64,000 nucleotides of DNA. Origin: Paenibacillus sp. G2S3 (GTDB lineage: Bacteria; Bacillota; Bacilli; Paenibacillales; Paenibacillaceae). A program made the position numbers and the translations under genes. The stretch spans positions 1,922,001-1,986,000 of the forward strand of contig NZ_CP126095.1 in NCBI RefSeq assembly GCF_030123105.1, given 5' to 3'. Positions 1-64,000 of this stretch are shown in pieces (the first letter of the stretch is position 1; each line of letters starts with the position of its first letter). The notes beneath the pieces were generated by a model, which did not search any database, was not told where the DNA came from, and saw nothing but the letters and a program-made list of their open reading frames with translations.

Positions 1-672
1 ATCAGTATCACAACAATCGTTCTTGGTTTTCCTGCACCGATCATACTGGCGCTCATACTGAATCAGGTGAAATGGTTCCGCACTAAGAAGCTGCTGCAGA
101 CCATCGTATATATGCCACATTTTATCTCAATTGTAGTTATGGTTGGATTGCTGAATGTTCTCCTGTCACCGAATACAGGAATCCTTGGTCAACTGATCTC
201 CAAGCTTGGCGATACGGACATTAATTTGCTCGCCTCCACGAACTCTTTCGTCCCGGTGTTTGTGATATCGGATATATGGCAGCATGCTGGATGGAACAGT
301 ATTATTTATCTGGCCGCATTATCAACAGTGAGTCCTAGTCTCTATGATGCTGCCAAGATTGACGGAGCGAACAAATGGAAGATGATTCTGCATATCGATA
401 TCCCTGCCTTGGTTCCGACAATCATCATATTATTTATTCTGAGTATGGGGAATGTTCTGGGAACCGGATTCGAGAAGGTGTTCTTGATGCAGAATTCATT
501 GAACCTTCCCGTATCAGAGGTCATTTCCACCTATGTTTATAAAATCGGTATTCTTTCCAATCAATTCAGTTATTCGTCAGCCATCGGATTATTTAATACC
601 GTCATCAATTTTTTCTTTCTGGTTACCATGAACTGGATTTCCAAACGCAACTCAGAGATTAGCCTCTGGTAA
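1..672 (+). CDS. Sugar ABC transporter permease, LplB family (5' end cut by window)
   Basis: The reading frame is open from base 1, so the N-terminus lies outside the window; 223 codons plus stop are visible. The visible start reads ISITTIVLGFPAPIILALIL, the characteristic 'GFPAPIILAL' stretch of LplB-type permeases, followed by several hydrophobic membrane segments. The cytoplasmic EAA loop is seen as LYDAAKIDGANKWKMILHID (codons around 116-135), which contacts the ATPase in this superfamily. The protein ends in a short charged tail. It forms the membrane channel together with the next gene, 28 bases downstream. The binding-protein gene is not visible and is probably upstream. The imported sugar cannot be told from sequence. 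Confidence 0.93.
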   Translation: MSITTIVLGFPAPIILALILNQVKWFRTKKLLQTIVYMPHFISIVVMVGLLNVLLSPNTGILGQLISKLGDTDINLLASTNSFVPVFVISDIWQHAGWNSIIYLAALSTVSPSLYDAAKIDGANKWKMILHIDIPALVPTIIILFILSMGNVLGTGFEKVFLMQNSLNLPVSEVISTYVYKIGILSNQFSYSSAIGLFNTVINFFFLVTMNWISKRNSEISLW

Positions 673-700
673 ATGGAACGAACATCGAAAGGTGATGCTT

Positions 701-1603
701 ATGCAGGCGACAACTATTCACAAGCGCAGCACGGGTGAGATTCTATTTGATATTTCGATCATTATCTTATGTGTTCTAATTTTCCTGATCGTCGCTTATC
801 CCTTGTACTTTGTTATTATTGCTTCTGTCAGTGACCAGACATTGGTCTCCACAGGAAAGGTTACTCTTTTTCCCAGAGGAGTCAGTTTCTTTGGCTACGA
901 GCAAATTTTTCAGGATATGCGTATTTGGATCGGGTACAAGAATACCGTTATTTATACAGTCTTGGGAACGCTGTTTAATCTGCTTCTTACGATCCCTGCA
1001 GCGTATACACTATCCAGACAAGAGTTCCGTGCACGCCGGTTCCTGATGTTTTTCTTCGTATTTACATTATTTTTTAATGGTGGACTAATTCCAACGTATA
1101 TCCTGATGAAGGATTTATCCTTGACCAATTCGATGTGGGTCTTCATTATTCCCTTTGCAGTGAATGTGTTTAATCTCATCATTGCACGCACGTTCTTTGA
1201 AGCTTCACTACCTAAAGAAATTTATGAATCCGCTTCATTGGATGGATGTACTCATTTTAAATTTTTCTTCTATATTGCGATCCCTTTATCTAAGTCCGTC
1301 ATATCGGTCATTGCGCTGTATTATCTGGTAGCACATTGGAATGATTTCTTTACTGGGCTTATCTATATTCATTCGAATGACCTGCAGCCGTTACAAATCA
1401 TTCTGCGTGATATTCTATTATCCAACCAGGTTTTTTCCCAAGGCGGAGGCTCGGGCGGCAGTGCAGGCGGATATGCCCAGCAATTTGCTGACCAGGTTAA
1501 GTACGGAGTTATTATTGTATCTACTTTACCGATTCTCATTGTGTATCCGTTTATTCAGAAATATTTTGAAAAAGGTGTTATGATCGGTTCGATAAAGGGC
1601 TAG
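701..1603 (+). CDS. Sugar ABC transporter permease, YtcP/AraQ-like
   Basis: Second inner-membrane subunit of the same importer. It has about six hydrophobic helices, the EAA loop IYESASLDGCTHFKFFFYIA and the usual family ending MIGSIKG. I place the start at ATG 701 because AAAGGTG (688-694) sits about six bases before it; an in-frame GTG at 692 is possible but overlaps that ribosome site. A Gly/Ser-rich segment near residues 245-255 (GGGSGGSAGG) is unusual and probably a flexible loop in the last extracytoplasmic region. The gene is followed directly by a hairpin terminator, so it ends its operon. Confidence 0.93.
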   Translation: MQATTIHKRSTGEILFDISIIILCVLIFLIVAYPLYFVIIASVSDQTLVSTGKVTLFPRGVSFFGYEQIFQDMRIWIGYKNTVIYTVLGTLFNLLLTIPAAYTLSRQEFRARRFLMFFFVFTLFFNGGLIPTYILMKDLSLTNSMWVFIIPFAVNVFNLIIARTFFEASLPKEIYESASLDGCTHFKFFFYIAIPLSKSVISVIALYYLVAHWNDFFTGLIYIHSNDLQPLQIILRDILLSNQVFSQGGGSGGSAGGYAQQFADQVKYGVIIVSTLPILIVYPFIQKYFEKGVMIGSIKG

Positions 1604-1621
1604 GAGAACAAACAAACACAA

Positions 1622-1660
1622 TCAGCCGGCGAGATATATTCTCGGCCGGTTATTTTTGTT
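1622..1660 (+). terminator. Rho-independent terminator after the permease pair
   Basis: Inverted repeat AGCCGGCGAGA / TCTCGGCCGGT around a short AT loop, followed by TATTTTTG. It starts about 20 bases after the stop codon at 1603. Confidence 0.8.
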
Positions 1661-1762
1661 CTCCAAAATTAAGCATTGCATCACATGATTCCGTCTTTGT
1701 TGAAAACAGTGGAGATATTTTCTGAAATTTCCATTGACGCACATTTAGTTTTCAAGGTATAT

Positions 1763-1787
1763 TAAACATTGTTTTAAACAGTGTTTA
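1763..1787 (+). promoter_or_regulatory. Probable TetR operator: two AAACANTGTTT palindromes
   Basis: AAACATTGTTT (1764-1774) and AAACAGTGTTT (1776-1786) are two self-complementary 11-mers repeated with a 12-base period; together they also form a larger dyad. They lie 28 bases before the tetR-family start codon. This is the usual position of an autoregulatory TetR operator, and two adjacent sites would suit binding of two dimers. The binding itself is inferred. Confidence 0.7.
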
Positions 1788-1814
1788 ATTGTATGACGAG
1801 TTGAGGAGAGTTCT

Positions 1815-2417
1815 ATGACGAAGGAGAAGATTTTGGACGCCACGCTGCATTTAATTAAATCCGAAGGGATTGATAGTGTCACTATTCGGAAGATTGCTAG
1901 TGAAGCTGGCACTAATGTAGCGCTAATTAATTATTATTTCGGGTCGAAAGAAAAACTTATGCATGAAGCAATGAAGATGATCCTGGAAACATTCCGCTCG
2001 GCGTTTGATATATTCGATGTTGTGGAATATCCGCCAATCGAACGACTGAAAAAATTTATTTTGACGTATGCCTTATTTCTTAAAGATTATCCTGATTTGC
2101 TCAAGCGGATTCTTGGCCATGATCCACTGTTTGAATCGGTAGCCGAATATGTACATTTTATGAAGCAACAAGGGTTCGAGAAATTAAGTGCAGTCATGAC
2201 AGAAGTGACAGGTGTAACAGATCGAAAGACCGTATTGTTGATGACACAGCATATGTTTGCAGCCATTATGTCACCGTTCACCAAAGTGAATCCTGTTACT
2301 AAATGTCAGCCGAACAACTGCATTCAATCGTCTCTACTCGATATTCCTATATCTATTGAGGAAAGTATCGACTTGTTTTTCGAGCATTATTTTCACAAAT
2401 ATTCAGTCAAAATTTAG
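1815..2417 (+). CDS. TetR/AcrR family transcriptional regulator
   Basis: 200 residues, the normal family length. The N-terminal helix-turn-helix is visible at about residues 20-45 (TIRKIASEAGTNVALINYYF, then GSKEKL), the standard TetR_N signature. The C-terminal part is a ligand-binding helical domain with no recognisable specificity. The start is ATG 1815 with GAGGAGAG ahead of it. The MFS pump follows 17 bases downstream, and a palindromic operator lies just upstream. The likely role is a repressor of itself and the pump that is relieved by a toxic compound; this is inference from arrangement. Confidence 0.92.
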   Translation: MTKEKILDATLHLIKSEGIDSVTIRKIASEAGTNVALINYYFGSKEKLMHEAMKMILETFRSAFDIFDVVEYPPIERLKKFILTYALFLKDYPDLLKRILGHDPLFESVAEYVHFMKQQGFEKLSAVMTEVTGVTDRKTVLLMTQHMFAAIMSPFTKVNPVTKCQPNNCIQSSLLDIPISIEESIDLFFEHYFHKYSVKI

Positions 2418-2434
2418 AAAGCAGAGGTATCACA

Positions 2435-3925
2435 ATGACTTCAAATGCTGCAACAAAACCCCCTACGCAGGAAGGCGACACGTTCTCCCTGAAAGCTATT
2501 CTGCCACCTTTGCTTGCGATAATCGTCGGTATGATTATGGTTATTCTGGACAGTACAGTTGTTAACAATGCAGTTCCTAAACTTGTGGAATATTTCAATA
2601 CTGATCTAAAGACGATTCAATGGGCTATAACGGGGTACACATTGGCACTATCCGCAGTCATTCCACTTGCTGGTTGGATGACCGATAAATTTGGATCAAA
2701 GCGTATTTTCCTTGTAACGATTGTGCTGTTTACATTAGGGTCTGTTCTATGCGGCTTAGCCCAATCACCTGAACAACTGATTATATTCCGTATTATTCAA
2801 GGTCTAGGCGGAGGTATGGTTGCACCGATCGGGATGGCAATGGTATTCAAATTAGCTCCACCCGAACGTCGCGGCTCTATTATGGGTGTTCTTGGAATTC
2901 CAATGCTGATGGCGCCAGCTTTTGGTCCTGTAATATCCGGTTATCTTGTCGATTATGTAAGTTGGCACTGGATCTTCATTATCAATTTGCCAATTGGTAT
3001 TGTGGCCTTCATTTTAGGCAAGAAATACTTACCGAAGACTGAACCGCAGAAGTCAACACATCTTGATATTCTCGGAATGTGTCTTGCACCGATCGCGTTC
3101 GCTATGCTTGCTTATGGTGTGAGCGAAGGGGGAACAGATTGGTCTTCAACAGGTGCTATTGCAGGCTTAACCATCGGTGGTATCGCATTAATATTGTTCA
3201 TTGTGGTGGAGCTTAGACAGAAGTATCCTTTGCTTGAACTGAAGGTGTTTAAATCATCTGATTTCACTCGCGGTATTATTCTTACTTGGATCGTACAGAT
3301 GGCATTATTCGGAGCTACGCTGATGATTCCTTTGTATTTACAGAATATTAAAGGTTATACCGCACTTCATACCGGTTGGATCGTGATGCCGCAAGCGTTA
3401 TGCGCCGGTCTTATGATGCCGATTAGTGGTAGGTTGTTTGATAAAATTGGAGCTCGTCCATTAGCGTTCTGTGGCTTGAGTGTTATCGCCACCGCGATGT
3501 TTATTCTCTCGACCGTAACCGTGGATACACCGATTTGGATGGTTATTGCCGCGGTTTGTGTGATGGGGTTAGGTATGGGGTCCACCATGATGCCTCTTAA
3601 TACACATGTATTAAATTCAGCACCACGTCATTTGGTTAGCCGTGTGACACCGTTGACTTCAGCGGCTCAACAGGTTGTCGTATCGTTCGCAGTAACAGGT
3701 CTTACAGCTTATCTGACCTCTCATACAAATACTCATATGGCAACAATCGGAAAGACAGGAAACCCGCAGACTGCCTTAGTAGCTGGCTTTGGAGATACAT
3801 TTCTCCTAACCGCTTGTATCGTATGTGTTGGTATTGCAATGTCCCTCATCCTTCGTAAGCCGAAGATACAACAAGCTGAAAATATCGGTGAAGAAGTAGA
3901 TCCAGCGATGATGATGGGTCACTAG
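2435..3925 (+). CDS. MFS multidrug efflux transporter, DHA2 (EmrB/QacA) 14-helix family
   Basis: 496 residues, fitting the 14-helix DHA2 family. Visible signatures are LDSTVVNNAVP in helix 1 (motif D1), GWMTDKFGSKR in the loop between helices 2 and 3 (motif A), and GIPMLMAPAFGPVISGYL in helix 5 (motif C, the antiporter signature). It exports small toxic compounds in exchange for protons across the cytoplasmic membrane. The start is ATG 2435 after GCAGAGG. It is co-transcribed with the TetR gene and ends at a strong terminator. Substrate range cannot be predicted. Confidence 0.93.
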   Translation: MTSNAATKPPTQEGDTFSLKAILPPLLAIIVGMIMVILDSTVVNNAVPKLVEYFNTDLKTIQWAITGYTLALSAVIPLAGWMTDKFGSKRIFLVTIVLFTLGSVLCGLAQSPEQLIIFRIIQGLGGGMVAPIGMAMVFKLAPPERRGSIMGVLGIPMLMAPAFGPVISGYLVDYVSWHWIFIINLPIGIVAFILGKKYLPKTEPQKSTHLDILGMCLAPIAFAMLAYGVSEGGTDWSSTGAIAGLTIGGIALILFIVVELRQKYPLLELKVFKSSDFTRGIILTWIVQMALFGATLMIPLYLQNIKGYTALHTGWIVMPQALCAGLMMPISGRLFDKIGARPLAFCGLSVIATAMFILSTVTVDTPIWMVIAAVCVMGLGMGSTMMPLNTHVLNSAPRHLVSRVTPLTSAAQQVVVSFAVTGLTAYLTSHTNTHMATIGKTGNPQTALVAGFGDTFLLTACIVCVGIAMSLILRKPKIQQAENIGEEVDPAMMMGH

Positions 3926-3935
3926 TCTTATAAAA

Positions 3936-3988
3936 GCCCCCCAAGAGGGTCACTTTATCATAAGTGTCCCTCTTGGGGGGCATTTCTT
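3936..3988. terminator. Bidirectional terminator between convergent genes
   Basis: A very strong stem GCCCCCCAAGAGGG / CCCTCTTGGGGGGC (3936-3981) with a 17-18 base loop, then ATTTCTTT on the plus side and a TTTTATAA run on the minus side. It separates the efflux gene (plus) from the binding-protein gene (minus). Confidence 0.88.
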
Positions 3989-4000
3989 TACAGTGACTTT

Positions 4001-5494
4001 CTATTTCCTCCAAATGTCCAATTGCTTCTGGATCTCCGTACGTACTTTATCAATACCTGCTTCATACAGCTCATGGTTGAATTTAGGGAGAATGGTATCG
4101 ACATCAACACTGCCTGTCATGAGACTTGGATAATATTTGCGCCAGACAATCTCAATGTTGTCAATTTGCTCATTTAGCTCTGACAGATCGGGAGTAAAGC
4201 CCAGTACTTGGGACTCCACAACCTTGGAGTTGTTGATGCGGAATTGCTCCCACTTGTTTAGTGGGTCAGGGTAGATTCCACCTAATGTACTTAAGATAAA
4301 CCAGTTTCCCTGAGTGTATTGTATGCCAGTGTAGCCACCGTTCGCCTTGGGAAGAGGATTTCCTTGACTGTCTTTTATCGAACTTAGGACAACCTGGTCA
4401 TTCTGATCCAGTGTATAATGAACGCCTTCAATGCCGTATTGAAATAAGTTACGCAGGTCAGGATCGGTATTCAATAAGTTTAGAAATTTGATGCTCTCCA
4501 CAGGATGCTTCGTATGTGCATTCACAACCATCATCCCTCCGCGCACAGCTTCTGTAGTTGCCACCTCGGGTGTTACTGGATTGGTGACAATTTTATACCC
4601 CAGATCGTTACTCCAGACGCTCTCAGAGAGTGGACCGCCACTACCAGATTCCCAAAATACCTTTACACCATGTTTCAAACTTCCTGGTTCTCGCAAAGCG
4701 GCGTCTTGATTAATGAACCCTAATTGATAGTAACGTCTTAACGTATCCAATATATGTTTGGCTTCACGGGTTTCGAAGATATTGACCACAGGTGCAGCAG
4801 GATCCAGAGATTGGATCATTAATGGGAGTCTGTTGTCCCCTATATATTCGTAGCCGTACATAGCAAAAAAATTGTGTGAGTCTCGATCAAGCTCCATGGG
4901 CAAATAATCGGGTTCATTTTTTTGTATCATGCGAAGCAGCGGTTCGAGCGATTCCAGTGTGTTATATTGGTTAACTTTAATATTATATTTTTCTACCAGA
5001 GAATCAGGATACATCCAATTCTCGCGTACAGCCAATTCTTTGTTGGTGGGGACGCCGTAGATGAACCCGTCATCCATCTCAGCACCCTTCCAAAAGATGG
5101 GGTCTATTGCAAGGTACATTTCTTTGGCTAGATTCATGAAATAGTCATCTAACTTCAGCCATACCCCACGTTTGGCATATTTAGCATAATCCGGAGCAAA
5201 AGCAATATCAAAAGGGCTGTCAGAGGAGATCATTGTATTCATGCGATCAGCATATTCCTGCCAACCAATTTTATTATAGGTTATGGTAATTCCAATTTTT
5301 TTCATCAATATGTCGTTAATTTTGTTGTTAACAAGGGCCAGATCCTTATCAGGATCACCGATTGTATAATAAATCAGATTTACCGTGGGTTCTGCATTAA
5401 AGTTCGCAGCGTTCAAGTTCTGCTTGGTGCAGCCAGTTAACAATGTAATGAACAGCAGAATAATGCCACAGATGAAGCAGCTATATCTATTCAT
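4001..5494 (-). CDS. Extracellular solute-binding lipoprotein (DUF3502-type), distal gene of operon
   Basis: 497 residues when begun at ATG 5494, which has AGGGGG seven bases upstream; a longer frame to 5521 lacks a ribosome site. The signal peptide ends in a lipobox LLTGC, so the mature protein is lipid-anchored outside the membrane. The body is a family 1 sugar-binding fold, and the C-terminus (AGIDKVRTEIQKQLDIWRK) is the DUF3502-like tail seen in Paenibacillus binding proteins. It lies directly after the YesM/YesN genes and is a second, distinct binding protein beside the one at 8228-9724. It may feed the same permeases with another ligand or act as a sensing partner; this is unproven. Confidence 0.9.
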   Translation of the reverse strand: MNRYSCFICGIILLFITLLTGCTKQNLNAANFNAEPTVNLIYYTIGDPDKDLALVNNKINDILMKKIGITITYNKIGWQEYADRMNTMISSDSPFDIAFAPDYAKYAKRGVWLKLDDYFMNLAKEMYLAIDPIFWKGAEMDDGFIYGVPTNKELAVRENWMYPDSLVEKYNIKVNQYNTLESLEPLLRMIQKNEPDYLPMELDRDSHNFFAMYGYEYIGDNRLPLMIQSLDPAAPVVNIFETREAKHILDTLRRYYQLGFINQDAALREPGSLKHGVKVFWESGSGGPLSESVWSNDLGYKIVTNPVTPEVATTEAVRGGMMVVNAHTKHPVESIKFLNLLNTDPDLRNLFQYGIEGVHYTLDQNDQVVLSSIKDSQGNPLPKANGGYTGIQYTQGNWFILSTLGGIYPDPLNKWEQFRINNSKVVESQVLGFTPDLSELNEQIDNIEIVWRKYYPSLMTGSVDVDTILPKFNHELYEAGIDKVRTEIQKQLDIWRK

Positions 5495-5534
5495 GACACG
5501 GCCCCCTAAATCACTTTGCAATATACATCCAGCC

Positions 5535-6296
5535 TTAACTTTTCATCCGTAAACTTGAGGGAGAGGTACCAAAATGATTTTGAAATTGTGTATAAAAATA
5601 GTTCAGGTTGTTATAACCAACAGAAAGGGCAATCCAGTGTATTTTCTCATTAGTCGTTTGGATAAGCTCTTGTGCACGATGCATCCGATAGCTCATTAGA
5701 TACTCTGAGAACTTCATACTTGTTTCTTTAATGAAGATTTGTCCAAGATAGGTACTGTTCATTTGAAATCGATCAGCAACGGATTTTAATGAAATATTAT
5801 GAGCAAATTCTGTTTTAATCATAATTAATATACGATTGACCAGCTTTGAGAAGGCATCGTAATGTATTCCCAGTACAGGATCAATACTCATGGAGTCAGC
5901 ATTCACATCTCTAATCGTGCCATGTAAATCTTCGATAATTATTTTTTCAATGACCTCCTGTAGCTTGATTCGATCCACAGGCTTTAATAGGTAATCCTTT
6001 ACTCCGCAGCGAATAGCTTGCTGGGCATATTGAAAGTCACTATAGCCGCTTATAATAATATATTTGGTTGGAAGGTTCACTTCATTTAGCTTTTGGATGG
6101 CCTCATACCCTAAATTTTTGCCGATACATACATCGATAATAGCAATGTCAGGAATTAAATCTACAGCTTTAAATACGGCATCTTCAGTGGAGTCACTTGT
6201 TTCTATTTGCTTGAATCCATAGTGCTCCCAATCCAGAATACGTTTCATGCCTTCCAAAATCTGTGGTTCATCATCCACAATCAAAAGTTTGTACAT
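5535..6296 (-). CDS. Response regulator, YesN type (receiver + AraC helix-turn-helix)
   Basis: 253 residues. The N-terminal receiver shows LLIVDDEP (acidic pair D8/D9), phospho-acceptor D55 in AIIDV and the KP lysine in YLLKPVD. The C-terminal ~100 residues form two AraC-type helix-turn-helices (SVADRFQMNSTYLGQIFIKE and the following ALSVGYNNLNYFYTQFQNHF). It is shorter than many YesN proteins, with little linker. It starts two bases after the sensor kinase stop, so the two are translationally coupled. The expected role is phosphorylation-dependent activation of the neighbouring transporter genes. Confidence 0.95.
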   Translation of the reverse strand: MYKLLIVDDEPQILEGMKRILDWEHYGFKQIETSDSTEDAVFKAVDLIPDIAIIDVCIGKNLGYEAIQKLNEVNLPTKYIIISGYSDFQYAQQAIRCGVKDYLLKPVDRIKLQEVIEKIIIEDLHGTIRDVNADSMSIDPVLGIHYDAFSKLVNRILIMIKTEFAHNISLKSVADRFQMNSTYLGQIFIKETSMKFSEYLMSYRMHRAQELIQTTNEKIHWIALSVGYNNLNYFYTQFQNHFGTSPSSLRMKS

Positions 6297-6298
6297 AT

Positions 6299-8041
6299 CT
6301 AATCACCTCTTTTAGAAATCTGTACAGAGATTTTGACACCAGCTTCATCATTATTTTCAATGCTGATCGAGAAATCCTCTTGATAGAAAAATTGTAGCCG
6401 GGTATAGACATTATATAATCCAATGCTTTTGGTGGCATGTTCATTATTACTTGAAAGGATCCTTCTAATGATAGTTAGCCGTTCTTCATCAATTCGTGCT
6501 CCATTGTCAATGAAATCCAGCCTATAGTAGTTCTCATCTTCCCAGCCTGACACGATAAATAAATTAAATTCTTTATTTATATTAAACCCATGGACAAAGA
6601 AATTTTCGGCCAAGGGCTGCATCCAGAACTTCACAGTAGGGAGAGCTAGTATTGCATCTTCCACATCAATTTGGTAAAAAAAGTGCTCAGGATATTTAAA
6701 CTCCATAATTTTCAGGTATTTTCGTAACAGCTCTAGTTCGCTGCCTATTGAAATGATATTTTCTTTCTTAACAATTTCTCGATACAACGCTCCCAAGGTT
6801 GCAATGGCATCTGCGGTAGGCTCATTCTGATGAACCAATGCAGTAGATCGAATAACCTCCAAGGTATTATAAAGAAAATGTGGATTGATTTGATGCTGAA
6901 GCGCTTTCATTTCTGCTTCCTGCTGTTTTAGCTTAAGCAAGTATTCGTTCCGAATATATTTATTTAATTGGTGTATCATATCGTCGACTTCGCGAGCAAT
7001 CATACCATATTCATTCATACGATAACGTGCAGGCTTATTAGGAGTGAAGTCGGCAGTTTTCGCACGTTTGATTGACTGTATAATACGGTGCAGAAATCGC
7101 GAATCATCACGAAGATTGTAGACTACAAGTAGCAGTACACAGATCATAGCAGTAAAGACGATCATAAAAATATTGAGTAATACCGTGCTATGCTGACGTA
7201 TTAGTGCAGCCAAGTCTACTGTACTAACAAATCGATAATTGAATTTGGTGGATGAAAAGGTAACGAAGAAAATAGGAATATATCCTTTATTTACGATAAA
7301 ACCATGATTTTTATTGTGCGCAACCGCTTGTTGGGTGATTTCTTCCGTAATGGATTTTGTGTTACCTATAATGAATATCTCCCCGGTAGAGGGGTTGATT
7401 ACAGCCGAATTCCCGAGTTGATAATTATTTACGATACTGAATATTCGCTTGCTACTGATCTGAAAGCGGATTTCCCCCACTTCTGTAGCACTTTGATTTA
7501 GTTTTTTGCGAGAGACGAAGCCCTTCTGTATACTTTCATCGAAGATTTCGTCAGTATTTGGAACGCCAAACTGGAAGCTAGGAATGCCAAAACTATTAAA
7601 ACGGATAACATTTCCGTAATCCTTGGTATGAACGCTGATTTGAGTAATATCTCCCTGTGCCCAGCTGTAAAGATATGTTTTAGTATCCTCAGGAAAAGAG
7701 AGCAGTGATTGTGATGAATAAGGGCTATTCTCCAATCTTTTAGTCAGATACCCTTCAACGGAGGGGCTCATAAAATAACGGACGTCTTTCATCAGATCCT
7801 GATTGGAATACAATCTTTGCATGTAAGCTTCAATCCGATCGGCATCATTTTGAAAGTTGTTCTCAATACGGGAAAAGGCATTCGCAGCTTCAATCCGTGC
7901 GTTTCCGATCCATTGATTCACAAGAATAACGCTGGTCATAGTGCCCAGGGTTAACCCGATGGTTACAATGAAGATTAGGTAAGCCCAAAATTTATTGCGA
8001 TATATTTTAATATGAAAAAAAGAACTCCTCCAAAACCTCAT
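6299..8041 (-). CDS. Sensor histidine kinase, YesM type
   Basis: 580 residues. There are two membrane helices at about 17-41 and 285-308, enclosing a ~240-residue extracytoplasmic sensor domain. A HAMP-like segment follows, then the His_kinase box INPHFLYNTLE with H388, then an ATPase domain with an N-box (PLAENFFVHG) and DNGARID. The start is ATG 8041, preceded by AGGGGG. It partners the response regulator immediately downstream. The gene sits between two binding-protein genes of a sugar ABC operon; in this family the sensor usually responds to the sugar or to the loaded binding protein. Confidence 0.95.
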   Translation of the reverse strand: MRFWRSSFFHIKIYRNKFWAYLIFIVTIGLTLGTMTSVILVNQWIGNARIEAANAFSRIENNFQNDADRIEAYMQRLYSNQDLMKDVRYFMSPSVEGYLTKRLENSPYSSQSLLSFPEDTKTYLYSWAQGDITQISVHTKDYGNVIRFNSFGIPSFQFGVPNTDEIFDESIQKGFVSRKKLNQSATEVGEIRFQISSKRIFSIVNNYQLGNSAVINPSTGEIFIIGNTKSITEEITQQAVAHNKNHGFIVNKGYIPIFFVTFSSTKFNYRFVSTVDLAALIRQHSTVLLNIFMIVFTAMICVLLLVVYNLRDDSRFLHRIIQSIKRAKTADFTPNKPARYRMNEYGMIAREVDDMIHQLNKYIRNEYLLKLKQQEAEMKALQHQINPHFLYNTLEVIRSTALVHQNEPTADAIATLGALYREIVKKENIISIGSELELLRKYLKIMEFKYPEHFFYQIDVEDAILALPTVKFWMQPLAENFFVHGFNINKEFNLFIVSGWEDENYYRLDFIDNGARIDEERLTIIRRILSSNNEHATKSIGLYNVYTRLQFFYQEDFSISIENNDEAGVKISVQISKRGD

Positions 8042-8174
8042 TGTTAATGCCCCCTAAGGTCAAACACATATTATAGAGGAATAAGTCTCTCGTTGCTAGG
8101 GTTGAGAGAGCATGTAATTCACTGTAAATATATATGAAGCGTAACTTTAGTTCAAATAAATTTTTAGAGCACTT

Positions 8175-8214
8175 AAGGAAAACACATGGTATATCAGCCC
8201 TGATATACCATGTG
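8175..8214 (-). terminator. Intra-operon terminator after the first binding-protein gene
   Basis: A perfect 14-bp stem CACATGGTATATCA / TGATATACCATGTG (8183-8214) with a four-base loop, followed on the minus strand by TTTTCCTT. It lies between the binding-protein stop (8228) and the sensor kinase start (8041). It probably protects the upstream mRNA and reduces read-through into the regulatory genes. Confidence 0.8.
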
Positions 8215-8227
8215 AGTTCGTTATGGT

Positions 8228-9724
8228 TTACTTAAAGTAATTGTTGATTTGTTCTTGAGCAACTTGCATGATTTTGTCCATTCCAGCATTTTTCAGCTCA
8301 GACAGCAATTTAGGGATTACCTTCTCAGGGTCAGAAGCGCCTGTAAGCAATTCATATCTATATTTATCATATACAGCTTGGCAGTTAGCAACCTCAGTCT
8401 GCAACTCGCCAATATCAAGTGCGAAGCCCAATACGCTAGATGATGCCGCTTGTTCGTTCAATTTTTTCACTTGTTCCCACTGATCTAGAGGAGCTCCCTT
8501 CGTAACCGCAAGATTGAAGAAGGTACCTTGGGAGTATGCTGCCAAAGGCCATGTATCACTGATCCGCTCGATTGATTTCTCTCCGTCAATGTTCTTATAG
8601 TCGACGCCTAATTCACCAAATGCAAGCATATTTCGTAATTTTGGATCTGTATTCACTAATTGCAAATATTTCATAGCTTCCACTTTGTATTTGGAATTTG
8701 CCGAGATTACATTCATCGAGCCTTGAATCGTACTAGTTGTATATAAAGGCCCAAAAACTTGAGTCATGACGTATTTGTCAATACCTGCGGTGATTTGCCA
8801 GCCAGCTTCTGCACCAGGGAAGGCTTGTGCGGAGAAGAATGCTCTGTATTTATCGCCTTCAGTTTTGGTTGGTGCATCTGGGTTAACAATACCATCTTTA
8901 TACCACTGATGTAGCAGCTTTAAGTTGGTCATCACTTCCGGTTGTTCAAACACTGACACGACTTTCCGGGAAGCATCCTCAACGTTAACTCCAATAGGAT
9001 TGAAACCTAAAGTCATATCATCATAATTGTTTAAAATGCCTGGGAAGCCTTCGCCTTGGATCAACTGCAACGGGTAGAAGCTTTTGCCTTCACCAGCTTT
9101 CATATCATGGAATGGTTTGTCTAAATCTTGCATCGTTTTAATGTTTTGGTAGTCGATATTATATTTTTGTACAAGCTTGTCATCGAATACCCAATATTGA
9201 GTTAATGAAGAATCCTTATACGTCGGTACAGCGAAATATTTTCCACCAATTTTCACACCATCCCATACTTTGGTAGGGATAGACTTGTAAAGTTCAGGAG
9301 CCTCACTTTGTACCAGATCCGTAATGTCCGCGAACGCTCCCATAGCGACCTGCTTACTGTACTTTGTGTTGTTGGTAAACATCATATCAAAGGGTTCACC
9401 CGTATTCACAATGGTGTTGATTTTTGTATCCCATTCTCCCCAGCTAGCCACCTTGATGTCTACTTTGACACCGATTTTCTCAGCGGTGTATTCGTTCATT
9501 TGCTCAACCGCTTTACTAAAGTTCTCAGGAACCTGTCCGCCGATCAGCCACCATACCAATGTAGGAATTTCCTTGGTGGTTGGTGCATCAGTAGCCGTTG
9601 TGCCACTCTCGTTTTCGTTGGTTGCTGTGGGCGCCGCTGGCTTCGAGCTGCCACATGCAGCAAGTAGGGACAGCATTAATGCGAGAATACACAATGTTGA
9701 GGCGAACTTTAGGGTGTTCTTCAC
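8228..9724 (-). CDS. Extracellular solute-binding lipoprotein (DUF3502-type) of sugar ABC importer
   Basis: 498 residues with a lipoprotein signal: a hydrophobic stretch ending LLAAC, then a Ser/Thr/Pro/Ala-rich linker up to about residue 50. It has a family 1 extracellular solute-binding fold and a C-terminal DUF3502-like segment ending in EQINNYFK. It binds the sugar outside the cell and hands it to the two permeases encoded just upstream (9817-10746 and 10758-11708). The gene is followed by a perfect hairpin, consistent with the high expression usual for binding proteins. The ligand is inferred from context to be an oligosaccharide. Confidence 0.93.
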   Translation of the reverse strand: MKNTLKFASTLCILALMLSLLAACGSSKPAAPTATNENESGTTATDAPTTKEIPTLVWWLIGGQVPENFSKAVEQMNEYTAEKIGVKVDIKVASWGEWDTKINTIVNTGEPFDMMFTNNTKYSKQVAMGAFADITDLVQSEAPELYKSIPTKVWDGVKIGGKYFAVPTYKDSSLTQYWVFDDKLVQKYNIDYQNIKTMQDLDKPFHDMKAGEGKSFYPLQLIQGEGFPGILNNYDDMTLGFNPIGVNVEDASRKVVSVFEQPEVMTNLKLLHQWYKDGIVNPDAPTKTEGDKYRAFFSAQAFPGAEAGWQITAGIDKYVMTQVFGPLYTTSTIQGSMNVISANSKYKVEAMKYLQLVNTDPKLRNMLAFGELGVDYKNIDGEKSIERISDTWPLAAYSQGTFFNLAVTKGAPLDQWEQVKKLNEQAASSSVLGFALDIGELQTEVANCQAVYDKYRYELLTGASDPEKVIPKLLSELKNAGMDKIMQVAQEQINNYFK

Positions 9725-9816
9725 TTTAACTCCTCCTAGTGTTGAATGATGAAATGTACCGTAGTAAAAGTACGGTTATATATCATAAACCAAGCTTGGC
9801 TTGGCTTATTTCGGGA

Positions 9817-10746
9817 CTAGCCTTTGACTGCGCCAATGGTAAGGCCGGTAATGAAGTATCTCTGGAAGAAGGGATACGCGCAGGCAACAGGCAACACGAT
9901 GAGAATAGCAACAGCCATACGGGCAGATTCTTTAGGCATTGTTGCGACAAGCTCAGCAAAGCTGATACCCATGCTTATTGAGTTTCGGGCGAGCGCATCG
10001 GCATTGGACATTAAGCTGTTAAGTAACGCTTGTAGCGAATAGAGATTCTGATTATCGATATACAGCATCGATTGAAACCAGTCGTTCCAGTAACCGAAGC
10101 AGAGGAACAGTCCAATCGTAGCTAGTACAGGCAAGGAGATCGGGAGAATGATTGAGAAGAAGGTGCGAAACTGACTAGCCCCGTCAATTTCAGCAGATTC
10201 GATTAAGCCATCAGGGATCGTGCTCCTGAAAAAGGTTTTACAAATAATAACGTTAAAGGAGGATACTGCGAGCGGCAGGATGAGTGCCCAAACGCTGTTC
10301 TTTAATCCCAAGAAATTTGTGTTGATAAAGTAACTGGATACAAGCCCTCCGTTAAATACCATCGGGATGAATACAACCCAGGTGAGGAAGTTCTTGAGCT
10401 TGTAAGCCGGACGTGAAATGACATATCCCATTGTTGTGGTGAGCAGCACGCCAAGTATAGTACCTACGACAGTTACAAGTAGGGATACACCTAGCGCACG
10501 CAGAATCATCGTTCCTTGCTTGGCGATATAAGAGTAAGCATCTCCGGATAGCGCGGTTGGGAAAATGCTGTATCCTGTTTCACGAATATAGGATTCATCG
10601 GTAAGCGATATGGATAACACGACGATCACCGGCACGACACAGGCAATTGCCAGCAGAATAAAAATCAGGGTGAACAAAGCATTGATGCCGTTACTTGTGC
10701 GATTGAATTTCTCCAAGCCAGATTGATAGGTGGGTGTCTTTGCCAT
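9817..10746 (-). CDS. Sugar ABC transporter permease, YtcP-like
   Basis: 309 residues with about six membrane helices. The EAA loop is LIESAEIDGASQFRTFFSII and the protein ends ITGLTIGAVKG, the family's standard C-terminus. The start is ATG 10746 with a full AGGAGG six bases before it. It begins 11 bases after the LplB-type permease stop and is followed by the binding-protein gene. No ATPase gene is present; these importers commonly share an MsmX-type ATPase encoded elsewhere (family knowledge). Confidence 0.95.
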   Translation of the reverse strand: MAKTPTYQSGLEKFNRTSNGINALFTLIFILLAIACVVPVIVVLSISLTDESYIRETGYSIFPTALSGDAYSYIAKQGTMILRALGVSLLVTVVGTILGVLLTTTMGYVISRPAYKLKNFLTWVVFIPMVFNGGLVSSYFINTNFLGLKNSVWALILPLAVSSFNVIICKTFFRSTIPDGLIESAEIDGASQFRTFFSIILPISLPVLATIGLFLCFGYWNDWFQSMLYIDNQNLYSLQALLNSLMSNADALARNSISMGISFAELVATMPKESARMAVAILIVLPVACAYPFFQRYFITGLTIGAVKG

Positions 10747-10757
10747 TGTCTCTCCTC

Positions 10758-11708
10758 CTAAATCATTGCACTCTCGGAATCGATTTTTTTAACGATCCAG
10801 TTAGCACTCAGAATTGTAATACAGCCCAGCATCGATTGGACAAAAGCGGCAGCGGATGCCATTCCTACTGTGGCGGTTTTTAGCTGTTTATAAACTAGGA
10901 CATCAACTGTTGTGGCCACGTTGTAAAGGGAGTTGGAGTCTCGTGTGACCTGATAGAACAGTCCGAAATCCGTGTAGAAAATACGACCTACCGACAGAAT
11001 GAACATCATGACAATGACCATCTTTAGCATGGGTAAGGTAATGAAGCGTGTCTGCTGCCAGATTGAAGCTCCATCAATAACTGCAGCCTCATAATAAGTG
11101 CTGTCGATTCCCGTGATGGTTGCCAGATAGATAATCATGCCATAACCAATGCTCTTCCAGATGTTTAAAAAGATAAGAATGTAGGGCCAATATTGCGGCT
11201 CCATATACCAATTCACAGCATCATGCCCAATGCCCACAAGAAATTGATTGAGGATGCCTTTATCAAAGCTGAAGAAGGCCCAGCCTACAGCAGAGACGAC
11301 TACCCATGACAGAAAGTAGGGCAGAAACATCATGGTCTGATAAACCTTGCTTGCTTTGCGGCTATGCAGCAGGCTGATCATAATGGCGAACATTACAGGT
11401 AACACGATGCCAAGAATAATGAAGATGATGTTATACCCTATCGTGTTGCGAAGAATGATCCAGGCATCATTTGATTTGAATAAGAATTCAAAGTTTTTGA
11501 AGCCGACCCAAGAACTATTTAGTACGTTGCTAATAAAATTGCCGCTGATTTTGAAATTTTTAAAAGCGATAATCATACCGAACATCGGTAAGAAAGAAAA
11601 TAAGATATACCAGATGAATGTCGGCAAGGCGAGCAGGGTTAACTCGGTATCTTGCTTTCGCCAGTGTATGCGCTTTCTAATTTTGCTTCGTTCAATTTTA
11701 GTGCTCAT
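10758..11708 (-). CDS. Sugar ABC transporter permease, LplB-like
   Basis: 316 residues when begun at ATG 11708 (MSTKIERSK), which has AAGGAG about eight bases upstream; the open frame extends to 11828 but those residues run through a repeated intergenic sequence and look untranslated. The EAA loop is YYEAAVIDGASIWQQTRFIT. It is the first gene of the minus-strand operon permease-permease-binding protein-sensor-regulator-binding protein. Its upstream region carries one copy of the 39-bp direct repeat whose other copy lies before the GH130 gene, which suggests this importer once stood divergently next to the mannosidase genes. Confidence 0.93.
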   Translation of the reverse strand: MSTKIERSKIRKRIHWRKQDTELTLLALPTFIWYILFSFLPMFGMIIAFKNFKISGNFISNVLNSSWVGFKNFEFLFKSNDAWIILRNTIGYNIIFIILGIVLPVMFAIMISLLHSRKASKVYQTMMFLPYFLSWVVVSAVGWAFFSFDKGILNQFLVGIGHDAVNWYMEPQYWPYILIFLNIWKSIGYGMIIYLATITGIDSTYYEAAVIDGASIWQQTRFITLPMLKMVIVMMFILSVGRIFYTDFGLFYQVTRDSNSLYNVATTVDVLVYKQLKTATVGMASAAAFVQSMLGCITILSANWIVKKIDSESAMI

Positions 11709-12182
11709 ATCATCCGCTCCTTCATGTGTTTCATACATGCTGCTATTTGTAACCGCTTTCCCTGAGTTAATTTTATAGAAGTACGATGAGATGCTTCCAG
11801 TTAAGAAACATGATACTTCAGTCAACAAACGTTAGATCCAGGATGAATTTCCTTTAAATGAGCAAAAAAAACATATGCTATGGAGGTTTATACACATTGC
11901 CTCTGCGAGCAGCGTCGGCATTGTAATACAACGGAATGATGGGCGAAAAGCGCAAGAATGACACACTTCTAGAACATCAACATAGCGCTGAAACGTATAT
12001 CATCCCGCAGTACAACACGAAATTCTTGATAAGTGAGAATGACATATTTACGATTTGCTCGATTCTATATAGTGTAAATGTAAGCGCTAGCATTAATGCG
12101 ATTGGTAACAATTCGATAGATAATGATGCTCACTCGATGATCAGAATGTTCTCATCATTACCTATAAGGAGGGGATGTCGCG
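11709..12182. other. Divergent intergenic region between two transporter operons
   Basis: 474 bases holding the left copy of the 39-bp repeat (11799-11837) and both promoters, which I cannot place with certainty. TTTACG...TATAGT near 12046-12075 is a weak plus-strand candidate. An open frame at 11936-12244 overlaps the start of the next gene, has no ribosome site and looks non-coding. Confidence 0.5.
11799..11853 (+). repeat. 39-bp direct repeat, left copy
   Basis: Positions 11799-11837 are identical to 25699-25737, and similarity continues with a few mismatches to about 11853/25754. Both copies are intergenic and in the same orientation. They are 13.9 kb apart and bracket the second ABC transporter, the AraC regulator, both fucosidases, the CBM9 protein, the transglutaminase-fold protein and GH18. 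Confidence 0.9.
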
Positions 12183-13154
12183 ATGCAAGAAACAGGAAGC
12201 GTACATATGCGAACTGTGAATTCAGCACCGAAAGAAAAGCGTAAGGGCAGAAACGAGACATGGAAGAAGATTTGTCAGAATTGGGAGCTTTACATTTTTA
12301 TCGCACCCGCATTCTTTTACTTCCTCATTTTCAGCTATGGGCCGATGTATGGGATTCAGATTGCTTTTAAGAACTACATTCCGTCAAAAGGCTATTTTGG
12401 CAGTGAATGGGTAGGCTTTGATCATTTCATTCGATTTTTTAACTCGTACTATTTCTGGGATTTGCTGTGGAACACGCTCAGTATTAGCTTGTATGAATTA
12501 GCCATTGGATTCCCAATCCCAATTATTCTGGCGCTTGCGTTTAATGAAGTGAAGGATGGCTTCTTCAAGCGACTTGTTCAGACCGTTACGTATGCACCTC
12601 ATTTCATTTCTGTCGTTGTTATGGCGGGGATGATTATTACCTTCTTGTCTCCATCGAACGGTATGATTATTCATGCCATTGAAGGTTTAGGCTTTAGTGC
12701 ACCGCAGTTTCTGACAAGTCCTGGTTGGTTTAAGACGATGTATGTATTCTCAGGCGTGTGGCAGAGTGCGGGTTGGGGGACGATTATTTATTTGGCGGCA
12801 CTCTCGGGTGTAGACCCAGGCTTACATGAAGCGGCAATCATTGACGGGGCCTCTCGCTTCCAACGTGTTCGCCACATCAATATACCAGCGCTTATACCGA
12901 CCATGACCATTCTATTAATTCTGAATATGGGTGGTTTGTTAAGTGTAGGTTTTGAGAAAATATTACTTCTGCAAAATTCATTGAATATGTCAAGCTCTGA
13001 CGTGATTTCAACCTTTGTCTATCGATCTGGTCTTGTCGATGCGCAATATAGCTTCTCAACAGCTGTTGGTTTATTTAACTCCATTGTGAATTGCATCCTG
13101 CTTATTACGGTGAATCAAATTGTCCGCCGTACGAGCGAGAACAGTCTATGGTAG
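12183..13154 (+). CDS. Sugar ABC transporter permease, LplB-like (second importer)
   Basis: 323 residues with an N-terminal basic segment and about six membrane helices. It carries the family's GFPIPIILALAFNEVK stretch and the EAA loop LHEAAIIDGASRFQRVRHIN. The start is ATG 12183 after AAGGAGGGG. The protein is visibly closer to the partial permease at 1-672 (shared HFISVVVMAG, FLSPSNGMI and STFVY segments) than to the LplB-type permease at 10758-11708. It is the first gene of a plus-strand operon with a YtcP-type permease and a binding lipoprotein. Confidence 0.95.
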   Translation: MQETGSVHMRTVNSAPKEKRKGRNETWKKICQNWELYIFIAPAFFYFLIFSYGPMYGIQIAFKNYIPSKGYFGSEWVGFDHFIRFFNSYYFWDLLWNTLSISLYELAIGFPIPIILALAFNEVKDGFFKRLVQTVTYAPHFISVVVMAGMIITFLSPSNGMIIHAIEGLGFSAPQFLTSPGWFKTMYVFSGVWQSAGWGTIIYLAALSGVDPGLHEAAIIDGASRFQRVRHINIPALIPTMTILLILNMGGLLSVGFEKILLLQNSLNMSSSDVISTFVYRSGLVDAQYSFSTAVGLFNSIVNCILLITVNQIVRRTSENSLW

Positions 13155-13170
13155 AAGGAGGTTGGAATTT

Positions 13171-14079
13171 ATGGTATCAGGTATAAAGCTATCTAAGCGA
13201 GATCGAATATTTCTAATTTGCACTTATACGTATGTGACAATTGCATTGTTGTTAGTCGCATATCCCATCTTATATATTATTAGCGCATCCATCAGTGATC
13301 CGAAGATGGTTGCTTCCGGTGAAATGTGGCTTCTTCCAAAAGGTATTACCTTTAAGGGGTATGAAATTGTATTTCAGAACTCGAAGATTTGGACGGGGTA
13401 TGGAAATACGATTTTGTATACATTGCTAGGCACAACGATTAACTTGGTCGTTACGATGCCAGCGGCATATGCACTCAGTCGTAAGGACTTTGTAGGCCGT
13501 GGGTTTTTCATGGGGATGTTCATGGTAACGATGTTCATTGGAGGGGGTCTCGTCCCTACATACATGTTGGTAAAAGGGCTAGGCATGGTCAACACGATGT
13601 GGGCACTAGTACTTCCTGGCGCAGCGTCAATCTGGAATATTATTGTCTCTCGTACCTTCTTCGCGAACTCCATTCCAGCTGAGCTTCAAGATGCGGCTCA
13701 AATCGATGGCGCGACGAATATTCGATTATTCCTGCGGATTGTTCTCCCGTTATCGATGCCAATTATCGCAGTTATGGCCTTATTCTACGGGGTAGGGCAT
13801 TGGAACAGCTATTTCGGCGCCATGATCTACCTGAATGATGATGCGAAATATCCATTGCAGCTTGTGCTTCGTCAGATTCTCGTTCTTCAGGAAATGCAAT
13901 CTCAAGTAGGTGGCATTATCGATGCGACAGCTGCAGCAGCCCAGAACAACAAGGCAGAAATTGCTTCACTTGTGAAGTATGGGGTCATTATCGTATCTAC
14001 GCTTCCGATTATTGCTGTCTATCCATTCTTGCAACGTTATTTCGTGCAAGGTGTCATGATTGGCTCTGTTAAGGGTTGA
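13171..14079 (+). CDS. Sugar ABC transporter permease, YtcP-like (second importer)
   Basis: 302 residues from ATG 13171, which has AAGGAGG upstream; the frame remains open further upstream but overlaps the previous gene without a ribosome site. The EAA loop is LQDAAQIDGATNIRLFLRIV and the ending is MIGSVKG. It forms the channel heterodimer with the preceding LplB-type subunit. It closely resembles the permease at 701-1603 in order of motifs and in its final segment (KYGVIIVSTLPI, then VYPF). Confidence 0.95.
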   Translation: MVSGIKLSKRDRIFLICTYTYVTIALLLVAYPILYIISASISDPKMVASGEMWLLPKGITFKGYEIVFQNSKIWTGYGNTILYTLLGTTINLVVTMPAAYALSRKDFVGRGFFMGMFMVTMFIGGGLVPTYMLVKGLGMVNTMWALVLPGAASIWNIIVSRTFFANSIPAELQDAAQIDGATNIRLFLRIVLPLSMPIIAVMALFYGVGHWNSYFGAMIYLNDDAKYPLQLVLRQILVLQEMQSQVGGIIDATAAAAQNNKAEIASLVKYGVIIVSTLPIIAVYPFLQRYFVQGVMIGSVKG

Positions 14080-14114
14080 TCTTAAGATACAAGTAAAAAA
14101 GGGGAGGTTTTTGT

Positions 14115-15728
14115 ATGACGAATTATCGTAAAACTGGACTCATGTTGTTATGTCTTTCCATGTCAATTTCTATTTTTACTGCATGTGGATCGAGTAACGA
14201 TAAGGGGACGGCAAGCACAGAAAGCTCAGACACAGCCGCAGAGGTTCATAAGACGGGCTTTCCTATCGTGGATAATCCGATTGAGCTTTCTATTATGGCA
14301 CCGGATGTAGGGCGTCAGGATTGGAACAAGATGCCTGTTATTCAGGAATACGAGAAGATGACGAATATTAAGTTAAAGATTCAAAACGCCCCACAAGACA
14401 GCTTTGAGACGAAAAAGAATTTGGTATTTGCAAGCGGTACGCTTCCCGATATTTTCTATGCGGCGGATCTAAAAGGATCGGATCAAGTTACCTACGGAAG
14501 TCAAGGATTGTTGCTGCCTTTAGAAAAATACATTGATGAGGGCTACGCACCTAATTTAAAAAAAATTCTCGATGCAAATCCGGATATTCGCAAATCAATG
14601 ACAACACCAGATGGACATATCTATGCACTACGCAATATTCAGCCATCTGCGGTATGGTATCGTGGACCGATGTGGTATAACGGGAAGTTCTTGAAGAAGT
14701 TCGGCATGGAAAACAAATTACCGCAGACAACAGAAGAGCTATACAACTATTTGAAGAAGGTTAAAGAGGAAGATGCGAACGGAAACGGTAAAGACGATGA
14801 GGTTCCTCTATCCTCTGTGAAATTAGATGATTTACGGATGTTCTTCCTCGGATTCTGGGGGATGTATAACGAGGATATCTACGTAGATAAGGAGAACAAA
14901 GTACACTTTCCACAAGCTGAACCAGCCTACAAAGAATATTTAACCTTCTTGAATCGCTTATGGAACGAGAATTTGCTAGATCATGAAACATTCTCTCAAA
15001 CCGATGAGCAGAAGAAAGCAAAAGGGAAAAACAATCAAGTGGCCTTATTCTCCGATTACTTCCCATACTTCACGCTTGGTGGTGAACCGAGTGAAGATAA
15101 CCCGATGATGCAGCCTGTATCTAGTGATATTGCTGGAACACCTGTATACGGCAAGCATCCTGGTATTAACACCATTGGCGGTTTCGCGATTTCAAACACG
15201 AACCCGAACCCGGAAGCAAGTATGCGCTGGATTGATTACCAATTTAGCGAAGAAGGGTATTCCTTCTGGGCGTATGGACCTGAAGGTACGTTATTTAAAT
15301 ACAAAGATAAAGCAACAGGCGAGAAAGAATGGCTGCCAGTTCCAGATGGTACGGATCGTGAAGAATACCGCGGTACAATCACGCCAAACTACGGGATTAA
15401 TACACCAGGTTCCTATGAGAACAGCTATGTTTTAGGTCTTCGTACTAGCTTTGATGACTGGATTGACAAAGAAACAGCTACAAAGCTTACACCTATTGCA
15501 AAGGCTCCCTTCCCATCGGTATTCCTGACGGTAGACCAACAGACGGAAATCAAAACACTCCGTTCCGATTTGGATAAATACGTGAAGGAAATGGAAGCGA
15601 AATTCGTTACAGGCGCAGAGCCATTATCCAATTGGGACAAATATATCGCTCAAATGAAAAAAATGGGGTATGAGAAGCTCGAATCAACGTATCAACAAGC
15701 ATACGATACATGGGCTGCTAGTAAATAA
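14115..15728 (+). CDS. Extracellular solute-binding lipoprotein (second importer)
   Basis: 537 residues; lipoprotein signal with FTAC lipobox at about residues 22-25, then a Ser/Thr-rich linker. The length and the LplA-like pattern (TGFPIVDNPIELSIMAPD near the mature N-terminus) place it in the larger LplA/YtcQ group of binding proteins, unlike the two ~500-residue DUF3502-type proteins on the minus strand. ATG 14115 follows GGGGAGG. It lies at the end of its operon, before a hairpin terminator and convergent to the AraC-type regulator. With the fucosidase and transglutaminase-fold genes beyond, it is a candidate binder for fucosylated glycans or glycopeptides; this is context inference only. 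Confidence 0.93.
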   Translation: MTNYRKTGLMLLCLSMSISIFTACGSSNDKGTASTESSDTAAEVHKTGFPIVDNPIELSIMAPDVGRQDWNKMPVIQEYEKMTNIKLKIQNAPQDSFETKKNLVFASGTLPDIFYAADLKGSDQVTYGSQGLLLPLEKYIDEGYAPNLKKILDANPDIRKSMTTPDGHIYALRNIQPSAVWYRGPMWYNGKFLKKFGMENKLPQTTEELYNYLKKVKEEDANGNGKDDEVPLSSVKLDDLRMFFLGFWGMYNEDIYVDKENKVHFPQAEPAYKEYLTFLNRLWNENLLDHETFSQTDEQKKAKGKNNQVALFSDYFPYFTLGGEPSEDNPMMQPVSSDIAGTPVYGKHPGINTIGGFAISNTNPNPEASMRWIDYQFSEEGYSFWAYGPEGTLFKYKDKATGEKEWLPVPDGTDREEYRGTITPNYGINTPGSYENSYVLGLRTSFDDWIDKETATKLTPIAKAPFPSVFLTVDQQTEIKTLRSDLDKYVKEMEAKFVTGAEPLSNWDKYIAQMKKMGYEKLESTYQQAYDTWAASK

Positions 15729-15755
15729 TTTGTGAAGCTTATACATTCTCATATT

Positions 15756-15797
15756 TTGAAAAACTTCCCGGTCATCCTAGGCATGACCGGGAAGTTA
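15756..15797. terminator. Terminator between convergent binding-protein and AraC genes
   Basis: A perfect 14-bp stem AACTTCCCGGTCAT / ATGACCGGGAAGTT (15762-15796) with a seven-base loop. The minus strand continues with TTTTTCAAAAT, so it best serves the AraC-type gene. It may also stop the plus-strand operon, although the plus side lacks a T run. Confidence 0.8.
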
Positions 15798-15821
15798 TGA
15801 TGAACCCTAAGCGAGGAAGGA

Positions 15822-18083
15822 TTATACGGTATCGTTAGGCTCAGTATTGGGATGATTACTATTCATCTGTCGATACTGGCCCGGGGTATAACCGGTTTCC
15901 TTTTTGAATTTTCGAATAAAGTTTGGTGTGTCGAGGTAGCCGACGCGCTGGATAATATCTTTTAACGGATCACTTGTTATTACGAGCTGTTCCTTGACCT
16001 TATCTAATCGTTTTTGCCAAATATATTGGACGAAGTTGATGCCGACCTTATCCTTGAATGAACGACTGAGATGGGAAGGTGAAATCGTAAACGCAGCAGA
16101 AACAGATTCAAGGCTAAGTGAATGATCAACATAGCGCTGGTCGATAAAAGCAACGATATGATCCATGAGTGAATGTTCTTCTTTTTTATGCGTCTGCTCC
16201 ACCTGTGTACAAATCTGAGTGGATAAACGGTAGAAATTCTGCTCTATCAGATGGACGGGACCATTCATGAAATGGGGAGAAGCATACTGCATCATGTTAT
16301 CCATCTTTAGCTCAACTGCAGCTTTGAGCATGGTATTCAGCAGGTCGAACAATACGCATCGCATCAGCAGGGTAGATCGTTGTTTATTATCAAGCCCATG
16401 GATGGCTGTGTGAATGATTTGTTTGGCGACTTCGTAGTTGCCCTGCTTCAAGCTTTGTGCAAGCTTTAATAGCTCGTTACTAGGGAGTAACACCGTTTGA
16501 TCATGGGCACTGGATAGCTTTTCAAAATACACGGTGGTTCCATGCTCGGTCGATTTACGCAATTCGAAGGCGGAGCAAGCCTCAACAAAGGATTGATTAA
16601 GCTGCTGAGGGCTCTCATAACATTTGCCTACACCGATCATCGGGTGGATATCCATTATGCCTAACGTATATTCACGGATCGCATCCACGATGTGAACGAT
16701 TTGTGCAGCGAGTGCCTCATCATCTTCGAGCTGTAAGCTCACAATGAGTGCGAGCTGATCCAATTGCGGGAGCTCTACACCGTATACTTGTGTAGCAAGC
16801 GCTGGAAATTCAATAAACGCAAGCTTGCGATGTACTTCTTGTCGCGCCTGAAGATGCTGCTGTTCTAAGTCATCCCAGCCCATCATCATGACAAAATGAT
16901 GACTTTGGTCGAAGTGCAGATGAAAGGTATCGAATATTCCATGCGTCATCATTTGTGCATGTCCATGCTTTAATAGCATGGAGAGAACATGGTTGCGTGC
17001 ATAGGGCTCTTGGAGATCAACCTTGGAGCTATACTGCTGTAATGTTGTTCGTATATACTCGAGCTCATTTCCGGAGGCCGGTGTATCTGTTTTTTTGTTC
17101 GTGAAGCGAACGAGCTCAGCAATCGGAAGATATTGCATCCGAGCGAATAATAGAGCGATGGCCGTTCCTACAATGGCGATCACAATGAATAAAATAATGA
17201 TGAAGCTCCGAACATTAAGTACACTACTGAAAAACTGATTACTCGCCATTAAAGTCACATATGACCAGCCATTGACATCCGATGTGACGGAAATAACCGA
17301 ATGATCTTCGTTGTTTATCGATAGATTATGTATGCCGGGTGGAAGCTCTGATAACCGTTGGATATTCTGTTGGCTAGCTGTATCTCCATGGCCACTATAG
17401 GATAAAACACGTCCATGATTATCAAAAATATACGTTAATCCTCGATAGTTACCGAGAACGGAATCGATCAGATATGCCAACTCTTTCTCTTTAATGAGGT
17501 ACATGACAGAAGCATATGGATCTGAGGTGTTGGGAATGATCGGCAGGATATAGGTTAATACAGATTGCTCGAGTGGTGAATTTTGATTCAGCATGTTCGT
17601 AAGTCGAATGGATGGAAATTTGGACGAGTTTAAAGCAGTCACAAGTTCATCATTCTTCCAGCTTCCAAACTGATAGGAGCTACGAAATACATCCAGGCTA
17701 TACATGCCATGGTTGGAATAAATATTAGGGTCATGATGATAGTACAGAAATATATCCTCCACAATGGAATTGGAAGATTTGTAGCTATCTAGTGCCGCTA
17801 TGGCGTCACGACTTTCATAAGGATCCAGTATGCGATAATGAGCGAGACGAGCGTCGTATGACATCCGTGACGCCATATCTCTTAAATCATTCATGCGTCC
17901 ATCCACCACCGTTTTAATTTGGGTGAGCTGATTAAAGTGAGCATTTTCAATCTCCTTTTGTAAATTATCGGTAGCATTTCGGTAAATGAAAACGATTACA
18001 AATATAAGCGGAATAAGAAGGATAAGTAGATACGAACCGGTGAATTTCAAAAACAATTTCGATTTGAAATAGTTATAGTTCAA
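15822..18083 (-). CDS. Membrane-bound AraC-family regulator with extracytoplasmic sensor (YtdP-like)
   Basis: 753 residues from TTG 18083, chosen because AAAGGGGG sits about eight bases upstream; the frame also has an earlier TTG at 18131 without a good ribosome site. Membrane helix 1 is at about residues 13-34 and helix 2 at about 293-315, enclosing a ~260-residue outer sensor region. A long cytoplasmic middle part follows, and the last ~100 residues are an AraC double helix-turn-helix (LESVSAAFTISPSHLSRSFK and the later GYLDTPNFIRKFKKETGY). This is the domain layout of one-component regulators that switch on nearby sugar operons in Paenibacillus. It lies between the second transporter and the fucosidase genes and probably controls one or both. 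Confidence 0.9.
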   Translation of the reverse strand: MNYNYFKSKLFLKFTGSYLLILLIPLIFVIVFIYRNATDNLQKEIENAHFNQLTQIKTVVDGRMNDLRDMASRMSYDARLAHYRILDPYESRDAIAALDSYKSSNSIVEDIFLYYHHDPNIYSNHGMYSLDVFRSSYQFGSWKNDELVTALNSSKFPSIRLTNMLNQNSPLEQSVLTYILPIIPNTSDPYASVMYLIKEKELAYLIDSVLGNYRGLTYIFDNHGRVLSYSGHGDTASQQNIQRLSELPPGIHNLSINNEDHSVISVTSDVNGWSYVTLMASNQFFSSVLNVRSFIIILFIVIAIVGTAIALLFARMQYLPIAELVRFTNKKTDTPASGNELEYIRTTLQQYSSKVDLQEPYARNHVLSMLLKHGHAQMMTHGIFDTFHLHFDQSHHFVMMMGWDDLEQQHLQARQEVHRKLAFIEFPALATQVYGVELPQLDQLALIVSLQLEDDEALAAQIVHIVDAIREYTLGIMDIHPMIGVGKCYESPQQLNQSFVEACSAFELRKSTEHGTTVYFEKLSSAHDQTVLLPSNELLKLAQSLKQGNYEVAKQIIHTAIHGLDNKQRSTLLMRCVLFDLLNTMLKAAVELKMDNMMQYASPHFMNGPVHLIEQNFYRLSTQICTQVEQTHKKEEHSLMDHIVAFIDQRYVDHSLSLESVSAAFTISPSHLSRSFKDKVGINFVQYIWQKRLDKVKEQLVITSDPLKDIIQRVGYLDTPNFIRKFKKETGYTPGQYRQMNSNHPNTEPNDTV

Positions 18084-18299
18084 AGTGTTTTCCCCCTTTT
18101 TATGGCGTATACATGGAGATGTTCCTATCAAGCTATGAATACAGCAAGATATAGATCGGCGCTTGAATACTTATTTATATTCCATAATAGGATGTTTATA
18201 GCGGATATTTATTTTTATGTCAAATGTTTTTTTGAAAATATATCATACTAAATCAATAGAATCGCAGCCTCAGAAAAGCTGCATGGAGGTCGTGCAAAA

Positions 18300-19688
18300 A
18301 TGAGTGACGCTAATGTTGTCGAGGAGCAAATTGTTGTTGAAGGAGTTCACAATTACAGCACAGAGGAGGAGTACGTTAAGCCGGAGGATTCGCAGCTATT
18401 AGATCAGCTGGAATGGTTCAAGGATCAGAAGCTGGGCTTGATGATGCACTGGGGACCTTATTCGCAGCTTGGACTTGTTGAATCGTGGGCGCTTAGTGAT
18501 AAAGATGGAGATTGGTCACGGGACGATATTGATTGGGGGGTTGATTCGACGGAGCTGAAGCGGCAATACTTCGGGCTGAATAAAACCTTTAATCCGCTCC
18601 GTTTTGAGCCTGAGAAGTGGGCAGAGGTTGCTGCAGAAGGTGGCTTCAAATATTTAAATTTCACAACGAAGCATCACGATGGCTTCTGTATGTGGGACAC
18701 GCAGACAACAGACTATCGCATTACGGGCAAGGATTGTCCTTTCCATGCACATAAGTACGCGGATATTTGTAAGAACGTATTTGATGCTTTTCGGGCCAAG
18801 GGACTTGGGATCTCCGCCTACTTCTCCAAAGCCGATTGGCACACACCAACATACTGGGCCCCAGGTATGGAGACGGGGACGTTCATGAATCGAGGTCCTT
18901 CGTATCCAACACAAGATTATCCATGGCTATGGGAGCAATTCATACAGTTCACACATGATCAGATCATGGAATTGATGACGAAATATGGCCGGATTGAAAT
19001 GCTCTGGTTGGATGCGGGGTGGGTATGTCCACAGAATAAGAATAATCCACAGGATATTCGGTTGGGTGAAGTGGTGGAGAAGGCACGTCAGCAACAGCCA
19101 TGGCTGCTAAGTGCAGACCGTACCGTTGGCGGCCCGTATGAGAATGTCGTTACACCTGAACAAACGTTGCCCGAGCATCCCCTGCTTATTCCATGGGAGA
19201 GCTGTATTACGATGGGGACAGCGTTCTCTTATCGGTACGAGGATCACTACAAGACGACACGTCAATTAATCCATTTGCTCGTTGAAGTTGTAGCCAAAGG
19301 CGGAAACCTGGCACTTAATGTCGCTCCACAACCAGATGGCCGCTTGTCACCAACAGCGTTGGATCGGATGAAAGGAATGGGCGCTTGGCTCAACGTTCAT
19401 GGGGAGGCGATCTACGGAACGCGCGTATGCGCGCCATACTCTGCTGGAAATACACATTTCACGAAAAAAGGCGATATCACCTATGCCATTCATTTGTACC
19501 CGAAAGAGCAGGAAACGGTGAGCAAAGTAATTTGTATTCCACTCGAGCAGGCTGTAACGCAAATGGATCTTGTTGGCGGACAAGAAAATCTAACATTCGA
19601 ACGAACAACAACGGGATTGATCGTTCATTTACCAGAGAGCGAGCTTACGGGAATTGCCCCAATTGCACATGTATTTCGAATAAAATAA
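18300..19688 (+). CDS. Alpha-L-fucosidase, GH29 (first copy), cytoplasmic
   Basis: 462 residues, no signal peptide. GH29 hallmarks: KLGLMMHWGPYS (residues 44-55), TKHHDGFCMWDT (123-134) and RIEMLWLDAGW (231-241), where D238 matches the retaining nucleophile of the family. It has a ~30-residue acidic N-terminal extension absent from the second copy. ATG 18300 follows TGGAGG. The reaction is hydrolysis of terminal alpha-L-fucose; the linkage cannot be read from the sequence. It is the first gene of the long plus-strand glycan-degradation run. The two GH29 proteins differ clearly (WLDAGW versus WFDGDW), so they probably handle different fucose linkages. Confidence 0.93.
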   Translation: MSDANVVEEQIVVEGVHNYSTEEEYVKPEDSQLLDQLEWFKDQKLGLMMHWGPYSQLGLVESWALSDKDGDWSRDDIDWGVDSTELKRQYFGLNKTFNPLRFEPEKWAEVAAEGGFKYLNFTTKHHDGFCMWDTQTTDYRITGKDCPFHAHKYADICKNVFDAFRAKGLGISAYFSKADWHTPTYWAPGMETGTFMNRGPSYPTQDYPWLWEQFIQFTHDQIMELMTKYGRIEMLWLDAGWVCPQNKNNPQDIRLGEVVEKARQQQPWLLSADRTVGGPYENVVTPEQTLPEHPLLIPWESCITMGTAFSYRYEDHYKTTRQLIHLLVEVVAKGGNLALNVAPQPDGRLSPTALDRMKGMGAWLNVHGEAIYGTRVCAPYSAGNTHFTKKGDITYAIHLYPKEQETVSKVICIPLEQAVTQMDLVGGQENLTFERTTTGLIVHLPESELTGIAPIAHVFRIK

Positions 19689-19715
19689 CGAGTTGAGCTA
19701 TGGGAGGAAGAGCAG

Positions 19716-21002
19716 ATGCAACAATGGTTCACCGATGCAAAGCTAGGAATTTTCATTCACTATGGGATTTATGCGGTACAAGGTGTTGCAGAATCATGGT
19801 CTTTCTATAACGGAAGAATGTCTTATGAGGACTACATGAAGCAATTGGATGGTTTTACAGCTTCCAAATTTGATGCAAAGTATTGGGCAGATTTGATTGC
19901 GAAGTCAGGAGCTAAGTATTCTGTTCTAACGACGAAGCATCATGACGGGGTAGCATTATTTGATACGAAGTTCAGTGATTTGAGCATTATGAAGGCGACA
20001 CCTGCCAAGAGAGATATTATTAAGGAGTGGTCTGAGGCGATTCGAGATCAGGGTCTTCGCGTGGGGATGTATTACTCGCTCATTGACTGGTCTCATCCCG
20101 ATTATCCCTCAGTCTATGAGAACGGTCGCGTACCGGATGACTTAAGCCAGGTAAATCGTTTTTCAAGTCCGATGGATGGTGTTCAAGATTTAGAAAAATG
20201 GCAGAAATTCCTTGCATTTAACCGTAATCAACTAGGAGAAGTGTTGTCGAACTATGGTCAGGTTGATCTGTTATGGTTCGATGGAGATTGGGAACGAAGC
20301 GCAGAGCAGTGGGGATTGCCAGCATTCAAAGATTATTTAAAATCATTTAATCCTGATCTTATTATAAATTCACGTTTGCAAGGGTATGGGGATTATAAGA
20401 CTCCCGAGCAAGGTCTTCCCATTACGCGTCCGGAAGGCCCGTGGGAATTCTGCACGACGATAAATACGTCCTGGGGTTATGTGCATACAGACCACAATTA
20501 TAAATCAATGAATCAAATAATACGAATGTTCTGTGACTGTATCAGCATGGGTGGCAATATGCTGTTAGATATTGGGCCCATGGAGGACGGAACGATTGAT
20601 CCTAGGCAAGAAGAGATTTTGCTCGGACTAGGTGACTGGATACGTACACATGAAGAAGCCATCTATGGAACACAAGAGGGTATTATGACACGCTACTATT
20701 TAGGTGGCAGTACATTATCTCCGGATAAGAAGAACTTGTTCCTCTTCGTTTACGATACACCGAAGGAGAATATTTGTCTCAAAGGGCTATGTAATCCCAT
20801 TACCCAAATTACGGTGCTTCACTCAGGCAAGAAGCTCACCCATGAAATTCACGGTGGTGTGCCATGGTTTCATATACCAGGTACAACTTGGATTCAGATA
20901 ACACCTGAAGATATGCATGAACAAGTGACGGTACTTAAATTGGAATTCGATGAAGAAATTGAGATGTACGGCGGCTCAGGCGCAGTTGTAACGCACAACT
21001 AA
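19716..21002 (+). CDS. Alpha-L-fucosidase, GH29 (second copy), cytoplasmic
   Basis: 428 residues, no signal peptide. It carries KLGIFIHYGIY (residues 9-19), TTKHHDGVALFDT (72-84) and VDLLWFDGDW (183-192), with D189 as the expected nucleophile. The C-terminal third is a beta-sandwich-like region. It starts 27 bases after the first fucosidase, with GGGAGGA upstream of the ATG. The WFDGDW form and the KRDIIKEW segment are typical of the more common GH29 subgroup. The pair suggests a substrate carrying fucose in two linkages, as on N-glycan cores and antennae; this is inference. Confidence 0.94.
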   Translation: MQQWFTDAKLGIFIHYGIYAVQGVAESWSFYNGRMSYEDYMKQLDGFTASKFDAKYWADLIAKSGAKYSVLTTKHHDGVALFDTKFSDLSIMKATPAKRDIIKEWSEAIRDQGLRVGMYYSLIDWSHPDYPSVYENGRVPDDLSQVNRFSSPMDGVQDLEKWQKFLAFNRNQLGEVLSNYGQVDLLWFDGDWERSAEQWGLPAFKDYLKSFNPDLIINSRLQGYGDYKTPEQGLPITRPEGPWEFCTTINTSWGYVHTDHNYKSMNQIIRMFCDCISMGGNMLLDIGPMEDGTIDPRQEEILLGLGDWIRTHEEAIYGTQEGIMTRYYLGGSTLSPDKKNLFLFVYDTPKENICLKGLCNPITQITVLHSGKKLTHEIHGGVPWFHIPGTTWIQITPEDMHEQVTVLKLEFDEEIEMYGGSGAVVTHN

Positions 21003-21031
21003 AGTACATTAACGGACAAAGGAGCATTCGC

Positions 21032-22060
21032 ATGGTAAATCGAAGTGGAGTACCAGAGCCACGCATTGTTTCATACGCCCCAAAGCATTATCTATGCAGA
21101 CGAGCGACGGAGTCGCTTGTCTTGGATGGGAGGCTAGATAAGCCTTTTTGGCAGCATGCAGCATGGACAGAAAAGTTTGTTGATATTGAAGGAGATTTGC
21201 GTCCGAAGCCAGGAAAGGATACGAGGGTAAAGATGCTATGGGATGATGAGTATTTTTACTTTGGTGCAGAGCTGATGGAAGATCAGATCTGGGGAACGCT
21301 GACAGAACGTGATTCCGTTATTTTTTACGATAATGATTTTGAGATTTTTATTGATCCAACAGGGGATTCCCATCAATATTACGAGTTTGAGATTAACGCC
21401 TTGAACACGGTATGGGACTTACTGCTTGTAAAACCTTATCGTGACGGGGGTCCTCCGATTAACGGTTGGGATATCCAAGGCTTGAAGACGGCTGTTCATA
21501 TCGAAGGCGAGTTAAATAATCCGCACGCTGACAATCGGAAATGGACGGTTGAAGTTGCAATACCATGGAACAGTTTGAAAGAATGTGCTACGGATCGACG
21601 ATCACCATATGCTGGGGAGTTTTGGCGTGTTAATTTTTCACGTGTTGAATGGCGGACCGAGGTTGTCGATGACAAGTATAGTAAGCTTCTCAATCCTGAC
21701 ACAGGAAAACCTTATCCTGAGGATAATTGGGTGTGGTCACCACAAGGAATCATTAATATGCATTATCCAGAACTGTGGGGTTATGTTGTATTCGTGAATG
21801 AAGCGGGTCCATATCAGTTCGACATCCCTCGGGATGAACATATCAAATGGGAATTACGGAAGCTCTATTATCGTGAGCGGAACTATTACGAAACACACGG
21901 CATGGTCACAGCCGATTTTAATGCATTGTGTGAAGAAGATACATGGACCATAGAACCGAGCATTGAAACGACGACTAAAACTTTTATTATATCTGCATTA
22001 ACATCAGATGAGACGTCCCGTCTTTACATTCGCGAGGACGGGTATCTCTGGAAGGAGTAA
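21032..22060 (+). CDS. CBM9-like carbohydrate-binding protein without signal peptide
   Basis: 342 residues. Residues ~25-205 form a CBM9-type (DUF1083-like) beta-sandwich: LDGRLDKPFWQHAAWTEKFV, then RVKMLWDDEYFYFGAELMED and a W-rich GEFWRVNFSRVEWR segment. The last ~80 residues resemble no domain I know. CBM9 domains normally bind sugar ends on secreted enzymes; here there is no signal peptide or attached catalytic domain, which is odd and implies a cytoplasmic role or a diverged function. Ribosome site AAAGGAG precedes ATG 21032. The next gene begins six bases after its stop, so the two are probably made together. Confidence 0.8.
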   Translation: MVNRSGVPEPRIVSYAPKHYLCRRATESLVLDGRLDKPFWQHAAWTEKFVDIEGDLRPKPGKDTRVKMLWDDEYFYFGAELMEDQIWGTLTERDSVIFYDNDFEIFIDPTGDSHQYYEFEINALNTVWDLLLVKPYRDGGPPINGWDIQGLKTAVHIEGELNNPHADNRKWTVEVAIPWNSLKECATDRRSPYAGEFWRVNFSRVEWRTEVVDDKYSKLLNPDTGKPYPEDNWVWSPQGIINMHYPELWGYVVFVNEAGPYQFDIPRDEHIKWELRKLYYRERNYYETHGMVTADFNALCEEDTWTIEPSIETTTKTFIISALTSDETSRLYIREDGYLWKE

Positions 22061-22066
22061 TTAGAT

Positions 22067-24634
22067 TTGGAACAGATTGAACGTAAGTTTCAGGAGAAGA
22101 AGAGTTTGGCCAAGGCACGTGCAACGCAGTTATTTCAAATCTTTGAACAGGACTTGACGGAAGAAGAAATAATTGCACTTAAGTATCTCTACGCGTATAT
22201 GCCAGTGAATGATTTGGCGGATTACAGTGGTCAGCTTTTCTTGAATCATGTAAGAACGACACTAAAGATTCGCCGAGATATGCCATGGCAAGTACCGGAT
22301 CATATATTTTTACATTTCGTGCTTCCCTATCGTGTTAATACCGAAAACATTGAAGAACACCGCCAAATTCTCCATGAACAATTAGCAAAGCGAACTAGTA
22401 AGTTGTCCATGACGGAAGCCATTCTTGAGACGAACTACTGGTGTCATGAGGCGGCAACGTACATTGGGAGTGATTTGCGAACGATTTCACCATTAACAAT
22501 GATTCGAAATGCTCGCGGTCGTTGCGGTGAAGAATCCACACTAGCTGTGGCAGCCCTTCGCAGTATAGGTATACCTGCACGTCAAGTGTATACGCCACGT
22601 TGGGCTCATTGTGATGATAACCATGCATGGGTGGAGGCATGGGCAGAAGGTGAATGGTATTTTATCGGGGCTTGTGAGCCGGAAGCCCGTCTTAATCAAG
22701 GATGGTTTGGACCTCCAGCGCGTAGAGCAATGTTAATTAACACGCGTATTTTCGCAAATTATCAAGGTCCAGAAGATATTACGCTTGCAGATGAGTGGTT
22801 CACTGAAATTAATGTATTGGAAAATTACGCATCCACGCGGACAATTACGGTTCAAGCGAAGGATGAATTTGGGCAGCCCGTGCAGGATGCAGAAGTACAG
22901 TTCCAAGTGTATAACATGGCGGAATTTTTCCCGATTGCCATCCTTCCTACCAATGCTCAAGGGGAAGCAACTTTCAAAACGGGTCTCGGCGACCTTATGA
23001 TTCGTGCGGCAAAGGGTGGTACTTGGGGGGAAGTGAAAATTTCAGTGGCGGACTGTGAATGTGTTGAGCTTGTACTGAATCAAGAAAATCAGTCCGCTGT
23101 AGGTACGATGGTCGATTATGATATGGTCCCACCTCCATCGTGTGAAGGGGAGGTGGTAGAGGAACTGTCTGAAATTCGTATCCAGCGACATAATGAACGC
23201 TTGGAGGAAGGGATCTCCATTCGTGCGAAATATGAAGCGACTTTTGTGACAGAAGAAGCAGCGAGGAAGCTCGGGGCAACACTGGGTCTCCCGCAAGATC
23301 GTGTATGGACAGTACTTCAGAAGGCGCGTGGTAACAGTGTAGAGATAGCCGCATTTCTGGAAGCAGCCACATCCGTGTATGGAGAATGGGCATTACGGTT
23401 ATTGGAGTGTTGTAATGACAAGGATTTAATCGACACATTCATTCCAACCCTTACAGATCATGTGGCTGGTGCACTTGCTGTACGTGGTGAGCTCACAGAG
23501 GAAGTGTTCGTTCCCTACATTCTGCGTCCTCGTGTTCATTACGAGATGATTACACCGTATCGTACATTTTTCCAACAAGCTTTCACTTCGGATGAAGTGG
23601 CATTGTTCCGACAGGACCCATCGAAGCTGGTTCAATTCATAGATGAAACGTGGGATATATGGACTGATCTTCCGAATCTGAAAGGGAAGGGAACAGCAGT
23701 GGGTACCTTTGAATTGCGTGTAGGCGATCGCAGTTCCCTGGATATCATGTTCGTATCCATTTGTCGTAGTTTAGGAATCCCAGCGCGAATTCATCCCATT
23801 GAATCTAAGCCGCAATTTATGGTGGATAATATTTTCGTGGATGCTCAATTTACCAAAGGCGTTGTTGGAGACGGGATAGAATTTGCGAACGGTACTCTCA
23901 TCCTTCATCGTGATCAAGGTGCAGGGACAGTCCAACCAACAGCTTCATACTATGAGAATTTCACATTAGCTCGTCTGAAGAATGGTTTTTATAAAACCTT
24001 ATGTTTCCCACATGGCGCAAATGACCTATATGATACACCACTTGAGGTTGAGCAGGGAGCATATCGTCTGACGACAGGCGTACGATTAAAGGATGGCACC
24101 GTGCTTATAAAGTTCACTTATTTCCATATTGCAGAAGGGGAAGAGAATAAGCTGGTGATGCAGTATCGTCAATCTACATTGGAAATTCCAGTGTACGGCA
24201 AGGTGGAACGACTTAAGCAGCTGACCTCATGGGCAGGAGTAGAGCAGACTTTCGCAGATCTTCTGGATGGGAAGGGCGCCTATGTCGCTTGGCTGGAGCC
24301 GGAACGAGAGCCTTCAAAGCATTTGCTTCGTGAACTATCTGAGTTGAAGCATGAGTTCGATGTGCTAGGTGCTCCCATCATTCTTGTTGTTGGTGACAAG
24401 CAATGGACAGCTTCGTTTCATCCCGAGGACTACCCGGATCTTCCTGCAAATACAGTGTTTGTTCGTGATTCAACATATAATCTACTACCTGAATTATTTG
24501 CATCGTCCCACGCGAGTGAAGCGGGCTTCCCGCATCTTATCATTGTGGACCGTGAAGATCAGATTCGTTACATTTCATCAGGATATAAGATTGCAGCAAG
24601 CAAGGAAGCGATTCAAATCTTAATCAGGGTGTGA
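22067..24634 (+). CDS. Multidomain transglutaminase-fold protein; candidate peptide:N-glycanase-like enzyme
   Basis: 855 residues from TTG 22067, preceded by GGAAGGAG; no signal peptide. Residues ~115-230 are a transglutaminase core: GRCGEES with C153, NHAWVEAW with H186, and GACEPE (201-206) where the third triad residue is expected. The GRCGE...HxWVE...W...CE order and the following GWFGPPARRAMLI recall cytosolic peptide:N-glycanase (Png1), a transglutaminase-superfamily enzyme that cuts N-glycan from Asn. Residues ~255-340 look like a carboxypeptidase-regulatory/Ig domain. Residues ~540-600 look like a second transglutaminase-like domain that has lost its cysteine (SSLDIMFVSICRSLGIPAR). 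The last ~120 residues resemble a thioredoxin fold without CxxC. Deglycosylation of imported glycopeptides is inferred from motifs and neighbours, not proven; protease or amidase activity is possible. Confidence 0.7.
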   Translation: MEQIERKFQEKKSLAKARATQLFQIFEQDLTEEEIIALKYLYAYMPVNDLADYSGQLFLNHVRTTLKIRRDMPWQVPDHIFLHFVLPYRVNTENIEEHRQILHEQLAKRTSKLSMTEAILETNYWCHEAATYIGSDLRTISPLTMIRNARGRCGEESTLAVAALRSIGIPARQVYTPRWAHCDDNHAWVEAWAEGEWYFIGACEPEARLNQGWFGPPARRAMLINTRIFANYQGPEDITLADEWFTEINVLENYASTRTITVQAKDEFGQPVQDAEVQFQVYNMAEFFPIAILPTNAQGEATFKTGLGDLMIRAAKGGTWGEVKISVADCECVELVLNQENQSAVGTMVDYDMVPPPSCEGEVVEELSEIRIQRHNERLEEGISIRAKYEATFVTEEAARKLGATLGLPQDRVWTVLQKARGNSVEIAAFLEAATSVYGEWALRLLECCNDKDLIDTFIPTLTDHVAGALAVRGELTEEVFVPYILRPRVHYEMITPYRTFFQQAFTSDEVALFRQDPSKLVQFIDETWDIWTDLPNLKGKGTAVGTFELRVGDRSSLDIMFVSICRSLGIPARIHPIESKPQFMVDNIFVDAQFTKGVVGDGIEFANGTLILHRDQGAGTVQPTASYYENFTLARLKNGFYKTLCFPHGANDLYDTPLEVEQGAYRLTTGVRLKDGTVLIKFTYFHIAEGEENKLVMQYRQSTLEIPVYGKVERLKQLTSWAGVEQTFADLLDGKGAYVAWLEPEREPSKHLLRELSELKHEFDVLGAPIILVVGDKQWTASFHPEDYPDLPANTVFVRDSTYNLLPELFASSHASEAGFPHLIIVDREDQIRYISSGYKIAASKEAIQILIRV

Positions 24635-24638
24635 AAGG

Positions 24639-25682
24639 ATGGATCAACAAATGATTGTAGCAGGCTACGTGAGTGATTCCAAACTATCTGAGTTAACGCA
24701 TGACCACTTGATGAAATTAACGCATCTCAACATTGCATTTGGTTATGTGAAGGATGATCAGATTACAACAGCACATTTGCAATTCACGAACCAGCTACAA
24801 GAGATGAAAGCGATGTATCCGAATCTGACGCTAATGCTCTCCGTTGGCGGATGGGGGAATGGGGGCTTCTCTGAGGCCGCTTCTACCGAAGAAGGACGTC
24901 AGAAATTTGCAGCTTCGGCTGTGCAAGTGGTAACAGATTTCCCGTTCGATGGAATAGATTTGGATTGGGAATATCCTTGTTACAGTGAAGCGGATATTGA
25001 AGCGTCTCCGGATGATAAATGCAATTTCACACTGCTATTAAAGACAATTCGAGATGCACTAGATGTGAAAGGTACAGCGGATGGCAGACATTTCTTGCTT
25101 ACGATTGCGGCAGGTGCTGATCAGTATTACATAGATGGCACCGAGATGGATCAAGTGCAGCAATATTTGGATTTTATACAGCTGATGACCTACGATATGC
25201 GTGGCGGATTCCAGATTCTAACGGGACATCATACGAATTTATTTCATACGACAGGAGATTTGTATCGTATCAGTACAGAGGCATCGGTGAATATGTTCAT
25301 TCAGGCAGGCGTGCCCCGAGAGAAAATCGTCATTGGCGTGGCGTTCTATTCCCGAATGTGGAAGCAGGTGCCTAATAAGAATCATGGATTTCTACAAATG
25401 GCGGGCACAACAGGTGGCTATGGCCCAGAATATACAGAACTGTTTGCTAATTACATCAATCAGAATGGCTACACACGACATTGGGACGATGAGGCCAAAG
25501 CACCGTTTTTATTTAATGGAGACACGTTTATTTCCTATGATGACGTGGATTCTATCACACATAAATGTGAGTATGTCAAACGTGAAAACCTTGCGGGTGC
25601 CATGTTCTGGGAATATAGCTGTGATAGGACACACACGTTGCTTGATGCACTGTATGCAGGCTTATATGAGAGCGTGAAGTGA
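24639..25682 (+). CDS. GH18 glycosidase (chitinase/endo-N-acetylglucosaminidase-like), cytoplasmic
   Basis: 347 residues, no signal peptide. The GH18 signature is FDGIDLDWEYP (residues 103-113), with E111 as proton donor and D107/D109 completing DxxDxDxE. SVGGW (68-72) and QLMTYDM are the other conserved family segments. GH18 cleaves beta-1,4 links next to GlcNAc by substrate assistance. Being cytoplasmic and embedded with N-glycan enzymes, it probably splits the GlcNAc-beta-1,4-GlcNAc core, but an intracellular chitooligosaccharide hydrolase cannot be excluded. It starts four bases after the transglutaminase-fold gene, showing tight coupling, and is the last gene before the right copy of the 39-bp repeat. 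Confidence 0.92.
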   Translation: MDQQMIVAGYVSDSKLSELTHDHLMKLTHLNIAFGYVKDDQITTAHLQFTNQLQEMKAMYPNLTLMLSVGGWGNGGFSEAASTEEGRQKFAASAVQVVTDFPFDGIDLDWEYPCYSEADIEASPDDKCNFTLLLKTIRDALDVKGTADGRHFLLTIAAGADQYYIDGTEMDQVQQYLDFIQLMTYDMRGGFQILTGHHTNLFHTTGDLYRISTEASVNMFIQAGVPREKIVIGVAFYSRMWKQVPNKNHGFLQMAGTTGGYGPEYTELFANYINQNGYTRHWDDEAKAPFLFNGDTFISYDDVDSITHKCEYVKRENLAGAMFWEYSCDRTHTLLDALYAGLYESVK

Positions 25683-25698
25683 GGCTACCTGTTCAATT

Positions 25699-25754
25699 AG
25701 TTAAGAAACATGATACTTCAGTCAACAAACGTTAGATTCAGGATAAATCCCCTT
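25699..25754 (+). repeat. 39-bp direct repeat, right copy
   Basis: 25699-25737 is identical to 11799-11837; the following ~17 bases are similar with a few changes. It lies between the GH18 stop and the GH130 start. Just after it, CCCC (25749-25752) and GGGG (25783-25786) flank an AT-rich imperfect inverted repeat. The GH130 promoter probably lies in this 175-base gap, but I cannot assign boxes. Confidence 0.9.
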
Positions 25755-25857
25755 TTAAAGCGCTTTATTATGATTTAAAGTAGGGGTGCAAGTAGCTCTA
25801 GACATACTGAAAACGTTGTTGCAAATCACAATTGTAGACATGGAAGGAGATTATGAG

Positions 25858-26850
25858 ATGAGTAGAATCATAGGTGACAAGCTATCTAATATTCCTTGGC
25901 AAGATAAGCCGAGTGGCTATAACGCTCCAGTGTGGCGATATACCCATAATCCGATTATTCAGCGAGATGCACAGTTAAGCTCGAACAGTATTTTTAATTC
26001 CGCGGTTATTCCTTTTGAAGAGGGGTATGCAGGGGTATTCCGCTGCGACTCCAGATCCGTAAGTATGGACATATTCGCTGGTTTCAGTCAGGACGGGCTT
26101 CATTGGGAAATTAATGAGAATCCGATCCAATTCGAAGGCGACGAATATGTCACAAAGCGGGAGTATCGTTACGATCCACGCGTGTGCAAAATCGAGGATA
26201 AATATTATATTTCTTGGTGTAACGGATACCATGGTCCAACAATTGGTCTCGCATATACGTATGATTTCAAAACCTTCCACCAATTAGAAAACACTTTCCT
26301 GCCATACAATCGGAATGGTGTATTATTCCCGCGCAAAATAAATGGCAAATATGCGATGTTAAGCCGTCCAAGTGATACGGGGCATACACCATTTGGAGAT
26401 ATCTTTTTTAGTGAGAGTCCTGACCTGACGTACTGGGGAAAGCATCGTTACGTGATGGGTACGATCAACTCGGACGCTTCTGCATGGCAATCGAAGAAAA
26501 TTGGTCCAGGGCCGGTTCCTATTGAAACAGATCGCGGATGGTTGTTGATCTATCATGGTGTCATAAATACGTGTAACGGGTTCGTATATCGGATGGGTGT
26601 TGCTTTATTAGATTTGCATGAGCCATGGAAGGTGCTAGCACGTTCACGGAATTATATTCTTGGACCAGAAACATTGTATGAGTGTGTAGGAGATGTGCCG
26701 AATGTTACCTTCCCTTGCGCAGCACTTTCCGATGGCGATACAGGTCGAATTGCAATTTACTATGGCTGTGCTGATACCGTAACAGGGATTGCGTTCACAA
26801 CTGTGGATGAGTTGTTCTTCTATATGAATAAGTATCCGCTTGAGAATTAG
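25858..26850 (+). CDS. GH130 mannoside phosphorylase (probable beta-mannosyl-GlcNAc type)
   Basis: 330 residues from ATG 25858 (MSRIIGDK), with GAAGGAG upstream; an in-frame GTG at 25786 is poorly placed. GH130 features are the five-bladed propeller pattern with [35 protein letters not shown] (catalytic-blade Asp) and [20 protein letters not shown] (phosphate-binding blade). Enzymes of this group phosphorolyse beta-mannosides; with N-glycan neighbours the likely substrate is Man-beta-1,4-GlcNAc, giving mannose-1-phosphate and GlcNAc. Beta-1,2- or beta-1,4-mannobiose phosphorylase remains possible. It opens the second part of the run: GH130, GH38, GH3, GH125, isomerase, kinase. Confidence 0.9.
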
Positions 26851-26903
26851 TAGAGAAAGCGAAGCGTCATGGCTAGTTAGAATAACTATAGGGAGAGATC
26901 GAG

Positions 26904-29348
26904 ATGTCCAGCAAACGACCTTGGAAAATATACGCAATCCATCATTCACATACAGATATCGGATATACAGAGCGTCAAGAGAAAATTCAGCAGTATCATG
27001 TTAATTTTATTCGCCAGGTCCTGCATATTTTACGTGAAAGCAAATCGGGACGTCGTCCGGAATGGCAAGGCTTTAAGTGGGTTTGTGAGACCTTTTGGCC
27101 GATTGAAACCTTTCTTAAGCAGGCGACAGAGCAAGAGAAGATAGAGTTCGCTGAAGGCGTGAGACAGGGAGATATCGGGTTGTCGGGGACTTATCTAAAT
27201 ATGACAGAATTAATTGGTAAAGAGCTGTTCCAATCGATGATTGCTCGGGTATGTGATTACGGACAGTCCATACAAATTCCTGTAACATCGGCAATGACAG
27301 CAGATATTAACGGTTTTAGCTGGGGGTATGGTCAGGTATTGCTGGATGCTGGGATCCAGAATCTGTCCACCTGTATTCATACGCATCACGGAATGTTCCC
27401 TTGCTGGAAAAAGCAGCAGCCGTTCTGGTGGGAGATGCCTTCAGGGGATCGCCTGTTGACGTGGAGCGGAGAGCATTATGTGTTCGGAAATGATCTGGGG
27501 CTTGTACCTGGCATGGGTGGTAAATATACGATTAAAGATGAATTCGATATGAGCAAGGGCGCGGATTTTGAAATTGCTGAACAACGGATCGAGCGTTATA
27601 TCGATCGTCTGACAGAGGATGGCTATGCATTCGATTTCTTTCCGGCGATGTTCTCAGGCTTACCAACGGATAATAACCCACCCAATGCGGCGGCAATGGA
27701 GTTTATCCAGCAATGGAACACCAAGCATGGGGACCGGATTTTGATTCAAATGGCTACGCTAGATGACTTCTTTGCAGAAGTCCGTGCCCATGCAGCTCAG
27801 CACCCGGAAGATATTCCTGTCTATCGCGGAGATTGGCCCGATTGGTGGACGGATGGGGTTGGCTCTACACCAAAGCATGTGCAAGTATTTCGTGAGGCGC
27901 AGCGGGTGTACCAAAAAGTAAGAAGACTAGATCCTAATTATGACATCATTTCTCCGGAAGCGATTAAAGAAATGGAATATCAATTAACGATGTTCGCTGA
28001 ACACACATGGGGCTATCATTCTTCCATTTCGGAGCCTTGGAACCCGTTTGTTCAAGAGTTGGGTTTGCGCAAGGAGGCTTTTGCTGCAAATGCGAGCACC
28101 GCTGCACATCGTGCGTTGTACGAAATCCTTGAAGCCAAGGGAGATGCACTGCTTGCACCGGGTCGGCCGATGAAGTTCAAAATTTGTAATCCTTACAGCT
28201 ATGTTCAGGAGGATCATGCCCATCTTATTCTTGAGGGTTGGTATTACGAGCAGATTAAGGAAGGGTTTGAGGTGCGTGATTTCAATACAGGTGAGGTGCT
28301 CCCATCTCAACTGCGTCTTGCGCATCGCGGGGTTATTGTAACGATTCCGGTCATGTTGGAGCCCCAGGAAGAAAAAGTGCTTCATATCGTAGCGGTTAAG
28401 CCAACAATCAAAACCGCATATATGAATGATTATGTGGCATCGGATCGTGTATTGGATTTGGATGTTACTCATGAAGTAAAGGACTTCCATGTCACATCCA
28501 CATATGCTGAAACACCATTTGTACGCATTGAATGGAAGAAGGGTGAAGGAATCACCTCTTGGAAGGATAAGCAGACTGGACAGGAACTGCTGCGTGCGGA
28601 CCGGAATCATCATGCATTCACGCCGGTATATGATGTCACACCAGCCACAAAGGTGGTCGAAATGACGGAGGTTCGTCGTCTTATGGGCCGTAATCGGAAA
28701 GGTCCGAATGCGATTGTATCTACAGGTTTATTGACAAGTGCAGAAATTATTGAACAGGGGACGCTTTATAGCATGATTCAATTGACCTATGAAGTCTCCG
28801 GTTGTGAGCATTATTCCTTATTCTTAACCGTGTATGCGGATCGTCCTCGTGTAGACGTGGCGGTACGGATGCATAAGGAAAGTGTATGGAAGCCTGAGAA
28901 TTTGTACGTCTCACTTCCGTTTGGCAGCGCATTGACAACCTCTACGCAGGAGCTGTGGGTAGATAAGATGGATGCCCTAACTCGTCTGCGCAAGGATCAA
29001 TTACCAGGCAGCTTGGCTGATTATACGGCTGTTGGCGAAGGTGCTGCATACATTTCGAAGGATCAAGGTATTGTGATCGCGATGCCAGACACTCCGTTGA
29101 TTCAACTGGGCGCTTTAGAGCATAAATATCGTCTACTTAATGGTGATGCAAGACTGGAACAGGACCCTGCACACTTATATGCCTGGGTGATGAATAACTA
29201 TTGGGAAACCAACTTTGCAGCTACACTTGGCGGCTTCTATGAATTCCGCTATTACATTACATGGGGTGAGAAGTTTAACAACCCTGAAGTATCGTTCAAC
29301 ATGTGTCGGGGGATGAATGCAGGAATCCTGGCGTGGAGACAGTTCTAG
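26904..29348 (+). CDS. Alpha-mannosidase, GH38, cytoplasmic
   Basis: 814 residues, no signal peptide. The metal-site motif HHSHTDIGYT lies at residues 13-22 (H16, D18), and MTADINGFSWG at 131-141 gives D134, the expected nucleophile and zinc ligand. AEHTWGYHSS further on matches the second conserved His region of the family. GH38 removes alpha-linked mannose from high-mannose or trimmed N-glycans. The start is ATG 26904 after GGGAGAG, 53 bases beyond GH130. Together with GH125 at 31707 it would cover alpha-1,2/1,3 and alpha-1,6 linkages. No oddities were seen. Confidence 0.94.
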   Translation: MSSKRPWKIYAIHHSHTDIGYTERQEKIQQYHVNFIRQVLHILRESKSGRRPEWQGFKWVCETFWPIETFLKQATEQEKIEFAEGVRQGDIGLSGTYLNMTELIGKELFQSMIARVCDYGQSIQIPVTSAMTADINGFSWGYGQVLLDAGIQNLSTCIHTHHGMFPCWKKQQPFWWEMPSGDRLLTWSGEHYVFGNDLGLVPGMGGKYTIKDEFDMSKGADFEIAEQRIERYIDRLTEDGYAFDFFPAMFSGLPTDNNPPNAAAMEFIQQWNTKHGDRILIQMATLDDFFAEVRAHAAQHPEDIPVYRGDWPDWWTDGVGSTPKHVQVFREAQRVYQKVRRLDPNYDIISPEAIKEMEYQLTMFAEHTWGYHSSISEPWNPFVQELGLRKEAFAANASTAAHRALYEILEAKGDALLAPGRPMKFKICNPYSYVQEDHAHLILEGWYYEQIKEGFEVRDFNTGEVLPSQLRLAHRGVIVTIPVMLEPQEEKVLHIVAVKPTIKTAYMNDYVASDRVLDLDVTHEVKDFHVTSTYAETPFVRIEWKKGEGITSWKDKQTGQELLRADRNHHAFTPVYDVTPATKVVEMTEVRRLMGRNRKGPNAIVSTGLLTSAEIIEQGTLYSMIQLTYEVSGCEHYSLFLTVYADRPRVDVAVRMHKESVWKPENLYVSLPFGSALTTSTQELWVDKMDALTRLRKDQLPGSLADYTAVGEGAAYISKDQGIVIAMPDTPLIQLGALEHKYRLLNGDARLEQDPAHLYAWVMNNYWETNFAATLGGFYEFRYYITWGEKFNNPEVSFNMCRGMNAGILAWRQF

Positions 29349-29375
29349 TTCAGGTGAACGGGAGGACTTGTAGCT

Positions 29376-31685
29376 ATGAGGTATAAAGATTCATCCTTGC
29401 CGATTCATGAGCGTGTTAGAGATTTATTGGCCCATATGTCGCTGGAGGAGAAAATCGGGCAGCTCCTCCAGCCCTTTGGCTGGAAAGCGTATGAGAAATC
29501 AGAAGGCAGGATTCAACTGACTGAAGCATTTAAGGGAGCAGTCGCAAAAGGTGGCGTGGGTTCTTTGTATGGTGTGCTGCGTGCAGATCCTTGGACAGAG
29601 GTAACGCTTGAAACAGGGTTGTCCCCGATGGAAGGTGCAGAAGTAACGAATCTGATCCAGCAATATGCCATTGAACATACACGTCTGGGTATTCCGATTC
29701 TGTTGGGCGAGGAATGCTCTCATGGTCATATGGCGATTGGTAACACCGTCTTTCCCGTACCGCTTGCCATTGGAAGTACATGGAATAGGGAATTGTTCCG
29801 GCAGATCTGCCAAGCAGTGGCTGCAGAGACTCGCGCTCAAGGAGGGACAGCAACCTACTCCCCAGTACTAGATATTGTACGTGATCCGCGTTGGGGGCGA
29901 ACAGAAGAATGCTTTGGGGAAGATCCATATTTAAATAGTGAAATGGCAGTTGCTGCAGTGAGGGGCTTACAAGGTGATTCATTAAATACAGACCATACGA
30001 TCCTGGCAACATTAAAGCATTTCGTCGCGTATGGCAGCTCGGATGGTGGTCGTAATGCTGACACCGTACGGTTGGGAAAACGCGAATTAATGGAGAAGGA
30101 TTTGCTGCCATTCCAGAAGGCAATTGAAGCTGGGGCGAAGTCTGTTATGACTGCTTACAATGAGATTGATGGTGTTCCGTGTACCTCAAGCAAGGCGTTG
30201 TTAACAGATGTGCTTCGTGAGCAATGGGGCTTTGAAGGCTTCGTCATTACGGATTGTGGTGCGATCAGCCAGCTTAAACACGGTCACCAGATTTGTGAGA
30301 CCGAAGAAGAGGCAGCATCACTTGCACTTAAAGCTGGTGTGGATATGGAGATGTCTGGTGAAACATTTGGCAGATGTCTAATGAACGCATTGCGGCTTCA
30401 GTTGATTGAGATTTCCGATATTGATCTCGCAGTTGAACGAATTCTGCGTGCGAAGTTTGAATTGGGACTGTTTGAACGTCCCTTTGTTGATCCGGCAACA
30501 GCACAGCGCGTCGTTGGACAGCAGTTGCATGTAGAGATGGCGCGACAAGCTGCACGCGAAGGTATCATTCTTTTGAAGAATCATGATGATGCTCTGCCGC
30601 TTTCTCCGTCACTTGGTAAGATTGCTGTTATTGGGCCGAATGCCAACAATATTTATAATCAATTGGGTGACTATACTTCGCCACAGGAGCGTCATCACAT
30701 CGTTACCGTTTTGGACGGGGTCCGTGCTAAATGTGATGGACTCAGCGAAGTGCTGTATGCTCCGGGCTGCCGCGTGAAAGATCCATCGAAAGCAGGCTTT
30801 GAGATGGCAATGGAGGTAGCGTCAGCAGCGGATACCATTATTGCAGTCGTCGGGGGATCGAGTGCACGTGATTTCGGTGAAGGTACGATTGATTTGAAGA
30901 CAGGCGCCGCCGTCATTACGGATCAATTTAGTCTTAGTGATATGGATTGTGGGGAAGGCTTCGATCGTGCAGAGCTCAACTTATGCGGTGTGCAGCTTGA
31001 ACTGCTGCAGGAGCTGCACACCTTGAACAAAAAACTGATTGTTATCTATATCAATGGTCGCCCCATTGTCGAGCCTTGGGTAGATGAGCATGCGGATGCC
31101 ATTCTGGAGGCTTGGTATCCGGGACAGCAGGGTGGGCATGCGATTGCTGATATTTTGTTCGGAGACTATAATCCATCCGGTCGCCTTACGCTGTCCATTC
31201 CAAAGCATCCAGGGCAATTACCGATTTATTATAATAAGAAACGCTCCAGAGGTCATCGCTATCTCGAGGTGGACTTTCATCCACAATATGTATTTGGTTA
31301 TGGTCTAAGCTATACAAGCTATCAATACGAGCATATTCGCTTGGATCAGACACAAATAGAGTTGGATGGTTCTTGTACTGTATCCGTGGAGGTAACGAAT
31401 ATTGGCGATGTTGCTGGACATGAGGTTGTTCAACTATATATAAAAGATTGCACTAGCACAATCACACGCCCGGAACGAGAATTAAAAGGATTTCAGAAGA
31501 TTTATATTGAGCCTGGTGAGATGCGTATCGTTCAATTTCATATTACTCCGCGGGAGCTGCAGTTTGTCGGCTCTGATTTGCAGTGGATGGTTGAGCCCGG
31601 CAAATTTGAGATCATGATTGGATCGAACGTAGGCAGTACCATTTCAACAAGCTTAGAGGTTGTTCCTCGTAACTTGAGATCGTAA
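29376..31685 (+). CDS. GH3 beta-glycosidase (beta-glucosidase/beta-xylosidase type), cytoplasmic
   Basis: 769 residues, no signal peptide; full three-part GH3 layout of barrel, alpha/beta sandwich and C-terminal fibronectin III-like domain (NIGDVAGHEVVQLYIKD). The nucleophile is D293 in VITDCGAI. The acid/base E527 in CGEGFDRAEL is present, which argues against the NagZ beta-N-acetylglucosaminidase branch, whose members lack it. GEECSHGHMAIGN near residue 111 is close to beta-xylosidase and exo-glycosidase members. In this locus one attractive role is removal of the core beta-1,2-xylose of plant N-glycans, but a beta-glucosidase is equally allowed by sequence. It begins 27 bases after GH38 with GGGAGGA upstream. 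Confidence 0.93.
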   Translation: MRYKDSSLPIHERVRDLLAHMSLEEKIGQLLQPFGWKAYEKSEGRIQLTEAFKGAVAKGGVGSLYGVLRADPWTEVTLETGLSPMEGAEVTNLIQQYAIEHTRLGIPILLGEECSHGHMAIGNTVFPVPLAIGSTWNRELFRQICQAVAAETRAQGGTATYSPVLDIVRDPRWGRTEECFGEDPYLNSEMAVAAVRGLQGDSLNTDHTILATLKHFVAYGSSDGGRNADTVRLGKRELMEKDLLPFQKAIEAGAKSVMTAYNEIDGVPCTSSKALLTDVLREQWGFEGFVITDCGAISQLKHGHQICETEEEAASLALKAGVDMEMSGETFGRCLMNALRLQLIEISDIDLAVERILRAKFELGLFERPFVDPATAQRVVGQQLHVEMARQAAREGIILLKNHDDALPLSPSLGKIAVIGPNANNIYNQLGDYTSPQERHHIVTVLDGVRAKCDGLSEVLYAPGCRVKDPSKAGFEMAMEVASAADTIIAVVGGSSARDFGEGTIDLKTGAAVITDQFSLSDMDCGEGFDRAELNLCGVQLELLQELHTLNKKLIVIYINGRPIVEPWVDEHADAILEAWYPGQQGGHAIADILFGDYNPSGRLTLSIPKHPGQLPIYYNKKRSRGHRYLEVDFHPQYVFGYGLSYTSYQYEHIRLDQTQIELDGSCTVSVEVTNIGDVAGHEVVQLYIKDCTSTITRPERELKGFQKIYIEPGEMRIVQFHITPRELQFVGSDLQWMVEPGKFEIMIGSNVGSTISTSLEVVPRNLRS

Positions 31686-31706
31686 TCACGGGAGGGTTAC
31701 CAAATT

Positions 31707-33029
31707 ATGAAAGAGCATCGTTTACCTACTATTGAAATTAATAAGTTCCCTCTGCCTCAGGCGGTTCAACAAGTCATGAAGGACGCTAGTGAACGTCTGG
31801 CTCATCGTCCAAAGCTGCGTCAATTGTTCCAGAATTGTTTTCCAAACACATTAGAAACAACTACTAAACTGCTGGATGACGGAACAACGTTCGTGTTAAC
31901 TGGCGATATTCCGGCGATGTGGCTGCGTGACTCTGTTGAGCAGGTTATTCATTATGTTCCTTTTGCCAAGGAAGATGCTGAGCTTCAGCGGATTCTAGAA
32001 GGCTTAATACGCCGTCATATGTTTTATATTCAAATCGATCCCTATGCGAATGCCTTTAACGAGTCTGCAAATGATTGGCACTGGAATGCAACGGATGAGA
32101 CAGACAGCTCGCCTTGGGTATGGGAGCGTAAATTCGAGCTGGATTCCATGTGCTTCTCATTCCGCTTGGCATACCTATATTGGAAAGAAACTGGACGCAC
32201 CGGGATCTTTGATGAAGTTTTCCGAACCTCACTACTGAAGATGTTGAACGTATGGCAGATTGAACAGGAGCACAAGGAGCAGTCAACCTACCGCTTTCAA
32301 CGTCACAACGGCATCGTGATAGATACATTACGTAAGAACGGTTTGGGGATGCCGGTAAATAATGTTGGACTGATCTGGTCAGGCTTCCGCCCCAGCGATG
32401 ATGTGTGTGACTTTCACTTCAATATTCCATCGAATATGTTCGCCGCTGTAACGCTTCGACAATTGCAGGAAATTGCTCAATATGTATATAGAGATTCAAA
32501 GCTCGTAGCCCGAATGTCGGCAATGGAAGAAGAAATCCGGCATGCAATTGAGCTTTATGGAATCATTGACCATTCCAAATACGGCAAGATGTATGCGTTC
32601 GAAACGGATGGTTTCGGTAACCATTTATTGATGGACGATGCAGGTACCCCTAGCTTGATGTCTGCACCCTATCTAGGTTACTGTGCGCCAGATGATCCGA
32701 TATATTTGAATACCCGTAGATTTGCTCTTAGTGAGGATAATCCCTATTTCTTCAAAGGCGAGAAGCTGAGCGGCATTGGTAGTCCACATACTAGCACGGG
32801 ATTCGTATGGCATCTTGCTTATACGATGCAGGGTTTAACTGCAGTTGATCCTCAAGAGATGCTCGAGATGATTGAAATCTGTGAGTCGACAGATGCTGGT
32901 ACTGGATTTATGCATGAGGGATTTGATGTAAATGATTCTACTAACTTTACACGTGAATGGTTCGCTTGGTCGAACAGCCAGTTCGCGCAGCTTGTGTGGA
33001 AGGCATTAGAATCAGGCATATTGACCTAA
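31707..33029 (+). CDS. Exo-alpha-1,6-mannosidase, GH125, cytoplasmic
   Basis: 440 residues, the usual family length. The family (formerly DUF1237) is recognised by TGDIPAMWLRDSVEQV at residues 65-80, NVGLIWSGFRPSDD, and the C-terminal HEGFDVNDSTNFTREWFAWS. Characterised members are inverting alpha-1,6-mannosidases acting on the N-glycan core after other branches are gone. There is no signal peptide. ATG 31707 follows GGGAGGG. Its presence with GH38 and GH130 is the strongest single indication that this locus is for N-glycans rather than plant mannans, which lack alpha-1,6-mannose. Confidence 0.95.
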   Translation: MKEHRLPTIEINKFPLPQAVQQVMKDASERLAHRPKLRQLFQNCFPNTLETTTKLLDDGTTFVLTGDIPAMWLRDSVEQVIHYVPFAKEDAELQRILEGLIRRHMFYIQIDPYANAFNESANDWHWNATDETDSSPWVWERKFELDSMCFSFRLAYLYWKETGRTGIFDEVFRTSLLKMLNVWQIEQEHKEQSTYRFQRHNGIVIDTLRKNGLGMPVNNVGLIWSGFRPSDDVCDFHFNIPSNMFAAVTLRQLQEIAQYVYRDSKLVARMSAMEEEIRHAIELYGIIDHSKYGKMYAFETDGFGNHLLMDDAGTPSLMSAPYLGYCAPDDPIYLNTRRFALSEDNPYFFKGEKLSGIGSPHTSTGFVWHLAYTMQGLTAVDPQEMLEMIEICESTDAGTGFMHEGFDVNDSTNFTREWFAWSNSQFAQLVWKALESGILT

Positions 33030-33084
33030 AGTATAGTCACCATAAGCGGGATAGAATTCATTCAACTGTATAGGAGTGACAACT

Positions 33085-34902
33085 ATGTTCGAGAAAAGAC
33101 CTATTAACCCTATTCGGTTCATTCAACAAATGAAGCCAGATACAGTTACGCCTTATGCAAAAGCTGGAGTGCAGCGAGGTTTTGAGGCAATACTGTCCCC
33201 GCTACTTCAACAAGCAGCGATGAATTCCACTAGTGTTATTCACGTTGCGATTGATGGAACGCACGGTGCCCAATATCAGGACGTCCTGGCAAGGATCATA
33301 GATGTATTGCAACAAGAGGGGCATAAGACAGTTCTCATCGGAACCAATAGCTTTATGAAGACAAGTGAAGAGCTGCGAACGTTCTTTGAAGCGAATATTA
33401 CAGATAATCGTGCATTTGGTTATTTTTCGGATGCTAAGCTTGCAGATTATTTCATTCCAGAAGCACAAGACAAGATAGACAACTTCAAAAAACAGATTCA
33501 ATTCCCTGTCGACCAAACAACCTTCATCATCACGTTTGGACCAGGGGCCTATTGGCTCGGGAACGGCAACTACGATATTACCTACTTCTTGGATGTCTCT
33601 CGTGAGTATCAGCAAGTGGAGCATAAAGCACATTTATTGAATTTCGGTTTTAGTTGGAACCGAGATGTAGTGGAGAAGTATAAAATCTGTCTATTTGTGG
33701 AATGGCCTGTGCTAGAAACTTACCGAAAAAAAGTATTGGATTCGATCCACTATTACGTTGATATGAATGAGCCCGAGTGTCCCAAGCTTACAACGGTCTT
33801 CACCCTACGCCAGATGATTGCAGATATCGCCAAGTCCCCTATGCGTGTGAAGCCGTTCTTCGCGCCAGGGATATGGGGCGGTCAATATTTGAAGAAATTC
33901 GCGGAGCTTCCGAAGGAGTGGGCCAACTGCGCATGGAGCTTTGAGCCGATTGCACCGGAGAACTCCATTTTGCTGAAGTATAACGACGAAATAATTGAGG
34001 TCCCTTTCCTCATCGTCATGCATTATGAGCATCCGGCCATTCTCGGGAATCGTATTGTCGGGCTGTTTGGCGATTATTTTCCGATTCGCTTCGACTACCT
34101 TGATACCATCGACGGAGATAGCTTGTCGTGCCAGGTACATCCGAAGCAGGAGTATATTCGGGAGACATTTAATGAATTTATGGCACAGCAAGAATCGTAC
34201 TATATCATGGAGAATTTAGAGAATACATCTGTGTTTCTGGGGCTGACCGAACAATGTACGAAGGAGGAATTCTTTAACGCCGTACACCATGCACAAGAAA
34301 CAGGTGAACCCATTCAAATCACTGATTTCGTTAATCAATATGAAGCGAATAAGGGAGATTTATTCCTAATTCCTACAGGGACTGTTCATGCTTCCGGAAA
34401 GAATAACTTAGTACTCGAAATATCCTCTACGACATGGTGGTTTACTTTCAAGATCTACGATTTCCTACGTAAAGGAATGGATGGCAAGCCACGTCCTATT
34501 AATATAGATCATGCCTTTGACAATATTGATTTCGATAAAAGAACGGCATGGGTTGAGGACAATTTGATTCCTAAGCCAAGCTTGCGGCAAACGCAGGGGC
34601 TTAACGAGGAGTATGTTCTTGGACAGCGTGACGATCTACTGTTCTATGTTCATCGTGTGCATCTGCATGATACATGGGAGGATCATACAAATAACGAAAT
34701 GGTAATGTATAACTTGGTTGAGGGAGGTAAGGTCCGTATAGTATCCTGTGCAGATGAATCTATTTATGTCGAGTTACAATACGCGGAATCATATATCCTC
34801 CCAGCCGTGTTCGGTGCCTACAAAATAATAAATATCGGAAATAAGCCGTGTAAGCTTGTGAAAGCTGGCGTATCCAAGGCATGGGATGTGAGTCTCCTTT
34901 GA
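33085..34902 (+). CDS. manA: Class I mannose-6-phosphate isomerase with large N-terminal kinase-like extension
   Basis: 605 residues from ATG 33085, with TAGGAG eight bases upstream; GTG 33076 overlaps that site. The C-terminal ~350 residues are a type I isomerase: SCQVHPKQEY supplies zinc ligands and FLIPTGTVHASG... the second cupin His. It converts mannose-6-phosphate to fructose-6-phosphate, the exit of mannose to glycolysis. The N-terminal ~230 residues (from HVAIDGTHGAQYQDVL) resemble a uridine-kinase-like nucleotide fold in strand order, but the P-loop GKS is missing, so I infer an inactive or regulatory domain. Typical class I enzymes are 310-400 residues. The ROK kinase gene overlaps its stop. 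Confidence 0.88.
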   Translation: MFEKRPINPIRFIQQMKPDTVTPYAKAGVQRGFEAILSPLLQQAAMNSTSVIHVAIDGTHGAQYQDVLARIIDVLQQEGHKTVLIGTNSFMKTSEELRTFFEANITDNRAFGYFSDAKLADYFIPEAQDKIDNFKKQIQFPVDQTTFIITFGPGAYWLGNGNYDITYFLDVSREYQQVEHKAHLLNFGFSWNRDVVEKYKICLFVEWPVLETYRKKVLDSIHYYVDMNEPECPKLTTVFTLRQMIADIAKSPMRVKPFFAPGIWGGQYLKKFAELPKEWANCAWSFEPIAPENSILLKYNDEIIEVPFLIVMHYEHPAILGNRIVGLFGDYFPIRFDYLDTIDGDSLSCQVHPKQEYIRETFNEFMAQQESYYIMENLENTSVFLGLTEQCTKEEFFNAVHHAQETGEPIQITDFVNQYEANKGDLFLIPTGTVHASGKNNLVLEISSTTWWFTFKIYDFLRKGMDGKPRPINIDHAFDNIDFDKRTAWVEDNLIPKPSLRQTQGLNEEYVLGQRDDLLFYVHRVHLHDTWEDHTNNEMVMYNLVEGGKVRIVSCADESIYVELQYAESYILPAVFGAYKIINIGNKPCKLVKAGVSKAWDVSLL

Positions 34903-35840
34903 AGCCTAAAGTCGTGATCGCTTTAGACGTGGGAGGAACCTTTATTAAATCTGGTTTAGTCGTGGACGGGGAATTGCTACAGGCTAGCTGTAAGCAGTAT
35001 CCTGCCCTTGCTGACCAAGATGCCGATGTGATTATTGAGCAATTTATTTCTATATTCGAAGATCAATATCAGTTCTATACCGTTACACTAGGGATAGCGG
35101 CAGACTGTACTTGGTGTATCGGTCTAGCTTTTCCCGGGCCTTTTGATTATCAGCAAGGTATATGTTACATTCAGGGGCTTAGTAAATATGAGGCGTTGTA
35201 TGGTGAGAATATACGAGAAGTATTGTATACCCGGTTCAAAACCATACAACATAAGGAACGGGCGAAGCACCTGCTGCAGGCAGATATTCGCTTTGAGAAT
35301 GATGCCAAGTTGTTTGCCTTAGGCGTAAGCAGGTTGTTTCCAAATGAACGATATATTTCGTTAACTATTGGGACAGGGTTAGGCTCCGCGTTTATTGATC
35401 ATGCATCGCTCCTTAACGAAGGGCCGGGTGTTCCTAAGGACGGTTGGCTCTATGATAAACCTTTCCTAGAGAGCTCCATAGATGATGCCTTATCACGTCG
35501 CGGAATTCTTCGCCTGGCTGAGCAGATGGGAGCTCTAGAAAAAGGGATGGACGTGAAGGAACTCGCAGAACATGCAAGAAACGGGAATAGCATGAGCTGC
35601 AAGGTATTTGAAGAATTCGGTACACGATTGGCTGAAATGCTAAAGTCCTATGTTGTAGAATATCAGCCAACCCGCATCGTTATTGGCGGTCAGATTTCCA
35701 AGAGCATCGATTTATTTGGTCCCGCTCTCCAGACGGGACTAGCTGATTCATCCATTGTTATATTTACTTCAGAGAATGTATCTGAGTTCACGCTTATCGG
35801 AATATCGAGATTATTTGATAATTCCTTAGGACTCAGGTGA
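34899..35840 (+). CDS. ROK-family sugar kinase, atypical (no zinc motif)
   Basis: 313 residues from TTG 34899, which overlaps the isomerase stop as TTGA; ATG 34881 in the same frame is an alternative with no clear ribosome site. The phosphate-binding ALDVGGTFIKSGLV at the N-terminus and the catalytic FENDAKLFALG identify a ROK kinase, and IGTGLGSAFID is the second nucleotide motif. The CxCGxxGCxE zinc motif that follows in most members is replaced by a DGWLYDKPFLESSIDDAL segment. The expected substrate is mannose or GlcNAc released by the upstream enzymes; the missing motif makes this uncertain. Last gene of the run. Confidence 0.85.
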   Translation: MKPKVVIALDVGGTFIKSGLVVDGELLQASCKQYPALADQDADVIIEQFISIFEDQYQFYTVTLGIAADCTWCIGLAFPGPFDYQQGICYIQGLSKYEALYGENIREVLYTRFKTIQHKERAKHLLQADIRFENDAKLFALGVSRLFPNERYISLTIGTGLGSAFIDHASLLNEGPGVPKDGWLYDKPFLESSIDDALSRRGILRLAEQMGALEKGMDVKELAEHARNGNSMSCKVFEEFGTRLAEMLKSYVVEYQPTRIVIGGQISKSIDLFGPALQTGLADSSIVIFTSENVSEFTLIGISRLFDNSLGLR

Positions 35841-35856
35841 GATGAACAATAACCAG

Positions 35857-35888
35857 AGCTGATTGGGTATCCAATCGGCTTTTTTTGT
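35857..35888 (+). terminator. Terminator ending the glycan-degradation run
   Basis: Stem AGCTGATTGG / CCAATCGGCT with a short loop followed by TTTTTTTGTTT. It begins 17 bases after the ROK kinase stop. Confidence 0.88.
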
Positions 35889-36016
35889 TTGCTGGCTAAT
35901 TTTCTATTAATCTCCCTATCATCCGATATCCCCTGAAGGGATACCCAGCCCCCGTTATTATTGGTATACTTTAACAAATGATTCTACTTATGGAGGGTTT
36001 AAGGAGGTTATGATCG

Positions 36017-36850
36017 ATGAGATCGAGCGGTATTCTTCTTATTTTTATAGCGCTTATAGTAACCGGTTGCTTTTATCAGCTATCCAATGGAAAAGACAAA
36101 TTCACTACTACCATTAATGAACAAGAAGATGTGATAAACAGCCATGGAATGATTGTTAAGAATCTTAAGAAGCTGGATGCTTTTATCCAAAATAAAAAGG
36201 GTACCCAGCGTGTGGTTCATTACACAATTGAAGGTGATCCGATCTTTAATGACTTGAAATACACTGACCAAGGAATTGAAATGCGGCATGATAATTCAGA
36301 AGATACGTTTGGTAGTCCCCAAATAACCATATACACTTGTCAGAACCTTGTTAGAAACGAAACGGATAAACTTCTGTCGTATACCTTAACGGGGTGTGCG
36401 GGTGAACAAGCAAAGATTGAGCTGCTCCAGATCCCTTTTGACGTAACGAAACAAGATAAGTTTGAGTTTGTTTTAAAGTATGGTGTGAACCAAAAGAACG
36501 AAATTAATACGATAGAGAAGAAGTTGGTCAAAGATCTCCAGAATGGGGAAGTAGTCGAGGTTAGCGATTTTGAGCTTTCTGAACAGGAACGAGGACAAAT
36601 CTATAAAGAAATGGTTCTAGCGAATTACTTAGATGAAAAAGAATTATCTACTGAGTGTAATCGAAAACCTGCTGTAAGTTACGATTTATCGGTTCAGATC
36701 AATAGTGGTGAGCGTCATTATCAGTGGACGGAATGCCAGAATACTGAGGATGACGGTCAGATGACTGAACTAGCCCAAGCGATCATTACAATCGTGCAGG
36801 CCGGAAGCATTTATAAGCAACTGCCTGAGGTTAAGGGGTATTACGAATAA
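36017..36850 (+). CDS. DUF4362-type lipoprotein
   Basis: 277 residues. A short signal peptide ends in the lipobox IVTGC (about residues 14-18), so it is membrane-anchored outside the cell. Residues ~38-125 match the DUF4362 pattern: EDVINSHGMIVKNLKKLDAF, then VHYTIEGDPIFNDLKYT and ITIYTC. Residues ~165-277 may form a second, related beta-rich domain with two cysteines. The function of this domain family is unknown. ATG 36017 has AAGGAGG upstream. It stands alone between the kinase terminator and a structured repeat, with no evident partner. Confidence 0.82.
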   Translation: MRSSGILLIFIALIVTGCFYQLSNGKDKFTTTINEQEDVINSHGMIVKNLKKLDAFIQNKKGTQRVVHYTIEGDPIFNDLKYTDQGIEMRHDNSEDTFGSPQITIYTCQNLVRNETDKLLSYTLTGCAGEQAKIELLQIPFDVTKQDKFEFVLKYGVNQKNEINTIEKKLVKDLQNGEVVEVSDFELSEQERGQIYKEMVLANYLDEKELSTECNRKPAVSYDLSVQINSGERHYQWTECQNTEDDGQMTELAQAIITIVQAGSIYKQLPEVKGYYE

Positions 36851-36894
36851 TTACACTATATAAATTGAATTTTGAAACTTTGGAAAAGGGAACG

Positions 36895-37036
36895 GAGTGA
36901 CGGAGGGGAATTTTGGAACTGTAGGAGCGATAGCGTCCGCCTTTGTCACTGGATTTCAACCGCTATAAGCGGTACAAATCAAGAAATCTGGTGACAACAG
37001 CGGCTGGAAGTCCAAACATTCACCGCAGTTGCGACT
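36895..37036 (+). repeat. Structured ~140-nt intergenic element, copy A
   Basis: Five nested helices can be drawn. (1) GTGAC 36897-36901 pairs with GTTGC 37029-37033, partly by wobble. (2) 36905-36920 pairs with 37009-37024. (3) GGA/TCC hairpin at 36924-36938. (4) GTCACTGGATTTC 36945-36957 pairs with GAAATCTGGTGAC 36983-36995. (5) ACCGCT/AGCGGT at 36959-36973. Copy B at 48561-48700 on the minus strand has the same helices with different bases. The element lies between the lipoprotein gene and the two-component genes, in their orientation. Confidence 0.85.
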
Positions 37037-37093
37037 GATCTTTAACTATATTCAGCATTCATATTTATTCTCAAATCATTGGAGGCAGTATTC

Positions 37094-37807
37094 ATGCACC
37101 GTATATTATTAATTGAAGATGACGAAGCGATTAGTGAAATGGTTAGGTCCTATTTAGTAAAAGAGGGCTATGAAGTGGAAACGGCGTTTGATGGTGAAGT
37201 AGCGGAAAGAACATTCCGTACTAGCAATTCTTTTGATCTTGTATTATTAGATCTCATGCTGCCCAAGCGTAGCGGTACTGATATTCTCCAGACGATCCGT
37301 GCGACAAGTCTAGTTCCGGTGTTGATCATGTCGGCCAAAGACAGCGATGTGGATAAAGCGCTTGGACTTGGCTTTGGGGCGGATGATTATATTACCAAGC
37401 CTTTTTCAATGATCGAATTAGCTGCTAGAGTGAAGGCTGCGATTCGACGAGCGGGTTATGCTACTCCCCCAATCCAAGCAGAGGCTCCCATTCCTGTGAA
37501 GCAAATGATTTCCATTGGTAGACTGACTGTGGATTTGGATAATTTCTCTGCGCTAAAGAACGGGGAAGAAGTGAAGCTAACGTCCAAGGAATTTCATATT
37601 CTAAAATTGTTCGTCACGCATCCAGGCAGAGTCTTCACCAAAGCGCAGATTTATGCAAGCGTGTGGGCAGATGATTATTTTGGGGATGAGAACGTTATTA
37701 ATGTACATATGAGAAGATTACGCGAAAAAATAGAAGATGACCCCTCGCATCCAGAGTACATCAAGACGTTATGGGGGATCGGGTATAAGCTGGGAGAGCA
37801 GCTGTAA
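37094..37807 (+). CDS. Response regulator, OmpR/PhoB family
   Basis: 237 residues from ATG 37094 (MHRILLIEDD), with GGAGG about eight bases upstream. The receiver has E8/D9/D10 and phospho-acceptor D53 in LLDLMLP, plus KPFSM. The C-terminal winged helix is seen in KEFHILKLFVTHPGRVFTK and VHMRRLREKIEDDP. The kinase gene starts inside its stop codon (TAATG). A BcrA-type ABC exporter follows the pair, an arrangement typical of antibiotic- or peptide-sensing modules that induce their own efflux. Confidence 0.95.
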   Translation: MHRILLIEDDEAISEMVRSYLVKEGYEVETAFDGEVAERTFRTSNSFDLVLLDLMLPKRSGTDILQTIRATSLVPVLIMSAKDSDVDKALGLGFGADDYITKPFSMIELAARVKAAIRRAGYATPPIQAEAPIPVKQMISIGRLTVDLDNFSALKNGEEVKLTSKEFHILKLFVTHPGRVFTKAQIYASVWADDYFGDENVINVHMRRLREKIEDDPSHPEYIKTLWGIGYKLGEQL

Positions 37808-38742
37808 TGAGTATGGCGCTTAGCGTGGTTATTGTACTCCTGCTCGTCGTCGTTGGATGGCAATATCAGCATTCGCGTAAAGCTTCTAGAGACCTGAAAT
37901 ATATTCATGACAAGCTAAGTAGCATCATGGCCGAAGGATCACACGAAAGATTGCTGTTATTTAGTAGTAATGTAGAGCTGCAAAGCGTGCTGATTGATCT
38001 AAATCGGCTGCTCGACGTTAACCATAAAGGAAGCATTGAGCGCGTGAAGCTGGAGAAGTCCATGCGTAATATGCTGTCAAACATTTCCCACGATCTAAAG
38101 ACTCCGCTAACGGTAGTACTCGGTTATATTGAAACGATTCAGCAGGATGAGCAGATGCCAGCCGAGGAACGGGAACGCATGATGAATACGATTCACCAAA
38201 AAGCGAACGAAGTGATCCATCTGATGAACAAGTTCTTTGACTTGGCCAAGCTCGAATCAGGGGATCGGGAAATCAATCTTACACGTGTTGAGGCAGGCGA
38301 AGTATGCAGACGTAATATCCTTTCCTTCTATGATATCCTTAGCGCCAAGGGCAGTGAGGTAGAAATAGAAATCCCTGATGAATCACTTTACTTCATGGGG
38401 AACGAAGAGGCGCTTGACCGGATTTTGTCCAATTTGTTATCGAATGCGATTGCTTATGGGGATGCCGGAGGCGTATTAGGCTTGAAACTCTATAGTGATA
38501 AGAACAAAGTATACATAGATGTTTGGGATCGTGGAAAAGGCATTAGTGAAGCTCACCAGGATAAAGTATTCGAACGGCTCTATACACTGGAGGATTCGAG
38601 AAACCGATCATATCAAGGGAGCGGTCTAGGTCTAACCATTACCAAAAGATTAACAGAGCAGATGAATGGAACCATTACACTGGCTAGTCAACCGTTTGTG
38701 AGAACGGTTTTTACCCTTTCTTTTCGCAGATTAAGCTTCTAA
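37807..38742 (+). CDS. Sensor histidine kinase, small (HisKA) type
   Basis: 311 residues. There is one membrane helix at about residues 4-19 and no extracytoplasmic domain to speak of. The dimerisation box NISHDLKTPLTVVLGYIE has H95; the ATPase domain shows NLLSNAIAYG (N-box), DRGKGI and GSGLGLTI. The single-helix layout resembles peptide-antibiotic sensing kinases that work with the adjacent transporter. Start ATG 37807 overlaps the regulator stop. Confidence 0.93.
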   Translation: MSMALSVVIVLLLVVVGWQYQHSRKASRDLKYIHDKLSSIMAEGSHERLLLFSSNVELQSVLIDLNRLLDVNHKGSIERVKLEKSMRNMLSNISHDLKTPLTVVLGYIETIQQDEQMPAEERERMMNTIHQKANEVIHLMNKFFDLAKLESGDREINLTRVEAGEVCRRNILSFYDILSAKGSEVEIEIPDESLYFMGNEEALDRILSNLLSNAIAYGDAGGVLGLKLYSDKNKVYIDVWDRGKGISEAHQDKVFERLYTLEDSRNRSYQGSGLGLTITKRLTEQMNGTITLASQPFVRTVFTLSFRRLSF

Positions 38743-38859
38743 GGAGTGAAATTGTGCGCAGCTTAAGATTTTTGTAAGAATCGAGTAATAAAAAAGAAAA
38801 TTCTGCTGTGTACAATAAGAACTAAGGAAGACGAGACGAAAACAAAGGGGAGCGCGGAA

Positions 38860-39780
38860 ATGACTACGATACTTCGAACAAGAAATTTAACGAAAACCTA
38901 CCAAGGCAAAGAAGCCGTTAGCAATGTGAATATGAATATTAAACAAGGTGAAATTTATGGCTTTCTCGGACCGAACGGTGCCGGCAAAACAACGGTCATG
39001 AAAATGATCACAAACCTTGTTAAACCTACGAGTGGTGAAATTGAGTTTTTTAATGAAAAAATGACAAATCATTCTTATGAAATGCTCAAACGGATGGGCT
39101 GCATCATTGAATATCCAGTGTTCTATGATAAGCTGACAGCCAAAGAAAACCTGATCCTGCATGGAGAGTACATGGGCTATTATGATCCGCAAGCGATTGG
39201 AGAAGCGCTGGAGCTGGTAAAGCTTACGGGTATCGATAAAAAGCCGGTGAAGCAATTTTCGCTTGGGATGAAGCAGCGTTTGGGTATTGCCAGAGCCTTC
39301 ATGACAAAACCTGAGCTACTTATTCTGGATGAGCCAATTAATGGACTAGACCCTGTGGGAATCAAAGAGATGCGTGAAGTGTTTCGGATGCTTAGCCGTG
39401 AATATGGGATGACGTTACTTGTATCTAGTCATATTCTGGGAGAAATTGAACAGATCGCTGATACTATCGGTGTGATCCGGCAGGGTGCTCTGGTAGAAGA
39501 AGTGGCGATGGATTCCATTCGCGGTCAAAATACAGAATATATCGAAGTGGTTACAAATGAGATTAACAAAGCAGTGTACGTGTTGGAGCATAAGCTTGGC
39601 CTCAATAATTTCAAAGTGCTTGATCATATTATACTAAGAATATATGACGGTGGAATCTCACAACGTGATCTGAATAAGGCGTTAGTGTTAGCAGATGTGG
39701 AGATTGAAAGCATCAGCAAGAAACAACATACGCTGGAAGATTATTTTTTACAATTGATTGGGGGTGAGGGCGTTGCTTAA
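38860..39780 (+). CDS. ABC transporter ATPase, BcrA (bacitracin/lantibiotic export) type
   Basis: 306 residues. Walker A GPNGAGKT (37-44), Q-loop region, signature FSLGMKQRLGIARA, Walker B LLILDEPINGLDP and the switch His in SSHILGEIEQIA are all intact. It powers an ABC-2 type exporter with the next gene, whose start lies inside this gene's end. Sequence style matches bacitracin or lantibiotic resistance ATPases. ATG 38860 has GGGGAGCG upstream. A 117-base gap separates it from the kinase gene, so it may have its own promoter driven by the regulator. Confidence 0.94.
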   Translation: MTTILRTRNLTKTYQGKEAVSNVNMNIKQGEIYGFLGPNGAGKTTVMKMITNLVKPTSGEIEFFNEKMTNHSYEMLKRMGCIIEYPVFYDKLTAKENLILHGEYMGYYDPQAIGEALELVKLTGIDKKPVKQFSLGMKQRLGIARAFMTKPELLILDEPINGLDPVGIKEMREVFRMLSREYGMTLLVSSHILGEIEQIADTIGVIRQGALVEEVAMDSIRGQNTEYIEVVTNEINKAVYVLEHKLGLNNFKVLDHIILRIYDGGISQRDLNKALVLADVEIESISKKQHTLEDYFLQLIGGEGVA

Positions 39781-40465
39781 ATTAATATCTTTGGAGATTC
39801 GGAAGAATAAGCTAAAAACTCTTCTTACAGGTGCAACAATCGTCAATCTTGCTATTGTTGGGTTTATGATTATGGTTTTATTCGTTGATAGAAATGAGGG
39901 TGAACCGTCGTTCGCTTCTTATGCAGATATGTTTGAGGGTGTGTTCGTTTTTGTGAAGGCTGCTTATATTATTTTCGCTTCCGTTATTATTAGCAAGCTG
40001 GTGATTGATGAGTATAAGAACAACACCATTACGCTTCTCTTCATGTATCCTATCTCACGTAAAAAGCTAATGACTGCAAAAATATTGATAGTGTTCGCCT
40101 TCACATTTGTTGCCATCATCGTGTCAGACATTGTAGTTGGCGCTATCCTAATAGGATTCAATTCTTTTGTAGGGCTTATTCCAGGTGAATTAACCCTTCC
40201 TATGCTCACTACAGAGCTGATTAAGTTAGGACCAAACGCATTTTATGCAGCGGGAATCGCTCTAATTCCATTGTACTTTGGGATGAAGAAAAAATCAGTC
40301 CCAGCTACCATCGTCTCTGCTGTATTGGTTACTTCCTTGATTTCTGGTGGATTTGATCAAGCGCGTTTAGGTAATTTAGCGGCGGTGTCGATCTCGCTTG
40401 GCTTGCTAGGAGCAGGTATTGCCTATATGGCGATTCGCAATATTGACCATAAAGATATAGCCTAA
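39773..40465 (+). CDS. ABC-2 type membrane permease partner of the BcrA-like ATPase
   Basis: 230 residues from TTG 39773, which has GGGGTGAGG just upstream and overlaps the ATPase stop; other in-frame starts at 39758 or 39764 sit inside that ribosome site. Six hydrophobic segments are visible, with IDEYKNNTITLLFMYPISRK as the conserved cytoplasmic loop of this family. It forms the exporter channel. An imperfect inverted repeat (ATCCCTCTT / AAAGGGGGAT, about 40475-40541) follows and may end transcription. Confidence 0.9.
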   Translation: MLKLISLEIRKNKLKTLLTGATIVNLAIVGFMIMVLFVDRNEGEPSFASYADMFEGVFVFVKAAYIIFASVIISKLVIDEYKNNTITLLFMYPISRKKLMTAKILIVFAFTFVAIIVSDIVVGAILIGFNSFVGLIPGELTLPMLTTELIKLGPNAFYAAGIALIPLYFGMKKKSVPATIVSAVLVTSLISGGFDQARLGNLAAVSISLGLLGAGIAYMAIRNIDHKDIA

Positions 40466-40671
40466 GATATTTACAGAAATCCCTCTTAAGAATCTCAGTG
40501 CGATGTGTAAGTCATCGTGGCTGGACTCTAAAGGGGGATTTGGTGTTTATCTGGGATCAATTAAGGTGAATTTGATATAATGGTCGAAATAGAAGAATTT
40601 AAAATTTGAGATGATTTCCGCTCGTTTTAGGGTAATGATAATGGATGAGAGAGCCTGAGGTGAAATGAATT

Positions 40672-42312
40672 GTGGATAAAGACTGGACATCCATACTAAC
40701 ACGATTGCTTTCGGAAGAGAGCGCTTATAAATCGTTATATGACCATCATCCTAATTTGGTATTTGTTTTGGATCGGCAAGGTCGCTGCTTAGGAACTAAT
40801 CGCACGTTCTATCTAGATTCCAGTGCAGAAGCATCGTTTCAAGATATAGGTCTGACATCACTTAAAAAAACCTACTTTGTTGATGTAGCTAACTTTGAGG
40901 CTGCCCTGCAAGGAAATCCGTCTAGCTTTGAGTTGCAAGATCTGAACGATCCCAAAGCGGATGCCGTGAGAGGTAACTTTATTCCTATAACGATAGATAA
41001 GGAAATTGTCGGGGTATTCGCGATCATTCAAGTAGATTACGGCAACTATCATATTTATTCGGAAGGGTTACAGGACTGGCTAAACGCATTAGCGGATTCT
41101 TTTCATGCTAAATTATCGGATAAGGTAGAACTGGAGACAAACTTCAAGCCTGCTTTAGCTACTGAAGTCGAGAATAAGAGAGCGAGCCTGATTCTGAACT
41201 CCGTCTCAGCTGGAATATTCGTACTAGATAATATGGGGCGAACGCTCTTTATTAACCGTGAGGGTGCGGATATGTTAGGCTACCAGCCTACAGAACTGGT
41301 GGGTCTGAAGCTAATGGAATATATTCATCAAATCCAAGGTGATGGCTCACGTTATTCAACTCCTGATTGTCAGATTAGTCTTACGATTGCAGATGGAATT
41401 ATCCGCAGGAAAGACGATGAGATCTTCTGGCGTAAGGATGGAACCAGCTTTTTTGCGAATTATCGGGTGTCGCCTCTTATGGATGAAGGGATGATCGCAG
41501 GTGCAGTTATTGCTTTTAGCGATATCACGAATGCGAAAGAAATCATTCGCGCTAAAGAATCTGCAGAGCAGGCGGCGCAGGCCAAATCTGATTTCTTGGC
41601 AATGATGAGTCATGAAATTCGGACACCAATGAATGGAATGATTGGGATGTCAGACCTTTTACTTGAAACAGATCTTGGAGAAGAACAACGAGGTTATGTT
41701 GAGATTTTACGAAGCAGTAGTTACACGCTATTACAGATCTTGAATGACATTCTTGATTTCAGTAAGATGGAAGTGGGTAAAATGCCACTGCAATCCGAAT
41801 CATTTGATCTTCGAGAGATGATATCGGACATCATTGATTTATTTACGCCTAAAGCCGAAGAGAAGAAGCTGGCCTTGCGGTGGTGGGCGGACACGAGTGT
41901 TCCAACAACGTTACTGGCCGATCCGATCCGTTTGCGACAGGTTATTGTCAATCTGGTAGGTAATGCACTGAAATTCACAGAACATGGAAGCGTCACGCTA
42001 TCGGTTAAGAACATCCCACTTTCGGATTCAAAAGAATATTTATTGGAATTTTCTGTACGCGATACAGGTGTTGGGATTGCCGATAATAAACTCAATTTAT
42101 TATTTCAATCCTTCTCACAGCTGCACCCGACCATCAACCGTAAATATGGCGGTACTGGATTGGGACTCGCTATTTGTAAGCAGCTTGTTGAGCTAATGGG
42201 TGGGACCATCTTTGTAGAAAGCGAAGAGAATAAAGGTTCAACGTTCCGGTTTATGCTACCCTTCATAAATGAAGGGACGGAGTTAAATTCAACTTTCAAT
42301 CAGGAGGGGTAA
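40672..42312 (+). CDS. Cytoplasmic PAS-domain sensor histidine kinase (orphan)
   Basis: 546 residues from GTG 40672, with GAGGTG about ten bases before it. No membrane helix is evident. An N-terminal PAS-like domain (LVFVLDRQGRCLGTNRTFYL) is followed by a clear PAS at ~165-290 (SAGIFVLDNMGRTLFINREG), then HisKA with H314 in MMSHEIRTPMNG. The ATPase domain has NLVGNALKFTEHG, RDTGVGI and GTGLGLAI. It resembles the kinase half of hybrid sensors but has no receiver domain, and no regulator gene is adjacent. The signal is unknown; PAS domains bind small ligands or cofactors. Confidence 0.93.
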   Translation: MDKDWTSILTRLLSEESAYKSLYDHHPNLVFVLDRQGRCLGTNRTFYLDSSAEASFQDIGLTSLKKTYFVDVANFEAALQGNPSSFELQDLNDPKADAVRGNFIPITIDKEIVGVFAIIQVDYGNYHIYSEGLQDWLNALADSFHAKLSDKVELETNFKPALATEVENKRASLILNSVSAGIFVLDNMGRTLFINREGADMLGYQPTELVGLKLMEYIHQIQGDGSRYSTPDCQISLTIADGIIRRKDDEIFWRKDGTSFFANYRVSPLMDEGMIAGAVIAFSDITNAKEIIRAKESAEQAAQAKSDFLAMMSHEIRTPMNGMIGMSDLLLETDLGEEQRGYVEILRSSSYTLLQILNDILDFSKMEVGKMPLQSESFDLREMISDIIDLFTPKAEEKKLALRWWADTSVPTTLLADPIRLRQVIVNLVGNALKFTEHGSVTLSVKNIPLSDSKEYLLEFSVRDTGVGIADNKLNLLFQSFSQLHPTINRKYGGTGLGLAICKQLVELMGGTIFVESEENKGSTFRFMLPFINEGTELNSTFNQEG

Positions 42313-42367
42313 ACACACAAATCTCCGGTCGATTGACTTACGAAGCAATGGCCGGAGATTTGTGTGT
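42313..42367. terminator. Long hairpin between convergent kinase and DegV genes
   Basis: A perfect 16-bp stem ACACACAAATCTCCGG / CCGGAGATTTGTGTGT with a 23-base loop, starting at the kinase stop and ending a few bases before the DegV stop. T runs are weak on both sides, so termination efficiency is uncertain. Confidence 0.7.
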
Positions 42368-42372
42368 GAGTA

Positions 42373-43224
42373 TTAATCTTGAAGCATATACATGAGACCT
42401 ACAGTATGTGGACCACAATGACTTCCAATAACACAACCTGCGTTGAGGATAGCTATTTCATTAACTTGAGTCTTTTCACGTAGAGCTGCTTCTAGGTATA
42501 ATGCATCTTCTTCCGCCAAGGTATGGACAACGATGAGCAGCTCGTTATCCATCCGATCGACGTTAACCAAGGCGTTCTGGAGCATTTGTTCTACGGCTTT
42601 TTCTTTTTTGCCACGGCTTTTGCTAATAGGGACGATGCTCCCATCCACCAGTTTTAGCACAGGGCGGATTTTGAGTAGACTACCGATGAAATTCTGCATA
42701 CCTGAACAGCGTCCACCCATATATAAGTAATCAAGCGTATCTACAACGAATTCTGTTTCTACAAGATTACGGCTGTGCTTCAGCATAGCTGCAATCTCAT
42801 TAGCACTGTGACCTTTTTCAGCGGCTCTGACAGCTTTCATAACGAGAAGAGCAATGCCTCCACATAAGGTCTGTGAATCAATAACCTGTACACGACCCTC
42901 AGGAAATTCTCCAGCAGCCAAAAGTGCATTCTGATATGTTGAGGATAATGATGAGGAGAGGCTGATATATACAATATCATTTCCACTGCTAATTACTGGA
43001 TGAAAAGCGGCGATAAAGTCAGCTGGCGAAGGCGCGGCCGTCTTTGGCAATACTCCGCTTGCTGCGACACGGCGATACACTTCTTCTGGTGTGATATCTT
43101 CACCATCTTTGTAGGTTCCTTCTTCAAACACTACGTAAAGGGGAACGATGCCGATATTAAAAGTATCCTTCCAGCCTTGAGGCAAATCGGAAGTGCTGTC
43201 TGAAAATATTTTTACAGTAGACAT
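42373..43224 (-). CDS. DegV family fatty-acid-binding protein
   Basis: 283 residues from ATG 43224 (MSTVKIF), with AAGGAG upstream; the longer frame to 43263 has no ribosome site. The family pattern is clear: IFSDSTSDLP at the N-terminus, PKTAAPSPADF, ISSSLSSTYQNA-like loop (YISLSSSLSSTYQNA) and GHSANEI. DegV proteins hold a fatty acid in a deep pocket; some act as FakB with fatty-acid kinase FakA. No fakA is adjacent. It is monocistronic between two hairpins. Confidence 0.93.
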   Translation of the reverse strand: MSTVKIFSDSTSDLPQGWKDTFNIGIVPLYVVFEEGTYKDGEDITPEEVYRRVAASGVLPKTAAPSPADFIAAFHPVISSGNDIVYISLSSSLSSTYQNALLAAGEFPEGRVQVIDSQTLCGGIALLVMKAVRAAEKGHSANEIAAMLKHSRNLVETEFVVDTLDYLYMGGRCSGMQNFIGSLLKIRPVLKLVDGSIVPISKSRGKKEKAVEQMLQNALVNVDRMDNELLIVVHTLAEEDALYLEAALREKTQVNEIAILNAGCVIGSHCGPHTVGLMYMLQD

Positions 43225-43379
43225 GAATTTCTCCTTCACCGATAATCGGACGACAATAGTCATTATTGAATCACATAATCTATTTATTATACCAAGATTA
43301 GGCCGATTCTCAAAATGAAATCGTAGAAATTCTGAAAGAAAGAAAGACTATCCGGAATTCCGAATAGTCTAAGTAAGCA

Positions 43380-44243
43380 TTAATTTTTTTTCATAACCGG
43401 TATCCAGATCTCGCAGCGATAATCCTCTGCATCAGGTCTTCCCGGAAGGTATAACTCAAACTCGGGTCCTCCTGTATGCTCATAGCCTGTTGCAGGGAAC
43501 CATTCCTGAAAGATCCGTGACCATGCTTGCTGAATAGCATTCGGCATTGGTCCTACTGAGGTGAACACAGCCCAACTCGCAGCTGGTATCGTTGTAGAAG
43601 GAAAGCCTTGAGTATCCGTCTCTGGAGAGGCTTCGACAGCAATCCAATAGGAGAAGGTTTCTTTTTCGTGATTGAAATCTTTACAAATACCAAGGATATC
43701 CTTATCAACACCGATCTCAATCAGCTTATCCGATGTACCATTTTCGTTAGCTTCAATCCACAGCTGGGGGATACGGCGTAAATTCTCCCCATCTTTCGTT
43801 GTCATTTCCTCTACTAGTCCGATAACATTAAAAGCGTCTCTTGTCTCAATTCTGTAGTCCATTTCTTTATCTCCCTTCAGTGATAGATGGAAGGAGAGTC
43901 TAGGGAAGGCTTTGAGCTGTACCCCTGACTCCCGCGCAGCAGAAGGAGTAATTCCATGTGCTTTGCGGAATGCTTTGGCAAACGACTCGGGAGAGTCATA
44001 TCCGTATTTTAATGAGACATCTAGTACCTTAACTTTAGAAATAGCGAGTTCCTGTGCAGCGAGAGTCAATCTGCGCTTACGGATATAGTCTTTCACTGAT
44101 ACTCCAGTAAGCATATAGAACATACGCTGGAAGTGAAAAGGGGAGGAGTAAGCCACCTTTGCTATATCTTCTATATTAAAGGCTTCCTCCATTTTACTCT
44201 CCATATAATCTAAAGCTTCTTTCATGCGGATAAGCCATTCCAA
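43380..44243 (-). CDS. AraC family regulator with GyrI-like ligand domain
   Basis: 287 residues from TTG 44243, giving MEWLIRMKEALDYMESKM, the usual first residues of this subfamily, nine bases after GGGAG; an ATG at 44252 abuts that ribosome site. The N-terminal ~110 residues are an AraC double helix-turn-helix (IEDIAKVAYSSPFHFQRMFY; GYDSPESFAKAFRKAHG). Residues ~130-287 form a GyrI/BmrR-type effector domain that binds hydrophobic ligands in relatives. No target gene is adjacent in the same orientation, so the regulated gene is unknown. Confidence 0.93.
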   Translation of the reverse strand: MEWLIRMKEALDYMESKMEEAFNIEDIAKVAYSSPFHFQRMFYMLTGVSVKDYIRKRRLTLAAQELAISKVKVLDVSLKYGYDSPESFAKAFRKAHGITPSAARESGVQLKAFPRLSFHLSLKGDKEMDYRIETRDAFNVIGLVEEMTTKDGENLRRIPQLWIEANENGTSDKLIEIGVDKDILGICKDFNHEKETFSYWIAVEASPETDTQGFPSTTIPAASWAVFTSVGPMPNAIQQAWSRIFQEWFPATGYEHTGGPEFELYLPGRPDAEDYRCEIWIPVMKKN

Positions 44244-44387
44244 GCCTGCCATCTCCCTTTGAGTTCATACTATCATGCCACCATTTGCAAATCCTGTTAT
44301 TCCTTGCTCTCTAATGACAGGTTGCTGGTGGATGAGTGATTTTAACAAAATCACCCTATATAGTATAACTCAGGATGGTAGAGAGAG

Positions 44388-46070
44388 TCAGCTTTGTAAT
44401 CTGTACACTCTTGCTTCGTAAGGGCGCAGAATTTCTCGTGTTGGTGATTCATCTGGGTAATTTCCAATGATTAAATCAGTAACGTTGCTCAGCTCAACGG
44501 AGAGATCAACGTTTTGAGGAGCCTCGTTGAAGTTCAGAAGAATCAGCCATTGTTCATCCTCTAAAGTTCTGGTATAAGCATAAATGTTCTCATGGTCAGG
44601 CAACAGTAGCTTATATTCTCCATATACCATAATCGGATTCTCTTTGCGTAAAGCAATTAGTTCCTGGTAGTAGTAGAAGATTGAATCAGAATCCGCCAAT
44701 GCTTGCTCCACATTAATTTCCTTGTAAATCGGATTTACTTTAAGCCATGGTTCTCCCTCTGAAAATCCAGCATTAGCAGATGCATCCCATTGCATTGGGG
44801 TACGGGCATTGTCTCGGCCTTTGACATGGATAGCGTTCAGAATCGTATCATGATCTGCGCCACCTTCAATTACTTTTTCACGGTACATATTCAGAATTTC
44901 GATGTCTTTATAATTTTCCAGCGTTGTGAACTTTACATTCGTCATCCCAATTTCTTCACCTTGGTAAATATAGGGAGTACCTTTAAGCGTATGTAGTAAG
45001 GTAGCAAGCATTTTGGCAGATATTACGCGATACTTCCCATCATCACCAAATCGTGACACCATACGTGGCTGGTCATGATTGTTTAAGTACAGACTATTCC
45101 AACCCTTGTCAGCCAGACCGACCTGCCATTTATGGAGTATGTCGCGCAGCTTAGTTAGTGTCCATGGGGCTACATCCCATTTGCCTCCTGGGCCGGAATC
45201 TACGTCCATATGCTCGAATTGGAATACCATTTGAAGCTCTTCACGATCTTCGTCTGTGTAAAGAACGGCATCCTCTACTGAAGCCCCTGGCGTTTCCCCA
45301 ACGGTCATTATGTCATAGCCCGAAAGGACCTTTTGGTTCATTTCATGTAAAAACTCATGGACCCGGGGCCCATTCATAAAGTAATCGCCACCCCAAGCAA
45401 GCTCTTCTGGCGCCTCGCCCTCGATTTGAAAGGAGGGTAGCCCTTCCGCTTTAGAAATCAAATTAATGACGTCCATCCGCAATCCATCCACACCCTTGTC
45501 GAGCCAGAAGGTAATCATCTTGTATAATTCCTCGCGCAGCTTTGGATTGTCCCAGTTGAGATCCGGTTGCTTGCGTGAGAATAGATGCAGATAGTATTCA
45601 CCGGTTGTTTCATCTAGTTCCCAAGCCGGACCGCTGAATATGGAGCTCCAATTGTTTGGGCGTTCGCCATTCGGTCCACCTGGACGCCAAATGTAGTAAT
45701 CACGGTACGGATTATCCTTTGACGAACGGGACTCTACGAACCATTGATGTTCATCTGAAGAGTGGTTGATGACAAGGTCCATCATTAGCTTAATGCCACG
45801 ATCATGCAGTCCAGTCAGTAGTTCTTCCCAGTCTTTTAGCGTGCCAAACTCATCCATAATATCTTCATAATCGCTGATGTCATAACCATTATCATCATTT
45901 GGCGATTTATATACTGGTGACAACCACACTACATCGACACCGAGCTTCTGCAAATAATCCAAACGTGAAATGATGCCTTGCAGATCTCCAATACCGTCAC
46001 CATTACTATCTTGAAAGCTGCGTGGATAGATTTGATAGACGACAGCTTCCTTCCAAAAGGTTCTTTTCAT
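44388..46070 (-). CDS. malL: Oligo-1,6-glucosidase/alpha-glucosidase, GH13, cytoplasmic
   Basis: 560 residues, full length for the family, no signal peptide. GH13 catalytic residues: D200 in GLRMDV, E259 in TVGETP, D333 in NNHDQPR; DSNGDGIGDLQGI (21-33) is the calcium-site region. It hydrolyses isomaltose-type alpha-1,6 and short alpha-1,4 glucosides inside the cell. ATG 46070 has AAGGAGTG upstream. It lies after maltose phosphorylase, separated by a terminator-like hairpin, so it is probably expressed at a lower level from read-through or has its own promoter. Confidence 0.93.
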   Translation of the reverse strand: MKRTFWKEAVVYQIYPRSFQDSNGDGIGDLQGIISRLDYLQKLGVDVVWLSPVYKSPNDDNGYDISDYEDIMDEFGTLKDWEELLTGLHDRGIKLMMDLVINHSSDEHQWFVESRSSKDNPYRDYYIWRPGGPNGERPNNWSSIFSGPAWELDETTGEYYLHLFSRKQPDLNWDNPKLREELYKMITFWLDKGVDGLRMDVINLISKAEGLPSFQIEGEAPEELAWGGDYFMNGPRVHEFLHEMNQKVLSGYDIMTVGETPGASVEDAVLYTDEDREELQMVFQFEHMDVDSGPGGKWDVAPWTLTKLRDILHKWQVGLADKGWNSLYLNNHDQPRMVSRFGDDGKYRVISAKMLATLLHTLKGTPYIYQGEEIGMTNVKFTTLENYKDIEILNMYREKVIEGGADHDTILNAIHVKGRDNARTPMQWDASANAGFSEGEPWLKVNPIYKEINVEQALADSDSIFYYYQELIALRKENPIMVYGEYKLLLPDHENIYAYTRTLEDEQWLILLNFNEAPQNVDLSVELSNVTDLIIGNYPDESPTREILRPYEARVYRLQS

Positions 46071-46107
46071 TAATAATCACTCCTTATATAAGATATCCAT
46101 TTAGGAT

Positions 46108-46153
46108 AAAAAATAAAGAGACCCTAAAAAGCTATTAGCTTCAAGGGTCTCTT
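46108..46153 (-). terminator. Hairpin between maltose phosphorylase and alpha-glucosidase genes
   Basis: On the minus strand AAGAGACCCT pairs with AGGGTCTCTT around an inner AGCTAATAGCT hairpin, then TATTTTTTATCC. It is a good intrinsic terminator located inside a gene cluster read in one direction. Confidence 0.82.
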
Positions 46154-46164
46154 GTGGTGTCGGT

Positions 46165-48483
46165 TTATACTGTGACGGAATTGCTGTTAGCAGTGATGCT
46201 GCTTAGTCCGTTCACGGTATATTCTTTGTCATAGATAGTAATAGAAGCTGGGATGTCTGTTTCATTCGTAACCGTAACCTGTGCGTCCGAAACGCTTACT
46301 TTTAGACGGGAGCCGCGGAACATGATTTTGAAAGAGTACGCTGACCAGTGACCTGGGTTCGATGGGCTCAAAGTCAGTCTGCCATCATGAACGCGTAATC
46401 CGCCGAAGCCATGGACGATTGACATCCAAGTACCAGCCATACTAGTGCTGTGTAAGCCGTCTTCGGTATCATTATTATAGTTATCAAGATCCAGTCTTGA
46501 AGTACGCAAGTACATTTCATAAGCCTTATCCTTATATCCTAGCTCGCTGGCTAGAATAGAGTGGATACAAGGGGATAGGGAGGACTCATGAACAGTGATC
46601 GGCTCGTAAAAGTCGAAATTCCGTTTTTTGGTATCCAGATCGTAACGGTCCCCTAGGAAATATAATCCCTGCAGAACGTCCGCTTGTTTAATGAAGCAAG
46701 AACGAAGGATACGATCCCAAGACCATTTTTGGTTTAGTGGCAGGTTCTCAGCTGCCAGATCCTTGACTTGGATAATCTCTTTGTCTAGGAAGCCATCTTG
46801 CTGCAAGAAGATACCCAGTTCTTCATCCGCTGGATAATACATTTTGGCAATGATATCATTCCATTTTGCAGTTTCGCTCTCTTGGAGTCCTAGTTTGTCA
46901 ACTAGTTCTGCATAGCGCGTGGATTCGTTCTTTTTCAGATAATCCAAAGCTTCTAGGGTATATTCCATAGTCCAGGAAGCCATCCGGTTGGTGTACCAGT
47001 TATTATTTACGTTATTTTCATATTCATTAGGTCCCGTTACACCAAGCATCACGTATTTGTCTTTACGATTTGCATAGTGAACACGTTCTTCCCAGAAGCG
47101 GGAGATTTCCACTAGAACTTCAAGGCCATATTGACCAAGATAAGCTTTGTCTCCAGTGTAGTTCACATAGTTGTAAATCGCATAAGCAATGGCACCGTTA
47201 CGGTGAATTTCTTCAAATGTAATTTCCCACTCATTGTGACACTCTTCGCCGTTCATTGTAACCATTGGGTACAATGCGCCTTTTGTGAAACCAAGCTTAC
47301 GAGCATTCTCCTTAGCCTTCTCCAAATGCTTGTAACGATAGATCAACAGGTTGCGAGCAATAGAGGAGTCTGCTGTACTGAGATAGAAGGGAACACAATA
47401 CGCCTCTGTATCCCAGTAAGTGCTGCCGCCGTATTTTTCACCTGTAAAGCCTTTAGGTCCAATGTTCAAACGGTCATCTTCACCATTGTAAGTTTGGTTC
47501 AGTTGGAAAATATTAAAGCGAATCGCTTGCTGTGCCGAAACGTCACCTTCAATAATGATGTCGCTTTCTTTCCATTTCTCTCTCCAAGCGTCTACTTGCT
47601 CTTTCAGAAGGGTTACAAAACCAGCTTCCTTAGCAGCTGTCAGAGCAGTTTGTGCGGCGTCGACCAATTGACCAAGACCGTGATTACGGGAGGTAACGTT
47701 GGCAACATATTTATAAATAACGATTTGATCACCAGCTTGTACGGATACATTCATTTTGCTGGCTACATATTTCTCTTGTTCAATGGCTTCAGCATCAGCG
47801 TTGACTTTCTCACCGTTGACAAGGATATCAAAAGCCATAGCAGAGGTTACATGGAAATCGAGTTTTTTAGTCTTAAGGGTGAGGTGCCCACCTTCAGTGC
47901 CTGCTTGCTTCTCCACTTCATTCCAGAATTTCTCGTCATAGTTGGAATCCTTGTTCTTCACGTCACCGTCGAGATAAGGAGTGATTGTAATCTTGCCTGC
48001 AAAATTAACAGGAATGATGGAGTAACGAATAGCACCGATTTCTTGACGAGTCATGCTGACGAAACGAATACTCTCAACTTTAACTTCCTTACCATCTTCG
48101 AGTGTGGCAGTGAAGCTACGGGAAAGCGTACCTTCCTTCATGTTAAGGACACGACGGAAATCGGAAACCGTGGATTTAGCCAGGTCTAAAGGAGTTCCTT
48201 CAATGTCGATGTTAATACCAATCCAGTTTGTGCTGTTCAGTACTTTAGCAAAATATTCAGGATAGCCGTTCTTCCACCAGCCAACCCGAGTTTTGTCAGG
48301 ATAGTACACGCCAGCCATGTAGCTACCTTGCAGGCTACTTCCGCTATATTGCTCTTCAAAATTAGCTCGACCACCCATAAATCCGTTGCCAAGGCTAAAT
48401 ACACTTTCAGAGATTTCTTGTGTCTGTGGATCAAAAGATTCTTCAATAATGGACCATTCATCAATTGTTAAATATTGTTTCAC
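46165..48483 (-). CDS. mapA: Maltose phosphorylase, GH65
   Basis: 772 residues from GTG 48483 (MKQYLTIDEW), with AAAGGAG nine bases upstream; a longer frame to 48534 lacks a site. The GH65 hallmark GEECHNEWEITFEEIHRNGA (around residue 418) holds the catalytic Glu, and a C-terminal beta sandwich closes the protein. It splits maltose with phosphate to glucose and beta-glucose-1-phosphate, the substrate of the beta-phosphoglucomutase encoded 320 bases upstream. Trehalose or kojibiose phosphorylases are close relatives, but the setting favours maltose. Cytoplasmic; no signal peptide. Confidence 0.93.
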   Translation of the reverse strand: MKQYLTIDEWSIIEESFDPQTQEISESVFSLGNGFMGGRANFEEQYSGSSLQGSYMAGVYYPDKTRVGWWKNGYPEYFAKVLNSTNWIGINIDIEGTPLDLAKSTVSDFRRVLNMKEGTLSRSFTATLEDGKEVKVESIRFVSMTRQEIGAIRYSIIPVNFAGKITITPYLDGDVKNKDSNYDEKFWNEVEKQAGTEGGHLTLKTKKLDFHVTSAMAFDILVNGEKVNADAEAIEQEKYVASKMNVSVQAGDQIVIYKYVANVTSRNHGLGQLVDAAQTALTAAKEAGFVTLLKEQVDAWREKWKESDIIIEGDVSAQQAIRFNIFQLNQTYNGEDDRLNIGPKGFTGEKYGGSTYWDTEAYCVPFYLSTADSSIARNLLIYRYKHLEKAKENARKLGFTKGALYPMVTMNGEECHNEWEITFEEIHRNGAIAYAIYNYVNYTGDKAYLGQYGLEVLVEISRFWEERVHYANRKDKYVMLGVTGPNEYENNVNNNWYTNRMASWTMEYTLEALDYLKKNESTRYAELVDKLGLQESETAKWNDIIAKMYYPADEELGIFLQQDGFLDKEIIQVKDLAAENLPLNQKWSWDRILRSCFIKQADVLQGLYFLGDRYDLDTKKRNFDFYEPITVHESSLSPCIHSILASELGYKDKAYEMYLRTSRLDLDNYNNDTEDGLHSTSMAGTWMSIVHGFGGLRVHDGRLTLSPSNPGHWSAYSFKIMFRGSRLKVSVSDAQVTVTNETDIPASITIYDKEYTVNGLSSITANSNSVTV

Positions 48484-48803
48484 GATAACCGGCTCCTTTA
48501 AATATGTTGTGGGGATATATAATGAACAAATCATTCTTCCATTAAAATCCGGTGGTATAAGTGTGACTGCGAGGAATCTTTGGACTTTCGATCGCTGTTA
48601 TAATCAGATTTCTATATTTTAGCCGCGTTTTGCGGATGAAATCTGATTATAAAGGCGAACGCTACGCTTCTACAGTTCCAAAATTCCTCTCCGTCACCTC
48701 ATCACCAGAAATCTAATGAATAATACTTAGTTCATTTGATTGTAGGTAGATGCAGCAGGGCGAATCACATTAACACTTTCAGTTGATTAATGTTCGTTAG
48801 ACT
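48484..48803 (-). other. Leader/intergenic region between pgmB and maltose phosphorylase
   Basis: 320 bases with no gene. It contains copy B of the structured repeat (48561-48700). No promoter boxes were placed with confidence. Confidence 0.5.
48561..48700 (-). repeat. Structured ~140-nt intergenic element, copy B
   Basis: Read on the minus strand. Helix 1: GTGAC 48697-48693 with GTCAC 48567-48563. Helix 2: 48689-48674 with 48586-48571. Helix 3: GAA/TTC hairpin 48670-48657. Helix 4: TATAATCAGATTTC 48651-48638 with GAAATCTGATTATA 48612-48599, 14 perfect pairs. Helix 5: CCGC/GCGG 48635-48623. Bases in helices 3 and 4 differ from copy A at 36895, yet pairing is kept. It lies within the pgmB-mapA unit in the transcribed direction. 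Confidence 0.85.
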
Positions 48804-49460
48804 TTAAGCAAAAGATTTTTTGAGTTGTGGCACGCTCATATGAGCGAGTGATGGAACTACGATATTCGCCGCATTGAGCGTTTCCGGTGAGCCAATACCA
48901 ACGCTGAACATCCCAGCTCGCGACGCAGCTTCAATTCCTGCTTCTGCATCTTCGAAGACAACACAGTGTTTAGGATCAGCGCCAAGTGCTTTAGCTCCTA
49001 GAAGAAAAACTTCCGGATCAGGTTTAGCAGCACTAGTGTGTGTGCCATCGATGATCGCATCAAAGTAAGGGGTCAATCCGGTATTATTTAAAATCGTCAT
49101 TGCGTTCTTACTAGCAGAACCGAGGGCAACTTTGATGCCATTCTCACGGCACTCTTTTAGAAAATCAAGCGCACCTGGCAAAATCTCTGAGCTATCCATC
49201 TTCGCAATATATTCGACATAACGATTATTCTTCTGTTCCGCAAGCTTAGCTTTCTCTTCTTCATCGATAGTTAGTCCGCCGATTTCCAGCAAAATGTTTA
49301 GCGAGGCAGTTCTGCTGACTCCTTTAAGGCGTTCGTTATCTTGTTCTGTGAAGAGAAACCCCAATCCATCTGCAAGCTCTTTCCATGCGATATAATGGTA
49401 TTTGGCAGTATCAACGATAACACCATCCAAATCGAACAAGCAGGCTTTAATTTCCGACAT
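48804..49460 (-). CDS. pgmB: Beta-phosphoglucomutase
   Basis: 218 residues of the HAD superfamily. The DxD motif is FDLDGVIVDTA at residues 9-19, with KGVSR (substrate-specificity loop) and ALGSASKN and VFEDAEAG as motifs II and IV. It turns beta-glucose-1-phosphate from maltose phosphorylase into glucose-6-phosphate. ATG 49460 has AGGAGG upstream. It is the first gene of the minus-strand pgmB-mapA-malL unit. A GCAAACGTTTGT palindrome about 180 bases upstream marks it as a target of the neighbouring LacI-type regulator or CcpA. Confidence 0.95.
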   Translation of the reverse strand: MSEIKACLFDLDGVIVDTAKYHYIAWKELADGLGFLFTEQDNERLKGVSRTASLNILLEIGGLTIDEEEKAKLAEQKNNRYVEYIAKMDSSEILPGALDFLKECRENGIKVALGSASKNAMTILNNTGLTPYFDAIIDGTHTSAAKPDPEVFLLGAKALGADPKHCVVFEDAEAGIEAASRAGMFSVGIGSPETLNAANIVVPSLAHMSVPQLKKSFA

Positions 49461-49576
49461 TGTAGTACCTCCTAAAAGTTGTGACAGTATCGTGATCCAT
49501 TGGGTTCGTACCTGAATTTGATTTCGATCCGTATAAGCTTTACTTGAGATAGTTAAGTTTATCCTAACCTTAAATT

Positions 49577-49606
49577 CGAATATTCACCCTTAAAGAACTG
49601 GGTCAA
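49577..49606 (-). promoter_or_regulatory. Candidate promoter of pgmB
   Basis: On the minus strand TTGACC (49606-49601) and TATTCG (49582-49577) with an 18-base spacer. The -10 box is weak, so this is tentative. Confidence 0.45.
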
Positions 49607-49624
49607 GAAGTGTTTAATGAATTA

Positions 49625-49640
49625 GCGCAAACGTTTGTAC
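49625..49640 (-). promoter_or_regulatory. MalR/CcpA-type operator upstream of pgmB
   Basis: GCGCAAACGTTTGTAC contains the near-perfect palindrome GCAAACGTTTGT (49627-49638). It lies about 20 bases upstream of the candidate -35 box. The same core recurs before the regulator, the amylopullulanase and malE. Confidence 0.75.
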
Positions 49641-49644
49641 AGAT

Positions 49645-49677
49645 TTTCAAAAAATAAATGAAGCGTTGATCGCTTCA
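49645..49677 (-). terminator. Terminator of the LacI regulator gene
   Basis: On the minus strand TGAAGCG / CGCTTCA with a five-base loop, followed by TTTATTTTTTG. It lies just after the regulator stop. Confidence 0.85.
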
Positions 49678-49682
49678 CTTAT

Positions 49683-50729
49683 TCATTCGGTTTTGTTCTT
49701 CGCATGTGAGTACATGGATGATTCTCTTACGATCAGGCGATGTGGAATAACAAATCGGTTTGTATATCCAGCATCGTGATTTGGACTTTTGATATTCTGG
49801 ATAAGTACCTGAGAGGCCGTGTATCCAAGATGATAAATTCCAATATCAATACTACTGATCGGAGGGCTGGATAACTCAGATAATGGAATATTATTAAAGC
49901 TTACAATAGCGAGATCGTCAGGTACTTTGTATTTCAGTTCATTCAATCCGCGTAAAATTCCGAACGATACCATATCATCTACTGCAACTAGAGCAGTAGG
50001 CCGATTTGGCAAATTCATGAAAAAAGACATCGCTCTATATCCGCTATCCTGTAGAAATTCACCTTCTACAATCCATTCATCACGCATTTCAAGACCGCTA
50101 TTCTGCAATGCTTTACGGTACCCTGCGAGACGATCGCGAGAAACAATTAGATTAGGCGGTCCACTTACGAAGCCAATTCGTTCATGCCCCATTGAAATGA
50201 GGTGGTTAGTAGCATCATATGCTGCCATCACATTATCGTTATCGACAGATAAAATATTCTCATATCGATCGCTTCGACCTACCAGCACGAATGGATAATC
50301 GTTACTCTCTAGAAAATCAATAACAGCATCATCCGTACGTGAGTACAGCAGAATAACACCATCTACACGACGCCCCTTTAGAAGTCTTGAAACGGCTTCC
50401 AATTCTTCCTTCTCGTTTGCTCCAGAGCTAATTAACACATCGTAGCCGGAACGACTAGCTTGTGTAACGATCCCCCGGATTAATTCCATAAAAAATAGAT
50501 TTGAGAACAGCTCTTCAGCTGGTTTAGGAAGACTGAAGCAGATGCTGTTTGTAGTTTTCGATACTAGACTCTTAGCCATCATGTTAGGTGTATAGCCCAT
50601 ATCTTCCATAATAGCTTTGACCTTGCGGGAAGTTTCCAGGCTGATTCTGGGGTGATTGGACAATACCCGGGATACCGTGGAGGGAGATACTCCCGCTTTC
50701 TTGGCCACATCCTTAATGGTAACTGTCAT
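49683..50729 (-). CDS. LacI family regulator of maltodextrin genes (MalR-like)
   Basis: 348 residues. The N-terminal helix-turn-helix TIKDVAKKAGVSPSTVSRVL (residues 3-22) and hinge helix NMMAKSLVSK are typical LacI. The rest is a periplasmic-binding-protein-like sugar domain with RVDGVILLYSR and GFVSGPP. ATG 50729 follows AAGGAGG. It sits between the phosphorylase unit and the amylopullulanase. Palindromes suited to a LacI protein lie before all these units and in its own leader, so it is inferred to repress them until maltose or maltodextrin appears. Confidence 0.92.
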   Translation of the reverse strand: MTVTIKDVAKKAGVSPSTVSRVLSNHPRISLETSRKVKAIMEDMGYTPNMMAKSLVSKTTNSICFSLPKPAEELFSNLFFMELIRGIVTQASRSGYDVLISSGANEKEELEAVSRLLKGRRVDGVILLYSRTDDAVIDFLESNDYPFVLVGRSDRYENILSVDNDNVMAAYDATNHLISMGHERIGFVSGPPNLIVSRDRLAGYRKALQNSGLEMRDEWIVEGEFLQDSGYRAMSFFMNLPNRPTALVAVDDMVSFGILRGLNELKYKVPDDLAIVSFNNIPLSELSSPPISSIDIGIYHLGYTASQVLIQNIKSPNHDAGYTNRFVIPHRLIVRESSMYSHAKNKTE

Positions 50730-50745
50730 AGAAACCTCCTTATGG

Positions 50746-50757
50746 AACCGTTTGCTT
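50746..50757 (-). promoter_or_regulatory. Putative autoregulatory operator in the LacI gene leader
   Basis: On the minus strand AAGCAAACGGTT, one mismatch group away from GCAAACGTTTGC. It begins 17 bases before the start codon, just upstream of the ribosome site. Binding there would block the gene's own transcription. Confidence 0.55.
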
Positions 50758-51146
50758 TACTACAGTAATATTAATCTAAGAGTTCTAAATTGTAAATAGA
50801 TAAAGTCATTTGGAAGGGCATTATTACTACTTTTGGAAAGAGTATTAGAAATTTGAATGTAAATTTGTTTGTTTTCACCAAAAAAGTATGAATGATTAAG
50901 CAAGATTGATCTTAATATATATAAAAGATAGCCAATTTCTTCGAAAGGAGCAGTTCTTAAATGCAAACGTGTGGCTTAAACTTTTTTGGAACAATTGCTG
51001 AAGTATATATTAGATCCGAGTAGAGGAATGAAATTAAAGATACTATCAAAAAAACGGATAAATCCTAATGGAATTATCAGGTTTACTTTTCTTTATTTTT
51101 ACTTTTATGATAAATTGAGTTCGTTCAACACATAAAAATACTGGTT

Positions 51147-51176
51147 GACAATACCATAAATACAGCATTAGTATGT
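51147..51176 (+). promoter_or_regulatory. Sigma-A type promoter of the amylopullulanase gene
   Basis: TTGACA (51147-51152), 18 bases, TAGTAT (51171-51176). The first operator palindrome begins 14 bases after the -10 box, over the expected start of transcription. Confidence 0.7.
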
Positions 51177-51189
51177 AAATCAAAATATA

Positions 51190-51201
51190 GCAAGCGTTTA
51201 C
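51190..51201 (+). promoter_or_regulatory. Operator 1 of the amylopullulanase gene
   Basis: GCAAGCGTTTAC, a variant of the GCAAACGTTTGC core placed at about the transcription start. Also fits a CcpA cre site (AAGCGTTTAC). Confidence 0.65.
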
Positions 51202-51275
51202 ATTGGGCGATTTTGGATCGATACCAGTTGTGTTAAGGAATGAGTTTTATGTATTTAGGTTTGTGCACGTCTATT

Positions 51276-51289
51276 TGCAAACGTTTGCA
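51276..51289 (+). promoter_or_regulatory. Operator 2 of the amylopullulanase gene (perfect palindrome)
   Basis: TGCAAACGTTTGCA is a perfect 14-bp palindrome, 86 bases after operator 1. The pair would allow looping by a tetrameric or paired LacI-type repressor, or roadblock of elongation. Confidence 0.78.
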
Positions 51290-51493
51290 CTAAGTTCATG
51301 GTTTTGGGTTGATATTTAACTTTGATGGGAGGATGATGCCGTTAATCTGGTTTGACAAGCCGCTAACATAGACCTTCTCCAACTTTAGAAGGAACAGGCA
51401 TGATTTCATAACCTCAGAATAATTGGCGGGGTTCGCGAAATTATGTATCCGCTTGCAAAAAGGGAATTCATAAACATAGGAGGTTTTACAAAA

Positions 51494-54400
51494 ATGAAAA
51501 TAACTTTATGGGGCAAGAGGTCATTCGCGATCTTCATGATCGTTGCTCTCGTGTTCTCCAGTCTTGGATTACACCCAGTTAGTGTTTCTGCAGAAACGAC
51601 AAAGGTGGTTTTGGTCGGTGATTTGCAGTCCAAGTTTATATCCACTGGGGCGGAAAATGCTGGAAATGATTGGGATGAAAAATCAGTAGTCACTCAAATG
51701 ACTTACTCAGACAATGGTTTGTATACTTTTGCAGGGACTCTGCCAGCGGGGGAATATAACTACAAGGTTGCTCTGAACGATAGTTGGGATGAGAACTATG
51801 GATTTGCAAAGTATACAAACCCTCAAGGGAAAAATGATGGAGAGAATATCCACATAAAGTTAGAAGAAGAAACGACTGTAACCTTTTATTATAATGACAT
51901 CACTCATAAAATAGCTGATTCTACGTACTATACGCCAATTGCTGCAGATAAGTTTCCAAGATTGACAGGAAACCTGCCAGCAGAGGCGTTGTCCACATTA
52001 ACAGATTCCGATTTTGATGGAGTGTACAGTACGGTTGTTACTGTGCCGCAGGGTGATTACACATACAAGGTTTCTGTTCCGGGCGCCACAGAAGCAGAGG
52101 ATATGTCTTATCCAGAAAGCGATCTAGCGTTGAGCCTACCGTTAGATCTTAAGGTAACCTTCAAGTACAATACTGCAGATCACAGTGTGACCGCAGAATA
52201 TAAAATCCCTACTGAACCTGTAGAGGTTACACCTGTTCCCGCAGGGCACATTCGTGTTCACTACAAAGCTAGTGATTACACTGATAAGGGATTGTGGTTA
52301 TGGGGTGATGTTGTAAACCCTTCTGATGGTTGGGCTATGGGTGCGACCCCTTTCCCTGAAGGACAAATGGATTCCTATGGTGCATATGTTGATGTGCCGA
52401 TCAAGGATGGGGCTAAGAAAATCTCATTCATCGCACTTAAGCGTGCAAGTGGTGCTAAAGACGGAGGAGATAAGAACTTCTCGATTAATACTCCACAAAC
52501 TAATGAAGTGTGGATCACTGAAGGCTCCGATGTAGTTACGCCTTATGAACCGGTTAAGCTTCCGGCAAATACCGTTCGGATCCATTATATGAGATCAGAT
52601 TCCAATCAAAGTCAGTATGGATTATGGTTGTGGGATGATGTTGCAGTTTCACTTAAGGATTGGCCTAAAGATGCAATTCCATTCCAAGCAGATCAAGTAG
52701 GTCGCTTTGGTGCTTATATTGATATTCCATTGAAAGAAGCTGCCAAAAAAATTGGGTTTCTCGTAGTGAACCCGTTGAATGGCGATAATAAAGACGGTGG
52801 TGACAAAGGATTTACTCTACTGGATCGTTACAACCAGCTGTGGATAAAAGAAGGAGACAACAATGTATATGTATCTCCATTTGGTGAAACACCTATCGGT
52901 TTAGTTTCGGCAGAGGTGTTATCGACAAGCAAAATCCTTCTTGGTTTCACGTTAACGGACGGCTTAGATGCAGTAGCATTGAAGAATGAGATTACCGTTA
53001 AAGATAAAGACGGTGTTGCTATTCCTGTATCGGCTGTAACTATCACTAGCAAAACTTCAATTGAAGTTGATACAAAAGCCTTTGATCTGGATAAAGTTCC
53101 GCTTAGCGTTACTTATTCAGGTAAAACGGTCTCTGCGGCTAGTGGTTGGAGAATGCTTGATGAAATGTACAATTATACAGGAGACGATCTAGGGGCTACG
53201 TATAACGCTGACAAAACAGCTACGTTAAAATTGTGGGCACCTAAAGCTAGCTCGGTTGTCGTTAATGTGTACGATAAGAATGACTCCAACGTGTTCGTGG
53301 GTAGTGTGGACTTAACGAGCGGTGAGCAAGGAGTCTGGTCGGTGGACTTAAAGCCGACTGATTTGACAGGCACTACTACAAACGATGTAAGAGGATTCTT
53401 TTATCAATATGAAGTGACGAATGACGGTGTAACCAATAAGGTCCTTGATCCTTATGCTAAATCAATGGCGGTATTTACTGTGGATACCACAGGTGCTGCT
53501 GGTGCTGGCGGGGATACAGTCGGTAAAGCGGCTATCGTTGATTTAAGCCAGACGAACCCGGATACCTTTGGTTATGCAGATATTAAAGGCTACGAAAAAC
53601 GCGAGGACGCTATTATATACGAGGTCCACGTCAGAGACTTTACATCCGATGTATCGATCCAAGATAGTCTGAGTGGCGAAAGATGGGGCTCTTATAGCGC
53701 TTTTGAAAAGAAACTTGATTATATTAAATCTCTTGGTGTGACCCACATTCAGTTACTTCCTGTAATGGCTTGGTATTACGGGGACGAAACGAAGATGGAT
53801 ACTAGAGAGAGCGATTATTCTGCAAAAAACAATGAATACAACTGGGGGTATGATCCTCACAGTTACTTCTCTCCGGACGGTGCTTATTCGCAGAAACCTG
53901 CTGATCCTGAGGAGCGGATTAAAGAATTAAAAGGTTTGATTGACGCCGTACATGAAGCTGGAATGGGTGTCATTCTGGATGTAGTGTACACACATATGGC
54001 TAAAAAAGAATTTTTAAACGACATCGTTCCTAATTATTACGCGTTCCAAGATGCAAATGGCAACTTTATCGGAGGTTTCGGAAACAATCTGGCCACTAAC
54101 CATAAAATGGCTGAGAAACTGATGGTAGATTCCGTGAAATATTGGTTTGAAGAGTACAAGATAGATGGAATGCGCTGGGATATGATGGGCGATGCGACAG
54201 CGGAGGCTGTACAACATGCTTATGATGCCGCGGCAGCAATAAATCCGAAGGCACTTTTTATCGGTGAAGGCTGGAGAACATTCGGCGGTGCCGCAGCCGA
54301 TCCTTCCCTTGCTGGAAAAGGTGCAGATCAGGACTGGATGGATAAAACGGATAGCGTCGGTGTTTTCTCTGATGAATTCCGTAATGAATTGAAATCTGGT

Positions 54401-57400
54401 TATGGTTCTGAAGGTCAACCTAGATTTATTACGGGCGGTGCGCGTCCAATAGCGACAATCTTTAACAATATTAAGGCGGAGCCCTCAAATACGCCTGCTG
54501 ATGATCCAGGTGATATCGTTCCGTACATCGAAGCGCATGATAATCTGACGCTGCACGATGTTATTGCACAAACGATCAAGAAAGATCCTAAAAATGCAGA
54601 TAATGAGCTTGAAATCCAGAAAAGGATTAGATTAGGAAACATGCTTGTTCTAACCTCCCAAGGCACAGCCTTCATTCATGCAGGCCAGGAATATGGGCGT
54701 ACCAAGCAATGGAATAGCACTACGGTTCCTCAGGATAAATACACAGAAATGTTTGATAGTGAAGGCAAATCCTTTGGTTACTTCATTCATGATTCGTATG
54801 ATTCTTCGGATGCGGTCAACATGTTTGATTGGACCAAAGCAACGGATGAATCACAGTTCCCTGTTCAGAACACGACACGAAAATATACGTCGGGTCTGAT
54901 GGAATTGAGAAAGTCTACGGATGCATTCCGATTGGGCGACAAGGATTTGGTTGATTCCAATGTTAACCTAATTCCTGCTCCAGAAATGAAGACTGATGAT
55001 CTTGTCATTGGCTATTCTAACAAAGCTACTGATGGCACAGGTATCTATTATGTCTTCATGAACGGCGACAGTACAGCTAGAACACTGACCTTATCAGAGG
55101 ATTTGACGGGTGGTAAGGTGCTTGTCGACAATGATGAAGCTGGTGTTACTGCGATATCGGCTGATCATAAGACAGGTTTTTCCTTAACAGCAAATTCAAT
55201 TACGATAGATCCTCTAACTGCAGTAATTATTCAAAAGGATGCTGTGCCTGTTACGCTTACCTCCCTGGAAACAGATAGTGCAAGCTACACGCTGGCAGCA
55301 GGCAATACGCATCAAACAGCTGTTTTTGCGAAGTACGACGACAACAGCAGAAAAAATGTTACGCAATTGGCTACTTACAATTCCAATAAGCCTGAAGTGG
55401 CTACAGTAACCAATAAAGGTCAAGTGAAGGCAATTGGTAATGGAACAGCTGTAATTACCATCACTTATGGCGGTATTTCTACAACCGTTACAGTTAAGGT
55501 TACGGATAAGAGATATGTTCTGTTCACTTATACCCGTAGTGATAACGATTATAAGGATTGGAACATCTGGGTCTGGAATACGGGAGTTAAAAATGACCAG
55601 ATCGATTTTACTACCTTTAAGGATGGTAAAGCGAGTGTCCTAATTGAGGTTGCTGAGAATGCGACAAGTGTAGGGTTTGTCCTTCGTAAAGGTACCGATT
55701 GGTCGATTAAGGACCCCTACGGGGATGACCGTATCATTCCGCTGACGCCTGGTGAATTATTCACTAAAGTGAACGTAACTAGCGGGGTGAAGGAGTTTGA
55801 TATCAGCCCAAGTATTAGCGGTCCTATTCTTAAAGATGGAACGCTAACTTTCTTCTATCGCGATGATGCATTGTTCCGCAGTGGGAATATGGATGCGATC
55901 ACAGCTGCAAAAGTAAAAGTGAATGGAAAAGCATATCCAATGGTTTATGATGCTGCTAAGGAGTTGTTCACTTACACGTTGACTGATTTAGTAGAAGGTA
56001 CGTATAAGTATACGTTCTTGATCACGAAAAACGGAATCACTACTGAATTTACAGATCCTAAAAATACAGTGAATGATGAATCTATTGTTGTGTATCATAT
56101 TCCTGACGTTACGATTACGACATCCGTAATCCCGGAAGCAGTTACATCGAATCAGAATGCGATTGTGACTATTAATGCATCTTCTTCAGAAGATGTAACG
56201 TATTCGGATGGATATATGGATTTATCTAATCTTGGAGGATCAAGCAAGGTTAAGTTAGATACAAACTTGATGAAGCAGACGGTCGCTGTGAAGGACACGG
56301 TGTCGGCGGGAATCAAGAATATTCCGATTACGCTCGTGGACCAGTACGGAAATACACATAAAGAAAATGCTAAACTCGAGGTAAAAGCGAGAACCTACAC
56401 AGGTGATAAGCTGGATTTTGATTGGGATGAGGCTCGTATATACTTCGCGCTTACAGACCGCTTCAAAGACGGTGATCCAACGAATAATGAGAATGTAGAT
56501 AAAGATCAACTGGAAGCATACCACGGTGGTGATTTCCGAGGAATGATCGACAATCTCGATTATTTGCAAGAACTGGGTATTAACACACTATGGATTACGC
56601 CAATTGTAGATAATATTGATTTTAATAAAGGTGATGGCTTCAAACAATACGGATATCATGGCTATTGGGCCAAGGACTTTACAAAGCTCGACGAGCATCT
56701 TGGTGATATGGAAACCTTCAAGGAATTGATCGAGAAGGCACATGATAAGGGCATCAAGATCATGGTCGACGTTGTACTCAATCATACGGGCTACGGTTTA
56801 AAGGCTGAGGATAATGAGCCGACAGTTACAGCTGAGGATAAAGCACGTTTTGAAGGAATGCTTCGTACGGATGGTGTATCCGCGGATACAGATCCAATCA
56901 AAGGTGAGCTTGCAGGGTTGCCGGATTTCAAAACGGAAGATCCAGCCGTTCGTGAAAAAATTATCGCTTGGCAAACAGGGTGGTTAGATAACGCTCGGAC
57001 GGAACGTGGAGATACAATTGACTATTTCCGTGTGGATACAGTCAAACATGTAGAAGATACAACTTGGAAAGCATTTAAAAATGCACTGACTTCAATTGAT
57101 CCAAACTTCAAAATGACCGGTGAATACTTCGGCGGAACCATTGATAGCAATGGTGGAATGCTCGAAACAGGCCAGATGGACGGACTGCTTGATTTTGGAT
57201 TTAATGATGCTGCGAAAGACTTTACTGATGGTAAAGTTAACAGTGTTGATTCCTATTTGCAGGAACGAGAGTTAAAGATTGATAACACGAAGATGATGGC
57301 TCAATTCCTGAGTAGTCATGATGAGGATGGCTTCTTGTCCAATTATGTGGATGGAGACAAAGGCAAGCTGAAGATCGCAGCTGCACTGCAAATCACCGCC

Positions 57401-59215
57401 AAAGGACAGCCAGTCATTTACTATGGAGAAGAACTGGGCAAATCGGGCAAAAATGCAGGAGACATGTCTAAAGGTGAGTTCAGTGAGAACCGTAAGGATA
57501 TGCCATGGGATCAGTTGACTGCAGAGAAGCCACTTCATGATCATTATCAGAAGCTGCTCAACATCCGTGCAAAATACTCCAAAGTGTATTCCAAAGGTAC
57601 GCGCACGAAGCTGGTAGGTTCAGATGATTTAGGTTATTTAGCCTTCAACAAGTCTTACGATAATGAGAACGTCGTGACGGTTATTAACACTAAGACAAGT
57701 GAGGAATCCGCAACGATTCCAGTACCGTTTGCTGCCAATTCATCTGTAAAGGATGAGTACAGCGGTAAAACATACTCAGTATCCGAAGATCAAAAAGTAA
57801 TCATTGATTTACCAGGTAGAGATAATGGGGGTACGGTTATTCTGGTAGAGGCATCGGATGTAACACCGACACCAACACCAGAGGTAACGCCGACACCAAC
57901 AGCGTCACCAGAGGCAACTCCGACACCAACAGTGTCGCCTGAAGCAACACCGACACCAACGAAGACACCAGAAGCAACGCCAACACCAACGAAGACACCA
58001 GAAGCAACACCGACACCTACGGTGACACCAGAAGCAACACCGACAGTAACACCATCGCCATCGCCAGAAACAACGTATGGACCAATTGTTGTTAGCCCAA
58101 CAACTCCTTCCAATGCCCAAGTTGTCAGTGAGGATAGCTTAAAGAACGTGAAAGAGGGTAAGGTGGAAATTGTTATTGCTGCAGGTAAGTCAGCGGTACT
58201 GTTACCGTTGCAAGCTGCAAAAACATTGGGATCTAATGATCTAGTAGTAAAAGTGGGGGATCTGTTAGTTACTATCCCTAACAAACTGTTAAGCACAATT
58301 CCAAGTTTAGCTTCAGGAATGGATGCGGAAGGTTCACGAATCTTATTGGATTTGAGTCCTCTGGTTGAGTCTGCTACAAAAGCATTAATCGATGGTTTAA
58401 ACAAAGAGGTGGGGAGCGTAACTTCGCTTTCCGATGTGTTTGAACTGAGACTTAGCATTCTGAAGAAAGATGGTACCCGGATTGTAGTTAAGAAGTTCGA
58501 TGAGCCAATTACGTTATCGTTTAAGATTAAAGGCCAATCGAATAAAGATCTAGTGGGCATCTACTATTTAGGCGATAATGGCGAGCTTGAGTACGTAGGT
58601 GGACAGCTGAATGGAGATGTGATATCTACACAGGTCACGCACTTTAGTAAATATGCCGTACTTGAGATTGTGAAGTCGTTTAAGGATGTTCCAACTACTT
58701 ATTGGGCATTCCATGCCATTCAGTCTCTTGCCGCAAAACAAATTGTTTCAGGGGTTACAACAACCGAGTTTAATCCGAAGAGCAATGTTAGCCGTGCGGA
58801 ATTTACCGCATTATTAATTCGTGCACTTGGTTTAAATGCGGATGGGCAAATTAAATTTACCGATATTAAGTCAGATGCATGGTATTCATCATACGTAGCA
58901 ACAGCTTCTAAGCTGGGCATTGTTAGTGGTCGAAGCAAGGATACCTTTGCGCCGAATGCCTCCATTACCCGTGAGGAAATGGCTATTATGGTGATCCGTG
59001 CGCTTGAAGTGAAGTCTGGTAAGAAGATTGAACCAGCAGTGGGTGTCACGACATTTGCAGATGCAGCTAGCATTAGCAAGTGGGCAGATAGCTACGTGAA
59101 GACTGCAGCAGGTTTAGGGCTTCTGCAAGGCAGAGAGAACAATCAATTTGCTCCAAAAGGGTGGATGACCCGCGCCGAAAGCGCACAGATTATTTATACA
59201 CTAATGAGCAAGTAA
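51494..59215 (+). CDS. Giant SLH-anchored amylopullulanase with two GH13 catalytic domains
   Basis: 2573 residues from ATG 51494 (AGGAGG upstream). Signal peptide cleaved after SVSA (~35). Order: two X25-like modules; two CBM41-like starch-binding modules (IRVHYKASDYTDKGLWLWGD; VRIHYMRSD...YGLWLWDD); Ig-like domain; CBM48; GH13 domain 1 with YNWGYDP, D896, E925 and D1016, a type I pullulanase; Big_2 Ig domain; a third CBM41-like module; more Ig-like domains; GH13 domain 2 with D1848, E1877 and D1943, alpha-amylase-like; Thr/Pro linker (~2123-2192); ~200-residue beta domain; three SLH repeats from ~2396. It degrades starch, pullulan and glycogen at the cell wall surface, cutting alpha-1,6 and alpha-1,4 bonds. 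Products feed the maltodextrin importer at 61992. Confidence 0.94.
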   Translation: MKITLWGKRSFAIFMIVALVFSSLGLHPVSVSAETTKVVLVGDLQSKFISTGAENAGNDWDEKSVVTQMTYSDNGLYTFAGTLPAGEYNYKVALNDSWDENYGFAKYTNPQGKNDGENIHIKLEEETTVTFYYNDITHKIADSTYYTPIAADKFPRLTGNLPAEALSTLTDSDFDGVYSTVVTVPQGDYTYKVSVPGATEAEDMSYPESDLALSLPLDLKVTFKYNTADHSVTAEYKIPTEPVEVTPVPAGHIRVHYKASDYTDKGLWLWGDVVNPSDGWAMGATPFPEGQMDSYGAYVDVPIKDGAKKISFIALKRASGAKDGGDKNFSINTPQTNEVWITEGSDVVTPYEPVKLPANTVRIHYMRSDSNQSQYGLWLWDDVAVSLKDWPKDAIPFQADQVGRFGAYIDIPLKEAAKKIGFLVVNPLNGDNKDGGDKGFTLLDRYNQLWIKEGDNNVYVSPFGETPIGLVSAEVLSTSKILLGFTLTDGLDAVALKNEITVKDKDGVAIPVSAVTITSKTSIEVDTKAFDLDKVPLSVTYSGKTVSAASGWRMLDEMYNYTGDDLGATYNADKTATLKLWAPKASSVVVNVYDKNDSNVFVGSVDLTSGEQGVWSVDLKPTDLTGTTTNDVRGFFYQYEVTNDGVTNKVLDPYAKSMAVFTVDTTGAAGAGGDTVGKAAIVDLSQTNPDTFGYADIKGYEKREDAIIYEVHVRDFTSDVSIQDSLSGERWGSYSAFEKKLDYIKSLGVTHIQLLPVMAWYYGDETKMDTRESDYSAKNNEYNWGYDPHSYFSPDGAYSQKPADPEERIKELKGLIDAVHEAGMGVILDVVYTHMAKKEFLNDIVPNYYAFQDANGNFIGGFGNNLATNHKMAEKLMVDSVKYWFEEYKIDGMRWDMMGDATAEAVQHAYDAAAAINPKALFIGEGWRTFGGAAADPSLAGKGADQDWMDKTDSVGVFSDEFRNELKSGYGSEGQPRFITGGARPIATIFNNIKAEPSNTPADDPGDIVPYIEAHDNLTLHDVIAQTIKKDPKNADNELEIQKRIRLGNMLVLTSQGTAFIHAGQEYGRTKQWNSTTVPQDKYTEMFDSEGKSFGYFIHDSYDSSDAVNMFDWTKATDESQFPVQNTTRKYTSGLMELRKSTDAFRLGDKDLVDSNVNLIPAPEMKTDDLVIGYSNKATDGTGIYYVFMNGDSTARTLTLSEDLTGGKVLVDNDEAGVTAISADHKTGFSLTANSITIDPLTAVIIQKDAVPVTLTSLETDSASYTLAAGNTHQTAVFAKYDDNSRKNVTQLATYNSNKPEVATVTNKGQVKAIGNGTAVITITYGGISTTVTVKVTDKRYVLFTYTRSDNDYKDWNIWVWNTGVKNDQIDFTTFKDGKASVLIEVAENATSVGFVLRKGTDWSIKDPYGDDRIIPLTPGELFTKVNVTSGVKEFDISPSISGPILKDGTLTFFYRDDALFRSGNMDAITAAKVKVNGKAYPMVYDAAKELFTYTLTDLVEGTYKYTFLITKNGITTEFTDPKNTVNDESIVVYHIPDVTITTSVIPEAVTSNQNAIVTINASSSEDVTYSDGYMDLSNLGGSSKVKLDTNLMKQTVAVKDTVSAGIKNIPITLVDQYGNTHKENAKLEVKARTYTGDKLDFDWDEARIYFALTDRFKDGDPTNNENVDKDQLEAYHGGDFRGMIDNLDYLQELGINTLWITPIVDNIDFNKGDGFKQYGYHGYWAKDFTKLDEHLGDMETFKELIEKAHDKGIKIMVDVVLNHTGYGLKAEDNEPTVTAEDKARFEGMLRTDGVSADTDPIKGELAGLPDFKTEDPAVREKIIAWQTGWLDNARTERGDTIDYFRVDTVKHVEDTTWKAFKNALTSIDPNFKMTGEYFGGTIDSNGGMLETGQMDGLLDFGFNDAAKDFTDGKVNSVDSYLQERELKIDNTKMMAQFLSSHDEDGFLSNYVDGDKGKLKIAAALQITAKGQPVIYYGEELGKSGKNAGDMSKGEFSENRKDMPWDQLTAEKPLHDHYQKLLNIRAKYSKVYSKGTRTKLVGSDDLGYLAFNKSYDNENVVTVINTKTSEESATIPVPFAANSSVKDEYSGKTYSVSEDQKVIIDLPGRDNGGTVILVEASDVTPTPTPEVTPTPTASPEATPTPTVSPEATPTPTKTPEATPTPTKTPEATPTPTVTPEATPTVTPSPSPETTYGPIVVSPTTPSNAQVVSEDSLKNVKEGKVEIVIAAGKSAVLLPLQAAKTLGSNDLVVKVGDLLVTIPNKLLSTIPSLASGMDAEGSRILLDLSPLVESATKALIDGLNKEVGSVTSLSDVFELRLSILKKDGTRIVVKKFDEPITLSFKIKGQSNKDLVGIYYLGDNGELEYVGGQLNGDVISTQVTHFSKYAVLEIVKSFKDVPTTYWAFHAIQSLAAKQIVSGVTTTEFNPKSNVSRAEFTALLIRALGLNADGQIKFTDIKSDAWYSSYVATASKLGIVSGRSKDTFAPNASITREEMAIMVIRALEVKSGKKIEPAVGVTTFADAASISKWADSYVKTAAGLGLLQGRENNQFAPKGWMTRAESAQIIYTLMSK
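57905..58054 (+). repeat. 30-bp tandem repeat encoding a Pro/Thr linker
   Basis: About five units of 30 bases coding PEATPTPT plus two variable residues (VS, KT, KT, VT). Units begin at 57905, 57935, 57965, 57995 and 58025. It makes an extended linker between the enzymatic part and the SLH region and could vary in copy number by slippage. Confidence 0.9.
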
Positions 59216-59305
59216 ACTGGACTTCGGTGTGCTGATTGTTAGTGCACCGAAGTATTAGTTGTTGGCTAGTAAGGTGTAAGTCATCCTTCGTAATCTCTAA
59301 TAGAA

Positions 59306-59354
59306 AACAGGGTATCCCACTGCTATCATAGCTAGTGAGATACCCTGTTTTTTA
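59306..59354. terminator. Bidirectional terminator between amylopullulanase and neopullulanase
   Basis: AACAGGGTATC / GATACCCTGTT stem with an inner CACTGCTA...TAGCTAGTG pairing, then TTTTTTAT on the plus side and TTTTCTATT on the minus side. A smaller ACTTCGGTG / CACCGAAGT hairpin precedes it at about 59220-59254. Confidence 0.85.
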
Positions 59355-59381
59355 TGTTTTATACGTCAAAAGCATTTAAAT

Positions 59382-61127
59382 CTAGTTGATTGCTTTAAGT
59401 ATAGCGAAACCATAAGCAGGCATCTTCATGATCAGCTTTCCACGTTCAGCACTCACTGTATCGCCAGTGAATAAGTTTTCCCAATTTCGCTCGTCTACAT
59501 CGATACGGAACGTCTGAGCGGTCTCTTCACTGTTGATCAGTACAACTATATTCTGAAGATCCAATCGGCGCTCATAGGCAATCTTACTGCCTTGTCGACC
59601 TGCCTCCAAGAAAGTAAATGTCCCCGTACGAAGTGCAGGTTGATCATTGCGTATTTGAATGAGCTGACGATAGAATTGGAACAGATTACGATCCTGCTTC
59701 TCAGGGTTCCACTCCATGCATTTACGACAACCTGGGTCACCCTCACCGTCCATTCCGAACTCGTCGCCATAATAGATACAAGGAGTACCCATAAAGGTGA
59801 ACTGGAATAGTGCAGCTAGTCGCATTTTATTTTTGTCCCCCGCAGCCAGCGTAAGCAAGCGTGGAGTGTCATGGCTATCTAACAGATTGAAAGCAACTTC
59901 ACTTGCTTGCAGTGGGTAGCGAGATAACTGCCTGCCAATAGAGTTGGCAAATCCTTCAGCATCAAGGCTGCCATGAACAAAGAAGTCTAGGACGGCATCA
60001 GTGAAGGGATAGTTCATAACGGCATCAAATTTATCTCCTTCTAACCATGGAGCAGACTCATGCCAGATTTCCCCAAGAATGTAGGCCTCAGGATTAGCAC
60101 GCTTCACCACTTTGCGGAATTCACGCCAGAAATCATGATCTACTTCATTGGCTACGTCAAGGCGCCAACCATCGATTCCTACTTCTGTGATCCAGAATTC
60201 TGCGACCTTCAGCAAGTATTCTTTAACTTCAGGATGCTCGGTATTAAGCTTTGGCATATGTGGTTCAAAGGCAAAAGTATCATAAGTAGGAATGCCGTTT
60301 ACAACCTGAAGTGGAAACTCACGAATATGGAACCAGTCTTTGTAGATGGAGTCTTCTCCCTTTTCCTTAACATCCAAAAACGGAGCGAAGGTTCCACCAG
60401 AGTGGTTGAATACGGCGTCTAATAGCACTCGGATTCCACGTTTATGGCAGAGGTCAACTAGTTTTTTTAGTGTTGCAATATCCCCAAAATGCGGATCAAC
60501 TTTCATGTAATCTTCTGTATCGTATTTATGATTAGTAGTTGCTGTGAAGAGAGGTGTGAAATAAATAGCATTGATGCCAAGCTCGTTAAGATGATCCAAG
60601 TGATCGATAACCCCTTGCAGGTCACCACCAAAAAAGTTGGTTGGTGTTGGCTCTGCTCCCCATGGCTGGACATTTTCCGGATCAAGACTAGGGTCGCCAT
60701 TTGCAAAGCGTTCAGGGAAGATCTGATAGAAAACAGCGTCCTTTACCCAGGCAGGCGGAGTGAATACATCGACGGGATTAATAAATGGGAACTCGAAAAG
60801 CTTGTTTGGATTTTCAGGCCGGTTTGTTTGAAAATCATTTTCGGTCATCCATACTTTCTCGTTATCCTTTTGCAGTAAGAATCCATATTTCAATCGGCGA
60901 TAGATGGGAACAGAGGCGCATTCCCAATAATCGAACATCGCATCAGAGGTGAAGAGGGTCATGGGAATTAGCTCTTTCGTGGTATCCCAAGTGTACTTAT
61001 CCCCTGCAAAAGCAAATACTTCTGTTAAATCCCCTTTTTTAGCGCGGAGACGTAAATGAATCGTGCTCTCATTATAGGCATAAGACCAATTTAACCGCGG
61101 ACGATGGTACACAGCTTCCAATAACAT
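59382..61127 (-). CDS. Neopullulanase/cyclomaltodextrinase, GH13_20-type, cytoplasmic
   Basis: 581 residues, no signal peptide. A ~120-residue N-terminal CBM34-like domain precedes the GH13 barrel, the layout of maltogenic amylase, neopullulanase and cyclomaltodextrinase. Catalytic residues: D324 in DGWRLDVANEVD, E353 in LGEIWHE, D420 in LLDSHDTPR. The VANEVDHDFW motif is characteristic of this subgroup. It breaks imported maltodextrins, cyclodextrins or pullulan fragments to maltose for the phosphorylase. ATG 61127 has AGGAGG upstream. Its leader contains tandem 61-bp repeats. Confidence 0.94.
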   Translation of the reverse strand: MLLEAVYHRPRLNWSYAYNESTIHLRLRAKKGDLTEVFAFAGDKYTWDTTKELIPMTLFTSDAMFDYWECASVPIYRRLKYGFLLQKDNEKVWMTENDFQTNRPENPNKLFEFPFINPVDVFTPPAWVKDAVFYQIFPERFANGDPSLDPENVQPWGAEPTPTNFFGGDLQGVIDHLDHLNELGINAIYFTPLFTATTNHKYDTEDYMKVDPHFGDIATLKKLVDLCHKRGIRVLLDAVFNHSGGTFAPFLDVKEKGEDSIYKDWFHIREFPLQVVNGIPTYDTFAFEPHMPKLNTEHPEVKEYLLKVAEFWITEVGIDGWRLDVANEVDHDFWREFRKVVKRANPEAYILGEIWHESAPWLEGDKFDAVMNYPFTDAVLDFFVHGSLDAEGFANSIGRQLSRYPLQASEVAFNLLDSHDTPRLLTLAAGDKNKMRLAALFQFTFMGTPCIYYGDEFGMDGEGDPGCRKCMEWNPEKQDRNLFQFYRQLIQIRNDQPALRTGTFTFLEAGRQGSKIAYERRLDLQNIVVLINSEETAQTFRIDVDERNWENLFTGDTVSAERGKLIMKMPAYGFAILKAIN

Positions 61128-61143
61128 GAATAAGTCCTCCTAA

Positions 61144-61300
61144 AGTTTTGTAAGCGATACTTTCCTGATCAGCTTCGGCAAAACCACTTCGAAAGCATAC
61201 GCTTAGTTTTGTAAGCGATACTTCCCTGATCAGCTTCGGCAAAATCACCTCGAAAGCATACGCTTAAGTTTTGTGAGCGATACTTTCCCGAACAATTCAC
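61144..61300 (-). repeat. Tandem ~61-bp repeat in the neopullulanase leader
   Basis: Two nearly identical units (61144-61204; 61205-61266) and a partial third (61267-~61300). Each full unit has AAGCGATACTTTC near one end and GAAAGCATACGCTT at the other, which pair imperfectly into a long hairpin. The array begins about 20 bases before the neopullulanase start codon. Confidence 0.88.
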
Positions 61301-61394
61301 CACAGCGCGTGGATTTTAGAATGTCGCTATTGTTATTGGTTGCACAGTTTTTTATGCAACATGCGCAAAAGATGAGGCAGACTTGCACATAACA

Positions 61395-61441
61395 AAGAGG
61401 CACAACCGCCGCGAAGTAGCTTGTCCGAGGTTGTACCTTTC
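61395..61441 (-). terminator. Terminator-like hairpin upstream of the repeats
   Basis: On the minus strand AAAGGTACAACC pairs with GGTTGTGCCTCTTT around a ~21-base loop. If the neopullulanase promoter lies further upstream this would be an attenuator; if not, it is a leftover hairpin. No regulator can be named. Confidence 0.45.
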
Positions 61442-61790
61442 ATAAGTAACATTGCCTTTTAATTATAAAGAACAGAAGGCAGACAATAGATGAGATGATT
61501 CATGTTGGGTTGCCTCTTAACGATTTGGATTATAGCATGGAATAAAAGGGCTTTCAATACTCTTGTTCAAACCATTGCACAAATTTTCACTTGAGTATAT
61601 AAGCGTTTCTACTGCTTGATAATTGTAAATCTATTGGAAAAGTGAATTTGTGGTATATCAGGGGTAAATAAAATAGCAATTCCATTTTTAAACACATGAA
61701 ATATCGATTAATTAAAAGATATCATGTGAAAAATGGAGATAAATGCCTATATTGTTTATCAATTAATGGAAAATGGTCAAATATGGTATG

Positions 61791-61830
61791 TGCAAACGTT
61801 TTTAAAAACAAACGATACTGTTGTATGATG
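61791..61830 (+). promoter_or_regulatory. malE promoter with overlapping operator
   Basis: Operator TGCAAACGTTTTTA (61792-61805), a partial match to GCAAACGTTTGC, overlaps a weak -35 (TTTAAA 61802-61807). TATGAT (61825-61830) is a plausible -10 with a 17-base spacer. Repressor binding here would exclude RNA polymerase. Confidence 0.6.
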
Positions 61831-61840
61831 TATTCATGAA

Positions 61841-61855
61841 TGAAGCGCTTTCTTG
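61841..61855 (+). promoter_or_regulatory. Possible CcpA cre site before malE
   Basis: ATGAAGCGCTTTCTT resembles the cre consensus (TGAAAGCGCTTTCA) with one missing base. It lies about ten bases after the -10 box. Confidence 0.5.
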
Positions 61856-61918
61856 ATCTGCTAATGCAGCTTTAGAAGGAGTGAGCTAAAAGAATAACTT
61901 TTTTTTTAGCTTTTCTGA

Positions 61919-61932
61919 AATCGTTTGCGCAA
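61919..61932 (+). promoter_or_regulatory. Second operator-like site before malE
   Basis: On the minus strand TGCGCAAACGAT, sharing GCGCAAACG with the site before pgmB. It sits in the malE leader. Confidence 0.5.
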
Positions 61933-61991
61933 GTTTCTGCTCTACTATTTTATCATCTTATGCTTTTTTAAAATTGGGAGGGGTTAAAGTA

Positions 61992-63326
61992 ATGAAGTTA
62001 AAAAAAGTGATGGTTATCACCGCTGCTGTCTCTATGGCACTGTCCGTTACAGCGTGTGGTTCGAGTAACAATGGGAATGCCGGGGGTAACAACGCAGCAA
62101 AAGCTACTAATGCTGCTAATAACACTACAGAGACTGCAGCGCCAGAGGGCACAGATGCAGCAGCGACAGATGAGATTGTACCTGAAGATGGAGCGACTCT
62201 AGTTGTATGGGAAAGTAAGGAAGAAAGACCATTCGCAGACGAAATTGCTAAGCAGTTCACAGCAAAATATAACGTTCCAGTCAAGATTGAAGAGTTGGCA
62301 CCACCAGATCAAGTAACTAAACTTACGCAAGATGGTCCTTCAGGATTAGCAGCAGACGTTATCCTTATTCCTCACGACAACTTAGGTAAAGCGGCAAGTG
62401 CGAGCTTGGTTCTTCCTAACGATGTCTTCGGTGAAGAAACAAAAGCTAGCAATACTGAAGCTTCGATTATCGGATCTTCGTATGAAGGCGAATTGTATGG
62501 CTACCCAAGAGCAGCAGAAACTTATGCATTGTTCTACAATAAATCACTTGTTAAAGAAGCACCTAAGTCTTTCGACGATGTTCTTGCTTTCAGCAAAACA
62601 TTCACAGATAAATCCAAGAACAGATACGGAATTATGTGGGAAGTAGGAAACTTGTACTTCAACTACATGTTTATCGCTTCCGATGGCGGATATCTATTCG
62701 GTAAGGACGGTACAGATAAAGACGATATCGGACTTGCTAATGATGGAGCTGTTGCAGGACTTAAAGAATTTGTGAAAATGAAAGAAGCATTGCCAATTAA
62801 GAGCGGAGATATCAACGCTGATATCAAACGCAGCTTGTTCAACTCAGGTGATGTAGCAATGGATATCACAGGTCCTTGGGAGCTTGGAGGATACAAAGCA
62901 GCTCTTGGCGACAACCTTGGTATCGCACCGATCCCTACAGTGAATGGCAAAACAGCCATCACATTCTCTGGTATCAAAATTTTCGCAGTTAACTCGTTTA
63001 CTCAATATCCGAATGCTGCTAAATTGTACGCTCATTTTGCATCAAGCAAAGACGCTCAATTGCTATTGAATAAAACGATCGGTTCTGTTCCTACAAACAA
63101 CGAAGCGCTTCTTGATCCACAAATCGTTAACGATCCATTTGTATCCGCTTTTGCAGCACAAGCTAAGAGCTCCCAGCCTATGCCTTCCATTCCTGAAATG
63201 GGTAACGTATGGAGCCCTGTAAATGCTGCACTTCCAGAAATTTGGGATAAAAATGTAGATCCAAAAGCAGCAATGGACAAAGCTGTTCAACAGATTAAAG
63301 ATTTGAACAACAGTTCATCGCAATAA
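61992..63326 (+). CDS. malE: Maltodextrin-binding lipoprotein
   Basis: 444 residues from ATG 61992, with GGGAGGGG upstream; the frame extends to a TTG at 61974 inside that site. The lipoprotein signal ends VTAC, followed by an Asn/Ala/Thr-rich linker to about residue 65. The body follows the MalE fold: LVVWESKEERPFADEIAKQF, then GYPRAAETYALFYNKSLV and FNSGDVAMDITGPWE. It captures maltodextrins released by the surface amylopullulanase and delivers them to MalF/MalG. Only the start of malF is in the window. Confidence 0.94.
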   Translation: MKLKKVMVITAAVSMALSVTACGSSNNGNAGGNNAAKATNAANNTTETAAPEGTDAAATDEIVPEDGATLVVWESKEERPFADEIAKQFTAKYNVPVKIEELAPPDQVTKLTQDGPSGLAADVILIPHDNLGKAASASLVLPNDVFGEETKASNTEASIIGSSYEGELYGYPRAAETYALFYNKSLVKEAPKSFDDVLAFSKTFTDKSKNRYGIMWEVGNLYFNYMFIASDGGYLFGKDGTDKDDIGLANDGAVAGLKEFVKMKEALPIKSGDINADIKRSLFNSGDVAMDITGPWELGGYKAALGDNLGIAPIPTVNGKTAITFSGIKIFAVNSFTQYPNAAKLYAHFASSKDAQLLLNKTIGSVPTNNEALLDPQIVNDPFVSAFAAQAKSSQPMPSIPEMGNVWSPVNAALPEIWDKNVDPKAAMDKAVQQIKDLNNSSSQ

Positions 63327-63364
63327 GGATCATAAATCACAGTCTTAACAGCATACAGTGAATC

Positions 63365-63406
63365 AAGCTGCCCGTCGCATGTTTAGCGGAGGGCAGCTTC
63401 TTATTT
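63365..63406 (+). terminator. Attenuating hairpin between malE and malF
   Basis: AAGCTGCCC (63365-63373) pairs with GGGCAGCTT (63391-63399), then CTTATTTT. Its place between binding-protein and permease genes would lower permease expression relative to malE, a common arrangement. Confidence 0.78.
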
Positions 63407-63433
63407 TCACTCGGAGAGGAGAACGGAAGCGAA

Positions 63434-64000
63434 ATGCAGCGACATCGCACGAGGGCCGCAGTACTGTCGACGATTTTCATGGGATTGGGACAAATATATA
63501 ACCGCCAATTCATCAAAGGAATCATGTTTTTAGTTGTAGAAGCCGCCGCTGTTTATTATTTTATTCAGAATCTTGCTACTGCTTTATGGGGTTTTGTCAC
63601 ACTAGGAGAAAACCCTAGCCGTTTGGTAAAAGTAAAAGGCATCGCTAAGATGGTAGCTGGGGATCACTCGATTTATATTTTGATTCAAAGCTTGATCACC
63701 ATTCTAATGCTTATCATCATAATCCTCGCTTGGTATTTGAACATTAAAGATGCTTATAAGACTGGAGAGAAACGCGATAACGGTCTTCAGGCAAACACCT
63801 TTAAACAAAGTGTTCGCTATATACTAGATTATAAGTTCGCTCAGACGTTCTTGGTCTTGCCGGGTATTGGTGTTCTGTTCTTTACGATCATGCCAATCAT
63901 CTTCATGATCCTGCTAGCGTTTACGAACTATTCCGCACCTGATCATCTTCCACCCGCTAAACTGGTGGACTGGGTTGGATTTCAGACCTTCCGTAATTTA
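63434..64000 (+). CDS. malF: Maltodextrin ABC transporter permease MalF (3' end cut by window)
   Basis: 189 codons from ATG 63434, open to the last base. GGAGAGGAG lies about 13 bases upstream, slightly far but the best in reach. The translation starts MQRHRTRAAVLSTIFMGLGQ, then three hydrophobic segments. AQTFLVLPGIGVLFFTIMPI and LLAFTNYSAPDHLPPAKLVD match the MalF core start found in MdxF/CymF-type permeases. The extended N-terminal membrane region before that core is a MalF trait. The EAA loop lies beyond the window. Confidence 0.9.
   Translation, partial: MQRHRTRAAVLSTIFMGLGQIYNRQFIKGIMFLVVEAAAVYYFIQNLATALWGFVTLGENPSRLVKVKGIAKMVAGDHSIYILIQSLITILMLIIIILAWYLNIKDAYKTGEKRDNGLQANTFKQSVRYILDYKFAQTFLVLPGIGVLFFTIMPIIFMILLAFTNYSAPDHLPPAKLVDWVGFQTFRNL

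Follow-up and report, generated by a model that had tools for sequence, protein, structure and literature searches.

The window analysed here is a 64,000 bp stretch of the Paenibacillus sp. G2S3 genome (contig NZ_CP126095.1, positions 1,922,001 to 1,986,000), and it contains a gene for a protein of the transglutaminase (TG) superfamily, designated TGL, which is a candidate amidase. This gene lies in a run extending from 18300 to 35840, in which all genes are on one strand with intergenic gaps of -22 to 103 bp, and the order by family is GH29, GH29, CBM9-like, TGL, GH18, GH130, GH38, GH3, GH125, ManA-like and ROK (Table 1). As judged by family assignment only, GH29, GH18, GH130, GH38, GH3 and GH125 would together provide enzymes for taking the N-glycan core apart within this one run. 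A preliminary description of the sequence had placed TGL in an N-glycan gene run, and this is supported by the presence of glycoside hydrolase families for the core bonds, the amidase being what is otherwise missing. According to one report (PMC9522356), the plant-type PNGases of Bacteroides have GH29, GH3 (beta-1,2-xylosidase), GH130 and GH92 as neighbours.

Table 1. Features of the TGL locus, with positions in the window.
Feature	Position	Strand	Basis or remark
Two ABC permeases and binding protein with lipoprotein-like start	12183..15728	+	Conserved near TGL in relatives
AraC-type regulator	15822..18131	-	
GH29 alpha-L-fucosidase a	18300..19688	+	
GH29 alpha-L-fucosidase b	19716..21002	+	
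CBM9-like protein, 342 aa, no visible signal peptide	21032..22060	+	Pfam CBM9_1; co-occurrence with TGL
TGL, TG-superfamily protein, 855 aa, candidate amidase	22067..24634	+	ORF; Pfam Transglut_core; invariant C153/H186
TGL catalytic TG domain, approximately residues 105-229	22379..22753	+	Pfam 105-198; model mean pLDDT 79; fold search
TGL Ig-like domain, residues 258-339, as in 3e8v (Bacteroides fragilis)	22838..23083	+	Sequence/profile search of solved structures
TGL second TG domain core, degenerate, residues 534-575, without catalytic Cys	23666..23791	+	
TGL thioredoxin-like C-terminal domain, residues 708-855, without CxxC	24188..24631	+	
GH18, 6inx type (N-acetylglucosaminidase)	24639..25682	+	
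GH130 mannoside phosphorylase, UhgbMP-like	25786..26850	+	
GH38 alpha-mannosidase family	26904..29348	+	Pfam
GH3	29376..31685	+	Pfam; NCBIfam BglX (beta-glucosidase) and beta-xylosidase matches, all below cut-offs
GH125 alpha-mannosidase family	31707..33029	+	Pfam
608-aa protein with mannose-6-phosphate isomerase-like part	33076..34902	+	1qwr, E 1.4e-15; NCBIfam manA below cut-off
ROK-family protein	34881..35840	+	Probably sugar kinase
Terminator-like hairpin after last gene, 12 pairs	35855..35882	+	Such sites overall not above chance

Neighbouring enzymes of the run

The nearest solved relative of the GH130 protein is UhgbMP (4udg, E 1e-148), which has been called a beta-1,4-mannosyl-N-glycan phosphorylase (PMC10619541). 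For the GH3 protein, a beta-xylosidase is one possibility. The GH18 protein is closest among solved structures to the chitinases 5gzu and 5gzt and, over its full length, to 6inx, which was deposited as an N-acetylglucosaminidase. In P. barengoltzii the GH18 adjoining TGL agrees with 6inx at 345 of 345 residues, and the window GH18 is 68% identical to 6inx, a likeness that concerns the neighbouring gene and not the candidate amidase itself. With these nearest solved structures, a role as an ENGase was rejected, and the GH18 looks more like a GlcNAc-ase acting on chitobiose. The earlier description was right that a GH18 gene flanks TGL and gave it no role; the GlcNAc-ase-like assignment is made here. 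The binding protein was rejected as a known N-glycan binder, its nearest solved structures being 5g5y and AlgQ1/AlgQ2.

In the 608-aa protein, residues 252-550 resemble mannose-6-phosphate isomerase while the remainder has no Pfam family, and its gene overlaps the ROK gene by 22 bp. Elsewhere in the window, on the opposite strand to the N-glycan run (4001-11828, minus strand), there are genes for two DUF3502 binding proteins, two permeases and a histidine kinase/response regulator pair, and an ORF of 2590 aa is found at 51443-59215.

Domains and active-site residues of TGL

TGL scores 85.9 bits against the Pfam PF01841 core profile (cut-off 23), a significant match which agrees with its earlier placement in the TG superfamily; as first described, it has no visible signal peptide. 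C153, H186 and GACEPE (residues 201-206) were located in the ORF as previously read, and the catalytic TG domain carries the motifs GRCGEE, WAHxDxNHAWVE and GACEPE. The additional domains described earlier (Ig-like, a second TG domain that is degenerate, and a C-terminal thioredoxin-like part lacking CxxC) were all recovered; in the second TG domain the Cys column falls on residue 555 in the register of the alignment. Two structure models of TGL both have pLDDT below 50 in active-site loops, which in one of them are 132-136, 139-141 and 182-185. Pfam analysis of TGL gave no PNGase F (PF09112/PF09113), PNGase A (PF12222) or Asparaginase_2 (PF01112) domain.

C153 and H186 are invariant in all 69 aligned TGL sequences, a set in which 80 columns within the first 255 residues, these two included, show no variation. 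Such conservation argues against TGL being a regulator or scaffold and not a pathway enzyme, a role that we regard as very improbable, although its second TG and thioredoxin-like domains, which are without catalytic residues, would be in keeping with it.

The motifs had been taken in the preliminary description as those of a Png1-type peptide:N-glycanase, and while the letters were read correctly, the Png1-type alignment does not hold. In a profile alignment the Cys in GRCGE and the His that follows are common to TGL (69/69 sequences) and Png1, but the column of the Png1 catalytic Asp (D350 in mouse) corresponds to G201 in TGL, and this column is Gly in 69 of 69 aligned TGL sequences as well as in four of four full-length far relatives. 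Six other Transglut_core loci are present in the genome, and in the four where the motif is readable it has D in three and E in one. The zinc-binding CxxC pairs of Png1 were found neither in TGL nor in any of the 35 rows of the TGL alignment. Among PDB sequences, TGL matched Png1 chains weakly, with E values of 0.097 to 0.75 (0.24 for the profile, 0.097 for the single sequence), and 3isr was a better match (E 0.026 and 0.088). Png1 was absent among the matches listed in fold searches with TGL, an absence that does not speak for different folds. Because the Asp column is Gly, CxxC is absent and no match to Png1 is significant, TGL was not filed as a member of the Png1 family. The two are alike in their superfamily, in the Cys and His within GRCGE and H-x-W-x-E, in having no visible signal peptide and in their N-glycan setting, whereas TGL has Ig-like, second TG and thioredoxin-like domains in place of PUB and PAW, the named domains of Png1/NGLY1 (PMC12248763). 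A genuine Png1-type PNGase activity of TGL, with E204 as a shifted acid and whole glycopeptides that contain chitobiose as the substrate, is rather improbable, then, even though GRCGE, H-x-W-x-E and C-E are shared in the profile alignment and Png1 chains belong to the small number of PDB sequences with any match to TGL.

Conservation of TGL and its genomic setting

A scan of genome contigs gave at least 580 relatives of TGL, of which the best 80, nearly all from Paenibacillus, were used for an analysis of gene neighbourhoods of up to 10 kb on each side. Approximately the full 10 kb was available on both sides in 71 of the 80 loci, and absences in the other nine are weaker. Among these best 80 of at least 580 relatives, the genes most often found near TGL were those for CBM9 (75/80), GH18 (69/80), the AraC regulator (67/80), the binding protein (63/80), permease D (62/80), GH29 (61/80) and permease C (58/80). 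GH125 (13/80), GH38 (7/80, counted with four queries at E 1e-20, so that other GH38 types would be missed), GH3 (1/80) and GH130 (0/80) were much less frequent in the same set. The full enzyme set of the window is therefore not the rule, and the constant unit consists of transporter, fucosidase, CBM9-like protein, TGL and GH18, to which mannose enzymes are added in some loci. These are the parts that would be required for a fucosylated chitobiosyl-Asn substrate.

Mannose enzymes are seen to join the core unit in some lineages, with GH125 located between GH29 and the CBM9-like gene in five loci (L015, L016, L020, L021 and L050). In L046, GH3, GH38, GH29 and GH125 are in a row upstream of CBM9-TGL, and L020 has GH29, GH125 and GH38 upstream of the pair. 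The TGL frames of three loci (L071, L073 and L080) and two genomes (G495 and G567) look broken or split, and may reflect either decay of the gene or assembly errors.

Homologs of TGL were not found mainly in protease or cell-wall contexts, as at least one of GH29, GH18, GH38 and GH125 was near TGL in 71 of the best 80 of at least 580 loci. The other nine of these 80, one of which (L056) is a short contig, have none of the four families within up to 10 kb, which counts against an amidase role in N-glycan use. Five loci (L075, L081, L082, L084 and L087) have the CBM9-TGL pair with none of these four families inside the range of up to 10 kb, and L081 and L082 keep the transporter genes.

Within the window's own family, TGL was present in 89 of 197 sampled genomes. 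The preliminary description had suggested looking for co-occurrence with GH125 and GH130 genes; GH125 was found in 89/89 genomes with TGL and 80/108 without it (p-values ignore kinship and genome size). Strong matches to GH85 occurred in 45/89 genomes with TGL and in 36/108 others after 17 weak matches were dropped, with p-values that again ignore kinship and genome size, and GH85 was rejected as a tight genomic companion of TGL. Such a weak link is a point against the amidase reading, as GH85 would leave GlcNAc-Asn outside the cell. In a sample of the phylum, TGL was found in 5 of 398 genomes including that of the window, and two of these five belong to one far family (2/2 sampled) in which GH38 follows TGL in both; the one whose contig shows the upstream side has CBM9 before TGL. 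A scan of viral contigs gave seven pattern matches and no relative of TGL.

It is quite unlikely that the substrate of the core unit (transporter, GH29, CBM9, TGL and GH18) is some fucosylated compound with amino sugars that is not an N-glycan, with TGL cutting another amide in it. The scarcity of GH130, GH3, GH38 and GH125 in the 80 loci and the resemblance of the GH18 type to chitinases would suit such a substrate, but GH125, GH38 and GH130 are directly in the run of the window, GH125 or GH38 is in some relatives, and every genome with TGL has GH125.

The CBM9-like gene, which was not part of the earlier description, is a near-obligate partner of TGL, being present in 85/89 genomes with TGL and in 7/108 without it. 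Of the 92 genomes with the CBM9-like gene, 80 have it directly upstream of TGL, on the same strand and less than 600 bp away, while in five genomes both genes are present but apart. Because of this co-occurrence and adjacency we read the pair as a two-part enzyme, or as an enzyme with a binding protein. No PDB relative of the CBM9-like protein was found by sequence at E 0.01.

Outside the Bacillota, two Bacteroidota records, filed as plasmids and probably chromosomal, contain full-length relatives of TGL with 36.8% and 36.2% identity. These start like lipoproteins, which TGL does not visibly do. In Phocaeicola massiliensis (36% identical) the next genes, on the other strand, are CutC, GH29 and a glutaminase, whereas the Parabacteroides distasonis relative is surrounded by unrelated genes, which again counts against an amidase role. 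Persicobacter has a short TG protein, 28.7% identical over a third of TGL, behind genes for CutC and PNGase F, with a DDE transposase-type gene between the PNGase F gene and that for the short TG protein. From the Bacteroidota, only one fragment turned up among solved structures, 3e8v of a B. fragilis 'possible transglutaminase-family protein', and this Ig-like fragment is 37% identical to TGL over 82 residues. No CBM9-like relative was seen in four Bacteroidota loci (best E 0.38). On the whole, the Bacteroidota context of TGL fits an N-glycan role. P. massiliensis has a characterised PNGase (PMC9522356) together with TGL, and a PNGase F gene is near the Persicobacter TG protein; TGL and PNGase F may thus do different jobs, with TGL acting, for example, on stubs.

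In the Persicobacter sp. JZB09 megaplasmid (L096, 6114-11128), the genes for CutC, PNGase F-type, DDE transposase-type and short TG proteins follow SusC/SusD-like ORFs, and CutC also adjoins TGL and GH29 in L095. Judged from these gene orders, CutC may have a role in the use of N-glycans or GlcNAc-Asn rather than of copper.

A putative amidase for the GlcNAc-Asn bond

No match to glycosylasparaginase (PF01112) was found in the G2S3 genome by a search that detected 5 of 14 controls, nor to PNGase A by one that detected one control. A search for the PNGase F C-domain gave no match either, but it detected no control and absence is not shown. One GH85 is present in the genome, in a frame with a signal-like segment by eye. 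Across the window's family, PF01112 was found in 4 of 197 genomes, two of which have TGL. Because each other core N-glycan bond has a family candidate, as inferred from family assignment, TGL, the one evident hydrolase of the run that is not a glycosidase, appears as the sole evident candidate there for the GlcNAc-Asn amide. It could instead act in the cytosol as a cysteine peptidase, shortening the peptide of imported glycopeptides and leaving glyco-Asn for another enzyme. This we consider unlikely, as protease titles are depositors' labels, and the GlcNAc-Asn bond would then be without an evident enzyme, given the PF01112 and PNGase A results.

The best explanation, to which we give a probability of roughly 0.5, is that TGL is a cytosolic TG-superfamily amidase of its own family that cleaves the GlcNAc-Asn bond of imported glyco-Asn or glycopeptides, the CBM9-like protein probably being its glycan-binding partner. 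Under this proposal the Asn-linked substrate would enter through the ABC transporter, GH38, GH125 and GH130 would strip mannose, the two GH29 enzymes would strip core fucose, and GH18 would take one GlcNAc off the chitobiose. TGL, by way of C153 and H186, would then hydrolyse the amide bond that joins asparagine to the innermost GlcNAc, freeing GlcNAc or chitobiose, and mannose would be passed on to metabolism by the ROK and ManA-like proteins. The acid that completes the site may be E204 or E206. It counts against the proposal that all aligned members have Gly at the position of the usual triad Asp. We infer the import of an Asn-linked substrate, the order of the steps, the reaction of TGL and the completing acid.

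A more specific form of this idea, which we put forward tentatively, is that TGL stands for a distinct family within the TG superfamily, made up of bacterial amidases that remove N-glycans and use an acid other than the usual Asp. The enzyme would be two-part with the CBM9-like protein in the Paenibacillus cytosol and a lipoprotein in the Bacteroidota, whose loci seen here have no CBM9-like gene, and would act on trimmed (Fuc)GlcNAc1-2-Asn in peptides, a substrate to which the known glycosylasparaginases are not adapted.

A review lists GH18, GH85 and PNGases as the bacterial enzymes that release N-glycans (PMC10154615). PNGase F and PNGase A would share the target bond with TGL, and the PNGase loci of Bacteroides also have GH29, GH3 and GH130 (PMC9522356), but TGL matches neither family in Pfam; the catalytic modules of PNGase F are two beta-sheet domains (PMC12381499). 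In the alf-2 pathway of L. casei (AlfH, AlfC and AsnA2), core-fucosylated glyco-Asn is imported and defucosylated by a GH29 enzyme and GlcNAc-Asn is split in the cytosol, this last bond being handled by a glycosylasparaginase (PMC6960285). AsnA2 is self-processing and import is by an MFS permease, whereas the window has a TG-superfamily protein and an ABC transporter, and no PF01112 was found. No description of a TG-type bacterial PNGase was found in the open-licence literature, which does not mean that none is published.

If the proposed role is correct, the GlcNAc-Asn bond would be dealt with in bacteria not only by glycosylasparaginase but also by an amidase of the TG superfamily, in a protein that extends from almost half of the sampled genomes of the window's family to at least two records of gut Bacteroidota, and TGL could be put to use for taking GlcNAc stubs off glycopeptides.
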